Positions 1-64,000 of a DNA stretch of 64,000 nt are shown here, in pieces. The notes under the pieces were generated by a model. That model was given only the letters and a program-made list of their open reading frames with translations. It was not told where the DNA came from and searched no databases. Both the position numbers and the translations under genes were made by a program. Source of the stretch: Haliclystus octoradiatus (Eukaryota > Cnidaria > Staurozoa > Stauromedusae > Haliclystidae); the NCBI GenBank assembly GCA_916610825.1, contig OU744448.1, positions 22,237,032 through 22,301,031 of the forward strand. The letters run 5' to 3'. How positions within the stretch are numbered: the first letter of the stretch is position 1; every line of letters begins with the position of its first letter.

Positions 1-980
1 AAGTAAAGGGCCCAATAACGGTCTTTGAGGGACTACACAAGTCAGACATATTTTCTTAGATGCTAGCTCAGTGAGCTTTTGACAATTTGGTTGTGATGGG
101 TTAAGTAAGAGCTGATTAATTTTATGGCATTAGGTTTATTAGTTCCTTTAGACAAAGATTTTGAGCACTAGAGAATGTAAAATACTACCAAATCCACTTG
201 ATAGGTCTAGTAATACAAAGTATTGATAATTGATGACTGGAGAGGTGAGGCTTTCACCAAGAATGGACGTGTTTTGGGCTGTTTGAAGTTTTATTTGCAT
301 TTACGCGCACTTTCATTGGTTGCTGTGATAGCCAGAAAATTACCATTATTCCACCTTCCCAATTAAAATTCAAGCCAAAGTTTTGTCGACGTGGTTTCCA
401 TTCTCAGAAAGCATGTGCTGCAAGAAGAAAATGCTGAACATCGCAATAGAAACAGAAATCGCCACAAACCGAAGTCTTAAAGTTTAATTGAATCAGAACT
501 GCAATTTTGCAAACGAGTTCCTAATAGATAGATGTTTATTTATTCATGTAAAACACTTGATAATTATTATACAAATCGACGTACTTGAAAGGTAATCAGT
601 TACCGGTATACACAATAAGATTACCCCCTGAAGCATTGTAGATAGAACATTATCTCCTTCAGCAAAACAAAACCCTCTGCCTAAAGGTATTGCTACATTC
701 AACTTCAGAACCCTCAAGTGTCCATGACGAAAGAAAGAGTTAGCTACACTCATACATAAGTATTGTATAAGTTAAAAATTTTTGTTTGTTGCTGTTCAGT
801 AACATTGTATTATCCATGATGAACCTATTTGTTATGTTTACATAATAAATGTACATTTATTACATCGTCTGCTGAATGCTATGGTGTTGGTGGTGTAGGA
901 TTTATGTGCAGTCCATATGTTAATGTTCGTTATGTTCGTGTAGTCTCATTCATCCCATACACAGAATTGTCTGCTAGATT
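1..980. other. No gene seen (left edge of window)
   Basis: AT-rich DNA with only short chance reading frames on both strands. I see no splice-flanked exon, RNA gene or clear repeat boundary before the inverted-repeat structure that begins near 981. Confidence 0.5.
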
Positions 981-2093
981 ACTTTATTGTACTGAGTATT
1001 GTACATGTTTTTGTGAATCCCAAGTCGATCTAGTCCAATCAGATTCTGGTTCATATTCTAGGTATTCGAGTCTTGTTGAGGTATTTATTGATTCGGATTA
1101 TTTAGGATTTTGAAAATTGATTGAATATTTGTACTTTGTAGTAAATAATTTGTTCTAGGTTTCTCTCAACTCAACATGCAGGCAGGAGAAATAAAATTTC
1201 AAAAATAGTCTGAAATCCAGGATAAATTGATAAATTTTAATCGATTTCAATGGCAAAATGCAATAACTAGAGTTTCACAAAGCCCAAAACAGTCTGAAAT
1301 CCGCCAAAAGTCTGAAAATTTTCATGTCCGAACATGAAATTTGTCGACGTAAATATGGCCTTGGTAATGTGCTGGTCTCTACATCCATTCATGATCAAAT
1401 TTACGTTTGGTTCTATTGAACAAATGATAGAATTTTAATAAGTATTGCTTCTGATCTGATTAGGATCACCACAGCGTTCCTACCCGTGATCAATCTTTCA
1501 TAAATCTGAACCGAAATTTCATGTTGAGTTGAGAGAAACCTAGAACACATTATTTATTACAAAGTACAAATATACAATCAATTTTCAAAATCCTAAATAA
1601 TCCGAATCAATAAATACCGCAACAAGACTCGAATACCTAGAATATCAACCAGAATCTGATCAGACTAGATCGGCTTGGGATTCGCACATCTTCTGGCCGC
1701 CGACTCGAACGGTCACAAATTAATGAACTGTAACACGACTATTGCCACATAAGAATTGATACCAAATTATAGCAAAATCAAGAACAAACAAACTCGAAAT
1801 AATGGTATACAAAGCCTACAGTTCACTCTGAAACACAGAAATCTTGGATAATTCTATTAAAGCCTACCTTGATGAAGACGGAAAAGTTATTGCACTGCAA
1901 GACGAAAGAAATGGAAAAAGCTGGATGCTATATTATCTAAGATTGAAATAACTGAGCATAGAAAAGGGAGGCCTCGATCTGTCTTACAGCAGTGGGAGAT
2001 TAAACAGAGAAAACATGTACAATACTCAGTACAATAAAGTAATTACCACAGCGTTCCTACCCGTGATAAACATTTCATAAATCTGAACTGACA
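981..2093. repeat. Composite inverted repeat (foldback element)
   Basis: The segment 1013-1178 is repeated as an inverted copy at 1520-1687, imperfect but continuous over about 165 bases. The inner ends read CTCTCAACTCAACATG and CATGTTGAGTTGAGAG. The left arm continues outward to 981, and that extra piece (981-1010) has its inverted partner at 2011-2040. About 320 bases are therefore inserted in the right arm or deleted from the left. A direct repeat starting ACCACAGCGTTCCTACCCGTGA occurs at about 1469-1518 and again at about 2043-2093. No transposase is visible. A reading frame at 829-1113 lies inside the left arm and is probably chance. A diverged relative of the right arm lies at about 23960-24125. 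Confidence 0.75.
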
Positions 2094-2095
2094 TT

Positions 2096-3374
2096 CTGTG
2101 TTGTAAATATTCGTTACTAAAGTAACGCGTTACTTGCTATTCGTTACTTTTGGAGTAATTTGAGGAGTAATTAGTTACTTTTTTGAGAAAAGTAATAAGT
2201 AATCTCATTGATCACTTTTTGAAGTAACGAGTACTATTTAAGAGAAAGTAATTGACGTTACTTTCCAAATTACTTTTCCGATTACAAAATATTTGCTTTG
2301 ATGTCTTGTGAAATTTTGGCGTTGCTGCCGCTTTTTATTGTTCTGTCTGCGATGCAATCTCACATTATAATTTGCAGCTTTCACGATAGCTATTCAAACT
2401 AGGCAAATTGTGTGATGTATGGCCAATAAACCCTATCCCATACTCTATTCTTCTATGTTCTGACATTGTTCTGTTGATCAATAGACTCAATAGTCTGTCA
2501 TTTACTATTTTATTGAGTTTCGAATATTGAAAAGATGATATAAAATTTATGGCTCTTAAGCCCTGGGCAAACGACGGCAGCTTTTGCGCATCAAATCTGT
2601 TTTTGTCTGACGTGTGTTTTTCGTGTTCTGAGCAGTCTTTTCAAGAGCGGCTAAACAGACCCGACTTTCACAAAAATTTTCTAGAAAAACTCAGACTGAG
2701 CTTAAAAAGAAGCCATGGAGAAGCCACAACATCAAAAGAGTTCGATGCATTTCGAACGAAATGGTTCGAAAGGATAACGAAGACGTTCGATAACAAAAAT
2801 CCTTGGAAAGACTTGGAAAATCTTTGATGTCCATCAGACACAATGCGACAAATAAAATACACGATGCGACGCGTTAGACAAAATCGAAAGAGTGGCTAAA
2901 CGACAACGATTTTCAAAGGATTTAAAAGTCGCGCAAATGTTGCCGTCATTTACCCAGGGTTTTATGAATAGATTGATCCGACAAAAATAAACCATATTGA
3001 TAAATCAAATGAAACCATTTTTTTGGCAACTTTATTAAAAACTTTTCAAGGTCAATTTAACTTCTGCTGCAGTCGCCAGTATTAAATTAATATTATTAAA
3101 TCGATCGTTCTCCTTCGTAAGAAAACAAGATGGCCATCATCTATTGTCAAAACGAGACATGTCTTTATCGAAAGGGAGGCAATATCTTTTGTTTCACAAG
3201 TCAACAGTAATCATGAAGTAATTAGTAATTAATTAATTTTTTGGGAAAGTAACGTAGTAATTGTAATCAATTACTTTTTCGGCTGAAGTAACTAGTAACG
3301 TAATTAGCTATTTTTGAGGAGAAGTAATTTGTAACGTTATTAGTTACTTTTGTAAAGTAATTCTCACATCACTG
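2096..3374. mobile_element. hAT-type non-autonomous DNA transposon
   Basis: The left end starts CTGTGTTGTAAATATTCG. The right end, read inward on the minus strand, starts CAGTGATGTGAGAATTAC. Both ends are packed with GTAAC/GTTAC and AGTAATTAGTTACT subterminal motifs, which is typical of hAT elements. The flanks give an 8-bp target duplication with one mismatch: CTGACATT at 2088-2095 and CTGGCATT at 3375-3382. An 8-bp duplication is the hAT signature. The 1.28-kb body has no transposase frame, so the copy is non-autonomous. It contains a second nested inverted-repeat element. Confidence 0.8.
2561..2959. mobile_element. Small TIR element nested in the hAT element
   Basis: The ends are CCCTGGGCAAACGACGGCAG and, on the minus strand, CCCTGGGTAAATGACGGCAA. 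The inverted similarity runs on inward through TTTTGCGC and TTTTGTCTGACG/TTTTGTCTAACG, so the arms are at least 60-90 bases in a 400-base element. The flanks (CTTAAG on the left, TTTTATG on the right) give no convincing target duplication, so the superfamily is unresolved. The 92-residue reading frame across it is probably chance. Confidence 0.65.
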
Positions 3375-3382
3375 CTGGCATT

Positions 3383-4077
3383 TAATAGTAATGAGTCTTT
3401 CACGCTGTGTGGTTTAAAATCAACTATGGAAATAATTACATAATAATTTCTTAACTAGTATTACATAAAACAATGAAATAATCTATGATCCACAACTACA
3501 TTGTAGCCTATAGACTTTTAATGGTTTAATGTTTATTAATTATTTGTGTGGAAAAGCTAGTTAATTCCTGCACCTGATTACTACAGATAGTTGTTCAAAT
3601 ATAAAAATATAAGTGATAAAATACCTTGAGTCAATTTCAGCATTGCTTCCTTCTTCTAAAAGTGAGGAGATAAAAGTTGTAATAGAAAGCAAAATATGAT
3701 GGTTGAGGAGCATACTAGCAGCAGCAGAAGTGGTTGTATGGACATGCACACTATAGGAATGTGCCATCCTTCTTTCACCCAACATATTTGGCTTATTTGC
3801 TACGCAAAGAACACCCCAAATCACGGTCAGACATAGCTGAAAAAGAAACTTGTAAATAAGACAATTCACGATACAAAACATTATGAAAAGGAATCAATTA
3901 AGCCAATTAAAACTATTGCAAAACATGAGGAAGATGAGTGGCAATGGTAAGCCCAATGAACAGAGTAGACAGTTTATATTGAATGCAGTTGGTGACATAA
4001 GCAATAGTGATATGACATTATCTTGGCACAATACAATCTTTGTGAGAAGAAGTAGTAAGAAACACAACAACTGAATC
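3383..4077. other. No confident gene; one exon-like stretch on the minus strand
   Basis: On the minus strand, 3866 back to about 3640 is open and preceded by a strong acceptor (TTTCTTTTTCAG) and followed by CAAG|GTATTT. It could be an exon with a hydrophobic start and a histidine/threonine/serine-rich middle. It does not join in phase with the three-exon gene just upstream, and nothing in it is recognisable. I therefore leave it unassigned. Confidence 0.3.
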
Positions 4078-6450
4078 TTAGAACATTTTCAACATTTTCT
4101 TCTGATTTCTTTTGTTGAGGTTTGGCCTATAAATCAGAAAACTATCAATTTTCTTCTGAATTTTCATCAACATTCTAGAATCTTGGTTCCAATGATCCCC
4201 ACTTTTGCCTGAGCCTGCACACACACACAGATTTTCTAATTCATAGGTATAGACATATAGCTTTTAAAATCGATGTCTTGCTTTGAAATTAAAAATTTTA
4301 TGATCTTGAAATTGGTAATAGTTTGATACAACCAAAACATTGTTAACTACGATGAAATGAAATTACTTAAATATCTCATTGAAGAAGATTTTGATAAAAT
4401 AAATAATTGCCATTTTATTGAACAAAATAAAGTGAGGTGCCGTGGAACTTTTGAATTATTTTTTCTTGTTGTAAGGCGTAGGGGAAGGGGTTTGGATATT
4501 AACACATTTCTATACAACATTTTGACAGGGCTAGGCCTATATCTATAAATCCCTGTATCTAGGTTGCTGTACACTGTACTATATCACTATACAACTATAT
4601 CAACACCATTACAAAATCAAATGGTTGAATTATTTTAAAACACAATCAGTTACTGTTGCATGGGATTTTTATATATCAGAAAATTCATCAGATTATCAGT
4701 CAATCACTTACCAGCTTCTTTTTTCCGCTTCCTTTTCCTTTCCGTTGAAACGTCCTGCAAAGTAGAGAAATCAGTTTCTAGGCTTAATTTCACACGAAAC
4801 ATCTATACTCAAAGAAAAGGTCAAATATTTATACTTGAAATCATAACAAACAACAATTGAGAATATAGCTAAATAGATAATGTCAAGTCTGTGCATCGGA
4901 TTAGATTTCCCTTAAAACTGACCGCAAGACTACAAACTTCCTTAAATTAAAATCTGATCCAATCAGAATTTCAAGTATAGAAATTAATCCGATTCAATTA
5001 TTTTTCCCTTTCAAATATACACCCTTGGCCACATAATGCATTCTTTCCAATCTAGTATATGCAATTCAAATATTAGAATAGTTATTGCTTAAAGTGAGAA
5101 TAAACCTCAAAACGCAGCATTGAGGAACTCCACTTGAGCAACATACCACTTCAGAGAGACATTTATAAACACAATCATGCTGCGTTCTATCACTTGAAAA
5201 AGAAGTTAGTCAGCGCAATAATGGGCTATTGAATCCATAGGATTTTACTTTGTTTACGTCACCAAAGTTTGGGAAGTCTTAAATGCATCTCCGACTCTTG
5301 TGTTTACCGGTTTTGTGATAATGATGATGCAATTACAATTCTTCTCAGAAGCGAGCCAATGTCATTGGGAAAAATACGAGGAGTACTGCAAAGCCTAACC
5401 TTGATCGACATTTAAACAACAACAAAATATACATTTATTTTATAATTTTATAATTTTAATAATTTTATAATTTGAAATAGAGATTCAAATTTGCTAAATT
5501 TAGATAATTTCTATACTTACAAGTAACACTTCAGTAAATTAGCAAGGCCTACAGGAGGCTGCATTATTGTGTTCAGTAAACATCATAACCAGAGAATTCA
5601 ATGATTGTAAGGTTAAATGCGTATTCTTGTTATAAGGCTATAATCAGTCTATCAGATAATCATAACATGATCACATCTGAACAAATATTTAGGCTATTTC
5701 TATTTATCGGATTATCATTTATCCTGAGCAAACTTTCTTTGGTCTACACGGTCATCGATTCCCAAACACCAGTCGCCACCAGTGATAACGTCCTCGGCGT
5801 GAGACGTCTACGAAGTTGCGCTAAGTTCTAATATTAATTTAACTAGCTAATGAGAGATAAAGTTTTTCTAAATATACGTTAGGCATATTTCAATAAAAAC
5901 ACACATCCAGAAACTATTTAGAACATTTTAAATTATATATTTCCATCAAAATATGAGAAATTTCCAAGTTCAAAAAACCATCAAAGCTTGAAAACCTTCT
6001 GTGTTTTCATAATATTTGCCACCGAACCTATTATTCTTTTTTGCATCGATAAAAATATTCCATTTATCAATTCATTCACAGAACACCTTTAACAATATAT
6101 AAACTCAAGTCATAGGCTTAGATAGAGTCTAAAAACAACTGCTACTTCATTTTTATCAATAACAGTGAAGTAAAAATACGCGAACGGAGTAATCTGAAGA
6201 AGATATAACTGGATACCGAGTCTACCGACTGGTCTAGTCCTTGACCATATTACCTTAACATTTATGATTTTTATATATTAACTTCACTTACAACGGTGCT
6301 TTTATCGTCTACTCTAAACTTCGAAGCAAAGGAAAATAACCCAGAAAGCTCTTTTGAGTCTTCCTCTCCTTCAAATGCCTCTTTATTCACTCCTGTGGAG
6401 CCTTTCAGGACATCAGATATGCTACCAACTATGAACTCTTTGTACGCCAT
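4078..6450 (-). CDS. Small lysine-rich protein, three-exon gene model
   Basis: This model was read from splice signals. Exon 1 is 6450-6292 (ATG at 6450, donor GTT|GTAAGTGA). Exon 2 is 4754-4712 (acceptor ACTTTGCAG, donor GCTG|GTAAGTGA). Exon 3 is 4214-4078 (acceptor TGTGTGTGCAG, ending at TAA 4078-4080). The phases agree (0, then 1), giving a protein of about 112 residues. It starts MAYKEFIVGS, is acidic around residues 20-32, and has a run of basic residues (KRKRKKE) near 58-64. The C-terminal third is also lysine/arginine-rich. That suggests a nuclear or nucleolar protein, but I recognise no family. The N-terminal layout vaguely recalls RBM34-like proteins, which is weak. Intron 1 (about 1.5 kb) carries a repeat fragment near 5545-5640. 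No clear polyadenylation signal was seen right after the stop, so further 3' exons are possible. Confidence 0.5.
5545..5640. repeat. Dispersed repeat shared with the LTR at 24154-24362
   Basis: The stretch GAGGCTGCATTATTGTG, then ATAACCAGAGAATTCAATGA and TTGTAAGGTTAAATG, closely matches the plus-strand reading of the gypsy LTR near 24162-24240. It is probably a fragment of a related LTR. It lies inside the first intron of the small lysine-rich gene model. Confidence 0.6.
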
Positions 6451-6670
6451 TTTGTAATATCAGTCTTGTTTTCCGTGCCTCGAATGCGTTCTCCACTACA
6501 CGTGCATTTTGCATTTATCAGAGCATAGACTTTTTTCTGCCTTCTTTTCAGAGAAAAAAATGCCAAAATTATGTGAAATTGTCAAGTGTAAATAAATTTT
6601 TTAAATAAGTTATCTGTGAATGAATAACTTGCGATCACCAGAAAAAACTGCGAAGAGGACAAAAGGGTAT

Positions 6671-6762
6671 TCCGTCGAACCGGAGTCGAACCAGTGACCT
6701 AAGGATATCTGTGCTTCACGCTACACTACAGTCCTCCGCTCTACCAACTGAGCTATCGACGG
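6671..6762 (-). tRNA. tRNA-Tyr (anticodon GUA) with a 19-nt intron
   Basis: Read on the minus strand, the acceptor arms CCGTCGA/TCGACGG pair over 7 bp with discriminator A. The D stem is GCTC/GAGC, the anticodon stem GAGGA/TCCTT and the T stem ACTGG/CCGGT. The anticodon GTA lies at 6727-6729. A 19-nt intron (6707-6725) sits one base 3' of the anticodon, the usual place for eukaryotic tRNA-Tyr introns. Removing it leaves 73 nt. The A box (TAGCTCAGTTGGTAGAGC) and B box (GGTTCGACTCC) are intact. A TTTT terminator lies at 6661-6664, six bases past the 3' end. The gene looks functional. Confidence 0.95.
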
Positions 6763-6770
6763 ATATACCA

Positions 6771-6785
6771 ACTACCAACTGAGCT
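6771..6785 (-). repeat. Echo of the tRNA D arm
   Basis: Just upstream of the tRNA 5' end, the minus strand repeats AGCTCAGTTGGTAG, the D-arm/A-box sequence of the adjoining tRNA-Tyr gene. It looks like a partial duplication and abuts the endonuclease fragment. Confidence 0.6.
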
Positions 6786-7085
6786 GATGAGTTTTCTACT
6801 CTATTAGAAGAAGTTACTATTTGTAAAGATGAACTATTGATAATGGGGGATATTAACTTCCATGTACATGATCAATCAGATTTGGATGGAGATCGGCGAC
6901 TTTACAATTTATTGTATTTATTTAATCTGAAATAGCATGTGATGGTAACAACACATAATCGTAGGCATGTTCTTGATCTTGTCATCACAAGAACAAATGT
7001 CAACATTCTTGATCAGCCACTATCAGACCATAAGGCTGTTTGTTTCCATCTCAATATTAACATAGTTTGTATAAGGGAAATATTC
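6785..7085 (+). pseudogene. Endonuclease-domain fragment of a non-LTR retrotransposon
   Basis: Translation gives an apurinic-type endonuclease (EEP) segment: LLIMGDINFHVH, a spacer with one in-frame stop, then HVLDLVITR and LSDHKAVCFHL. These match the GDFN, LDL and SDH motifs of LINE ORF2 endonucleases. Both ends of the element are missing and the frame is broken, so it is a dead fragment. It is unlike the LINE at 8.2-12.4 kb in detail and belongs to another family. Confidence 0.75.
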
Positions 7086-7242
7086 CCTTGTACAACCTAT
7101 GATATTTAGAAATCAACACATACAAAGAAAACAATAAATTAACGCAAATTAGACGACTTCAGCGTCACTTCATTTGATGAATTGATTAAATCTTCCCATT
7201 TATTAGATAATGTAATCTCATCTGATCTCACTTTTCTTGTAG

Positions 7243-8082
7243 ATGTAGACTCTGTCATCTAGCTTAGCCTCACTTACTTATATTGAATGAGAGGCTGCCT
7301 AATGGCAGGCTAAGTTGTCAGACTTGGGAGTAGCCATCTTGAATAGATATAAAACGTATATAACTGACTCTTCTATGACTTATAACATGGTGTCAGTACT
7401 ATCAGAACAATTTAATAAAATTTGGTGGCGAGAAAGAAAATCTGTACCCAATATTGGCTGTGTTACATCAGCGATGACAAACTCATGTTGGAAACGACGA
7501 TGTAATTTTGGAAGACTGATTTCAGTTCTCAATTCACCGAAAACAGAAATACTTTTACCAGAAGCAGAAATGAGTGACAATATTGAGGATGACATTGGGA
7601 GCTTACTTTGTTTGACGATAGACGTGGGTACAGTGAAACAGCCGAACCAGTATCAATTAAAAATGTAGACTCTGTCATCTAGCTTAGCCTCACTTACTTA
7701 TATTGAATGAGAGGCTGCCTAATGGCAGGCTAAGTTGTCAGACTTGGGAGTAGCCATCTTGAATAGATATAAAACGTATATAACTGACTCTTCTATGACT
7801 TATAACATGGTGTCAGTACTATCAGAACAATTTAATAAAATTTGGTGGCGAGAAAGAAAATCTGTACCCAATATTGGCTGTGTTACATCAGCGATGACAA
7901 ACTCATGTTGGAAACGACGATGTAATTTTGGAAGACTGATTTCAGTTCTCAATTCACCGAAAACAGAAATACTTTTACCAGAAGCAGAAATGAGTGACAA
8001 TATTGAGGATGACATTGGGAGCTTACTTTGTTTGACGATAGACGTGGGTACAGTGAAACAGCCGAACCAGTATCAATTAAAA
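7243..8082. repeat. Perfect 420-bp tandem duplication
   Basis: 7243-7662 is repeated base for base as 7663-8082. I compared the two copies line by line and saw no difference. The junctions share ATG microhomology. The unit contains the end of the gypsy protease region on the minus strand plus about 145 bases of flanking sequence. The absence of any divergence means the duplication is very recent, or the assembly duplicated it. Confidence 0.9.
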
Positions 8083-8182
8083 ATGCCATAGAAGGTAAAA
8101 ACGGAACATTACCGGTAATAAATAACAAAGAACCACGTTGAGAATTCACAGCCGAGAATTCAGCCGTTTCCACCGACAACGT
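7388..8182 (-). pseudogene. Ty3/gypsy retropepsin fragment (element A, 3' part)
   Basis: The minus strand reads an aspartic protease: FLIDTGSAVSLYP with the catalytic DTGS, then EFVIADVTQPILGTDFLSRH, the conserved C-terminal part of gypsy proteases. The same layout is present in the gypsy copy at 24-26.7 kb. The second half lies in the tandem duplication, so it is present twice. Nothing beyond the protease (RT, RNase H, integrase) follows at lower coordinates. This is the downstream half of the element whose gag lies at 12384-13363. The LINE at 8183-12374 separates the two. Confidence 0.75.
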
Positions 8183-8444
8183 TGAAGCGTGACAGTCGTT
8201 AATATTCACTAGGTTCTTCAATTTATCATTATTTTGAATATAACCATATTTAAGATATAATTTATTATGGCTCAATGACTGATTTGGTAATAATATCGAA
8301 ATATATCACATCTTGAACAAATGGTGTTAAAGAATTGATGTAAACTTATCAACTTATCTTTTGCTTCAATATCCTCATCAACGATCAACGATCAACGATG
8401 TAAACAATCGATAGGTAAGCACATATATTTTGAATTTGCTAGAG

Positions 8445-9113
8445 ATGGGAAAGAAACGGGCCAAACAGAGTACCAGTGACAATGAAGGCTTAGAATGTAA
8501 ATGCAATGATAAACTGAAGGATTCGATCAATGAAATGAGGGAAGAAATATCTGAATTAAAAGAAATTATTTCTAAATTTATCGAGCGGGAAAAGTTGCCA
8601 TGTCAACCCAATTCTTGGTCAAAGGTAGTGGCTACAGCCCCTAACAATGCATTAATTGTCAATAGAACAATTAATGGAACAACAAAAAACTGCACAAAGC
8701 TTCATTCAGATGAACCTTCTGAAAACATAATTGAAAAACTAAAGAAAAGTAAAATTAATGTTAAAGGATCAATAATTACAACAAAAGGGAAAACAACCTC
8801 GATCGAAGTGCCGAATGAAAAGCTAGCCAGCATAAAATCATCCTTAAGTAAAGGTAAAATTACCTACAAAGAAATAAAAAAAAGAGATCCAGTCGCAATT
8901 ATTCCAAATGTTCCGAAATGGATGACATCTAAAGCTATCCATGATTCACTGCTTGCTGACAATCCAGACATTTTTGAGAGTCAAAATGACATTATTAATT
9001 TATATCTGTTTCCAACAAAAGAGAATGCTCTTGATCAAAGAGTATCCTTACGAATAGCATCCAAAACATTCTCTAAGCTTGCCGAGAACAACATGTGGCT
9101 AATAATAAAATAA
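8445..9113 (+). CDS. LINE ORF1 protein
   Basis: About 222 residues from the first ATG (MGKKRAK); the frame upstream is open but offers only a TTG. Residues about 10-52 form a charged heptad-like stretch (EMREEISELKEIISKFIERE), probably a coiled coil for trimer formation. The C-terminal half is lysine-rich and has a compact fold around VPKWMTSKAIHDSL that suggests an RNA-binding domain. The stop overlaps the start of the ORF2 frame. ORF1 proteins of LINEs bind their own RNA; that role is inferred from position and composition. The frame is intact, unlike ORF2. Confidence 0.75.
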   Translation: MGKKRAKQSTSDNEGLECKCNDKLKDSINEMREEISELKEIISKFIEREKLPCQPNSWSKVVATAPNNALIVNRTINGTTKNCTKLHSDEPSENIIEKLKKSKINVKGSIITTKGKTTSIEVPNEKLASIKSSLSKGKITYKEIKKRDPVAIIPNVPKWMTSKAIHDSLLADNPDIFESQNDIINLYLFPTKENALDQRVSLRIASKTFSKLAENNMWLIIK

Positions 9114-9120
9114 AAATATA

Positions 9121-12026
9121 CATCCCAACCCTGGACCAATTCATAATATTAACATCGTCAGCTGGAACTGCAACAGTCTAAGGGGGAAGCAGCACGAAAT
9201 CGACCACCTCACTAATAAATTATCACCGAATATCATTGCCCTATGTGAAATCAAATTAAACACTAATATCAGCAATAAGCAAATAGACTTAGATGGATTC
9301 ACTCTACATAGGAAAGACCGTCCCAACAGCACTGCTGGAGGTGGGCTTGTATTCTACATCAACGACAACATCGCTTGCAGAAGAAAATCTAAATGGGAAA
9401 ATAACGAAATTCAGATGATGGCATTCGATATTAAATTTGGCTTAAAAAAGGTGTCAATAATATTAGCATACCGGCCACCAAATTTGCACTGAAAAAGTAT
9501 TTTGACTGTCTGAATAGTATTATGGAAACATTACTTAGATCAAGATCTGAGGTAGTATTGCTAGGTGATTTGAATTGCGATATTAGCAAAAAAGTGAATA
9601 ACACTCCTGGACAATCCCTTCAACAATTTATTGATAACTACGCTCTCATCAATCTGATCAATGGACCAACCAGACCATCATCAGGGACATCACTTGATGT
9701 CATACTCGTATCGCATCCAAGACACTTCGTTGCTAGTAACATCATCGCAACTGGAGCTTCCGACCACAGTATCTGCATGACAACATACAAAACTAAATGC
9801 CTACGCACACAGCCAAGATTAATAACTTACAGAAAAATGAAAAATACAAACTTTACTTCACTCAATAATGATCTCTGTGGGATACCATGGGAACGTATGT
9901 ATACTAATGATAACGGTGAGCTACTGTCAGCCGATGATGTATGGAACAGATGGTTCTTTGAAGTTAACTCAGTCATAGAGAAACATTCACCATTGACATC
10001 TAAACTTATCAAGGCACAACGACCACCATGGATTACAGCTATCATCGACGAAGCTATCAGACTCAGAGATCACTTATCGAAGTTACCACGAAATGAAGAA
10101 AATATCCACCGCTTCCACACTCAACGGAATCTAGTCACGAAAATTAAACGACACAGCCTCCAACAATATCTTAGACAATATCCAAGAAACATCTTCAAAG
10201 ACTGAACCCTCAAAATTTCACCCTAACCTACAAAAGATCACTGGTATTGGGAAAAACAAATCTGCCAACGTAGCTAATTTATTAGAAAACAATTGCTTAA
10301 TAACCTCCGCTAAAGAAAAAGCACAAATAATAGGAAGACGTTTTAAAAAATGTATACCACCTACTCCAAACTGGACTGCCGACTATCTCAAAAATCACCC
10401 AAGCATACATCAAATCATGAATCGCTCCTGCACTTCCTTCTGTTTTCAATACACATCAGACAATGAAGTATATAACATTATCAAAAGATTCAGAACTAAT
10501 AAGGCAACTGGGGCCGATAACATATCCGCAAGCTTCCTCAAAACTATCCTACCTAGCCTCACCTCTCCTATTACCGATCTATTCAATCACTTAATAACAA
10601 TAAATGAAATACCAAAAGCCTGGAAACATGGCATAGTCTCACCAATATACAAAAAAACGATCCATCAAATAAAGAAAATTATCGACCAATTACCATCCTC
10701 ACTCATATCTCCAAAGCATTCGAGAAAATCTTAGCAAATCACCTCCAACATCACTTCAAACCAATTTTCCCACCTGATATGTTTGGCTTTGTACATAGTC
10801 ACTGTGCTGAAATGGCCCTCATGAAACTCACACAAGATTGTAAAACAGCCATCAACAAAAAACAAACTACTGCAATCGTCTCCCTCGATCTCTCCAAGGC
10901 ATTTGATATGGTACACCATAAACTTTTGATGGAAAAATTGAGAGCTTACGGTGTAAATCCATCAAGTTGTAACTTAATCAACAATTACCTAAGTGGAAGA
11001 ACACAATCTATCAGAGTTGAAAGTCAGACTTCCTCGCCCTTCTCCTGCCCTCGGGGAGTCCCACAAGGATCGATAATATCACCACTACTATTTAATATCT
11101 ACGTAGCAGACTTTTCATTTCTTCCAATAACCTCTTCCATCATACGATACGCAGATGATACAACGCTATACTATTCCTCCAACCACAAAAACACTGCTGT
11201 CCAACACCTCAACAAAGACTTGGAAAAGGTGCACCAATGGTTCCAGCTGAATTGTCTAAAACTGAACCCCTCAAAAACTCAATGCCTACTAATCACTCAC
11301 ATTCCAGAACCCGACATTCACGTTACGAGCGCAAATCTTCTAAGTACTAATCAAATACATAACAAAGACATTACAATCGATGATGTAACCTTACCTTGGC
11401 TCAATATAATAAAGATACTCGGTGCTCACATTGACAGTAGATTAAACATGAGATGTCATCTTCGCAATTGCATCAGAAAAGCCAATCTCTCCCTATATCA
11501 AATCAAACAGGTTAAAAAATCCCTAAACCCACACCTTGCCGATACACTTTACACGACATATATCCGTCCTCACCTAGAACATTGTAGCCTACTTCTTCTT
11601 GGAATTAATCAAACGGATAGACTAAAATTAGAAAGAATTCAAGAAAGATCACTAAAACACCTAACACGACCCAATACTGGAAAAGAATATCGTCTTCCAT
11701 CTCTACACGTCAGAAGAATAGTAAAATTAACCAATATGATCCACAAAACACTCATAACAGAAACTCCAAAACTTTTACACTCCCTCTTCAAGATATCCAA
11801 CACTAAATATACGTCATCTTGCCGTCCAAACAAACTCATCCCACCAATTTGCAGAACAACCCTGATGAAATGGTCGATTGTAGCAGTAGGTACTAGAGTC
11901 TGGAACTTTATCCCGGAAGTAATACGTGGGGAAGCAATAAGAACATTCAAAGAGTCAACTCTTGCGTATTTGACATTCCTGGAATGGAAAATAAATTATT
12001 GGTTTATGTCAATCAGCTGTCGATAG
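9121..12026 (+). pseudogene. LINE ORF2 (endonuclease-reverse transcriptase), frameshifted
   Basis: The frame begins with HPNPGP and a VSWNCNSL endonuclease start, then LGDLNCD, SLDVILVSHP and GASDHS, the catalytic motifs of an APE-type endonuclease. The reverse transcriptase follows: NKATGADNIS, SLDLSKAFDMVHH, GVPQGSIISPLLFNIYV and the active-site IRYADD. The C-terminus has the conserved SLHVRRIVKL region and ends near 12026. Frame breaks lie near 9488 (a stop follows YRPPNLH), near 10190 and near 10680, so no single protein can be made. Motif style suits the Jockey/CR1 superfamily, but the clade is not settled. Confidence 0.9.
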
Positions 12027-12300
12027 TTAGATTATAATGTTATAAATATCAAAAACACTAGCATTCTCGTCATAAATATAATACAATTAACATAATTATG
12101 GAACTTATCTCGTTCAAAAAACGAAAAAATAATAATTATAATTATAATGTTAATGATAAAAAAAAAAAATAAAAAATAAAAATAATAATAATAATAATAA
12201 TAACAAAATAAAAATAAAAATTATATTATATTATTAATACTATTATCCTTATCATTATTTCTACTAATTTACAATATTATAATTAATAATTTTCTTTTAA

Positions 12301-12374
12301 ATTCGTATCAATGTATAAACGAGCATTTGCTCATTTTGGTTACGAATCGAAATAAAATTACACACACACACCCC
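12301..12374 (+). other. LINE 3'-terminal stem-loop and (CA)n tail
   Basis: The outer stem ATTCGTA (12301-12307) pairs with TACGAAT (12341-12347), and an inner stem GAGC/GCTC closes a small loop at 12321-12332. A (CA)n run and a short C run end the element. The truncated copy at 37.0 kb has the same structure and tail, so this is probably the recognition site for the element's reverse transcriptase. Confidence 0.7.
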
Positions 12375-12383
12375 CAACGTGGC

Positions 12384-13363
12384 TTAACGGTTTTCCGGGA
12401 CCGGAGAAGTAGAACGTGACTGTGCAGGAGAATTTCGAGTGGTACGAGTAGAAACGTGACTGGGTTTAGTAGCAGGCCATTGACACCACGATTTGCATGA
12501 TCTTGCGTCGCCAGCGTAAAAAATGTGAGCACGACAAATTTGTGGAGGTTGGTTTTTGTGAAAAGCCTTTACAACATACAATTTATTAGAGTTATTATTG
12601 AAATTGTTAGAATTGGAATAATTGGGTTTGTTATTAGTGCGACGGTTAACATTACTCACTAAAAGAGCAGATTCATTAGATGTACTAGCTATTACCTGAA
12701 CTGAGGGAATAGAATCTAATTTAGTAGCACCCCAAACGGTATCAGCAATCTTCAAGAATTGGTCGGAAGGCAAATGTAAATGTCCTAAGAGAAGATCGCA
12801 GACCTTAGTGGGCAGAGCATTCATTAGGCGGTGATGAACCAGGTTTTCATGGGCAGGGATACCAGACATTGAAAAGGCTTTCTTATTTTTAAAGCACAAA
12901 CACTTGGTTTAAGAACGTCAAGAGATACCTCACCTAATGCTTCCTCAAGGCGTTGTTGTTCAGTCTTCTGAAAAAGTTGTATAATTCTTATCTTGATATC
13001 AGTATAGGGCGTAGCAGAGGCAAACAGTTCCGGTGTGACTTTCAAATGTCCAATGTCTGATGGTAATTCAGCTACGATGTATTGGAAGCTTGTTAGTTCT
13101 TTTATAATCCTTCGTATTCCAAATAAACACTCCATTTGGTAAAACCAAAATACAATTTGTAATCGATGAAATGGCGGTAGCTTAAGATTTGCCGTGGAAA
13201 TTCCAGCAGATGAAATGCGGTCGTCATCTTGAAACGTTTGTAGTGGGCGAGGCAGAGGAGTCGACGTAGTAGATATTGATGTATTCATATTGCGAGAAGG
13301 CAACGGGTTATTCTCGGGGTCACCATTTGTAGTAGGCATATCAATAACAACAGAACGATTCAT
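12384..13363 (-). pseudogene. Ty3/gypsy gag (element A, 5' part), frameshifted
   Basis: Two overlapping minus-strand frames form a gag. 13363-12824 starts MNRSVVIDMP and carries LPPF, a WFYQMECLF helix and the capsid-like KIRIIQLFQKTEQQRLEEAL. 12899-12384 continues with LVHHRLMNALPTKV and a cysteine/histidine cluster, CRAHIFYAGDARSCKSWCQW, resembling the degenerate zinc knuckle of this gag family. The frame change lies near 12860-12890. The gag ends at a stop (PENR*) just before the LINE insertion. An equivalent stop occurs at the same place in the copy at 26.3 kb, so a gag stop before pol may be normal for the family. A partial 5' LTR may lie at 13440-13520. Confidence 0.75.
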
Positions 13364-13509
13364 GTTGTTGTGTTTAATGATATCGGTAAAAATATATATA
13401 ACTGCTTCTTAGCTTGAGCTTACATCGACTGACCTCAACCAACTTGATCAGCTATAATTACATTATATATGTGTTAATTTATTATTATACGAGGCTAATG
13501 TACTAATAT

Positions 13510-15120
13510 GGAAACGAGGCTGTTTCCAGCACTACAATAGAAAAGGTTCGAAGATAAAAGGTTTTACAATCTTCTCTACATTAGATGGAAGGACTGGATT
13601 TATGCAATTGGTTCTTGATGAAGAGAGTAGCTATCTGACTACGTTTGCTATCCCATCTGGTAGATATCGTTTCTTACGTCTACCATTTGGAATCACATCA
13701 GCACCTGAAGTCTTTCATCTTTGACCGCAGTGCTAGAACGCTGCAAAGAAATTAATCTAAAACTCAACTACGAGAAAAGGCCAATTCAACCTGCCTGAAA
13801 TAAAGTATCTTGGTCAAATCATCAGTAAAACCGGTGTATCAATTGATCCGAAACGTGTCGAAGCCATTTTTAATATGCCGCAGCCAAAGGAAAAAGAGGA
13901 TCTAAAACGCATTCTTGGTATGGTGACAAATGTGTCAAAGTTTTGTCCACACTTGTCTGAGAAATCCTTAACACTACGAGACATATTGAGAGAAGACATA
14001 ATATTCCTTTGGGACGAGAATAACACAAAAGCATTGGCAAAAATTAAAGAACTGGTCACATCTGCTCTAACACTTTAATTGTACGATGTAAATGCGGCAC
14101 TAACTGTCGTAGTAGACGCCTCAAACTATGGAGTAGGAGCGGTACTATTGCAAGGCAACAGACCAATTGAATATGCTTCATGCACTCTGAATTTGACTCA
14201 GAAAATGTATGCTCCAATTAAAAAAGAGATGTTGGCAGTCCAATATGGGTTAACTCGTTCCAGCAATACATATTTGGCCAACCAGTGACTGTTCAAATTG
14301 ATCATAAGCCACTTCTGGCAATAATGAACAAGCCAATCTCAGAAGATTCCCACGACTCGCACGGATGCGCTTGAAATGCCTCCGTTATGGAATAAAGCTA
14401 CAATATGTACCTGATTAGATTTTAGCAGACATAACGTCGAGGGCATTCGAAGACACTTTATACAAGAATGACACGGATGCAGAAATCATCCTTATATGTG
14501 ATGTGATAGCACCTGGCAAGCAAGAAGATGCAATGCAGGCTACCAAGGATGATCCAACTCTCCAAACTCTTATCAAGTTCGTAGAGAATGGATGGCCAGA
14601 GAAGAAAAATACCCCTTTCAAATCGTGTCCACAGATGCCTGCTAGTGTTTTGGATCGCTGGCAGTAGACCTCTATTCCAAATGGACATGCGTTGCACAAT
14701 TAAACCAAACCAAAACAAGTGATGTCATAACAACACTGAATAAATTGTTCTTTGATTATGGCATACCAGAACAATTGATAAGTGACAATGAACCACACTT
14801 TGGCAGTCAAGAGCTCAGAAAATACTGCAGAGACAGAAAAGTTGCACAGATTACATCAAGCCCTGTTTACCCGCAGTCGAACGGAGCAGCCGAAAGACAT
14901 GTACAAAATGTGAAAATTCACCTACGCAAAATGGCTGAAGAAGGGAAATCTTTGGAAGAAACAATATCTTGCATCAGAAATTAACCACTTGATGATGGCG
15001 TCCCTTCCCCGGCAGTATTGGTAAAAGGAAAAAATCTGAGAAGCGACCTATATTTCGTCACCCCCAACTATTACCTCAACAGTGGAAAGCTAAAGATGTC
15101 AGTAAAATAGTAAAATAATA
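13510..15120 (+). pseudogene. Decayed Ty3/gypsy pol
   Basis: Pieces in several frames run in order. Reverse transcriptase comes first (FSTLDGRTGFMQL, RFLRLPFGITSAPEVFH), then a connection segment (IKYLGQIISKTGVSID). RNase H follows (VVDASNYGVGAVLLQ, TVQIDHKPLLAIM) and then the integrase core (GIPEQLISDNEPHFG, SSPVYPQSNGAAERHVQ). The catalytic palm motif YxDD region and much of the integrase zinc domain are deleted, and stops and frameshifts are frequent. It resembles the intact element at 50-54.6 kb in motif order but is clearly divergent, so it is an older, separate insertion in the opposite orientation to gypsy A. Confidence 0.85.
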
Positions 15121-15851
15121 ATAATAGTAATGATGATAACGGAACGCGAAGCTTACCTACTTCTACAAGTAATGACTTGTATGTCTTTCTTAATGAAACA
15201 CAGGCGAAAAGTACGAAGTACAAAACAAAATATGCAGTAAATATTTTCAACGGTATGCTATTGTGACATTGAAATACTATTTATATGAGGAAATTAATTC
15301 CGGAATGTTCGGCCTAGTTTCAGTATCCAAAACAAAACTGGAAACCTTCCGATCGATATTTGTACCAAAATCGTCCACTCGTGTGAATACTCTGAACATT
15401 GCAGCATTACAACAACAGACCATCTACCACACAATTGAGGCAATGTAGTACAGTTCTCTCTGGTTCACTTGTTGGTGGTACAGCAAGCAATTTATTTCGT
15501 ATCAGAAGTGAAGAAGAGCAAGGAAACACGAGTTAGGTTATAGACTTGATGTTGTTTGATAGAATTATAAATGTTGATTATTCTGGAATCTTATCTGATC
15601 ATCTGAAGTTCTGTATTTTGCAAATAAAATAGACACGCGGTCGTCACAGGAAAAGCGGTGATTCCTATTGGCTCATTGCCGACCCTTTGTTATTCCTGTT
15701 GGTGTGATTGGTTGGTCGAATTCTTCTGAGTTCTTCTGACGCTTTTCAGAAGAAAAATGAACTTATCAGTTTCGATAGTGCTGCAGTGTGGTCCGATATT
15801 TTGTAAAGAATACTAACAATTTATAATATTTATTACATAGAATCGATTTAT
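15121..15851. other. No gene seen
   Basis: Probably decayed 3' sequence of the gypsy pseudogene. A 61-residue frame at 15263-15448 has no recognisable motif. An AATAAA-like signal (CAAATAAAAT) lies near 15620 and could mark an old LTR. Confidence 0.4.
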
Positions 15852-16039
15852 AAAAGGTTACCACACTGCAGCCGTGTTTGGATCACCTCATCCAAACACG
15901 AGGGGTGTTGGGAGACATTTGAAAGCTGAAAAACACTCACCATACGGGCTCTTGTTTCTCTGATGCATTCTCGTGTCTCCCAACACCCCTCGTGTTTGGA
16001 TGAGGCGATCCAAACATGGCTGCCGTGTGGTAACCCTTT
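15852..16039. repeat. Foldback element with nested palindromes
   Basis: Two arms of about 66 bp (15852-15917 and 15974-16039) are inverted copies with only a few mismatches, separated by 56 bases. Each arm itself contains a smaller inverted repeat. On the left, CGTGTTTGGAT and ATCCAAACACG flank a 6-base loop. The outer ends are AAAAGGTTACCACACTGCAG and its complement. No coding capacity; probably a foldback MITE. Confidence 0.85.
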
Positions 16040-18082
16040 ACTCTTATCAGTAATTATTCCATAGAGACCTGATCAATTGACCCATTACCAGCATGAATCA
16101 TGAAGAAGTGTTTTATTAGCCTTATTCCTGCGTTATAACACTAATCAGCAACAAATCATTGACACTAGGCTATATGCTCGGAGACTTAAAAATCATATAT
16201 ATATATACCAATAGAGCGTAAATCGTCGTGCCTGTCTGAATGTTTGTCCTCTTTTCACGCATTTATTATCTCCATGAAGTATGACGATAAAAGACATGTG
16301 CAGTTTTTTGATTGGTGAAGAAACAAAATTGTTGTGGTGTTTTGAAGTTTCAAAAAGCAGTCACGCTCCAGCTGTTTTAGAAAGTTTCTAAACATCTGAT
16401 TGAATAACTTTTTTGTATTATCTCAAATCAAAACAGCACAAGGTAGAATCCAAGCATATTTCAAGGTACAATTATCAGCAAAAATAATTAAGATTTATGC
16501 AAAGCAATTTTACACCCAACCTTTTTAAGATGACCCACTTTATTTGGACAAAAAGGGCCTGGCACTAGTCCCGGTGTTGCATTTTTAATATTTTTTCTTG
16601 TCGGATTGACATATATTTTTATATCAAAGAATTGTGCATCATTTTCATACCAAAAATATTCAAGATAAAAAATTTCAAAATGGCTACAAAAGATTTGACT
16701 ACCATGCTATGCTCTGCTTTCTATGTAGATTAGTTTAATTAGTCTATTATTAACAAGGAATATGCATGTATATTATGCTCTTTTCACGCATTTATTAACC
16801 TATGAAATGTTCAGCTTATATTGTTTAAACATTGGTCTATAGATAGTGTTATGAAGAGTATGTAACTGTCTTTCATAGCTGTATATTCCCTTCCATATCG
16901 CTTCATCGTCTTGGAAATGCCAACAGAAAAGTATAAAGAATGGAGTTATCAGAAAGCCCTGAGTGAAGGGTATGCGGTCCCCCAATAAGAATTTAATTAT
17001 AGTATCTCCATGTGGGAGAGAGCTTTTATAACGGTGCTTAATGCATAGAAACAGTTTTATACACGCTATCTAATTAAGTTCATTATAATATGAAAAATGT
17101 ACAACCTGCAGATCATTTCGTCTGTCATAACGGAATTCAGCTGCAAATGGTATAGATCGCCAATATAATTAGACAACAGTGAATTGAAAACATCTTAAGA
17201 AACTAATACAATTAACAAAAACACTATCAGGCATTCACTGTACAGTATTGTAGCATCTATACGATTTATATGAAAGTTCATGTAAAAGTTTGAATGTAAT
17301 TTGTAACCTTTAAAATAAGCCCGGCATAAGATGTTTGTACTGGAAATGAATATATAGCATAATCATAACCAGTAATAATATGGCCAGTCTTTCCTCTTAC
17401 AATAATGACATTGTGATTTCTACTACACAGTTTAAATCCCCCCTAGACAGGAGAACGCAGGATAGAGGCTTAATTAAGCTAGAATTTTAATTTTTTCTCA
17501 AGAGTCCCGCAAAGAGTAAAAGTTGTCGGCTCCCATGATTCATTTCGCACTAATTACTCACATTGCGTGTAACAAGGTACTAGCATCTGCAAATGGAGCA
17601 AAAGTTCACGCATTTACTAACACAGAAAATGTGACAAGTAACGAATTTACAAACAATGACGATAGTACAGTACAAGTTGCGAGCTGCTCAAAAATGCTCG
17701 ACATTTTTGCTTGATAAGAAGAGATATCAATGTCATCATAGCGTCATCAATGAAAACTAGCCATTCCACATATTCAAGTGTGTTCAGCAATATTGCGTGA
17801 GCCTATAGACAACAGCACGACAAGAGCAAAACGTCAAAACTCCGAACTCGCTTATTCAATAATGCAAGCTGTATACAGGCACAAGTAATAACGAGAATTT
17901 AGAATTGATACATATAGCTCGAACAAAGTGTAAAACTGTAGATTAAAACTCCCCGAGTGAAATACACACATTAATAAAATAGCACTATAAATGTTTATCT
18001 ATAGCCATTGATTATACGAGCGAACCGAACATAATACATTTCGATTATTTCATTCATCCGAATTAAGTTCACTGTTAGCGCG
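16040..18082. other. No gene seen
   Basis: Low-GC DNA with a short (AT)n run near 16195 and the sequence CTCTTTTCACGCATTTATTA repeated near 16250 and 16780. Short frames (for example 16800-16985 and 17523-17714) show no motif or splice context. Confidence 0.5.
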
Positions 18083-18187
18083 CTCCGTATAACGCAGTTG
18101 AGCTTGCCAATGTATTAAGTTCGCATAGTCCAAGCGCGCTAACAGCGAACCTAATGCATTAAGCGCGCCTCTGCGTTATACGAGGGA
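18083..18187. repeat. GC-richer hairpin repeat
   Basis: The left arm 18083-18124 (starting CTCCGTATAACGCAG and ending AAGTTCGC) is the inverted counterpart of 18145-18187 (GCGAACCTAATGCATTAAG onward, then CTGCGTTATACGAG), with about 20 bases between. A second overlapping pair, GTTCACTGTTAGCGCGCT (18069) and AGCGCGCTAACAGCGAAC (18134), also pairs. It stands out from the AT-rich flanks and is probably a small MITE. Confidence 0.7.
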
Positions 18188-18629
18188 GCTAAATGCGAAC
18201 CGAATCAAATGCAGCTTTATCACAGAGCCGTGACTGTCTTCGTAATTGCCTTTATATGGCAATAAGCCGGGGGTTACAAATTAAAAAAAGCTTCAAGTCA
18301 TTGTTCTATTGATGTTTCCATGGTGAGGTTTTTAATCCGTTCGTAATAGAAATTCGAATAATTATGAAGATTATCATGTCTACGAATTAAAATGCATCTG
18401 GCCAAATACAAATTGAGTTGCAAGGGAAAAGCTTGATTAAATTCAAAAAAATAGAAAACATAACATTTGATTTGCAAGAAATCAAAGTAATCATAAGGAA
18501 GATTTATATATTTTACAACTTCCAAGTCAACGGAAGCTAAGTCTCCCGCTTCAACGAACAAAACAGTATAAAGTATTTTGGTCATGCGATCAAATTCCAA
18601 TTTCCACACAACAAATTTTCAATGACAAA

Positions 18630-18961
18630 AGAGACATGTCACATCACCTTACATTACATTACTCTCCTTTCAAAGTGCCCTGAAAGGTTATCCCATGCCC
18701 CTTTTGCAGTTCCTGCTGATCTGACATGGATTAAATGCGAGTCAGCTAGAGGTAAACACATCGTAGCCAATGCTTTTCACTTCGACGGCTGTACTCTCTC
18801 CTTGCCTTGTCGTTGGCCACTGCATCCAATTCTTCATCACCTGATACTATTCCCCTATAGTCCTTTGGAATGAGAAGCATAATTATTTTGAACTTCCATT
18901 GATGGTGGCTATCACCAGTAAATGTTTCGACTTTCATATTAATGCCATCAAAACTTGCCAT
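18630..18961 (-). pseudogene. Ty1/copia gag fragment
   Basis: The minus strand starts MASFDGINMKVETFTGD and continues HHQWKFKIIMLLIPKDYRGIV, the start of copia-type gag proteins (a short N-terminus, an F-G-W motif and a helix ending in G). After a frameshift near 18752, ADSHLIHVRSAGTAKGAWDNL carries on the same gag. No protease, integrase or RT follows, so only the front of the element remains. Confidence 0.65.
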
Positions 18962-20739
18962 GGGGCATAGCCTTGCTTTATTATACCCACGACAGTTATC
19001 TTTGCGCTTTTTAATTTCAAAATTAATTCGTTATACCATATACGCATCAGTATGTCAGTTATGTGATCATTTGCCCATAACCTGTTAAAACTGCACTTGT
19101 ATGTTTAGATAGCTTTTATTACGATTAACTCAAACTTCTAAATTAATGTAACTAGTCAATAACATTACATTGGCTTTCAGGCTTTATACCACTAAAGTAG
19201 ATACAATATATTGATTGTACCTTAAACAATGTTCTTATATAGAAGATAAATACGACACAGTTGATATAATAATCACTGAAGTATAATAATCTGCTCAGGT
19301 GCTATAGAGATCGTCTATAAGCGTACGTACTTTGACAATTAACACCACCCTCCTCCATTTACGCAGCTGTACGCTTTTCATATGACCATCCCGACCCCTC
19401 AACTGAGTACGTACTATATGACTGGCCCATTATATAATTAATAGTGGCTTGTATTTTAAAGAAGGCGCATGTTAATTTGGAGGGTAAAAAATGCACATCA
19501 CTATAGATTGCACATGAACACACAAATACAGGAATGCATTCGGGGAATGCATACATGCCTCCACTTAATCAACGGTTAGTACGGAAACACTAGTAACCTG
19601 GGACCTGACCTGGGACAAATACATTTTACAATTTGTATAGCATCTGATGGTATCAAATTTACAAATTGAGGGGCCAAGGGATGCATTTTTATTGTATAGA
19701 CCATATATAGCGTTGGTATAGACTCGCATATAGACCAGCTTTTTACTTATAACTGATACATAAATAGCATACATATTTTGATAGTTTAGCTCGAATGATA
19801 ACAGCCAACATTAGATTTGCATAGACGTAAATGTTAATGTTGTATTTCTTTTTCATTACTATATCTATGCGATATTTACAGACCTCATCATCTGATTAAA
19901 GAACCTTCGTAAGAATTTCATTTCTAGTTTACTCAGAATGATGCTGTTAGTAAACAAGATAGCACGCAAATTATGCCTGACCTCACTTTATTAAAAAACG
20001 TGATCAATAGCTGTTTTATTGTATCCGAGACAATAGAGTAATTTGATAATTGTTAACTCTTGTTTCTGTCAACAAAAGAGCGGTTCATTAAATGAAAATT
20101 ATGTAAACAAGAGCTTTTCATGTTGCCAATGAATCCATTTTCTTAATGAATGTCTATGGTTTCATCCCACTTTCACAAAGCACGAAAACGCGATTGGTCA
20201 ATCAAGCACAGCTTGACGCAGCTTGCAAGCACTAAACTGTTTCAATACGGTTTCATACATACCCTTGCAATGCAATTTCTGATATATTGTTATGACGTTC
20301 AAGACCTCATTTATATCAATCTATAGACAAAAGATGTCATTATGCTATTGCGAAAAGATTTTGTCGCTATATCACTTATCTTGAAATCGGCTTTTCGATT
20401 ACAATGTCCTGTTCGATTTGTATTTGAACACTTCAATGTACTATAGGTTATAGCCAGCTTTTGTCAGAGAATACTACAAATATGTGACCTGTGACTGTGA
20501 AGTCTACCTATGATGAAATTGATAAAAGCTCAAATACAGCGAACGTGCCTAACTTATTAAACACAAATTTTACTTCAGTCCTAATAAGCAGATAATCATT
20601 AACGGTATTTTACTCCTATATTCATCTAGAAAAGCGATTATATTGTTTGATTCATGGTTTACAAGGATTAATAATTTATTTTGTCATTGATCTTGCTCTC
20701 TCCTATAACTACAGCTTTTATATATCCAAGCCGTCAAAG
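18962..20739. other. Intergenic, upstream of the first MFS gene
   Basis: No coding or repeat structure recognised. An inverted CCAAT box (ATTGG) near 20190 and a TTTATATATCC stretch just before the start codon are the only promoter-like hints, and both are weak. Confidence 0.4.
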
Positions 20740-22155
20740 ATGGAGAGAATGAAATGTGATAAGTTTAGGAGAAGGCGCATATTAAGTTTTTGTGTTTACT
20801 TTCTTGCAAGTTTTATTTTTGGATTCGACTTCAGTTCCAGAAATTCCAAAGCAATATTTTATTTAAAGGAGTTGAAAGCTTCAGACATTCCAGTTTACCA
20901 AGGTGTATTAATTTCTACCAGCTTAGTTGTTGGATCAATCTCTGGTTTGTTATTTGGTTATATATCTGATCGATATGGAAATGCTAGAACATGTTTCTTA
21001 GTTGGTAACTCTATTGGCTTCATTGGAGTTTTGACCTACAGTATGCCTATTTCACCACCATTACTAATCGTTGGTCAATTATTGAATGGATGTGCCAAAG
21101 GAACTTTGGCTGTTGCTGTAGCAGAAATTGCTCGGATGTTTGACGGTGCTATCTTAACAAAAGCGCTATCGATATTGAACATTGGTCTTTCTGTTGGAAC
21201 TTTACTTGGTCCTTTGACAAATTTTGCATTGGTGAATATTGATATTCAATGGGGTTGGTTCTATATCCATCCTACAAATGCGCCTGGTTTTATCGTTTGC
21301 ATCTTTTTAATTATCCTACAAATATCTGCTGTTATCTTCTTGTACAATAGTGATGAGGTTCACAAGCACACGATCAATGAAAGTGGAGTTGACGAGAAGT
21401 CACAATTAATCAGCAATTCAGAAAAAAATGAAATAAAGGGCAAATATTCCAATGGAGAAGGCATAACAACAAATCTTGATGACGACAATCAAATCAGTGT
21501 TATCCAAAAGATAAAGTTTTTATTAAATAGCAACAACTTAGTGTTGGTGTATGTTGCTACGTTCATATGGACCTTTGTATTAATTTCCATGGAGGCATTT
21601 ATTCCTCTCGTTGCGGTTGATTGGATAGGATTTAATGGTATACAACTTAGTATTAGTTACATCGTGAGTGGTGCTGTATTTATCACAGCAAACTTTACAT
21701 GCACTTTTCTACAAGCATATATCAATGATTTCTATACAGTAGTTTTCTTGAGTATGGTTCAGCTTTTCGTCCCTGGATTATTGATGGTAATGCATCACAT
21801 TGAGAGCATTTCTGTGTCATCTGCTGCACTGTACTATATATGGCTTTCTATTGGCTCAACCACATGGATTTTAGAAGATGTTTTGTCAAGATCAGTAGCC
21901 TCTCGATTTGTTCCATTGAAAATGCAAGGTTTTGCAGAAGGCATGAGAACTGTTCCAAAATCACTTGGAATGGTGACAGCTGGCCTGTTTACAAGTATAT
22001 GGTTCAAATCAGTAAATGTAACATCGCCTATAATTATGATAGTTATCATACTATTAATCATATCTCTCACTTTGAAAAAGAAGCATTTAATTGATCCCCA
22101 AAGACTGCTGATGCCTCAAGAACGAAACATGAAATGCCAAATTTCTTTATTGTGA
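20740..22155 (+). CDS. MFS transporter, MFSD8/CLN7-like, paralog 1
   Basis: Intronless frame of 471 residues from ATG at 20740 (MERMKCDKF). The frame is open 31 codons further up, but the upstream start is only a TTG, and the start chosen matches paralog 2. By hydropathy there are about 12 membrane helices in two halves. They are joined by a hydrophilic loop (about residues 207-260) with many Asp, Glu and Lys. The major-facilitator motif A is at residues 73-84 (GYISDRYGNART). HPTNAPGF before helix 6 and EAFIPLVAVDW at the start of the second half recall MFSD8. The protein should sit in a membrane, perhaps lysosomal; the substrate cannot be read. Two close paralogs lie at 41.6 and 45.6 kb on the other strand. 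Lack of introns suggests retrocopy origin or ancestral intronlessness. Confidence 0.85.
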   Translation: MERMKCDKFRRRRILSFCVYFLASFIFGFDFSSRNSKAIFYLKELKASDIPVYQGVLISTSLVVGSISGLLFGYISDRYGNARTCFLVGNSIGFIGVLTYSMPISPPLLIVGQLLNGCAKGTLAVAVAEIARMFDGAILTKALSILNIGLSVGTLLGPLTNFALVNIDIQWGWFYIHPTNAPGFIVCIFLIILQISAVIFLYNSDEVHKHTINESGVDEKSQLISNSEKNEIKGKYSNGEGITTNLDDDNQISVIQKIKFLLNSNNLVLVYVATFIWTFVLISMEAFIPLVAVDWIGFNGIQLSISYIVSGAVFITANFTCTFLQAYINDFYTVVFLSMVQLFVPGLLMVMHHIESISVSSAALYYIWLSIGSTTWILEDVLSRSVASRFVPLKMQGFAEGMRTVPKSLGMVTAGLFTSIWFKSVNVTSPIIMIVIILLIISLTLKKKHLIDPQRLLMPQERNMKCQISLL

Positions 22156-23959
22156 CGCACATGAGTTAAAGAAGTGAAATAAGGGAATCATGGCAACATT
22201 GTGGCTTTATGAACATAAATCTTCATGAATTTTCATTCCAGCAAATGTATCTAACTACAGATCATATAAACGTAGCCTTTCAATGTCAAACATAAGCAAA
22301 ATTGTTCAGGCAAAAACAGCATGCATCTCACAATATTATAGTATAGTTTTTGTATAATCTCGTATTTGTATTGGTAAGCCTCATTTTGATGTAATTAGAT
22401 TTGATACGGTTAATATTTAGCCTTGTATGACATAATTTAGTTTGTATTTTAAAACGGTTTGTTTTGTAATTTATCAGTTCGTGTGTTGTTGGAAGGCGTT
22501 GTGAGTTCATCAGCTCTAAGGACCCAACTTTAATAGAATGTACTTGATTGCATTCCAGATATTCTGTTTGCTAATTGACTAATAGAACCTACGGATTTAC
22601 TCAACATTTTATAGTCCTCATTTTGGCTAGAACAAGTTGTCCGTCTAACCGGAGACAGTCAATGTTGTAGAAGTTTAAAGAGAAAATTTATTTTCGTCGA
22701 TTCCGAAAGAATCAGATAATGCAATTTAGTGAAGTTGCAGTTTTGGACATTGAGTAGATTCAGTTAGTGTAATCAACAGAACAATTTGGAAATTTAAGAT
22801 TGCAATAATTTTAAGACTTTAAGACAGCGGAGACGCTGCGGTAATAGGCAGGTCCACTAAAATTTAAGTATATACTTTAAACATATTCATATACGAAGAT
22901 CAAAGGATTAGTTTTATATTCCCGTTTTTTGTTTCTCAAAAATATCGACAAATCATGTGGATATCTTCAAATGGCATTGCGTCACCGTGGTTACGAAGCG
23001 GCAAGATCTGGTAGATGAAGAAGTGTGACGTAAAAACCCGGACAAAGTGCAATCTACTATTATCATGACTTGATATCCAAAACCGTTCATCCATCAATTC
23101 GTAATTTTTTATCAAAATTATTTGTAAATAGTATAATCAGAACCGCCAAAATCTTAACGAGACAAGGGTAAAGTTTTGTTTCTTTTTCGGTTTGTCTATT
23201 TTGTAGCCAAACAAAACAAATCTTTTTCATATCTTTCTCTCGCAGTTCCTGACCGCACAAACGAACAAAAATCAAGCTTTCCCCATTTGATTTCAAAAAG
23301 CCCTGGCTTTGCATCATTGACGCTGAAAACGTCTTCACCAATACATTTTTTCTCTTCAATTCTCAGCCAGGCCGATCTGTACGTGCACGACGTGTGACAT
23401 ACTGTTTTTGTCAAAGACCCTCAAAGTCTTCGTTCACTTCAAACCGAAATAGGTTCATTCGTCTTTACCGAAGTCTCACCAAAAACTGGGCAGCATTCAC
23501 TTGGAAATATATCTATATATATACTAGCAATTAGTTTAGGTCCAGATACTGGACCTTGTTTGATAAAACTTTCAGATCACTAAGGATTAAACAATTGACT
23601 AAGTTGACTATCACTGTATACGGAGAGTGAACTTTGGCGGAGAACGTGAGACACAATACGCATTGAAACGATCTACAATTAATCAAGACATCTTCATCAT
23701 TTTCTTCATCAAAGTTTAATTAATTTCACATCAATTGAGTCGAATGAACTGTAAAGAGAACGGCATATTAAAGGCATAAAATAGACCAAAGCACCTTGCA
23801 GGCTCAAAGTTGAAAGGTGAAAGCAATTTTTCAACCTACAAATAGTGGTGTGAATCAGTGCATATTTGAAGACCAAGCGCAAAGGCCTCCCGTAAATTTT
23901 ATGCATTTAACGTAGCTAAATCTACATTAAAAAACTATATTTTATGTGCTGAAAGGAAG
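22156..23959. other. Intergenic, no gene seen
   Basis: Only short frames. Three overlapping frames of 72-90 residues around 23087-23414 overlap on both strands and carry no motif. A 9-bp (TA) run near 23512 precedes a unique stretch. Confidence 0.45.
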
Positions 23960-24125
23960 CTAGAACATATTTATTATTACAAATTACAAATACTCAGTCA
24001 ATTCCGAAATCTGAAATTACCCATAAAAAGCACTTCAAATCCGATCCGATCCGAAGACCTAAAATATTAACCCAAATCTGACCCGATACGATCGGATCGC
24101 GTTCGGTTCGAATCCCCAAATCTTT
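23960..24125. repeat. Diverged copy of the 1520-1687 repeat arm
   Basis: TAGAACATATTTATTATTAC, then AATACTCAGTCAATTC, and further on the clustered CCGATCCGA/CGATCGGATC sequences, follow the order of the right arm at 1520-1687. It is more diverged than the two arms there are from each other. Confidence 0.55.
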
Positions 24126-24153
24126 ATTGGAATATATATATATATATAACATC

Positions 24154-24362
24154 TGTTGTTGAGGCTGCGTTACTTTGTTGTTGAGAAATGATAACCAGAG
24201 AATACAATGATTGTAAGGTTATATGTTTGTTCTTATTACAATGAAGATAGATACAGTACTATTCATAAACTACTATTAACTTTACTTTTATATACATGAT
24301 AACGAGGCTAAATACCAGGTGAATAGAATATAAGATTACATGAATATGTCTGACATTTCACA
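24154..24362 (-). repeat. 3' LTR of gypsy element B
   Basis: On the minus strand it begins TGTGAAATGTC and ends CAACAACA, with the TG...CA termini expected of an LTR. A TATATAAAAG box lies inside it. The purine-rich tract GAGGAGGGATCTGCTTGG directly precedes it (24363-24380). No second copy for this element is in the window; a partial relative is at 5545-5640. Confidence 0.7.
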
Positions 24363-24388
24363 CCAAGCAGATCCCTCCTCAAAATCAA

Positions 24389-26699
24389 TTAGAAGGAGTC
24401 GGAGGTATTAAAATGAGAGGAATGTTGTAATTTGATTATGTCAGACATGCATAGTAAATCTAAGGATACACTATTAACCTCATCAGGAGAATCAGCTGGA
24501 AGGTCACGTGATAAAGTATCAGCAGCAATGTTGCTTTCTCCAGGAACGTGAATAATATCAGTCACAAATTCTGAAAGAAAACTAACGTGACGCTCTTGAC
24601 GAGGAGAACGAGATGGATTGCGTTTGGATTTCCAAAGTGCCGAAATTGGTTTGTGGTCGGTAAAAATGGTTAAATGAGTGTTTTCAATAATTGGACGAAA
24701 GCGTTGAACAGCGGCATAAATAGCAAGCAATTCTCGATCGAAGGTAGAATAATTTTTTTCAGCAGAATTTAGTTTGCTGGAATAAAATGAAAGTGGAGCT
24801 GTTTAACCATTGTGTTCATGTAAAACGGCGCTGATTGCATAATTTGAGGCATCTGTCGTAATTGAATATGACGATATAGTGGGGTTTGGATAAGCTAATT
24901 TAACTGCGTTGTTTACCGCTTGTTTGAGAGCGTCAAATGCAGATTGGTGGGTTGAGTCCCAAATGTAAGCGGAAGGATTATTACTCGAGCGCGAATTTTT
25001 GCGAGAAACAGGTTGAGTAGAATTTAACAATAGCTGTAAAGGATGAATTATGTCGGCGTAATGAGGGATGGATTTACGGTAAAAACTAAACATGCCGAGA
25101 GCGCGACGAAGGGCAGAATATTCTTTGTGAGTGGGTAAATTTAGCAAGTCGGATTTATTTTTTGGTTTTGCGGCAATTCCTTCAGAAGAAGCCCGATATC
25201 CTAAAAAGTCAACATGCGGTTGAGAAATTCGCATTTGTTTAGATTTAATCTCAAGCCATAATCTGATAAACGTTGTAACACTTGTTTGAGGTGATTATCA
25301 TGTTCCTCTTGAGTATTTCCAAAAATTAAAATATCATCGATATAGGAAAAACATTTCATATCGCGTAAAACTTCGTTGATAAATCTAGTAAAAGTCGCTG
25401 CAGAATTTCGAAGACCAAATGGCATACAAACATAGGCAAATGATCCGAAAGGTGTCGTAATGGCTGTTTTATCGACATCGTCAGGATGGATAGGTATTCG
25501 ATGATATGCCTTTGCTAAATCGAGACGAGAAAAGATGTTAGATTCATACAATTCATTTTGAAAATATTGTATGTCTGGCAAAGGATAACGATCAGGTTTT
25601 TTTTTGGCGATTAACTGCCTGATAATCACCAACGGGTCGAAATGTTCCAGGTTCAGGTTTAGGTACGAGATGCAGTGGGCTTGCCCACGGTGAGTTTGAA
25701 GGCCTAATAATTCCTGCATCTAATAATTTGTGAAATTCAGCGCGTGCTACAGCCATTTTGTGAGGGTGTAGGCGACGCGGTTGACAATAAACTGGCTCAC
25801 CGGTAGTCTCTATGCGATGAGTAACGGAGTGCGGAGAAGTTTTTGTAAATTTGAAAGGAGTAAATAAAATTGTGTATTGAGATATAGTATCACGAATATT
25901 TTTTGATAATGAGGCCGGAAAAAGTAATTTCGCGGAATCAATAGCAATTGTACTAACAGGAAGAGGGACATTTTTACGCGTCTTCTGGTCAGTTAAATAT
26001 CGAGTTGAAAAATCAATTGAAAGTGAATGGTGTGTTAAATCATCAATTCCTAGTATTGGTTGGGTTACATTGGCAATTATAAACGAATGCGTAAAATTTT
26101 GCGACAAGCATGTTAATGAATGGTTGACGTAAATTCACCGGTGACTTCAATCGGCTTACCTGAGGCAGTGGAAAAGCGTATAGAACTAGATGAAATCGGA
26201 ATGCCTTACTTTTTGTAAAATGATGTAGTAATTAATGAAACGGCGGAACCAGAATCAATAAGAAATTTTGTTGGCGGGAAAAATGGAATGTTAGCATGGA
26301 CATATAAAAATTGGCCACGTTGGAGTGCTGGAGGGCCAACGTGGCTTATTAGGTTTCCTGGTTAGGTAATTGTGAAACATTAGATACTGGCATGTCTTGA
26401 CGAGAAAGTTCAACATGGTTATTTTGAATTGGAAGAGCAGGGTTAGAACGATTGAAATTATAGGATTGATTTGCTTGTGTCCAATCTGTAGGCTGTGTAC
26501 CGAGCCGATTGGGTGATGAGGGCTTAGGACCTGGCCATTGACACCAGGAATGACAGCTACGAACCAGTTGACCATAAAACAAATGAGATCTAAAAACTAC
26601 GGGTTGTTTCCCAGGGTGATAACTAGTAATGTTAACATATTGATCGTTTCTACGCTGGGTTGAGTTTGTAAAACGGTTATTCAGGAATTCCATATCCAA
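24389..26699 (-). pseudogene. gag-protease-RT-RNase H remnant of gypsy B
   Basis: Five minus-strand segments are in order. 26699-26291 is the gag end, with CHSWCQWP like gypsy A. The protease follows: IDSGSAVSL with a Ser for Thr in the catalytic triad, then IIANVTQPILGIDDL. RT spans about 25900-25200 (ASPLHLVPKPEPGTFRPVGD, FSRLDLAKAYHRIP, active-site FSYIDDILIFG). 25234-24803 is the connection and the first part of RNase H (SITTDASNYAISAVL). 24730-24389 is the rest of RNase H (LTIFTDHKPISAL, VPGESNIAADTLSR). One frame change sits at a run of nine A residues near 25605; others lie near 25215 and 24800. No integrase. Confidence 0.85.
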
Positions 26700-26771
26700 T
26701 TTGGAATTCCTTGTTCGTGGAGGAAATGAAATTCCAGTTGTTAGAGTGTGTTTTTCGCCTTTTTTTAACCG

Positions 26772-26962
26772 GATTTGGATAGAATTTTTCTACTATTCGT
26801 ACATGTTGTTGTTGAGTTTTTACAAAGTGCGATTCTTTCCTTGTCAAATTTTTTTTGGCTTCAAACATGGCATTTTGGAGATTCTCGTGTCCCCACTTTT
26901 TGAAACCAAAAAAGGAACGATTTTATTTTCCATAAGAAAGTTTGACCGTGATTTTTTGCCAA
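26772..26962 (+). repeat. Dispersed repeat R26, single copy
   Basis: This stretch (GGATTTGGATAGAATTTTTC, then GGCATTTTGGAGATTCTCGT, then CCCACTTTTTGAAACC) recurs near 57329-57520 and, inverted, near 57795-57985. It lies against the truncated end of gypsy B. A 131-residue frame over it is not a gene. Confidence 0.7.
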
Positions 26963-27440
26963 CATTGTGCGTTTTAATTGACATAAGCGAAGCAAGCATC
27001 AAAAATAAATTGGATAAATTAGATCCATTTCAAGATGAAACTCGAGTGAATGAAATTTATAACAAATTTTACTGGATTGTGAATAATAGAAATTGAAATT
27101 GAACGATTATGGAAAGTGCAACTTGATATTCTATGGGTACATTTATGACGTGACTAGGGTAATTTTTTACATTTTGTCATTATGCCCATTGATTATTAAC
27201 ATCACAGGGAATCAACCGGATATTGCAATGCTATCATTTCTACGAGTAAATCCTCTTCATGTGAAGCCTCAGTCACTCATCCGAGTGGTCCCATCCGAGG
27301 GTTGTACTTGCATTTAAATCTTAATTAAGTCTCCTATTGCATGCATACTTTACTTTTTGGATCAAAATTTAATGCACACACAGAACCACTAAGAAAAACC
27401 CATAGAATGTTGAGACTGGAAGATCTTTATTTATTACGAG
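26963..27440. other. No gene seen
   Basis: Only short frames without motifs between the dispersed repeat and the TTAA-flanked element. Confidence 0.45.
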
Positions 27441-27647
27441 TTAAAGGGGTAAAATTGACCGGCGACCGCAGCGAGCTCAAGTTGAATTTATGCTTAGCGT
27501 AATTCAACCGTCTCGCTTTGAAACTATTGTTATACGCGAGCCTAATTTGTTATAAATTCATGTCAACAATGAACATTGTGTTATAAACAATAAACATGCA
27601 CGTGATCCTAAGTGCGTAATGCCTGCCGGTCATTTTTGCTCCTTTAA
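27441..27647. mobile_element. MITE with TTAA ends, copy 1
   Basis: The left end is TTAAAGGGGTAAAATTGACC. The right end, on the minus strand, is TTAAAGGAGCAAAAATGACC. The TTAA at each end is the likely target duplication (piggyBac- or Kolobok-like), with terminal inverted repeats AGGRGYAAAAWTGACCGG. The 0.2-kb body has no coding capacity. A second copy is at 34362-34580. Confidence 0.75.
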
Positions 27648-28496
27648 GTCTTTTTTACACAAGTATTTATCAAAAACGTATTATTATCTTGAGAAATGTT
27701 TTCAAACTGAATATGAAAAATGTACATCGACAGAAAAACAAATTTTGTGTACCCTTTCTAGAACAAATTATTTACAACGTCTACCAGTACCCCTTACAAG
27801 TTTCCCTCTCCATGTAATGGCTGTTCCTATCTGAGTTTATTTTACATTAACGTTTCAAGAAAATCATTTTTTAAATTAATGAAGAAACTTATCATTGAGA
27901 GTTACAATCCCAACTGTTTGTTGGCTGGCTGATATACCTTTTAAAATTAACCACTTCAATCATCATGCCTATATTTCATATTTCATTTTCACAAACCGTC
28001 AATTTCATATTTTTCTTAGTCTTAATCAATATTTATGAATGTTACAATTTTGATTGTTATTTTTTACCCTTGTCGTTTAACTCTTCTAAACTCTCCTCTT
28101 TGGAAATAATTCCTCTTTTCTACTTCAATTTAACTCATTCGTGTATCTCATCTTATTCAAGTTTCATATCGTCTTTATTTTATTTTATTATAGTACCATT
28201 TACATTTATAACAATAATTACTAGATAACAAATGTTTACTTGATTAAAAACTTACAGTACGTCATCCAAATAAACAAGCACTTGTTCTTACGGATGACTA
28301 CTATCATGTATATATTTGCTAAATTGATATATGGTTGATTTACATACATACATGCACACATATTGCATGCATCTCTATCTCATTATGTCACTGAACTTGG
28401 ATCATTCACTGTCCATGATGTAAATTTTGTTAATCCATTTTTTTGATGACTCATCTGCATTTCTCCATGAGTCCCATCCCTGCTTGATACCCTTAT
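27648..28496. other. No gene seen
   Basis: Pyrimidine-rich AT DNA with short chance frames (for example 27965-28228, hydrophobic by composition only). Confidence 0.45.
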
Positions 28497-29395
28497 TTCG
28501 ATGTCTGGTGACGATATCCCTGATCCAGGCCCTATTCCACCCACTGTTATCTCCTGGAAATGCAACAGCCTTAGGAAAAAAGTTGATGAAATCAAAAATA
28601 TTATTAGAAAGTACGATGGCTTCACTCTCTATCGTAAAGATAGAAAAGACAGTGTCGCTGATTGTGGTCCTGCATTTTACATAAAAGAGAGCATGATGTG
28701 TTGCAGAAGACCAACCCAGCAGAATGAGAATATAGACAAATTGGTATTATATATCAACTTGTCTGAGAAACGTTTTTAACACTATTAATCATCCACCCAA
28801 CTATTCCCTCCATGAGTATTACACAGAGCTAAGAGCAACCCCCGAGGAAAGTCTTTGTCTTCGCTCGGAAGTCATCATAATGGGAGACCTGAATTGTAAT
28901 ATTTTAAAAATCAATCAAATCCCAGAGAAGATGGCACTTCAATCCTTTGTCGATTATCTTGCTTTAAAGAATATCATCACTGCCCTCACAAGACCATTGT
29001 CAGAAACACTGTTGGATTTCATCCTTGTTTAACATCCATGTATAAAAATGTCAATAATTGATTCTACTGTTGGATCCGACCGAAATATTTGCGATATTCA
29101 ACTGAGTCACAAGATGCAACACAACCCCCCCCCCCTATAATGATATCATATCGATGTACAAAAAGAAGCAATGTTGAGAGTCTCAATGCTGACATTTATA
29201 GCATTCGATGAGATCAATTGTTCACCGACCTTGATAAAAATTTATTATCTGCTAATGAGGTAAGGGAGCAATGGTCCAGCACCCTAAATACGATTTGAAC
29301 AAAGCATGCATCTCTTAAAACTAGATTGATTATAAAGGGGATAGACCACCATGGATTGGTTCGCAAATAGAGAAAAGTATTTAATTGCATGATAG
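28497..29395 (+). pseudogene. LINE ORF2 endonuclease fragment, same family as 8-12 kb
   Basis: Starts with DPGPIPPTVISWKCNSL, which matches NPGPIHNINIVSWNCNSL of the 8-12 kb LINE. It continues with GFTLYRKDRKDS and AFYIKES, then after a frameshift SEVIIMGDLNCNI and LSETLLDFILV. Stops and frame changes are frequent beyond 28780, and the copy ends before the reverse transcriptase. A C10-type run interrupts it near 29127. Confidence 0.8.
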
Positions 29396-29953
29396 TTCAT
29401 CCAATTTCAAAGAACAAAAGAAAATATTTCACTTCTACGTAAGCAAAATAATTTAAAGTTTTAATGCAAACTTGATTGATGCTCAAATCATTGTAATGCG
29501 CTTTACATTGGCCACTCGATATGCTCATTCGGTGTTTAACTGGATACCAGTAATAAAAATACGCAAACCGTGTCGGCGACCAAATCACGATTGCTTCTCG
29601 ATTTTCAAACTCCTTCTCAGCGGCGCACTTTCCAAACTTCTAATATGTTTCTGGGGTATCCAAAGGCCTTCACCTAGCAACAGGTCTATTTTTACAGCTT
29701 AAAATGCAATAAATTGTTGCTCATAAATTGCAATTAAAAAAACAATACAAACAATATTATTATCAGCTCATCGTTGGATTACTGTGTCAACGTATCCCTG
29801 ATAGCTTGCTTTATAATGAACTCTTCTTTGAAGGAGGATTTCTGTACCAGTCTGAGCAGTTTTCCACACTGCACACATACGTATTCGACCGGTAACAAAT
29901 GAAAAATTTCAAAGAATTTTGTATTGTAGTTTCAGCCGTCAAGCAGGTTTAAT
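29396..29953. other. No gene seen
   Basis: Short overlapping frames on both strands without motifs. Confidence 0.4.
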
Positions 29954-31608
29954 CATAGATTATAGAATACAGGAATTGGCAACTCTATTGTTCTCGGCCG
30001 CATGGACAGATTATGTTGAATTTGGTGCGAAAGTAAGTCACGTGATCTTCACCCGACACAAGAATTGAACAGAGCAGTCAAATCCTTGTAATCTTCGTAA
30101 CTTGGATATTATAATATCCTACATTGCTCAAATTTTTTTTATGTTTTATGTTTTGACAATGTTAAATGAAACTTACTTTAAATGTCCATGTCAATTAATT
30201 ACGTTTAAGCAAAATAGCGAGTAGATATGGCCAATTTAATTCAAGATCTTTTTGTGGTATATCTCACCAAAATTTTGCTTTGATCACTTTTGTAATTTTC
30301 AAATTAATGTTTGTAACTTTGCAAAAGAAAATATATAAGATAGAATTATTCTACAAATATATTTATAACTAACATATATATAATTCGCAATCAAGCTGAA
30401 ATGTTCACTGAATAATAATTGGCTTCTAAATGACAGGAATACGAATACAGCTAGGCCTATACGATATACAGTAGCACACAATGTACCCAACAATTTTCAC
30501 CATATAACACATAATCCGGATAGTGTATGTATCACAGCAGAGGGAATACAATGAATACACTACAAAAATTTAGCAAGCAATACATATAGTATAAACAAGA
30601 TATGGTGCAAATATCGATAATTGGTTTAGTAAATTAAAACACTGTAGAAAAATTCAGTGTCTGTGTGTTACATTCATAATTACGTCGTTACACTTAAATT
30701 TACAATGCCTGTTACATAATATCAAATTATGGGTGTTTACCTTACTTTTTTAAATTGTTCCTTAGCGATTTCTTTTTCAATTCTAGCTTTTCTATTAAGT
30801 TACAAGCAGTATAGCCCATGTTGTTCGTGTATGAAAATTATCTCATTTCATATATTAAATTATAATAATTTGTAGATAGATAAAAATAATTTCAGCAGTA
30901 TTGTTATCTTCTAAATCAAAGTGTTGTATTGCTACATCCCAGGTAGATTAAACAATAATAAAGAAACTTTCTGAATGTGTTCATCCACGCAATAAATTTC
31001 AGATAGATGTTTTTATAACTGACGACCAGATTTGTAAGGAGTAGATCAAAATTGTTGAATATATTTGACACATAATCTCCAGAAATGTCCTTCGAATTAA
31101 CTCATTCGTAGTATCAGTCTAGTAACTTTTGAGAAGAGCAGATTCATTTGGCCGTGAACATCATTATCTTCTTCTTCGTCGATGGGCGATTTCATATCAG
31201 TTGGTTTTGATTTTGTGTGAAGGGTTACACACACCCTTAAACCACCTTTAGATTTGCAAGTACTTCAGCAATATTAGCAAACTTTCTAACCTTTCATGGA
31301 TTGAGTTCACCATTTTCTTCATCGCCTTCCACGTTTAAGAAATTCTAAGTATTGAAAACCATTACTATTTATATGACTATCCATTTTGAAATAAAGAAAC
31401 GATAAAGGGATTTCTTACAAGCTAACTTGAAGATATGAACGATGATAAAGTGAGAAGAACAATCGAAATCGTTGTTGAAATGACACTTGTGAAAATTTCT
31501 CACAAAATTCTGTGTCGGATGGAGATCACGTGTTTCCAGAAAATCTCAAACGAAAACATATTTCGTGCCCAGGCCTTAGTTGCCAATTCCTGTATTCTAT
31601 AATCTATG
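29954..31608. mobile_element. DNA element with long inverted ends
   Basis: The left end CATAGATTATAGAATACAGG, continuing AATTGGCAACT, is mirrored exactly at the right end (31578-31608). Further in, CACGTGATCTTCACCCGACA near 30038 is mirrored by the complement of a segment near 31508-31535. The arms are therefore about 100 bases and imperfect. No target duplication is clear. The body has no transposase. A minus-strand stretch near 31290-31130 reads like protein (KVRKFANIAEVLANL, then PTDMKSPIDEEEDNDVHG) but has stops and no recognisable family. Confidence 0.65.
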
Positions 31609-34361
31609 TTCTATGTTAAAGAATATGTTAGCAGATGTTAAAGAGGCATTAGATACATGTCACTCCTTGATCTAGGCAATAAAATTTATCAATTGAAAGG
31701 TGTATTATAATCAGTATCCAGGATTTAACAGTATTTTAACGATCACCTGGCTTCGTCGAACAATTCACCCTATAGAAGATTTGAATTTATATGATTCGTT
31801 GAGCTTTGAAGGAAGATTACTGTATAACTACTTAAGAAGGGAAGATATTTGTGTGCATTATTACTATCATGGTATTGATTAACGTGGCATTCAACATTGA
31901 AAATAAATCATTAAATTTCAAATTATCATAACTGAATGCAACTTCTACAAAATCACACATTGGGAGTCAAAAAGTTAGAAGTAAACATGTCTGCACGCAT
32001 AACTGTTTGTCATTTAACAAATGTATTCATACCAGAGTGAAAACAATCAAGAAAGGAATGTACGAATCTTTGTTGTACGAAAAATTGAATGAAGAAGACA
32101 TTTTCTTGGATTATGATAATGGAGGAATGATTTATGAGGTCATAGGTGAGTGTGCTTGAATTTTTTCAACCCCCTTTGATGTTATGTTATCTCCTATATA
32201 CTGGTGCTGCCAAGCAATGCAATATGCCTTTTTCACAGCATTGATATACAATATACACACATGATATAAAGTTATATGGAATAAAGGAAATACATATGAA
32301 ATAGTTTATAGGAAGGATCAAGGTACTGTAGTTCAATGAACACTCTTCTATGATCTCTACCAGTGTTGATGCAATGATAATCATTCAAAAGTGTACTGAT
32401 ATATATAATTGGAGTTTTCGCTCATGTATTCAGAACTGGCCGATATGCACCTAGACTACACTATACTGGTTATCTGACCTAGCGTGGTCATTTTCATACC
32501 GTTAGGTCTCTCAATCACGTTACACAATTCACTGGTCTTTGCCGAGTCAAAACGACCCCACTGTTTAAGTACTCAACATCTTGTCCCATGACATTCATAA
32601 ATCCAGTGTTTCAACACCTTTTTGATAGAAAAACTCTATCGCAGTCTAATGAAACCTTTCTAAACTCTACAATTCACGTTCAATTTCAGTCATATATGGC
32701 CAACAAGGTGTCCCAAAGATATGGGCATATCTATTCTGGAAAGTGGACAATTTACTTTTATTCAAGAGGAGAAAGTTGCGATTTTTGAAGTCTAGATTAA
32801 GAGTTCAATTCGAAAAATTATTGTCGCCATTCCTATATATTTTGCATGGACTACTCGATTTCCGAAAAACGTTTTTTGGTGTCATGTCCACTTTAACATT
32901 TATAATTGTCATAATTCTTTTGATTGCTGTAGAAATCACAAAGTTGCAATTCCATCAAAATAAATAATACTAACTTTCCAAATTGAAAAATAATTATATT
33001 ATTATCCAGCTAAATGGTAACATATAATCGTGATTACTTTTTGACAAGAGTAATTTTTGGCTAGTAATTGGTTACATTTCGGGAAGAATAATTGTATTGG
33101 TAATTATATATTCCTTTCTGGGAGGTTTACATTAGGATTGCTATTATTCAGTAATTTTTCAGCTAGCCGTCTATATTATTTCTCGGAGAAAGAATTACGT
33201 TGCTGATCAACTATGTATTATTATGAAGAATAATTATGAGCTGGAACCGATCACATCTTTGAATGATATCTAGGATGAAAATTGGAAATTTTAAAGAGTA
33301 GTAAACTTCATGTTGCTATAGAGGCTATCACATGATGAATTGATGCTTGGTGTAAGTACGTTTGATAGTATAGTTATAGGTAGTTTTTTTCTGGTTGAAG
33401 ATGGATTCTTGATATGAAGACGATAACTGAGGATTCTTGATATGTATACATTCATAATATGCAAGACTGATATTAATGCTTTGAGCTTTGATTTTCTATT
33501 CGAATATTAACATCTCTACAATCATATGGCTCACATATTCATTGTTGGACATATTTGATAATCATATCAGGTAATTTAGGATTCATATTGCGTATTTTCG
33601 TGTAGTACTGATGAGAACTGTAGAATTATGTTGAAGAGATAATATTAACAACGTAGGTTGAATTGATTTGTATATTTCTTCTTCTGAATAATAATATTAG
33701 TCATTGTTCTCATTTACTGTATTTATAGTGTTCAGATATATGCACGAAGGTGCTAGGTCATGCATGGTCGTTGTGAGTCATGCGGGGAGTAATGTAGGTT
33801 CTCCTATGTTCTAGTATTTTCTAGATGTTTCAAGAAGGTTCCTACAGTAATTCGTAACGAAAACACATTTGTGTATTCATTTAGGTACTTATTTCACAAT
33901 TACACTGATCTCCGATACTATTTGGCCATCTTGGAATTCGAAGGTTATTGTAAATGGGAAAGACATCAAGCCTCTATTACGTGGTATCAACATATTGCAA
34001 CTTCAACTCAATACAAGTTAGTGAGGAAATAAATATGACTATATATGTCCGAAAATCTGAAAATTTCAATGTTTCCTATTACCTATATATTAATAAATGA
34101 AAAAGTTTTAAAACTATCTATGATTATGAAGATAATGGACACGTAATTATGATATAATGAAAAAAATGCACCAGGAATAATCTCCAGGAATATAGTTTTG
34201 TGATACTAGAATACATTTGGATTGGAGATCAATCAACCGAGACAGTTATTTTGGTAACCATAAACGAAATCAATGATCAATGCCGATCATTATATATATA
34301 TCCTGATATTCCATAAGGTATCCTTGAATGAGGCACTGGGAACTGTGTCAATGCCAAACAT
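31609..34361. other. No confident gene; weak exon-like stretch on the plus strand
   Basis: On the plus strand 31938-32144 stays open and ends at a good donor (CATAG|GTGAGTG); it reads KKGMYESLLYEKLNEEDIFL near its end. No matching acceptor or partner exon is visible, and the family is not recognised. Another frame at 32588-32788 has no motif. The rest is AT-rich DNA. Confidence 0.3.
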
Positions 34362-34580
34362 TTAAAGGGGCAGAATTGACCGGTGGGCTCTACGCGCTCA
34401 CAGTCACGTGCGTGTTTGTCGTTTGTATTGTTTCTCTGTCTGAAACCATGCTGAAGCTTGAAATCTGAAGCCATGCTGAAGCCAGGACATAATTGGAGAC
34501 TTTTAACAGAAATAATACGAGTGACTAACATGCACCTGACTCTAGCGTGTAGAGCCCAGCGATCATTTTCGCCCTTTTAA
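34362..34580. mobile_element. MITE with TTAA ends, copy 2
   Basis: The left end TTAAAGGGGCAGAATTGACC and the right end (minus strand) TTAAAAGGGCGAAAATGATC match copy 1 at 27441. The inverted arms extend further, through GGGCTCTACGCGCT and its partner. The interior has no coding capacity. Confidence 0.75.
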
Positions 34581-34853
34581 TGTCAACTAAGAATCCAATA
34601 AGCATGAAGAAGTTCTAGAAATATTCGATAAACACGGTTAAATCTTCCTAGATATAAATATCCTGAAGAGGATAATCAAGTCTCAAACGAAAGAAATGAA
34701 AGATAGAACATTGTAAGACTCGAGAGATTTCGAACGCTGTTCTAGTGATTTGATTGGCTTACTCCTGTGTTTGGATCACGCAAGCCAAAACAACTTAGAC
34801 ATCATAAGAGAAAAGACATCCAAAATTTCATTTATGAAGATATTTATGCAGAT

Positions 34854-34886
<33 letters not shown>

Positions 34887-37030
34887 CAGTTTGAAGCTGC
34901 TATTGTATTATTACTCATACAAGTAGCTATGGGTAAGTTTGCCTTCAAACTATCACGAGCTTGATAAGATGAACCGTGATCCTGCATTACTCTCTCATCT
35001 ACCTCAATAAAGGGTTCATGCACGGGTTGCCATCGCAAAATTCCTGCATGATTGATGTTGGGAGACATGAATGAGGCGTAATGAATTAACGAGCCGCAGG
35101 CGAGTTTATTCTAGCTTTCACAGTGTCGGACAGCATCCGTTATATTATAGTGCAGAATTTTGTGATGGAGCACGGCATGTGTATGAACGCTTTTCTAAAA
35201 CAAAAAACATACCTGTTTAATCGGTCTTCGCAATTCTAAATTTTTATCAACAAAACTTTTCAGTTTCAATCACTATAGAATCGAACAAAAGTTGACCCAA
35301 TCAGAATCGCAAGTTTTATCACATGACGTGGTCGAAGTAGACGCCTCCTGATCAGTGCAGAAAATCCTACCTTTATTTCTTCGTACAATACATGTAATAT
35401 CTGTAAATTTTTGATGATAACAGATCAACGAAGATACACTGCATAGACGACCATGATGTATATTAATTAGACTTGAACAAAACAACAAAACAACATTTGG
35501 AATATTTTATACTAATAAGTGTGGAGTGAATCATCTAACAGTTATAATTAATGTTAACCGATACAATCGTATGACGATCGTTATTGTTAAACTGGATGAT
35601 TATTTTGATTGCTTGAACCATTTTGATTTTGGTTGCCTTCGCATTTGAGTTTAGCAAAAGTTCATCGCGTTCTTTGCCAGTCTTCTTCGAAAACCTGCCA
35701 CCATTGTTGCAATTATTACTAGTTATATCATTAATAAGATCATATTCGAAGTTAACGTTTGGCTTGTTTACAATTTTGGTGTCTTGATTTTGTATTGTTT
35801 TGTTTGGCTGTTTTGGGGTAAGCAAAATTGAGGGTTCAACCTTTGTTCAACTTCCCGCGTGCCTTCATTTATATTTCCTGCACGCTTCATTTATATTTTC
35901 GACCTATGTCAAATTTCTAGAAATCATTCGACTATTCTAAAACAGAACATGCCACGTGCCTAAATCGACTGTTTCCTGCATGCTAAACGACCAATCAAGT
36001 TGTGGTAAAAATGAATACAAACACCTGGTAGTGGTAGCCTTCTTCTAAAATAATACAAATTTTATAATCAAGTTTGTTTATATTGCGGAAGGTCGTTCAA
36101 ATCTTGATTTAATGATTTAAATTTCCTTCGATCAAATTAAAATTGCAAAAAGTTAAATTTTCACTATACATCATGATGTGGAAGAAATATTATCACAATA
36201 GTTTCCATTGACAAGCATGCGCTTTTGGTCGAATAAATTTATTGTTTCAAAATGATTTTTATCACAATTCGTCTTCAAATTATTGTTAAATTGTCTATCC
36301 ATTGTACAATGACAATTTTTATCCTTGAAACAATTGTTTTATATCCTACAATTACAGTACAGTGGTTTATATCTCATATACAGAATATATAACCTTGTCT
36401 TAATCTTAATAATATTTAGAAGTTTTCTCCTCTTCAATTGAAAAGTACAGATGCTCTGAGTAGTTTACCTATTATTATTTTGTGAATTTCGATTTTCTTG
36501 AATTAAATTTAATTTTAAATCTCGAAAAACTGAATTCATAACCATCGAATCATAGTCCAACGTGTGTTTTGTCTCAGAAAAGGTTGCCACACGCTTGCTA
36601 ATATTTGTGTTCATATTTATCATACTCGAAAGAGTAGGGAAAAACTCACAAAACTAAAACTCACTTGTCTCGCAGGCTAGTGAATTTTGCTATCAATTAA
36701 TATGGCATACTGATCTTGACTGACTCCGTCTATATGCTCATACTCAGCTCGCTTTCTAACAGAAAAAATATTATAATATGCACAAGGGCTATAAGAATGA
36801 ATTTGTTATGATTTCTTATGCTCATATTATATACCGCAGGTAAGTTATTCTTGCTGTTGTACAAGACGATGCAACTATGGCAATAAGTACTGGATTTGCA
36901 GCTGTAGAATATTCTAAACTTGGTGCTCGCAATGCTACTTTTGGATACAGACGATGATTTTGCTTTATTGGCTGCAAAGAATGTGGACAAATGTTTTCCT
37001 ATGTCCAGCAGCTTGGCAAAGAGGAACAAG
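34581..37030. other. No confident gene
   Basis: Holds an (ATT)n run at about 34855-34886. A minus-strand frame at 35825-35535 is rich in Asn and Lys but has no recognised domain. A segment at about 36515-36590 recurs near 39207-39275. Confidence 0.4.
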
Positions 37031-37031
37031 G

Positions 37032-37069
<38 letters not shown>

Positions 37070-37880
37070 ATTTTAATTCGTCACCAAAATGAGCATTTGC
37101 AGCTCGTTTTACATTATTGATACGAATATAAAATAAGAATAATAACAATAAGTAATAATATTTACAACAGCAAACTATAATAATATTAGTAATAACAATA
37201 GTGAATATAATGATCAAAACATAGAAGAAGAAAAACGAAGAAATTATATATAATAGTGGAAATAGTAAAAATAAGTATAATAATAATATAATAATGTCAA
37301 TAATAATAATGTTGATTTTTCTTTTTTATTAATCACGTATGTTAGTTGCTTGAGTATTTTTTAACTGCTGCTAATATTCATCAGATGGCACCTTCTTTTC
37401 CATCACAAAGCTGTGATGTATTCTGATAATGTTCTTTTAAAAGTTTGAAAACTATTTTTTAGTATTGTATGTGGTATAAATTGCCATAACCCTGTCCCAA
37501 CTGCCACAAATGACCATCTGAGTGAGGCTGTATGACATCGAGGTGAGACAAGGTTTTTTTGGATGTTCGGATAATGTATATTTGGTGATAGATATTTTGA
37601 AGAGGGTGAATATCAAGTTTGAGGTTTCAGTTTTGAGTGTTCTGTGGATTATTGTGGCTAGCTTGACTATTCTTCTAGTATGAAGGCTTTGAAGGAGGTG
37701 ATCTTTGCAATGATTGTTGTAGCAAGGAGTAAGTTGAGTGATGGATTTTTTTTGCATGCGTTCAAATTTTAAATTATCGCTTTGATTGATGCCGAGAAGT
37801 AATAGATGTATAATAGATAATATGTAAGTGCCACTATGATGGCTATCTGATGTTCAATCGATATTGATCTTTGGGAGTAA
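37031..37880 (-). pseudogene. 5'-truncated LINE copy, same family as 8-12 kb
   Basis: The minus strand reads LLLLGINQSDNLKFERMQKK and then SLHTRRIVKLATIIHRTLKT, matching the C-terminus of the 8-12 kb LINE ORF2 (LLLLGINQTDRLKLERIQER, SLHVRRIVKLTNMIHKTLIT). It ends with the same 3' structure: outer stem ATTCGT/ACGAAT and inner GAGC/GCTC at 37076-37127, then a long (CA)n tail, seen as (GT)n at 37035-37066. 5' truncation is typical of LINE insertion. Confidence 0.85.
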
Positions 37881-39206
37881 AAGCTATGTTGAAAGTGTTC
37901 ACATTCTTGCACATCTTGCTTTGGGATGCACATGTGATATTTATGTTATTAGAATTATTTATAAACATGGGAAAGGTAATAAAAATACAGAAGGAAATCT
38001 AGAATACCGTTGATTTATATGTAAATTATAGCTTTCCCTTAATAAAACGGATTTTTATGAAGGTTACTTGAATTGTCTTCTGTATGAGGTTATCTTATCA
38101 AACTATATTGATTATGACTTTCCTTAATCCTATGAAAAACTACGTATTCCATATCAACATTAAATACTGACAAACAACTTTTAACCGCTAAAATCACAAC
38201 AGCTATATATTATATGTTATTAGAAATATACGAAATAGCGAAGTCAGTCCCTCGTTCACTGATACTGACCATAGTACTGATGACGGCATAATGGTAAGAA
38301 ACCATTACTCATTTGCTGCTATTATGAATATCATCCCATTTAAAGTGTCTTTTTAAAACATTTGACAGCAAATGTCAGTGGTAACAAGTTTTTAATTTTA
38401 TTTTCTTGCTCACCATTTTGGATATCTTTTGTATCTATTTTCAAGAGTTAAGTTATTTAATTAAATATTCTACAAATTTATATTAGAATTACTGTAATTT
38501 ACATTATTTGAAATTAAATTAAAAATAATACTTAACGGATTGAATCCGCTTGGGAATTTAGTTTTGGTTTCAAGTCTCTTATGAAAAGTAATTAAAAATA
38601 TGTTTGTTAAACCAGAGTATCAATTAAGATAAATATGAGACAAGTCGTCTGATAATCGCAAATAAGACGAGTAACCGAAAAGGTTGTTGCCTCATCTTTG
38701 TTTCAATTCTATATATATTATATAACTAGGAATTGCAGCTTATAACATGTCTTATTAAATTCAAAAGACTATAGCTGTAGCAGATTGCCTTCGATATTCA
38801 AAATGCAGCAATAGTCTGCAATGGCATATCTCTAGCTGGTACAAATCAATGCAAATTTACAGTAAATTGTATACTGTAAAGGACCTGAAAGGACCTGAAA
38901 TGCTGCAAAGTTACTGGGATTTCGATTTATAATCACCGATCTCCATGACCAAGTTTAACTTGACTATTACTTATCCTAACTTAGTACGCAAAGCAAATTT
39001 AATGCTGCTCTGTTTTCTGTATGTATGTATTTAGTAGACTAGATGAAAAAACTGTTACTGTATAAGTACAGGTGTAAAATATTAAAATGTTTCTCATACA
39101 ATCAGGGAGATTCCGTAAGTATATAATTACTGCTTTTTTAGTTAGGAGATCCATATAATTTACATCTGATTGTGATTAATTGTAAAATATATGCTAATTT
39201 TAATTT
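37881..39206. other. No gene seen
   Basis: AT-rich DNA with no open frame of note and no recognised repeat. Confidence 0.45.
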
Positions 39207-39284
39207 GGATCTCGAAGCCGTGGTTTCCTAACCGTCGAATCATAATCCAACGAGTGTTTTATCTTAGAAACGGTTAATTTTAAT

Positions 39285-39485
39285 TGAAATCTAAAAATTT
39301 TGACTTCAAATTACTACATTCATTATTAAAATGAGTATCTGACGATGATAAGCGATTGGCTTGGAGATCAAAGATATAAGAAGGCACTATTAAATACTAT
39401 GCTTGATCGAGCCATTCGCTTATCATCGTCAGATAATAATTTTAATAATAAATGTAGTAATTTGACGTCAATATTTTAGATTTCA
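39285..39485. repeat. Hairpin repeat before the Penelope-like frame
   Basis: The left arm 39285-39360 (TGAAATCTAAAAATTTTGAC onward) and the right arm 39411-39485 are inverted copies over about 75 bases with few mismatches, with 50 bases between. Both arms carry CTGACGATGATAAGCGA. Confidence 0.85.
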
Positions 39486-39558
39486 AAAGTCTCCCATATA
39501 TGTAATACAAGTAATAGAATTTAATGCTAGTAACTTAAAGAAACGGTGTGCTGAGTAT

Positions 39559-40050
39559 TTGCTTGATTTGCCTATTGCAAGCGAAAATAAGAATGAAGTT
39601 AATGTAGTATTACCTTTTAAGGACCAAATTTCGGCAAATCACGTAAAAACGCAATTGTCAAAACTTAGTACAAATATTGGTCAATTTATCAGACCAGTTT
39701 TTAGCAGTAAAAAGCTTATTGATGATTTGGGATACGCGAACAAAAGCCACCAATGTTGCCCCGTCAATGCATTGTGTATTGTTTTCAATGTGACGTGTGA
39801 TGCTAGTTATGTTAGCTATACATGCCAACACCTTCATCAACGTATTGGCAGAGACACCGGTTCAGCTGTCGGCGCACACCTTCGTCACTCTTACGGCTTA
39901 ACTGTCCGGAACAGTCATCACACTTTCTGTGTTTTGAATAAATGCAAAAACAAAACTGATTGTCTTATTTATGAAATTCTTGCAATCAGGTGGATCAAGC
40001 CAAAACTCAACACGCAATCGGATTCTATAAAATCCCGGTTGTTTGTTTAA
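39559..40050 (+). pseudogene. Penelope-like GIY-YIG endonuclease C-terminus
   Basis: About 160 residues. The first part (LPFKDQISANHVKTQLSKLS) is the linker region between RT and endonuclease in Penelope-like polymerases. CDASYVSYTCQHLHQRIGRD corresponds to the GIY-YIG core with its second motif and the catalytic Arg. GAHLRHSYGL and LIYEILAIRWIKPKLNTQSD hold the His and Glu positions near the end. The usual GIY tyrosine pair is degenerate (VSY). No start codon context and no RT upstream, so it is a remnant although the frame is open. Confidence 0.75.
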
Positions 40051-40265
40051 TTTCAGTGTAATTGTATTTGATAATTTCCTTTGTATACTCAAATTCTATA
40101 TATTTGTAATTTTTAATTTGTATTTATATACCTGACGATACCATGAAGATATGACCTGGCGAAGCGTTGTGAAATTCCGTGTTTTTTTTTGTCGCTGTCA
40201 TTTGTTACAAATAAAAATTAAGCATGCATAAATAGAAGGCTGTGAAAAGAAAACTCTTTGATTAA

Positions 40266-40679
40266 GTTTACAAGGAGGACGAGTTACTCGGGTCTATTGT
40301 TTATGCGCGTTCTGTTTACAAGCAAAGTGAGAAAAGCTGTTGCCACCCCTGAGTAACTCGCCTAACTGAGTTACTTGCCTACCCGAGTTACTCGCCCTAG
40401 CAGAACGGGTTACCCTAGCACCCAACACAACCTTTTGACTTGTAAACACAAATACGCGAGTTAAAATTAAAATTGGTAGCTTGAATTTTCCAATATTTAG
40501 AATGTTTCCGTTGTAGACATCTTTGGTTCTCTAAAATTGTTTGGTTTCAGCGCGCATGCTTAGATCAGCTTTAAATGATTCAATTCGGGTAGGCGGGTTA
40601 CTCGGATTGCCCTTGTACACATTTTAACTCAGTATGGCGAGTAGCTCGCCTATCCGGTTAACTCGCCCTCCTTGTAAAC
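40266..40679. mobile_element. MITE with GAGTTACTCG motif clusters
   Basis: The ends are GTTTACAAGGAGGACGAGTTA and, on the minus strand, GTTTACAAGGAGGGCGAGTTA. Inside are about nine variants of the near-palindrome GAGTTACTCG, and two further GTTTACAAG copies (40312, and inverted at about 40438). Such subterminal motif clusters are typical transposase-binding arrays of hAT-like elements, but no target duplication is clear. Confidence 0.7.
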
Positions 40680-41607
40680 AGGGCCTAATGGAAGTTGGAG
40701 AAAAAAGGAAGAAAATTTTAACAATAATAATTAAAAAAGATGAGGAAATATAATAATGCAATTAAAATGAAGTTATAGGTAGAACCAAGGAGGATACATA
40801 TGTTAAAACTCTTGACTGTACAGACACTGTAATAGTATTGAATGGAATTGAAAGAAATCGATGAGTCGGCAGCTGGATATCAAAATCAAAACAAATGCCA
40901 TTCCACATAAATGGAAAATTGAATGTTGGAAAGGTTTGCAATAAAGAATTTTGATAATTCAGATTACTTAGTGTATTATCTTTGAACTTGTTTGATTTCA
41001 ATAATTTTCTCATGCCGCCACTACATGAATGGCCATCCGTGTCTACGATTTTTGTTTTATTTACTGTTTCTTATTCAATCACACAGAGACAGCCTTATTG
41101 ACAATTAATAACATTCCACCCCAAATCTTATTGAGAGATCTTTAAAGCTATTGTATCGTGAAACCTAAAATACGATAATTGAAGAGAGCATTATATGATA
41201 GCTTTTTCTGTTTTCGGTTGGATCCTTTAAGATTAGTCATGCTAAAGAGAATCACAAATAAAACTGGCAGATCGTGATATATGGAGCAAAAGCCTCTCTG
41301 CTTTGATCGCTAATAATAGCAATAAGTAAAGCATGTTTATGCTGAATATGATTACTATGGCATATTTGTTGATGTATTAATAACATCTAACCTTTTTGGA
41401 GAATGTTATGACTAATTACTTCGAATTGTGAAAGCATTCAATCAATCAATTATATCAAATTTATCAACTGTTTATTAAAAGGTTACGTTTACTTAATTTA
41501 GATTTACTGCTGAAGTACAGTAACTGCTGAAACCACATTTTTACTATTCCCCACTTTGTTTCTACAACAAATCTGCTATGCAAAATGCATCTGTTTATCT
41601 TCATTGG
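40680..41607. other. Intergenic; candidate poly(A) signal of MFS paralog 2
   Basis: No gene seen. TTTATT at 41471-41476 gives AATAAA on the minus strand, about 135 bases past the stop of MFS paralog 2. Confidence 0.45.
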
Positions 41608-42999
41608 TTAGACAACGTTTCGCCCATCAGGCATCAGCAATCGTTGGGGATCAATTAAATGTTTTCTTTTAACAATGAGAGCCATAGTTAATATTACGAT
41701 AACCATCAGAATAATAGGCGATGTTACATTTACTGACTTGAACCATATACTCGTAAACAGACCAGCTGTCACCATTCCAATTGATTTTGGAATAGTTCTC
41801 ATGCCCTCTGCGAAACCTTGCATTTTTAATGGAACAAATCGAGAGGCTAATGATCTTGACAAAACATCTTCTAATATCCATGTGGTTGAACCAACAGTAA
41901 GCCATATATAGTACAGTGCAGGAGATGACAAAGAAATGCTCTCGAAGTAATGCATTACCATTAATAATCCAGGTATTGCAAGCTGCGCCAAATTCAAGAA
42001 AACTACAGTATAGAAATCATTGATATAGGTTTGCAGAAAAGCGCATGTTGAATTTGCTGTGATAAATACAGCACCACTTATGATGTAGCTAATACTAAGT
42101 TGTATACCATTAAATCCTATCCAATCGGCTGCCACGAGAGGAATTAGTGCCTCCATGGAAATTAATACAAATGTCCATATAAACGTAGCAATATACATCA
42201 ATACCAAGTTGTTGTTATTTAATAAAAACTTTATTTTTAGGACAACACTGATTTGATTGCCGTCATCAAGGTTTGTCGTCATGCCTTCTCCATTGACATA
42301 TTTGACCTTTATCTCATCTTTGTTGGAATTACTAATTAAATTGGACTTCTCGTCTACTTCACTTTTGTCGATTTTATACCTGTGAATCTCATCACTGTTG
42401 TACAAAAAGATAGCAGTAGATATCTGCAGGATTATAAAAAAGATACAAACGATGAAACCAGGCGCATTTGTAGGATGGATGAAAAACCAACCCCATTGAA
42501 TATCAATATTTACCAATGCGAAATTTGTTGCAGGACCAAGTAGAGATCCTAAAGACAATCCAATGTTTAAAATCGATAGCGCCTTTGTTAGAATAGCGCC
42601 ATCAAACATCCTAGCAAGTTCAGCAACAGCAATAGTAAGCACTCCACCTGCCAACCCGTTTAGTAATTGACCAATGACTAGTAATGGTGGTGAAATAGGC
42701 ATGCTGTAGGCCAAGGTACCAATGAAGCCAATAGAGTTACCAACTAAAAAGCATGTTCTAGCATTGCCATAGCGATCACATATGCATCCAAGTAACAATC
42801 CAGAGATGGAAGCAACAACTAAGCTGGTAGAAATCAGTACACCCTGGTAAATTGGGATGTTAGAAGCCTTCAACTCTTGTAAATAAAATACTGCTTGAGA
42901 GTTCCGAGAATTGAAGTCAAACCCAAATATAAAGCTTGCGAAGAAGTAAACACAAAAACTTGATATGCGGCTGAAATTACCAGATTTCATTCTTTCCAT
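41608..42999 (-). CDS. MFS transporter, MFSD8/CLN7-like, paralog 2
   Basis: Intronless, 463 residues, starting MERMKSGNF at the ATG at 42999. It has the same plan as paralog 1: about 12 helices, motif A at residues 71-82 (GCICDRYGNART), HPTNAPGF before helix 6, a charged central loop, and EALIPLVAADW at the start of the second half. Most residues are identical to paralogs 1 and 3 by eye. The differences cluster in the central loop and the C-terminus. The leader just before the start codon (AAGCTCTCAAGGATGG) is shared with paralog 3, so the duplication included some 5' sequence. The frame is free of stops, and changes look mostly conservative, which suggests a functional gene. A possible AATAAA lies 3'. 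Confidence 0.85.
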   Translation of the reverse strand: MERMKSGNFSRISSFCVYFFASFIFGFDFNSRNSQAVFYLQELKASNIPIYQGVLISTSLVVASISGLLLGCICDRYGNARTCFLVGNSIGFIGTLAYSMPISPPLLVIGQLLNGLAGGVLTIAVAELARMFDGAILTKALSILNIGLSLGSLLGPATNFALVNIDIQWGWFFIHPTNAPGFIVCIFFIILQISTAIFLYNSDEIHRYKIDKSEVDEKSNLISNSNKDEIKVKYVNGEGMTTNLDDGNQISVVLKIKFLLNNNNLVLMYIATFIWTFVLISMEALIPLVAADWIGFNGIQLSISYIISGAVFITANSTCAFLQTYINDFYTVVFLNLAQLAIPGLLMVMHYFESISLSSPALYYIWLTVGSTTWILEDVLSRSLASRFVPLKMQGFAEGMRTIPKSIGMVTAGLFTSIWFKSVNVTSPIILMVIVILTMALIVKRKHLIDPQRLLMPDGRNVV

Positions 43000-43719
43000 C
43001 CTTGAGAGCTTAATATATATATGTATGAAGGAAGATGCTAATCAGATACTATTAAGTAGCTGTCTTGTGGTTGTCTCGTGTAAATAGTATTCAACAAAGC
43101 AAAGATGTTAATGCAATTATATAGCGTGTTCACAATGTTTACTAGTCTTTGTACTGAGCAAAAATTATCAAAACATCATGTTTTGCTAAAAAACAATAGC
43201 TCACAATTCTACATTGTAGAGAAGTATTCACTTTAACTGCATGTAAATATGTTCCCCTGCTGTTTATACAACCTTCTTTTATACAAAATCTTGTTGAAAT
43301 AACTCTAAGTAGCCAATATTTAGATGTTGCATGTCTTCATCTTCCGACGGATCTATGAGCTGCAACATGACAAACTTCCTATCAAATAGAAGACGATTTT
43401 CCGGACATGGTCATAACATTTTTCTTTCGAATTTGATAACTATATCTTCAATTTTTTTCGAAACTAAGGTTTCTTTGTCACAATCATCGCGCTACGGTCT
43501 GTCAAACTCCTCTAAATCTGATAGCGGTGGCCAAGATAAACAGTACATGCAATAATTTAAATAACAATGAGAACAATGCAAGTGTGAATTTTTTCAATCA
43601 TTCCACAACATGCTGTTATGCCAACGACGAGTCATACTCCAGTGACTGAACGAAAATAAACAAAGGAAGAAGTCGCATGAGTTTGTAAACAAATCGGGAA
43701 ACAAATATATGAATCTGAA
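43000..43719. other. No gene; broken coding-like stretch on the minus strand
   Basis: On the minus strand about 43545-43290 reads like protein (VIKFERKML, FVMLQLIDPSEDEDMQHLNIG) but carries several in-frame stops. It may be a decayed transposon or host fragment; nothing is recognised. Confidence 0.3.
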
Positions 43720-44571
43720 TTGAATATTCTAAACAGTAAAAAGAACAGAGCATATACTGAACTAATTTTAAATGATAAGTTTTTAATTTTTAAATGGAAA
43801 TATTTATACTACGATATAGAAACCTTATACTGCTCAGATATATTCCAAATAGAGTTAAATAAAACTTTGAAAGACGACGAGCGATTTCACACATATGCAG
43901 TGTACTGCAGGGTAAACAAGACAAGGTTTTCGCTGTTCTACAAAATGTGCTCGACCATTTACAAAATGTTAGCTTTACCTACTATGCTTAGAAAACAACT
44001 CTTAGAAAATAGCCTTGTATCTTGGCATTTACGGGTAAATTCCATTTTAAACAATGTCAATGTAGATGTGAGTATCCTGCTCAGTAAGGATAGCTCGAGG
44101 GGCGAATACACAGAAGCAACTTATAAAACGGTCCAACAACAGTTAGCCTCGAAATATGAAATAGAATTCAAGAAGAAATTGACTACAAGCAACGGTCACT
44201 TTCTAGATATTTATAAAAAATTTAAACAAAATTTTGGATTTGAAAAATACCTACTCTTTCCCAATACAGTACATAGAAGTGCAATTACACAAGTAAGAAC
44301 CAGCTGTCACAGGCTTGGGGTTCAAACAGGACGCTACCATGACATACCGCATGATGACAGACTATATACGCTGTGTGATCAACAAGCTATAGCTGATGAA
44401 ATTCATTTACTCTTTTTATGTAATTCAAATAAAGAACTTCGTTCTAATTTTTATAATAAACTTTATAGTTCACATCACTCTTTCGGTACATTATCGACTG
44501 AGGATAAGTTAATTTTTTATTCTCACAGTCAGCAAATGATCATGTTGACAAAATCCTCGGATCATTTCTAG
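43720..44571 (+). pseudogene. C-terminal part of a non-LTR retrotransposon ORF2
   Basis: Open for about 283 residues but with no proper start (TTG) and no reverse transcriptase upstream. The region around YKKFKQNFGFEKYL, VRTSCHRLGVQTGRY and LYTLCDQQAIADEIHLLFLC matches the conserved tail of animal LINE ORF2 proteins: a fixed RTG.H-L-GR-Y spacing, then a Cys/His cluster ending in E-H-L-C. The family differs from the LINEs at 8 and 58 kb. It is a 5'-truncated copy that has kept an open frame. Confidence 0.7.
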
Positions 44572-45562
44572 CGAAGTCTATGAAAGACAGGATTGATGGG
44601 TGAAGTATAATACCAATATGTAAATTTCAAGTCTACTAATTGTCAGACATCCTGTAAATTTTGGATATACGATAATAAAGTCAAAACAAAACAAACAAAA
44701 CAACGAACATCATTATTTGTACTTTAATTTGATAAAATTGCAACTGTTGTTAGCCTGCGTGTAGAGTGAAAATGTTTCTAAGCAAAACAGTATATGGTTT
44801 ACGCTGTTTTTCTAGAAATATGCAACCCGCAGGCTGAACTGTTGTATGCTTCAACCATTCCGTCATAACTTCTAGAATTTTAGGAGCTTTGGAATAGTAG
44901 AACGTGGTTGCTAAAATTCATTTATTAAGATCTATTAATAAAATATGTTGGCGTGACAGCACGCTGTTTCGATATTGACAAGAGGCTTTGTGTATTTTTC
45001 GACAGAAAAGGCAGTCTGTGATTTGGCGTGTTTTGAAAGAAGGTGGTTGAAATTAATGCGGCATAACATTTTCATTGCAGCTAGCTGTCATTAACCATAT
45101 CGATAGCCGATATGTCAAAACTCAAGATCGTTTTCACCATATATTATAGCCCACAATGGAAATCATTTGTCTAGAATCCCCCCCAACGATGTGTCTTATA
45201 TTTACCCCTATTTTATGACCATTTTGTATGCATGTGAACTAAGAAAAGTTTGACTGTAATTTTATTGTCCTTGTGAAAGGGAGTTCCACTGTAATTCTAT
45301 TGCTAAATCTGCTCAACAGCAGCTGCACCTAGCTAATTGTGCACAGGAGTAGATACTCATTGGCTTTTATGTGCATGTATTTTATAATCTATAATGTAAA
45401 AATTAAATTTATCAGATTGCACAGCTTTTTTTCATCGTCCTTATGCATGCAGACCATATCAAGCCATTTTGAGATTCCTCCATTCTATACCTATATTCAG
45501 TATCCAGAACTCCTTGACTATGAAAAATGGAGAAGTTCAGCTTTTGACGACGACACATAATT
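44572..45562. other. Intergenic; hairpin at 44752-44835
   Basis: No gene apart from the hairpin listed separately. TTTATT near 45261 would be AATAAA for MFS paralog 3, about 300 bases past its stop. A GTTTGACTGTAATTTTATTG segment near 45248 resembles part of dispersed repeat R26. Confidence 0.4.
44752..44835. ncRNA. 84-nt hairpin, possible small-RNA precursor
   Basis: AGCCTGCG at the start pairs with CGCAGGCT at the end. After an internal loop, ATGTTTCTA pairs with TAGAAATAT, and GCAAAACAG with CTGTTTTTC, leaving a loop of about 13 nt. Length and shape fit an animal pre-miRNA, but the same shape could be a tiny MITE. No known miRNA seed was recognised. Confidence 0.3.
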
Positions 45563-46993
45563 TCATTCAACAGGCATCAATAGTCTTCGGGGATCAATAA
45601 GAGCATTCCTTTTCATAAATAGGACTATGGCGAGTAGAATGATAATTATCATAATTATTGGCGATATCACATTTACTGACATAAACCATACACTTGTAAA
45701 CATGCCAGCTGTCATCATTCCAAGTGATTTTGGAACAGTTCTTAAGCCTTCTGAAAATCCTTGCATTTTCAACGGAACAAATCGAGAGGCTAATGATCTC
45801 GACATAACATCTTCTAATATCCATGTGGTTGAGCCAAAAGTAACCCAGAAATAGTACAAAGTAGCAGATGACATTGAAATGCTCTCATTATAATGCATTA
45901 CCATTAATAATCCGGGTATTACCAGTTGTAAAATACTCAAGGAAATCACAGTATAGAAATCATTAATGCAAGTTTGCATTAAAGCGCATATTAAATTTGC
46001 TATGATGAATACACCACCACTTATGATGTAACTAATGCTAAGTTGTATACCATTAAATCCTATCCAATCAGCTGCCACGAGAGGAATAAATGCCTCCATA
46101 GAAATCAATACAAAAGTCCATATAAACGTAGCAATATACACCAATAATAAGTTGTTGTTATTTAATAAAAACTTCACTTTAAAGATAACACTGACTTGAT
46201 TGCTAGCATCTAAGTTTGATGTTATTCCTTCTCCATTAGAATACTTGACATGAATCTTGACGGTATCTGAGTTATTGATCAAATTTGACTTTTCATCAAC
46301 TTCCTTTTCGTCGATTTTACACTTGCAAACTTCATCACTGTTGTACAAGAAAAGAACAGCAGCAAGTTGTAAAATTATGAGAAGGATGCAAACAATGAAA
46401 CCAGGCGCATTTGTAGGATGGATGAAAAACCAACCACATTGAATATCAATATTTACCAATGCAAAATTTGTTAAAGGACCAAGTAACGTTCCCAAGGACA
46501 CACCAATGTTTAATATTGATAGCGCTTTTGTTAGAATGGCATCGTCAAACATCTGAGCAAGTTCTGCCACAGCAACAGTAAGCACCCCTTTTGCACATCC
46601 ATTCAGCAATTGTCCAATTATTAGCAAAGGAGGTGAGATAGGCATACTATAGATCAAAGTACCAATGAAGCCAATAGAGTTACCAACTAAAAAGCATGTC
46701 CTAGCATTGCCATAGCGATCACATATATATCCAAGTAACAACCCAGAGACTGAACCAATGACTATACTAGTAGATATTAATACACCCTGGTAGGCTGGAA
46801 TATTGGAAGCATTTAACTCTTGTAAATAAAATACGGATTGAGAATTTCTGGAATTGAAGTCGAAGCCAAATATAAAACTTGCAAAAAAGTAAACACAAAA
46901 ACTTGATATGCGTCTGAAATTACTAGACTGTATTTTCTCCATCCTTGATAGCTTGACATATAGAGCTGCACGAAGCTGATCAATTTTTACCAT
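45563..46993 (-). CDS. MFS transporter, MFSD8/CLN7-like, paralog 3
   Basis: Intronless, 476 residues from ATG at 46993, or 459 from the second ATG at 46942 (MEKIQSSNF), which aligns with the start of the paralogs and is the safer choice. Motif A lies at residues 88-99 (GYICDRYGNART) counting from the first ATG. The helices, HPTNAPGF segment and EAFIPLVAADW match the other two. One notable change is a Cys for Trp in IDIQCGWFFIHP. The stop of this gene and the start of paralog 2 are 2.6 kb apart on the same strand, with a LINE fragment between, so the two arose by local duplication. Likely a membrane transporter of unknown substrate. Confidence 0.85.
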   Translation of the reverse strand: MVKIDQLRAALYVKLSRMEKIQSSNFRRISSFCVYFFASFIFGFDFNSRNSQSVFYLQELNASNIPAYQGVLISTSIVIGSVSGLLLGYICDRYGNARTCFLVGNSIGFIGTLIYSMPISPPLLIIGQLLNGCAKGVLTVAVAELAQMFDDAILTKALSILNIGVSLGTLLGPLTNFALVNIDIQCGWFFIHPTNAPGFIVCILLIILQLAAVLFLYNSDEVCKCKIDEKEVDEKSNLINNSDTVKIHVKYSNGEGITSNLDASNQVSVIFKVKFLLNNNNLLLVYIATFIWTFVLISMEAFIPLVAADWIGFNGIQLSISYIISGGVFIIANLICALMQTCINDFYTVISLSILQLVIPGLLMVMHYNESISMSSATLYYFWVTFGSTTWILEDVMSRSLASRFVPLKMQGFSEGLRTVPKSLGMMTAGMFTSVWFMSVNVISPIIMIIIILLAIVLFMKRNALIDPRRLLMPVE

Positions 46994-48078
46994 TTGATCT
47001 CGTTTATCTTATTTGCATTAATGGGTATAAAATGCAGGTAATGGGAATGAAAACCCCCACGTAATATATCTGAACACTATAGCTGTATACAGTTAACCTT
47101 TGATCAGATTTGTAGATTTCGGAGCAAAGGCAGGTTATTCCAAAATTTAAATGCTCATACTTTCATAATTCCAATGAAAATATTCTCCTAATATCCATTC
47201 AATGCTTGAGGATAGTCCTTTGTGAAAAGATAATCTGATCGTATTTACAGGATCAAAATCGGAGGACAATGACTCTATATTCTACACCGGAGAATTACCG
47301 GTCTGCGAAGATAATCTGTTGCTGTGTACATGTTCTGTAAAAGAGAGATATGGAAGATATTGGTTTGCCTCGATGGATTACAACAAGTAGATATCATTTA
47401 AGCTGAGGCTTGGTTTAGCCTGGATAATAACCATATCAACATATTTGTTGTTCTATTCATACATTATTGTTGATTGTTGGTTACATTTATATTAAAAGAT
47501 AAAAACTCCCACTAATTTGCATTAATCACTCTTCATGGCATCTGGCAGGTATAAATATTACTCAAAACTTGAGCAATTAGAAAGAACTACAACTTTTAGT
47601 TAACTCTTAATAATTATTGAATGAGGTAGAGCGCGACATTGAGGAATATCAGACCCGCGGTTAGTTATGTTGTCGAATTCTGTGATTTATGGAATATCGT
47701 GTTTGGCTTCATGCTACTTTAATTCCAACACCTTAGAATAATTTCCCAAATGATTATTCCATTATTTATAATCATAGTCATTTCGCTCTCTACAAGAGTA
47801 TTGGCTTTGCAGTAACTCATGAAATTTTATACTCACAAGGTCTAATATGTGTTATAATGTGGCTCATCTACTCAGTGACATCGTAAATTCGTTAGAGTTA
47901 TCAAAATAAGCTATTGTTGCTCTATCATGATATGAGTTTAATGTAACATAGTTCAATGGAGGTGCACGCTACGCCTTTATTATGGTTTGGATAAAGTACT
48001 TTGCACTTTTGTGTGACAATTTTAGACTTTGGTGAACCCTCCAAAACTACAGGTTTTTTTGGGAATGATTCTATATAT
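46994..48078. other. Intergenic, upstream of MFS paralog 3
   Basis: No gene or clear repeat. The promoter of paralog 3 should lie in the first few hundred bases, but no sure element was seen. Confidence 0.4.
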
Positions 48079-48395
48079 TATCAATTATAGCAGCAGACAA
48101 GTACATGTTTCTGGCCCTAGCCTTCATCAGTACTGCTCAGTGAGCGAACAAGGAACTGACTTCAGTATATAACCTAAGTCAAGATGAGTTATAAATGTGG
48201 TGAAAAAATTCATCACATGAAGAAAACATCTGTGCCATACCAGAGTGCTCAAACTACCGAAGTAGTGGGCAATGCATATCGCAAATAGTATAGACACATC
48301 CCAAGTCGATAGTGCTCAAAATTGCGCATGCGCAATTGAGACATTCATAGCAGCAGACAAGTACATGTTTCTGGCCATTAGCTTATCAATTATAG
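48079..48395. repeat. 293-bp unit with direct terminal repeats and 12-bp flanking duplication
   Basis: TATCAATTATAG occurs at 48079-48090 and at 48384-48395. Between them, CAGCAGACAAGTACATGTTT continuing CTGGCC occurs at the left end (48091) and again at the right end (48351), about 31 bases each. The layout is target duplication, short terminal direct repeat, body, direct repeat, target duplication. No coding capacity. Confidence 0.65.
48320..48337. promoter_or_regulatory. Perfect 18-bp palindrome with an NRF-1-type site
   Basis: AATTGCGCATGCGCAATT is a perfect palindrome, and its core TGCGCATGCGCA matches the known NRF-1 consensus (YGCGCAYGCGCR). It lies inside the repeat unit, with no obvious gene start next to it, so function is uncertain. 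Confidence 0.4.
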
Positions 48396-48642
48396 TAATA
48401 ATTAGTAGTTTCAGGTCTTTGAAATGCAATATGCTGATTTATTTGGGCTATCTCTTGTGAAAATTCTATAACACTTCATTTATTTTTATATCATTTATGC
48501 TCATAAATAGAGCTGAGGACTATTCATTTAATTGATTCGGATTGTGCCGACTCGGCACGAATGCTCAATATGTGGTTTCACGCTACCAAGCTTTGATTTC
48601 AGCTATGACTCCAGTATTTGATGGAATGGTGTGCGCAGAACC

Positions 48643-49226
48643 TTAACGTGAGATGCACAAAATGTGCAATTTAGCATGATTTTTAATATAATAGTTGAAC
48701 AGGTTATTAGGAAATCTAGTTTCAGTAGCGAAAAAATCACAATCTTTGATTAAAACTTTCGTCTCTGTTTTCATCCAGTATCTACACATATGTACTTTGT
48801 CACAGAGCTCCATTAATTGCTTTTTAAATGTAGAATTTTGGAGTCTGATAGACAGGTATATAGCCAGAAATTTGAAGCATTCGGAGTTGCATCCGCCACA
48901 GAAAGTTTTTCCATTGTACATAAACCAGAATTCATCATCGAAATACTTCTCGAGCGTAGTCTATGTTTTGAAGAGATCCCATTTGGTCCAAAACTTCTTA
49001 CGTCAATCCTGATCAAACACGGAAAGTTTAAGTTGATTCTATTCTACAGTATTCTTGATTTTTATGGAGATAAATAATCATGCAAGAACAAAAACAATCT
49101 CTTACTTCTACTCTTAGAAAGCGAACATCCCAACATTCCTTTAGACGGCCGACCCACCATGATCACCAATGCGTTGATGGAGGTGTCGGAGTGTAAAACC
49201 GACATAATTGCATCACACGAATTACA
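48643..49226 (-). pseudogene. Two exon-like segments resembling a FAMeT (Methyltransf_FA) domain
   Basis: The first segment is 49226-49106 (acceptor GTATCATTTTCAG, donor AGAA|GTAAGAG). It reads CNSCDAIMSVLHSDTS, then ALVIMVGRPSKGM, which follows the order of the first half of farnesoic acid O-methyltransferase-type (FAMeT) domains (Cys-x-Asp-Ala-x-Ile, then a V/I-x-I/V-G strand). The second is 48960 down to about 48643, after CATAG. It reads EKYFDDEFWFMYNGKTF and then ECFKFLAIYL, resembling the FW-x-W-x-N-G strand and end of the domain. The two do not join in phase (1 against 0) with the splice sites I see, so this may be a pseudogene or a missed exon lies between. These domains bind ligands in many invertebrate proteins; enzyme activity should not be assumed. 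Confidence 0.35.
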
Positions 49227-49260
49227 CTGAAAATGATACACAACGCATAATGACAACTAA

Positions 49261-50053
49261 GTGAGTTTTTGTCGCTATCTTTCGTACTAAAGTGTTTTTC
49301 GAAGAAACTTTTAATTACTACATACATAAAAAAGTATTAATTTACATTTCCAATCATAAAGCTTCCGTATCTGTTGGTGTTTGTGATCGATATTGGCTAT
49401 TGCATATACATCACATATTTGGTACTACTTAGTGTATATGCTACGTATCCAATGACATAATTATTTATACCTAAATAAAAGAATAACGTCATACTGCGGT
49501 CAAAGTACGGATGCAAGTGAGTTACATATTACTGTGTTTAGAAGGTTGTACAACAGCCACAGCATTTTTGTGTAAGATAGCACATCCACGTCATTGCTTT
49601 TTCTTCATTGCCATTGATTATATGATACGCAGAATCCTCAGTCACTAAAAACGATACGATCAAAATCATGAGGTGAAATTTTTGTTATTCTACTACACCG
49701 CATTCATTCATAAATGAATGCATATTTTTACTATTTTCAAATGAAAAAACATGTTATTGTTACATATTTAAACTATTTTTCATTTCAAACATCTCAAGTG
49801 TCCATTAGAATTTAATGGGCTATTAGAAAGGTTCTATGCTGAGCTAAGAATTAAACATCGGCAATAATATGAGCCAGAGTCATAAAACGTGATGCTTTCC
49901 TACAGAGAAGATATCTAAAAGAAAATGGATATCCTCTTTGATCAATAATTAGAAACAGAAATGATTCAACTTCAAAAAGGAAAGTTTGAAAGGAGTGGAA
50001 CGGAAAGTATGGTGGGTTTTATGAACATTTATTCAGTTATATGTACTAAAAGC
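49261..50053. other. No gene seen
   Basis: AT-rich DNA. The five bases AAAGC at 50049-50053 are the left target duplication of the gypsy element that follows. Confidence 0.5.
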
Positions 50054-50283
50054 TGTTGTATTCTTTTATTAGAGTCAAGTAAAGTCAGAGAAAACTACGT
50101 GTTTCGTTCAGGCGTAGCCATTATACAAACTAAAGAAACTGCAGCATGCGGCTGCCTCTATTACAAGATAATCCTTTAAGGGAGGCTAAAACATAAGAGG
50201 TTATAAACAGCTTTAACTAACAGTAACAATGATAATAACTATTCAAGCATGTGACAACAACAACATACAAGCCGTTTACAACA
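50054..50283 (-). repeat. 3' LTR of gypsy C
   Basis: Begins TGTTGTAAACGGC and ends ATACAACA on the minus strand. It contains CTAATAAAAG close to its end, a likely polyadenylation signal. Identical to the 5' LTR. Confidence 0.95.
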
Positions 50284-50296
50284 TCTCTCTCCTCAT
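50284..50296 (-). other. Polypurine tract of gypsy C
   Basis: ATGAGGAGAGAGA on the minus strand directly precedes the 3' LTR; plus-strand priming site by position. Confidence 0.85.
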
Positions 50297-50311
50297 ATAG
50301 AATATTCAATA

Positions 50312-51700
50312 CTAACAGGATTCAATTAATCTATGTGGTGGTTTAATAGACCGTCCGGACCTTGTTGTAGTATTTCCAGTTAGTGCTAAGTTGCCTGGTT
50401 GAGCTGTAGTGCTATTTTGCAATGGTGATTCTGCTGTATCATTCTTGGCTTCCATATCTTGTGTCATTTGAGGTGACATGGGTGCATCATTTGGTACAGA
50501 TATTAGTTGACGTCGATTTCTTCTGAAAACTTTCCCACGGTTGTCCACCAGCATATATGACCTTGGTAATATTTCTGCTTTCCTCCACTCTGCAGAACGA
50601 TGTCGCTTTACTCTCACTTTCTCACCCTCAGCAAGAGGAGGTAAATCTTTAGCATTGGTATCAAAATGCTTTGCTGATTTTTCTTGACGTTGTTTCAAAG
50701 CCTTCAACACATGACGCGGGGTGACTACTTGGGGTATTAATAGTCGGCGATGTGTTGGCAATGTTGTCTTGGTTCGTCTTCCCATCAATAATTGTGCTGG
50801 TGATAACCCAATATCATCAAACGGAGTGTTTCTGAAGTTCAATATTCCTTCAAAGGGGTCATTTCCAGATTTGTAAGCTTTCTTAAAAATCCTCTTGCAT
50901 GTCTGAACCGCACGTTCAGCAGCTCCATTCGACTGAGGATATTCAGGGCTGCTTGTTGTATGAGTAAATCCCCAGCTTTGAGCAAAAACTTTGAACTCAT
51001 GTGACGTAGTAAAAAGGTGCTGCGTGTTGCTATACTGTGGACCATTGTCGCTAAATACTTTTTCTGGAATTCCAAATCTAGCAAAGATCTTTTTCATGTT
51101 AATAATAACACACTTGGCTGTTGGCTCATTCAGCTTCTCTACTTCGAAGAATTTGGAGTAGAAGTCAGTGACAAGTAAGAAGGTATCTCCAGCGTAGCTA
51201 AAGAGATCACTACCAACGGATTGCCACGGTAAGCCAGGGATGTCATGGGGCATCAATGTTTCCTTCTGTTGATGATGCCTAAAAGAATTACACACTCCAC
51301 AAGAAGACACCATCTCTTTTATCTGAGCAGAGATTCCGGGCCAAAATACGTACTCTCTGGCAAATGACAGACTTTTATTTACTCCCATGTGACCTGCATG
51401 GATATCATTTAGTGTTTCACGTCGCAATGCCCTTGGAACAACTAGTCTATCGTGTTTAAGAATCATACCATCCTCTATACTTAGTTCTTCTCTGTATTGC
51501 CAATATTCTCTAGCGAGTTCGTCCACATTTTCTTTGTCTGGCCAACCATTAATTATATATTTAATAATCGTTTGAGAGATTTCATCATTTGTAACTGCAG
51601 TTCTAAATGAATCAATCGATCTAGTCCTCATTCCCAAATTTGAAACCAGATGTACGTAAATTTCAGGAACTGGTTTGTCTGTACACAAAGGACTTTCCAA
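50312..51700 (-). CDS. Gypsy C integrase frame
   Basis: About 460 residues, open but without an ATG at its head (the first codon is TTG). It overlaps the preceding frame by about 70 bases in the -1 phase. The integrase zinc domain HAGHMGVNKSL...CGVCNSF is followed by the DDE core: Asp in GSDLFSYAGDTFLLVTDFYS, Asp in FSDNGPQYSN and Glu in SPEYPQSNGAAERAVQ. A C-terminal basic tail ends with TRSGRSIKPPHRL. No chromodomain is seen. It must be made either by -1 frameshifting from the gag-pol frame or not at all. No standard slippery heptamer is visible in frame near CCAGTTTGGAAAG, so a one-base loss is possible. Confidence 0.9.
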   Translation of the reverse strand: MESPLCTDKPVPEIYVHLVSNLGMRTRSIDSFRTAVTNDEISQTIIKYIINGWPDKENVDELAREYWQYREELSIEDGMILKHDRLVVPRALRRETLNDIHAGHMGVNKSLSFAREYVFWPGISAQIKEMVSSCGVCNSFRHHQQKETLMPHDIPGLPWQSVGSDLFSYAGDTFLLVTDFYSKFFEVEKLNEPTAKCVIINMKKIFARFGIPEKVFSDNGPQYSNTQHLFTTSHEFKVFAQSWGFTHTTSSPEYPQSNGAAERAVQTCKRIFKKAYKSGNDPFEGILNFRNTPFDDIGLSPAQLLMGRRTKTTLPTHRRLLIPQVVTPRHVLKALKQRQEKSAKHFDTNAKDLPPLAEGEKVRVKRHRSAEWRKAEILPRSYMLVDNRGKVFRRNRRQLISVPNDAPMSPQMTQDMEAKNDTAESPLQNSTTAQPGNLALTGNTTTRSGRSIKPPHRLIESC

Positions 51701-54267
51701 ACTGGTGATCGACTCAAGCAGTCTGAGAGAATTTGATCCTTCCCAGGGACATAGGTCACTTTTAAATCATACTGGGTGAGTTTCAGTAACATTCTCTGTA
51801 ACCGTGGAGGTGCATCATTAAGATTTTTTCTGAAAATGGCTTCAAGAGGTTTATGGTCAGTTTGAACTGTGACAGATCTTCCATAAATATACGAGTGAAA
51901 TTTCGAAACTCCCCAAACAATTGCTAAGAGTTCTCGTTCAATGTTTGCATACCTGGTTTCGCATTCTGTAAGCCTCCGAGAACCATATGCACAGGGTTTA
52001 CCATCTTGGAGAAGCACAGCACCAAGTCCTGTACAGCTATCATCCACACTCAATGTTGTAGGTGTTTTCTCACAAAAATATGATAACACTGGAGCATTTG
52101 CAATAACACTTTTGAGTGAGTCAAATGCTGTCTGTTGTGCAGAGTCCCATACAAAAGCTGCTGTTTTCTGTGATAGTTTTGAAATGGGTCCTTGTAGGTC
52201 GGCTTTATTCGGTATAAACTTGTCCAAGTAATTAATTGTCCCTAGAAACCTTAGTACTCCTGCTTTATCTGTGGGAGCAGGCATTTCTTGGATAGCATGA
52301 ACTTTGTCTGGATCAGGTTTTATTCCATTACATGACAATACATGACCAACGTAACGTACTTCAGGTAAGTTGTATTTAATTTTTTCAGAATTAAATTTTA
52401 GTTTCACCTCTCTGGCTCGTTCTAAAACAAGGCGGAGCTTGTTGTCAAGTTCTTCTGTGTCTTTTCCGAATATTAAAAAATCATCTACAATTATTTCAAC
52501 TGGTATTCCTTCGAACAAGCGGTCCATCTCTTGTTGATAAATCTCTGGGGCGGGTGCAATTCCAAAAGGGAGGCGCAAAAATCGATACCCTCCCAATGGA
52601 GTATTAAAGGTAAGGAGTTTAGAGCTACTGTCATCAACTGGTAGTTGCCAATACCCACTGCATGCATCTAATACAGCAAATACTTTGGCACCATCTAGAC
52701 GAGATGCAATATCCTCAATGGTAGCCATTGGATAATGTGCTCGCTTCAAGGCTTTATTTAAATCACGTGGATCAATACAAATCCTGACATCTTTCTTAGT
52801 TGGTTCTTTACTTACTTGTGTGCTCTTTCGCTTGTCTACAACAACCATCGATGATACCCATGGTGTGTGGTTTGTTTCTTTGACAATGATACCCATTTTC
52901 TCCATATCAGCTAATTTCTGTTTAACAGGATTCATTAGTGCCAATGGTATTTTTCTTGGTGCATGAACCACTGGTGTTACATTTTCGTCAATTTCTAACT
53001 TTACCCTGCGTGGCAATGTTCCTGGCTGTTCTGAGAAACAATCCTTGAATTCATCTATAATTGATATCTTACTACTGTCATGAGTGCATTTAATTGAATC
53101 TAAATTCATGAAGCTCAACACTTCCAAGTCAATGCAGGCATCACAACCAAGCAGTGGCGTAAAATTTCCATCAACAACAAGGTAATTCAATAATACTTTC
53201 CGACCTTTATACTCCGTTAGTAGGCGAACAGAGCCTTTAGGATGTATTGCTTTTTCTGCCAACCAACCCCTGAGAGGTTGCTTCGCTTTTTTCAATGGCT
53301 TGTTAGTAATGTTCTTGTAAAGGGAGTAGGGAATTACAGTGGCATCAGCACCAGTATCTGCTTTAATTTTCACTTCTTTGTTTGCTACAATAATAGTAAC
53401 CATACTTTTCTTGGTTTTCGTTCTTGAAACTGGGGCAAGCTCAACAGAACCAAAGTATAAACTTCTACCAGAATCACTATCTTCGTCACTGGAATTGTCA
53501 ATAGTGATATTTGCAACAACTTGTTTTGCAGAACTCTGCTGTGTGCACATTTTAGCAAAATGTCCGGTCTCTTTGCATCGTTTGCACTCTTTCCCAACAG
53601 CCGGACATTTCGATTTTTTCATGGCATGATGGTACCCACAAAATTTACATTTGGAGAATTTTTCTTCCTTCTTGTGTCCTATGGCATTCACGGTTACTGT
53701 ATTGTCTGCTCGTGTGGACGTATTAAACAATCGCTTCTGACTCTCACTAGCTTCATATGTTCTACAAAATTGATGTGCAGTTATTAACGTTAAATTGGGC
53801 TTTTTCAATAACTCTCCACGAAGGTCATCTGACCTCACACCACCAACAATTCTATCTCTGATCAAAGAGTCACGTAAGACATCAAACTCACAGGTGAGGG
53901 CCAATCTTTTTAAATCACTCACAAATGTATCAATCCTTTCTCCATCTGATTGATATCGGGAAAAGAAAACAAATCGTTCATAGATCACATTACTGGCACC
54001 TTGACATAGATCTTGGAATTTCTTACATACATTTTCAAAATTATCTCCACTTTCACCTTCAGCATAGGTAAAATGACTGTATTCCTCAATTGCCTCAGGT
54101 CCAGCAAAATTGAGAAGCATATTAACTTTCAGTTTATCTGATTTGTCATCTTTCTCTTTAGCTATAAGATATATGTCAAACCTCATTTTGAATCTTCTCC
54201 AATTGTCTGCAGCATTTTCATCAAACACCAATGGACCAGGCTTGGATAATTCACTTGAGCTTGCCAT
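51628..54267 (-). CDS. Gypsy C gag-protease-reverse transcriptase-RNase H
   Basis: 879 residues from the ATG at 54267 (MASSSELSK); a GTG 10 codons upstream is less likely. Gag fills about residues 1-200. Two zinc knuckles follow at about 207-221 (CKFCGYHHAMKKSKC) and 228-241 (CKRCKETGHFAKMC). The protease active site is at about 304-308 (DTGAD). RT carries WVSSMVVVDKRKS, VFAVLDACSGYWQLP, LPFGIAPAPEIYQQ and the catalytic VDDFLIFG. RNase H has TTLSVDDSCTGLGAVLL and QTDHKPLEAIF, ending PGKDQILSDCLSRSP. Gag and pol are one frame, so no frameshift is needed between them. All catalytic residues are present; the frame has no internal stop. Confidence 0.93.
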   Translation of the reverse strand: MASSSELSKPGPLVFDENAADNWRRFKMRFDIYLIAKEKDDKSDKLKVNMLLNFAGPEAIEEYSHFTYAEGESGDNFENVCKKFQDLCQGASNVIYERFVFFSRYQSDGERIDTFVSDLKRLALTCEFDVLRDSLIRDRIVGGVRSDDLRGELLKKPNLTLITAHQFCRTYEASESQKRLFNTSTRADNTVTVNAIGHKKEEKFSKCKFCGYHHAMKKSKCPAVGKECKRCKETGHFAKMCTQQSSAKQVVANITIDNSSDEDSDSGRSLYFGSVELAPVSRTKTKKSMVTIIVANKEVKIKADTGADATVIPYSLYKNITNKPLKKAKQPLRGWLAEKAIHPKGSVRLLTEYKGRKVLLNYLVVDGNFTPLLGCDACIDLEVLSFMNLDSIKCTHDSSKISIIDEFKDCFSEQPGTLPRRVKLEIDENVTPVVHAPRKIPLALMNPVKQKLADMEKMGIIVKETNHTPWVSSMVVVDKRKSTQVSKEPTKKDVRICIDPRDLNKALKRAHYPMATIEDIASRLDGAKVFAVLDACSGYWQLPVDDSSSKLLTFNTPLGGYRFLRLPFGIAPAPEIYQQEMDRLFEGIPVEIIVDDFLIFGKDTEELDNKLRLVLERAREVKLKFNSEKIKYNLPEVRYVGHVLSCNGIKPDPDKVHAIQEMPAPTDKAGVLRFLGTINYLDKFIPNKADLQGPISKLSQKTAAFVWDSAQQTAFDSLKSVIANAPVLSYFCEKTPTTLSVDDSCTGLGAVLLQDGKPCAYGSRRLTECETRYANIERELLAIVWGVSKFHSYIYGRSVTVQTDHKPLEAIFRKNLNDAPPRLQRMLLKLTQYDLKVTYVPGKDQILSDCLSRSPVWKVLCVQTNQFLKFTYIWFQIWE

Positions 54268-54360
54268 TATTTTATCACAATTTTTATAGAAGATCACTTA
54301 CTGTAAACAATCAGTTTGCAACAAATCTCCAACATTAATAGAAGTATAACACAGGTACTT

Positions 54361-54381
54361 TGAATCCCACATCTGACACCA
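54361..54381 (-). other. Primer-binding site, tRNA-Leu type
   Basis: Directly after the 5' LTR the minus strand reads TGGTGTCAGATGTGGGATTC. The complement of animal tRNA-Leu(CAG) 3' ends (ending ...CCCACTCCTGACACCA) would be TGGTGTCAGGAGTGGGATTC, so only two positions differ. Confidence 0.85.
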
Positions 54382-54611
54382 TGTTGTATTCTTTTATTAG
54401 AGTCAAGTAAAGTCAGAGAAAACTACGTGTTTCGTTCAGGCGTAGCCATTATACAAACTAAAGAAACTGCAGCATGCGGCTGCCTCTATTACAAGATAAT
54501 CCTTTAAGGGAGGCTAAAACATAAGAGGTTATAAACAGCTTTAACTAACAGTAACAATGATAATAACTATTCAAGCATGTGACAACAACAACATACAAGC
54601 CGTTTACAACA
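54382..54611 (-). repeat. 5' LTR of gypsy C
   Basis: Identical to the LTR at 50054-50283. A GTTTATAACC or TTGTATAATGG segment could serve as the TATA region. Flanked on its outer side by the target duplication AAAGC. Confidence 0.95.
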
Positions 54612-55578
54612 AAAGCTAATCCAACACTTTCTCGATCAATTCGGAATTATTTGAAACTCGTCCAGTTTTCAAGAAGTTTCAAATTGATAATTCCAGTTTA
54701 AAAAGTTTTGAAAGCCTTCCCGGTGCAACCAGTGCAAACTTTAACATCGAATTGAATTTGAAACCGTACTATTTGTATACTCTTCTTGTCTTTGTCGTAA
54801 TTGGCATTTCTTCAAATCACAAATCCGGAGTTACACTTTCTCTAATATGACGTATTACATAGGTTGTTTTGACTTGCGTGGTCTCAATTGGAGAGTTAGA
54901 AAATCTGATCAATAGAGCCGCATTAGAAATTTGTTAACGTTTAGCAGAGTACATTTCCAATATATGTAGATAACATTTTTATTCGCATCCACTTATACAC
55001 GCTTATTAATGCTATAACAAATTTATCTCTGCGGCTCATACTTATCACTTTTAATTGGTCATTAATTTAAGCATGATACTCGCATGAAGATTTGAACAGA
55101 TCCAGATTATATAGCTGAAGTTAATCGAGGAAGGCTGCTAGTTTTTTTGATTTTGATACTTGAAATTAGCTCACATAAAATTGTTGAATATTGTCGAACT
55201 ACGGTAAGTTATAAACTGTATGAACTGTTCCGTGTTTTCTAACCGTGAAAGATGCAATGGAATGCGTTTTGAATGCGCTAAAATACATCAAAATCTATGC
55301 TACGACTATATGTTACAAAATGGACATATATAGTCAGTGTTGCATTTTAACGCATTTCAAGAACGCAATTATCAGTCACACATTTCCATGTCCTGAATCA
55401 AAGAATGTTTCTAAAAGTTGAAGCCATGTCTCAATTGCTAAAGAAGATTGATCTTCGCTTAGATTCACCCAAATTTAAACTATTCTTTCATAGTGCTTCC
55501 TTATTCAACATCAGCTATCCGAATCAGTGTATAAATGTTCCGTTTTCGTCTGTACTGTATTAATGTCATATTACTTAC
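54612..55578. other. Intron or downstream sequence of the 55.6-63.8 kb gene
   Basis: No further in-phase exon was found between exon E and the gypsy element. The next exon of the host gene may lie beyond the retrotransposon or outside my recognition. Confidence 0.4.
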
Positions 55579-58500
55579 CACCCCATTTTTCATCTTCGTT
55601 TATAACAAATGTATTACTAGGATACCAACTAGCACTGATTGTGATATCAGTTGCTGCTAGAAAAGTATGTTTAACCAAAGCAATGCTTTGTTCTTGTTTA
55701 CTAACACCAACCCATTTACCATTTTTTAATCGTTTCAGATACATTTGAAGACTAATATGAACAGCATATACTGTGCTAGAATCGTAATCATAGCCAACCA
55801 TACCAACAACATACTGAGGTAGACCTGAAGCGAAATGGTATCAATAAATGTTTTATAGCTTATTTTACACAAAGGCAACAACAATGTCTTATATGCAACT
55901 GGAAAGGACGATTATTTATTGATTAAGACTGAGTGTAAACGTTTAGATTATTGCCTGATTGCAAGCATTTAATGAATCAGACTGTCAAACTTTGTGAGAA
56001 TTGTTTTTCAGTAAAGTTGATCTACATTTGTACAAATAGTGGAAGACCCTTTTTTCTGTTTGCTCGTAAATGTAACTATATAAATAGGTAAACTCAATAA
56101 AGTCATGATTGTTATATTATACAGAAATATTAAAATATTTCACATGCAATATTATGATCATAAAATAACACAGTTATCAAAGATGATACGATTCAGAAAA
56201 TCGTTTCCAGATTCCGAATAATAACTATGCAAATAATAATTATTCCACCTTTCAGATAAATAGATTTCAACGATATTAAATATGTTTCACTTAAAAGCAC
56301 GACGTAGAAGAACCTGCGTGAACTTGATAAAGCAAAATGATGAATTTTTCGAAATTTTCAAAGAAATCATTGTGCGACTTTTGAAGCATTTTGGGAGTTC
56401 ATTGATTTGTTAACGGAATTTTGCACAATGACAACATTGACCTCATTGGAGGCAGCCTATTGGTGTCAGCTCTGCGTATGCACAGAGCTTCCGAATTGAG
56501 TAGTCTAACTTTGGAATTCTCATTTTGAATTCCTGTAGGATTTTTCTGAAATAATCCAATTTCTATTGCTTCACAGTAAGACATCTGTTCGGCGACATAT
56601 GAAATCATTCTAACTGACTCTCATTTATTTAACGTCACTGTATGTTATCTTTTTTGTCTTCATCAATGATAATTGTAACTCATCTAGCTGTAAATCGACG
56701 TTGTTAGGTAGCCAGTTTACACAAAACTTGACTCATCTATTTTGTCAAAATAGAATACTTTTACTGCAGTATTTCATTTTCTTGCCATGAAGTATTCTTT
56801 TTTTAATTTGGACTTTTATACTTCTTCGATTCTTCAGGCATAGAGTAGCTTCAGATCGTATTGTTTATTTTAATTATTCAAATTAAAACTGTTATTATTC
56901 ATCTGTAATTAAAATTTCCACGTGAGTCAAAACTAATTTGAAATCCATAAATTTGAAATTCATGTTACTCATGATTTAACTTGTATAAACAGATTCATCA
57001 AATCATTTTATTTAACTGTATTATTTTATCCTAAAACAGGGATGAGTGAGTGGTTGCAGGTATTTATATCTCCCCTGCAACCAAGACCTTCGTTGGAGTA
57101 GGGAACTGATCATGCTCAACAAATTTGGTGATAACTTATATCCGTGCTTTTCTGTCTCATGCCATCTAGTCTCATCAATATTGATTCTTTCATTTTATCA
57201 TCGCATTCGCATTTATCTGAACCATCGTAATTATAGTGGTACTATGTTTGTTCACTTTCTTTTTTTCCATTACAATATAATTGCTAAGGATTTAAAAGAA
57301 ATGATAATTTAGCCTTCGGAACACAACGGATTTTGATAGAACTTTGTTCTATCCGTACATGACAATGTTGCGGTTTTGCATAGCTCGACTCTTTCTCCGT
57401 TATGATTGGCCTTGAATATGTGATTATGTATTTTATCGTGTCCCACTTTTTGAAACAAAAAAGGAACGATAAAATTTACCACAAGATAGTTTGAGCGTAA
57501 TTATTTTGCTGAAAGAGGGATCGTTTTACTTTTTTTTCCATTAACGATTTAACTGTTCATCCTGACCCTGCTAGCTATAGTTTTTGTAAACTTATAGTAT
57601 ACCATATTCAGCACCGAGAATTCAGCAACACGATAAGCCTGCCGATGTAATAATTGTATAGGCCTATAGCTCTTTTGGAATGCGTTATATATGAAAAGTA
57701 GCTAGCAAGATCGGGATGAACAGTTAAATATGTATTGAAAATAAAGCAATTAAACCGTCTTTCGTTTTGCCTGTACCAATTAAACCGTACGATGTTGTTC
57801 GAAAATAACGGTCAAACTCCCACGATGATAAATAATTTCCGTCCCTTTATGGTTTCAAAAAGTGGGACATGAGAATCTCCAAAATGCCATGCTCAAGATC
57901 AGTTTTGACGGTAAATCACTCAAAAACGCAACAGTGACATGTACGGATAGAAAAAAAATTCTAGCGGAATCCATTGGGTCCAAAAAGGAGATATGTCCAA
58001 GGTGAGAACTCTGATAGGGACACGTTTGAAATTGATAACACTGATTGTACTCACGGTTCTAATGTGACTACGATTGCGTGATGACACGTTTTCACTTGCT
58101 CTTGAATTTTTTATGTTTTCATATGTTTATAATTTTTTTTTTTTTTTAATTCTGAGAGAATACTGTACTGTTATATATAGTATATCTTATTTATCATGAC
58201 TGGTGGAAAAGCCTGTGTTATTTGTAAGAAAAAAAATATCGCAGGGAATTCTTTAGATGCTTTACCATGTGTACACTGTGATAAATGGTGGCACAAGGCA
58301 TGTTCAATTACTCACAAAGATTGCACAGCTTTAGAAATTGAGGTATTACAAAAATATCCTACATCTTGCTCACTATGTTATGATTCATTAAAAAATCTAC
58401 CGGTGAGATTGGATAGCCTTGAAAAAAAGTTTGAAGATTTTACAGAAAGTTTTAAAACGCAGACAAGCTCTAGCAGCACTGGTGTTGCGAAATCTTATTC

Positions 58501-61500
58501 TGAAGTAGCGTCACAAGATGGTGCTAACGTAGACTTAAACAAAGTTATCAAAGAAGCCGTCGCCATTAGTAACAACAAGAGACAGCTAATAATGGCTGGA
58601 GTCCCCTTTATATCTCAGGAGTTTGACAAACAAAAAGTTAATCAGATCGTGTCGTTTGTTTGTGGTTCCAATGTTCAAATAACTGGAATTACCAGAGTTG
58701 GTAAACCACCCACTGAGAAGGGTGCAACTAACAAGCCTCAATTAATTAAAATCCAGTTGGTATCCCAAAATGATAGAGATGTTATTTTGAGATCTGCCGG
58801 TAAACTGAAAGACTCAGAAAATTTCCCTGGTGTTCACATTCGTCAGTGCTTGACATTTAACGAAAGACAAATTTTACAACCTTTGTATGATGATTTAAAA
58901 AAAAAAATTTCAAACGCTGCCCCTGGTGAGCGTTATGTAATTAAACGAAGAGGCGACGTCTCAAATTGGACCATCGCTAAACAAAACGCCAGAGTACTTA
59001 TTCGAGAAGAAAACGTATTTGCGGAAAACATTGATCAAATTCCACAATGATGGTCACAGGCAAGCAAAGATAATTGTTTTTTAAAGTTTTATTATTTTAA
59101 TGCACGCTCATTAATGAACAAATTGGATCTTTTTGATTGTCTACTTTCATCTAATCGTTATGATGTCATTGCTATAACAGAGACATGGTTGAAATGTTGT
59201 GTGCCTGACTCGCTAATTACCCAACGTGATTATCAAGTACTTAGAAAAGACAGAATTACATCAACTGTTGGGGGTGGTGTTGCAATTTTAATACGCAAAG
59301 ATTTGAAAGTTACTACTGTTGACATCCCGTCTACTTTTCACGCTCTTGAATATGTTGTGGCTGATATACACATATCAAATATCGGATATCGTTTAGTTTG
59401 TTTGTACAATCCTCCTTCGTCGGCTTTGTCTTCCACTGAAGTGAATTTACTGTGTTTATTTATTGACTTTGTTAGCACCGATAGTGCTTTTCCAGTTGTT
59501 GTTATTGGCGACTTTAATTTTCCTTGTATTGACTGGTCAATTCCTAAATCTCATGGATCTTCAAATACTACAATGTTTTTAGACGGTATTGTTCGAAATG
59601 GACTCAATCAATTTGTTACCTCGCCTACCAGAAATGATGAAATTCTTGACCTTGTTTTTGTTCCCAAGACAATGCTATTTTTTGCACTGAAGTTACCGAA
59701 CCATTCACGTCTACTTGTGATCATCAGTCTATTGAATTTAACCTAGCTGTCAGCAACTATAGTAATGACCGCTTCCCTAAATCAAAACCTACTAAACGTC
59801 GAAATTTTTATAAAGCAGATTATGATTCTATTAATTCCTACTTGTCTACCATAAATTGGATTGATATGTTACAGGAAAGTCAAAATGATGTTCAAACTTT
59901 TTGGAATAAAATTTGCGATATTCTCAACTTATCTACTTCAAAATATGTACCGTTGTATAAACATAATTCTAATCGTAAACCCAATTATCCTAAAAACATT
60001 CGATTACTCCGTTGCAAAAAGAAGTCCTTGTACAAATCGTCTAAAGAATCTCCGTGTAAAAAGAAATTGTATAAAGATACATGCAAAGATTATGAAAAGG
60101 CAGTAAAAAAGTTTCATCATGATTACGAAGCCTCGCTACTAGTTGACCCCTCATTAAAAAAATTTTACGCCTTCGTTAAAGGTAAAACACAATCTAACTC
60201 TACAATTCCTGCTATTGTCAAAAATGATCTTTCTGTTACTACAGATGACAAAGAGAAAGCAACTCTTATCAATGAATATTTTGCTAGTGTTTTTACACAG
60301 GACAATAACAGCATACCTAACATTCCAGACTCGGCTAACGAAAATACTTCATTGAATTTCATTGAGTTCTCTTTCGAAAAAGTTTACAAGACATTATCTT
60401 CCTTGCCCACAAAAGTATCTCGAACACCAGATGACTACCCACCAATATTTTTCAAAGCAATAGCCTCTGAGCTTACTATTCCTTTATCTATGTTATTTGA
60501 ATTGTCATTAAAAACCGGCATTCTACCTGATATCTGGAAACAAGCATTAGTTTCGCCAATTTTTAAGAAAGGTGACGTAGCTTCCCGTAGTAATTATCGA
60601 CCCATATCGTTAACCTGCATCTGTTGCAAAGTTATGGAACGTATCATTGTAGATGACCTACTAGTTTATTTAAATGAAAACAATATCTTATCTGATCGAC
60701 AGTATGGCTTTCTCAGAAAGCGTTCTACTTGTAGTCAACTGTTAAAGACTTTAAATGATTGGTATGATTCAATTAACAAACGCTCACGTGTCGATGTTGT
60801 ATATATAGACTTTGCTAAAGCATTTGACACTGTTACACATTCAAAACTCTTAGCCAAATTAGAATCTTACGGCATCAAATACGAACTTTTTGAATGGATT
60901 AAATCCTTTCTTTCTGGTCGTTCGCAAAGCGTCATTGTATCTGATGAAATCTCAAGTTCTCTCCCAGTTTCCAGTGGTGTCCCACAGGGTTCTGTGTTAG
61001 GACCGCTACTTTTTTTACTTTATGTTAATGATATTGAGAGCTGTTTGGATGGTTTGTGCGAAGTACGTCTGTTTGCAGACGATGCAAAATTTTTTATCGC
61101 TCGAAATGATTCTTCCCCTGTCAATGCACTCACAACATCGTTAGATAAATTTACAACATGGGCCGAAAGCTGGCAACTGAGAATTGCTTATGATAAATGT
61201 AGTACAATATCCTTTGGTACATCCAACGCAAGTGAGCTTGATTATTTCCTCGGGAGTAACAAACTGAAGCAAACAGGAAAACTTCGTGACCTTGGCCTCA
61301 TCATTACTTCAGATCTTAAATTTTCTACTCATTGTTCTTCTATCTCCGCTAAAGCTAAAACAAGATCTTACCTTCTACTGAAATGCTTTACCTCAAGCAA
61401 TGCACAATTACTTATTAAAGCATATACTACCTATGTACGACCTCTATTAGAAAAAGACACCCAACTATGGAGTCCTTATTTACAAAAAGACATTGATTTA

Positions 61501-63772
61501 ATTGAATCAACTCAAAGACGTTTTACTAAATATGTGTGTTCTAGAGCAAGATTAAAAGATAATGGTTATCACAGTCGTTTGGCCCTGTTTGAAATTGAAT
61601 CTTTAGAAATCCGTAGAATTAAATTTGATTTATGCATGGTGTACAAAATTATAAATAATCTAATTGACTTTCCTGATAATATTTTTATAAAACGAAACAT
61701 AAGTAAACTTAGAGGACATTCTATGCAATTCGTTGCATGTTCAATACCTGTAAATAATTCAATTTTTTATTCCTTTTTTTATCGCATAATTCCATTATGG
61801 AATCAGTTACCGGATGAAGTAGTGACTTCTTCCTCCTTAATTACCTTTAATTCAAAATTACATAAGATTGATTTAGATTGCTATTTGAAGCACTCTCATT
61901 AGGCTGCACATCAGTGCAAATTATATTACTATATAATTTCCCATTGCTTGCCTGTACAAAAAATTACCATTTATGGTTTATTTTTTTTGCAAATATATGA
62001 AATGAAAATGAAATGAAATCGTCTTAATTAAATTGTATATGAACGATAAAATCGTAAATGTGTGACACGAATTGTGGAATACAAATAAAAAGATTGAGAG
62101 CAACCACAAAGAATATCAATTAATTCCGAAAACAGAACATATATAGAAGATTAGCCTTCACTTACCAATCCAAGCTGTTAAATTATTGCTCGGATTTATC
62201 ACTCCTCGATAACATGTTCCTGATAATTTACTGAAAGCAATACAAATATGTGTGAAGGCAGTCAGAAATATAATTGATGATTCATCAGGAATATTGCACA
62301 ATTCTAACCCTCACCTTTGTTGTTTAGAACGAATACTTTTACAGAGAAAAAATTCTTTTGTCTCTGTAACAGGCAATGCAGATCCTTCGTAATTTCTTAT
62401 AGGTCCATTCAATGGTGCGCCTAAAAGGAAGCATATATCTCAGTTATAAAAAATACTCAGTTATGATTATTTACAATGAGCATGGAGAGAAACCCAAAGA
62501 AAGAAACAAATCAATTCCAAACGATGTAAATATGTTTTTGAAAATAGTATCTTGTTTATTACAAGTTAATAAATTGCGACTTCACCTTTTGGAAACTTTC
62601 TTTGCTTAAGGACAGAGGAATTCTTGACTGATGAAAACGATGTAATACATAGAGGTAAAATGTTTGTTGTCTACATGTATAGGATAATTAATGTAATATT
62701 ACCTCTGTAACAAGCTTGCATGATTTTAATTTTACACCATCCACGGAGACTGCATTCAATTTTCTTGCTGTTACCAAGATAGATAGAACTAGGTAACACA
62801 GTCACAGAGAAATCAAGGTCAGGACGACTCAGGCATAGCGAGGTATCGTCATTATCACATTCAGCAAGTTTCCACGAATATTTCCAATTTCCTGAAAAGG
62901 ATCAAGATGGGAGAAATGTGAAATGCACATAAATACACATCTGTAATAATTAACTTATTTGATTCCAGTAATCTTACTTGTATAAATAGCAGGAGTCAAT
63001 AGAAACCACCTTTGATTTATGAAAGAAACATCTTCAAACAAATCAATACAGGATTTAGTTTTGCAAGAGAGTATACCTTGTAGCCCGTTTAATCAGCCGT
63101 TTAATCTTTTGCAGTAATATAGGACTAATAGGATCCGTGTAGAAAGTTCATAATAGACATATATTGAAACATGTTACTAGTTATACTTCTAAATATTTCG
63201 TGATCTAGTTTTTGTTCATCTACTTCTGTAGTTGTCGCTTTTCATATAGTTTTTGAAACTTGATAAATGTCTATTATGGAGCACTAAATTGTAGGCGAAG
63301 GGTCAATCTGAACTTTGGCTGATAAAAAAGCACTTCAAGATATAAATCCTAGTACAACGTGAAACATTTATGGAAACACACCAATCACTGTTTTAAATTT
63401 CAGATGTCAACCATCATATAGTTCTATTTTAAACCTCAATGTGAAAAAAAATCTTAATTGCTAGTATGCTCTGTATATCTCCGTGTTGCACAGATGAAAA
63501 TAATAGTATGGAGTTTCATCGGAGTTTCATTTGATACTTACCATTCCCAGATGTTTCATACGCTCTTGATATGATTTGATTTCTAAACCAAGCCAAGTAG
63601 AAGTTACCTTGATTAACTGTCTTAATCGAAACGGTTGTCAGACTATTCTCAACACTGTTGATAAGGAAGTATTCTGAGTCTGCGATGTCAGTGGAAAGAC
63701 GAAGGGTTCCAGTGCCTCGAGTTGTTGCTAAGTAACGATTGTTGATCGTGACTAACAGCCTAACTGGACACT
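55579..63772 (-). CDS. Partial multi-exon host gene, secreted or extracellular-type, five exons
   Basis: Exons on the minus strand: A 63772-63542 (CTTCCAG|, AATG|GTAAGTA), B 62891-62703 (TTTTCAG|, AGAG|GTAATA), C 62363-62315 (GTTACAG|, AAAG|GTGAGG), D 62230-62166 (TTTCAG|, ATTG|GTAAGTG), E 55824-55579 (GCTTCAG|, GGTG|GTAAGTA). Phases agree throughout; A, B and E are symmetrical 1-1 exons (77, 63 and 82 codons), the pattern of shuffled extracellular modules. Exon A reads like a beta-strand repeat unit (LLVTINNRYLATTRGTGTLRL, a possible beta-trefoil). B to D hold eight cysteines (for example CSLRGWCKIKIMQACYR and GTCYRG). E is Cys-free and beta-rich. No family is recognised. Both ends run out of view. 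The 6.3-kb intron D-E contains a CR1-type LINE in antisense. Confidence 0.65.
57329..57985. repeat. Foldback of dispersed repeat R26
   Basis: The left arm 57329-57520 and the right arm (inverted) 57795-57985 are both copies of the repeat at 26772-26962. Shared words include TCTATCCGTACATG, CTTTTTGAAAC and AGTTTGA. The arms are separated by about 270 bases without coding capacity. It lies in the large intron, next to the CR1 element. Confidence 0.75.
58196..59050 (+). CDS. CR1-type ORF1 with PHD-like zinc finger
   Basis: 284 residues from ATG. Residues 8-61 carry the cysteine/histidine pattern C-x2-C, C-x2-C-x4-HKAC, C-x2-C (CVICKKKN, CVHCDKWWHKAC, CSLCYDS), a PHD-like finger common in ORF1 of CR1-clade LINEs. 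A coiled-coil stretch follows (RLDSLEKKFEDFTESF). The C-terminal part (KRQLIMAGVPFIS, then HIRQCLTFNERQIL) resembles an RNA-recognition-like domain. The role is expected to be RNA binding. The frame is intact. Confidence 0.85.
   Translation: MTGGKACVICKKKNIAGNSLDALPCVHCDKWWHKACSITHKDCTALEIEVLQKYPTSCSLCYDSLKNLPVRLDSLEKKFEDFTESFKTQTSSSSTGVAKSYSEVASQDGANVDLNKVIKEAVAISNNKRQLIMAGVPFISQEFDKQKVNQIVSFVCGSNVQITGITRVGKPPTEKGATNKPQLIKIQLVSQNDRDVILRSAGKLKDSENFPGVHIRQCLTFNERQILQPLYDDLKKKISNAAPGERYVIKRRGDVSNWTIAKQNARVLIREENVFAENIDQIPQ
59051..61902 (+). pseudogene. CR1-type ORF2 (endonuclease-RT), one frameshift
   Basis: The endonuclease reads FNARSLMNKLDLF, AITETWLK, VVIGDFNFPCIDW and LDLVFV. After a single frame change at the run of T near 59680 it continues CDHQSIEFNL, the expected SDH-type motif. 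RT runs to 61902: SRTPDDYPPIFFK, NYRPISLTCICCKVMERI, VVYIDFAKAFDTVTH, GVPQGSVLGPLLFLLYVND and the active site LFADDAKFF. Everything except the one-base shift is open, so this is a young copy with a simple lesion, or the shift is a sequencing error at a homopolymer. Confidence 0.9.
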
Positions 63773-64000
63773 CTGGAAGATAATTATAGTGTAAGTTTTT
63801 ATATCAGAAACTACAATACTGGTTCTTAATAACGACAGTTATATACAATTAAATTGGATTCTCGATAAGTACATTTGCGTATGGTCAACATGAAAGTAGA
63901 TGTTGATGTGAGTTCTCGGATGCAAATTTCATTTCATTAAAATTTGATTTAAGCTACATAATATATCAGTTATAATGCAATATCTCAATTCCAAAAATGA
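63773..64000. other. Upstream intron of the host gene
   Basis: Begins with the acceptor of exon A (TTATCTTCCAG on the minus strand). No further exon is visible before the window ends. Confidence 0.5.

Follow-up and report, generated by a model that had tools for sequence, protein, structure and literature searches.

Five exons in a 64,000-nt stretch of chromosome C4 of a stalked jellyfish (the window, meaning the whole of the DNA that was analysed) raise the question of what kind of gene they belong to. The original prediction read them as a gene in its own right, extracellular in type, built of phase-1 modules and belonging to no recognised family. They make up five of the six final exons of a larger gene (gene 1). 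The acceptor of exon A and the donor of exon F are internal splice sites with exons on either side, and a stand-alone gene of five exons is therefore rejected. What had been taken for a gene is a gene tail: the window contains another exon on its 3′ side, and a minimum of 16 lie past position 64000, 16 of the 22 modelled exons being located there.

The exons of the window and their paralogues

The exons themselves are as they had been described. A, E, C, D and F are all present on the minus strand, are bounded by AG acceptors and GT donors, and give a single open frame when joined. The three symmetrical 1-1 modules—strand-rich, cysteine-rich and cysteine-free—were recognised correctly in A, E, and F, with C and D being 1-2 and 2-1 exons, and both the phase-1 modular build and the extracellular type were rightly assigned. 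When the whole host genome was searched (261,861,806 bases in 33 contigs), each of the three modules was found in two other places, with E-values of 3.5e-27 and 4.8e-16 for exon A, 1.3e-12 and 5.2e-9 for exon E, and 9.2e-44 and 1.3e-21 for exon F. These copies are all on C4, in the same order and with matching boundaries, in two paralogous genes (genes 2 and 3), and it is this repetition of order and boundaries that places the exons beyond chance. Evidence for the splice junctions likewise comes from conservation in these two paralogues, which takes the place of spliced RNA reads. In exon alignments, exon A is 65% identical to its counterpart in gene 2 and 47% to that in gene 3.

Table 1. Positions of the exons, gene models and neighbouring elements (window numbering unless a contig is named).
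Feature	Position	Strand	Phase	Description
Window	C4:22237032-22301031			64,000 nt
Gene 1		-		70,204 bp; 22 exons; 1,497 codons + stop in a single open frame
Exon A	63542-63772	-	1-1	17th of 22 modelled exons; strand-rich module of 76 whole codons with one cysteine
Exon E	62703-62891	-	1-1	Cysteine-rich module; five cysteines
Exon C	62315-62420	-	1-2	Counterparts in genes 2 and 3
Exon D	62166-62230	-	2-1	Counterpart in gene 2; in gene 3 best-scoring candidate only, tentative
Exon F	55579-55824	-	1-1	No cysteine; best conserved exon
Last coding exon	49538-49644	-		Stop codon; five cysteines near C terminus (CCGCC); counterparts in genes 2 and 3
Gene 2	about C4:22383222-22421644	same as gene 1		22 exons; 38,423 bp; 1,502 codons + stop
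Gene 3	about C4:22567452-22611213	opposite to gene 1		Model less complete
LINE-like element	58181-61902	+		Intron between D and F
Gypsy-like element	50312-54297	-		Intron between F and last exon
Gypsy-like copy	about C4:22568972-22572439			Gene 3 region; 60-73% identical
Transporter-like gene	20596-22155	+		Single frame
Transporter-like gene	41608-43041	-		Single frame
Transporter-like gene	45563-47008	-		Single frame
Tandem duplication	7243-8085			420 bases; 2.0 copies; 100% match

The gene models were obtained by cross-comparison of open frames, listing of splice sites, joining of exons, and a further search for the second half of the second discoidin domain (D2). The three paralogues lie on one chromosome and together span ~325 kb. 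Genes 1 and 2 have identical phases at 22 of 22 exons, and all three genes carry a stop codon in the last exon. In gene 3, the second half of D1 and the first half of D3 were searched for and not found. The same holds for the first, signal-peptide exon of gene 1, where the candidates had no mutual similarity, and further upstream homology was looked for and not seen. When the protein of gene 2, comprising both the tail and the discoidin part, was compared with the genome, at least 39 matches were obtained (39 of the 46 candidates scored), all of them within the three loci. A prokaryote origin was also considered and rejected: a peptide pattern matched 15 stretches of genome_contigs, none of which codes for a relative.

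The comparison of genes 1 and 2 over 1,177 aligned codons from 18 exons gave a pN of 0.265 and a pS of 0.656, and corrected values of 0.326 (dN) and 1.558 (dS). The resulting overall dN/dS of ~0.21 is only rough, because synonymous sites are near saturation, but its direction is clear, and it indicates that the gene is under purifying selection. Gene 1 is very probably a real, selected extracellular gene with discoidin repeats. Exon F stands apart in this comparison, with a pS of 0.317 against 0.656 for the 18 exons. Its high identity to gene 2 stops at the exon edges, similarity in the flanking introns being at or barely above random. Gene conversion between the copies (ectopic and limited to the exon) or a constraint on the RNA could explain this low value.

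Discoidin domains in the N-terminal half

The N-terminal half of the encoded protein holds F5/8 type C (discoidin) domains, recognised by the Pfam family PF00754 in the multi-domain proteins of gene 1 (E 2.6e-12, 47.4 bits), gene 2 (2.9e-16, 60.2 bits), and, for D4–D6, gene 3 (2.5e-18, 66.8 bits), all of which exceed the curated cut-off of 28.2 bits. Gene 1 is inferred to hold six such domains, in the order D1–D6, each encoded by two exons with phases 1-0-1. Tested singly, only D5 exceeds the curated cut-off (E 3.5e-7), and D2, D4, and D6 stay below it (0.0019, 0.018, and 0.03, respectively). No PF00754 match was found for D1 and D3 on their own, so that their status as domains rests on position and exon layout. 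The Pfam names that these two did return, Dala_Dala_lig_N (0.048) and DUF5009 (0.17), were discarded as chance-level hits below the cut-off. Comparison of the domains by hhalign, with two or three sequences for each, found D5 and D6 to be related (probability 70.6, E 3.9e-5). With the same depth, D3 and D4 were not convincingly related to other domains, and comparisons between modules inside the gene gave nothing besides the D5–D6 pair. The likeness to the family lies in significant matches in three paralogues and in a two-exon layout with outer phase-1 introns, whereas most single domains remain under the curated cut-off, and, as far as tested, no relationship to PF00754 extends to the middle or C-terminal region.

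The claim that the gene belongs to no recognised family consequently fails for the gene, given the F5/8 type C domains of its three copies, and stands for the tail, which has no significant match in Pfam or the PDB. The discoidin exons start ~10 kb past the end of the window, and were therefore invisible in the first analysis. Modules that seem to lack a family in one window may, accordingly, form the end of a protein that can be recognised by informative domains beyond that window.

A genome-wide scan for PF00754 by single exons yielded at least 150 matches to F5/8 type C (150 of the 260 candidates scored), many of them clustered on the contigs C2 and C8, which suggests that the discoidin repertoire is expanded in this genome. 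Gene 1 is not among these matches, because an intron splits every one of its discoidin domains.

The middle region and the C-terminal tail

The discoidin array is followed by a middle region of ~305 residues, encoded by four exons (phases 1-0-2-0-1), and by a tail of 313 residues. Against gene 1, identity in the middle region is 52% for gene 2 and 30% for gene 3, and in the tail 68% and 45%, respectively. Genes 1 and 2 each have an odd number of cysteines, 13, from exon A to the end. The profile search of the spliced protein, which had been proposed as a check of the original prediction, thus assigned the N-terminal part to F5/8 type C and gave no significant family for the tail. A Pfam search with the middle region and the tail returned nothing below E 0.15, and profile searches against the PDB gave best E-values of 1.7 for the tail and 0.15 for the middle region, both to unconvincing molecules, and of 0.33 for exon F joined to the last exon. 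That the modules fit no known family is, therefore, borne out for A, E, and F, for which neither Pfam nor the PDB holds a significant match. The predicted structure of exon F (pLDDT 58.7; best PDB fold match E 0.78) is uninformative.

Several candidate identities were rejected. The Pfam names BBS2_GAE (E 0.15, in one of three members), DUF6976 (0.17), and ISP1_C (0.15) are chance-level hits below the cut-off. A DM9-like reading of C and D found no match in the PDB profile search and no such family in Pfam, and an internal repeat in the beta region was not supported by alignment of the modules with hhalign.

Exon A had been proposed as a possible beta-trefoil. Its strand-rich pattern is shared with trefoils, and A and E together, with ~139 residues, have the size of a trefoil; six cysteines in sum and three readable groups of strands are the reason why both exons may form one domain, possibly a single trefoil. 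However, they show no threefold repeat signal, since 77, 167, and 90 of 300 column shuffles reached the observed lobe–lobe scores, and no significant PDB match by sequence. The model of exon A alone, predicted by AlphaFold from an alignment of three rows, has low confidence (mean pLDDT 59.7, pTM 0.44), and none of its 177 PDB matches at E ≤10 reaches 0.001 (best 1.2), which leaves the fold unproven. In many true trefoils, repeats are likewise not visible in the sequence.

Proposed function and rival explanations

The reading that best accounts for these features, and the one judged probable, is that of a secreted protein of matrix or adhesive type, similar in kind to sea-urchin Nectin and ending in a C-terminal region that matched no known family. 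No clear membrane helix was recognised, as the highest 19-residue Kyte–Doolittle means reach 1.65 (gene 1) and 1.73 (gene 2), and secretion is considerably more likely than anchorage; for the putative adhesive or matrix role itself, the chances are about even. Gene 1 would thus code for a large multi-domain protein of the stalked jellyfish, probably secreted, of which the window exons encode the C-terminal part. Its discoidin domains, arrayed next to one another, may bind glycans, collagen, or membrane surfaces multivalently and so with high avidity, while its C-terminal part, made of beta-rich modules and a cysteine-rich end with an odd number of cysteines, could link molecules into a network through disulphides. 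Likely sites would be the surface coat, the mesoglea, or the adhesive secretion of the peduncle and anchors; the adhesive regions of Stauromedusae are described as rich in glands (PMC5088631).

Sea-urchin Nectin is described as a secreted adhesive protein with six tandem discoidin domains and a proposed dimerising cysteine (PMC10057474). Both proteins are thus multi-discoidin, with six domains in Nectin and six inferred in gene 1 (four by Pfam); a cysteine-based joining of molecules is proposed for both, and the product of gene 1 is probably secreted as well. Unlike Nectin, which has 984 residues, gene 1 holds diverged domains, two of the six without a Pfam match, and ~620 extra residues follow them that are absent from Nectin. 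The two are likened by architecture and not by sequence. A mode of action like that of Nectin may reasonably be conjectured by analogy. Its identity as a Nectin is not claimed, because the tail differs and the comparison rests on architecture.

The alternative that the open frames are degenerate or artefactual, as in a pseudogene broken by retroelements, draws on the length of the modelled gene (70 kb) and on the retroelement-like open frames in two of the tail introns, but it is very improbable in view of 22 out of 22 exons that are open and in phase, with good splice sites and a stop at the end only, of the identical phases in gene 2, and of purifying selection. More weight is due to a cell-surface protein of recognition or immunity, whose discoidin domains would bind microbial or allogeneic glycans and whose tandem paralogues would represent diversification. 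Discoidin domains are glycan binders, the three paralogues are clustered and share 45–68% identity in their tails, and the domain, with its 150 or more matches, is widely used in this genome. Nevertheless, a membrane helix was not found, the copies are only three, and the rough overall dN/dS shows no rapid change, which makes this reading unlikely.

Somewhat less likely still is a protein of the egg coat, the nematocyst capsule, or another specialised extracellular structure, as opposed to a general matrix or adhesive protein: the modular secreted architecture and the cysteine-rich end would suit covalently linked extracellular structures, but Pfam reported neither minicollagen nor ZP nor any other signature domain. 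The reading of a secreted matrix or adhesive protein can also be taken further, although only tentatively, in that the middle region, A–E, C–D, F, and the CCxCC end might be new domain families limited to stauromedusae or medusozoans, combined with discoidin repeats in these three genes only, which would define a class, not described before, of matrix or adhesive proteins joined by covalent links. Among the papers searched, no title or abstract opening describes a gene of this kind from Haliclystus or any other stauromedusan, which is not proof of absence. The trio of multi-discoidin paralogues with a tail that matched no known family is, in any case, a concrete and testable candidate in an assembled genome.

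Some further features were noted in the window and in the rest of the genome. The LINE-like element of the D–F intron holds a PHD-finger-like ORF1 and frames resembling an endonuclease and reverse transcriptase, as judged by eye, and the Gypsy-like element of the following intron has long open frames. Three genes of 477–519 residues, located close together, were recognised by eye as vesicular-amine-transporter-like (MFS), and a perfect tandem duplication is also present (Table 1). The genome includes a mitochondrial contig (C33, 18,316 bases), in which the COX1 frame continues across eight TGA codons, and where ARAGORN reports two tRNAs, Met and one with the anticodon tca, to which the bacterial code gives the label SeC and which is interpreted here as Trp. 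The remaining mitochondrial genes of this contig were recognised by eye, as was a frame resembling a DNA polymerase, and medusozoan mitochondrial genomes show such a gene set. Near one end of the contig (C33:10001-18316), two near-identical stretches lie on opposite strands (translations 6221-6421 on the plus and 7344-7544 on the minus strand), an arrangement consistent with inverted repeats of a linear mitochondrial genome.
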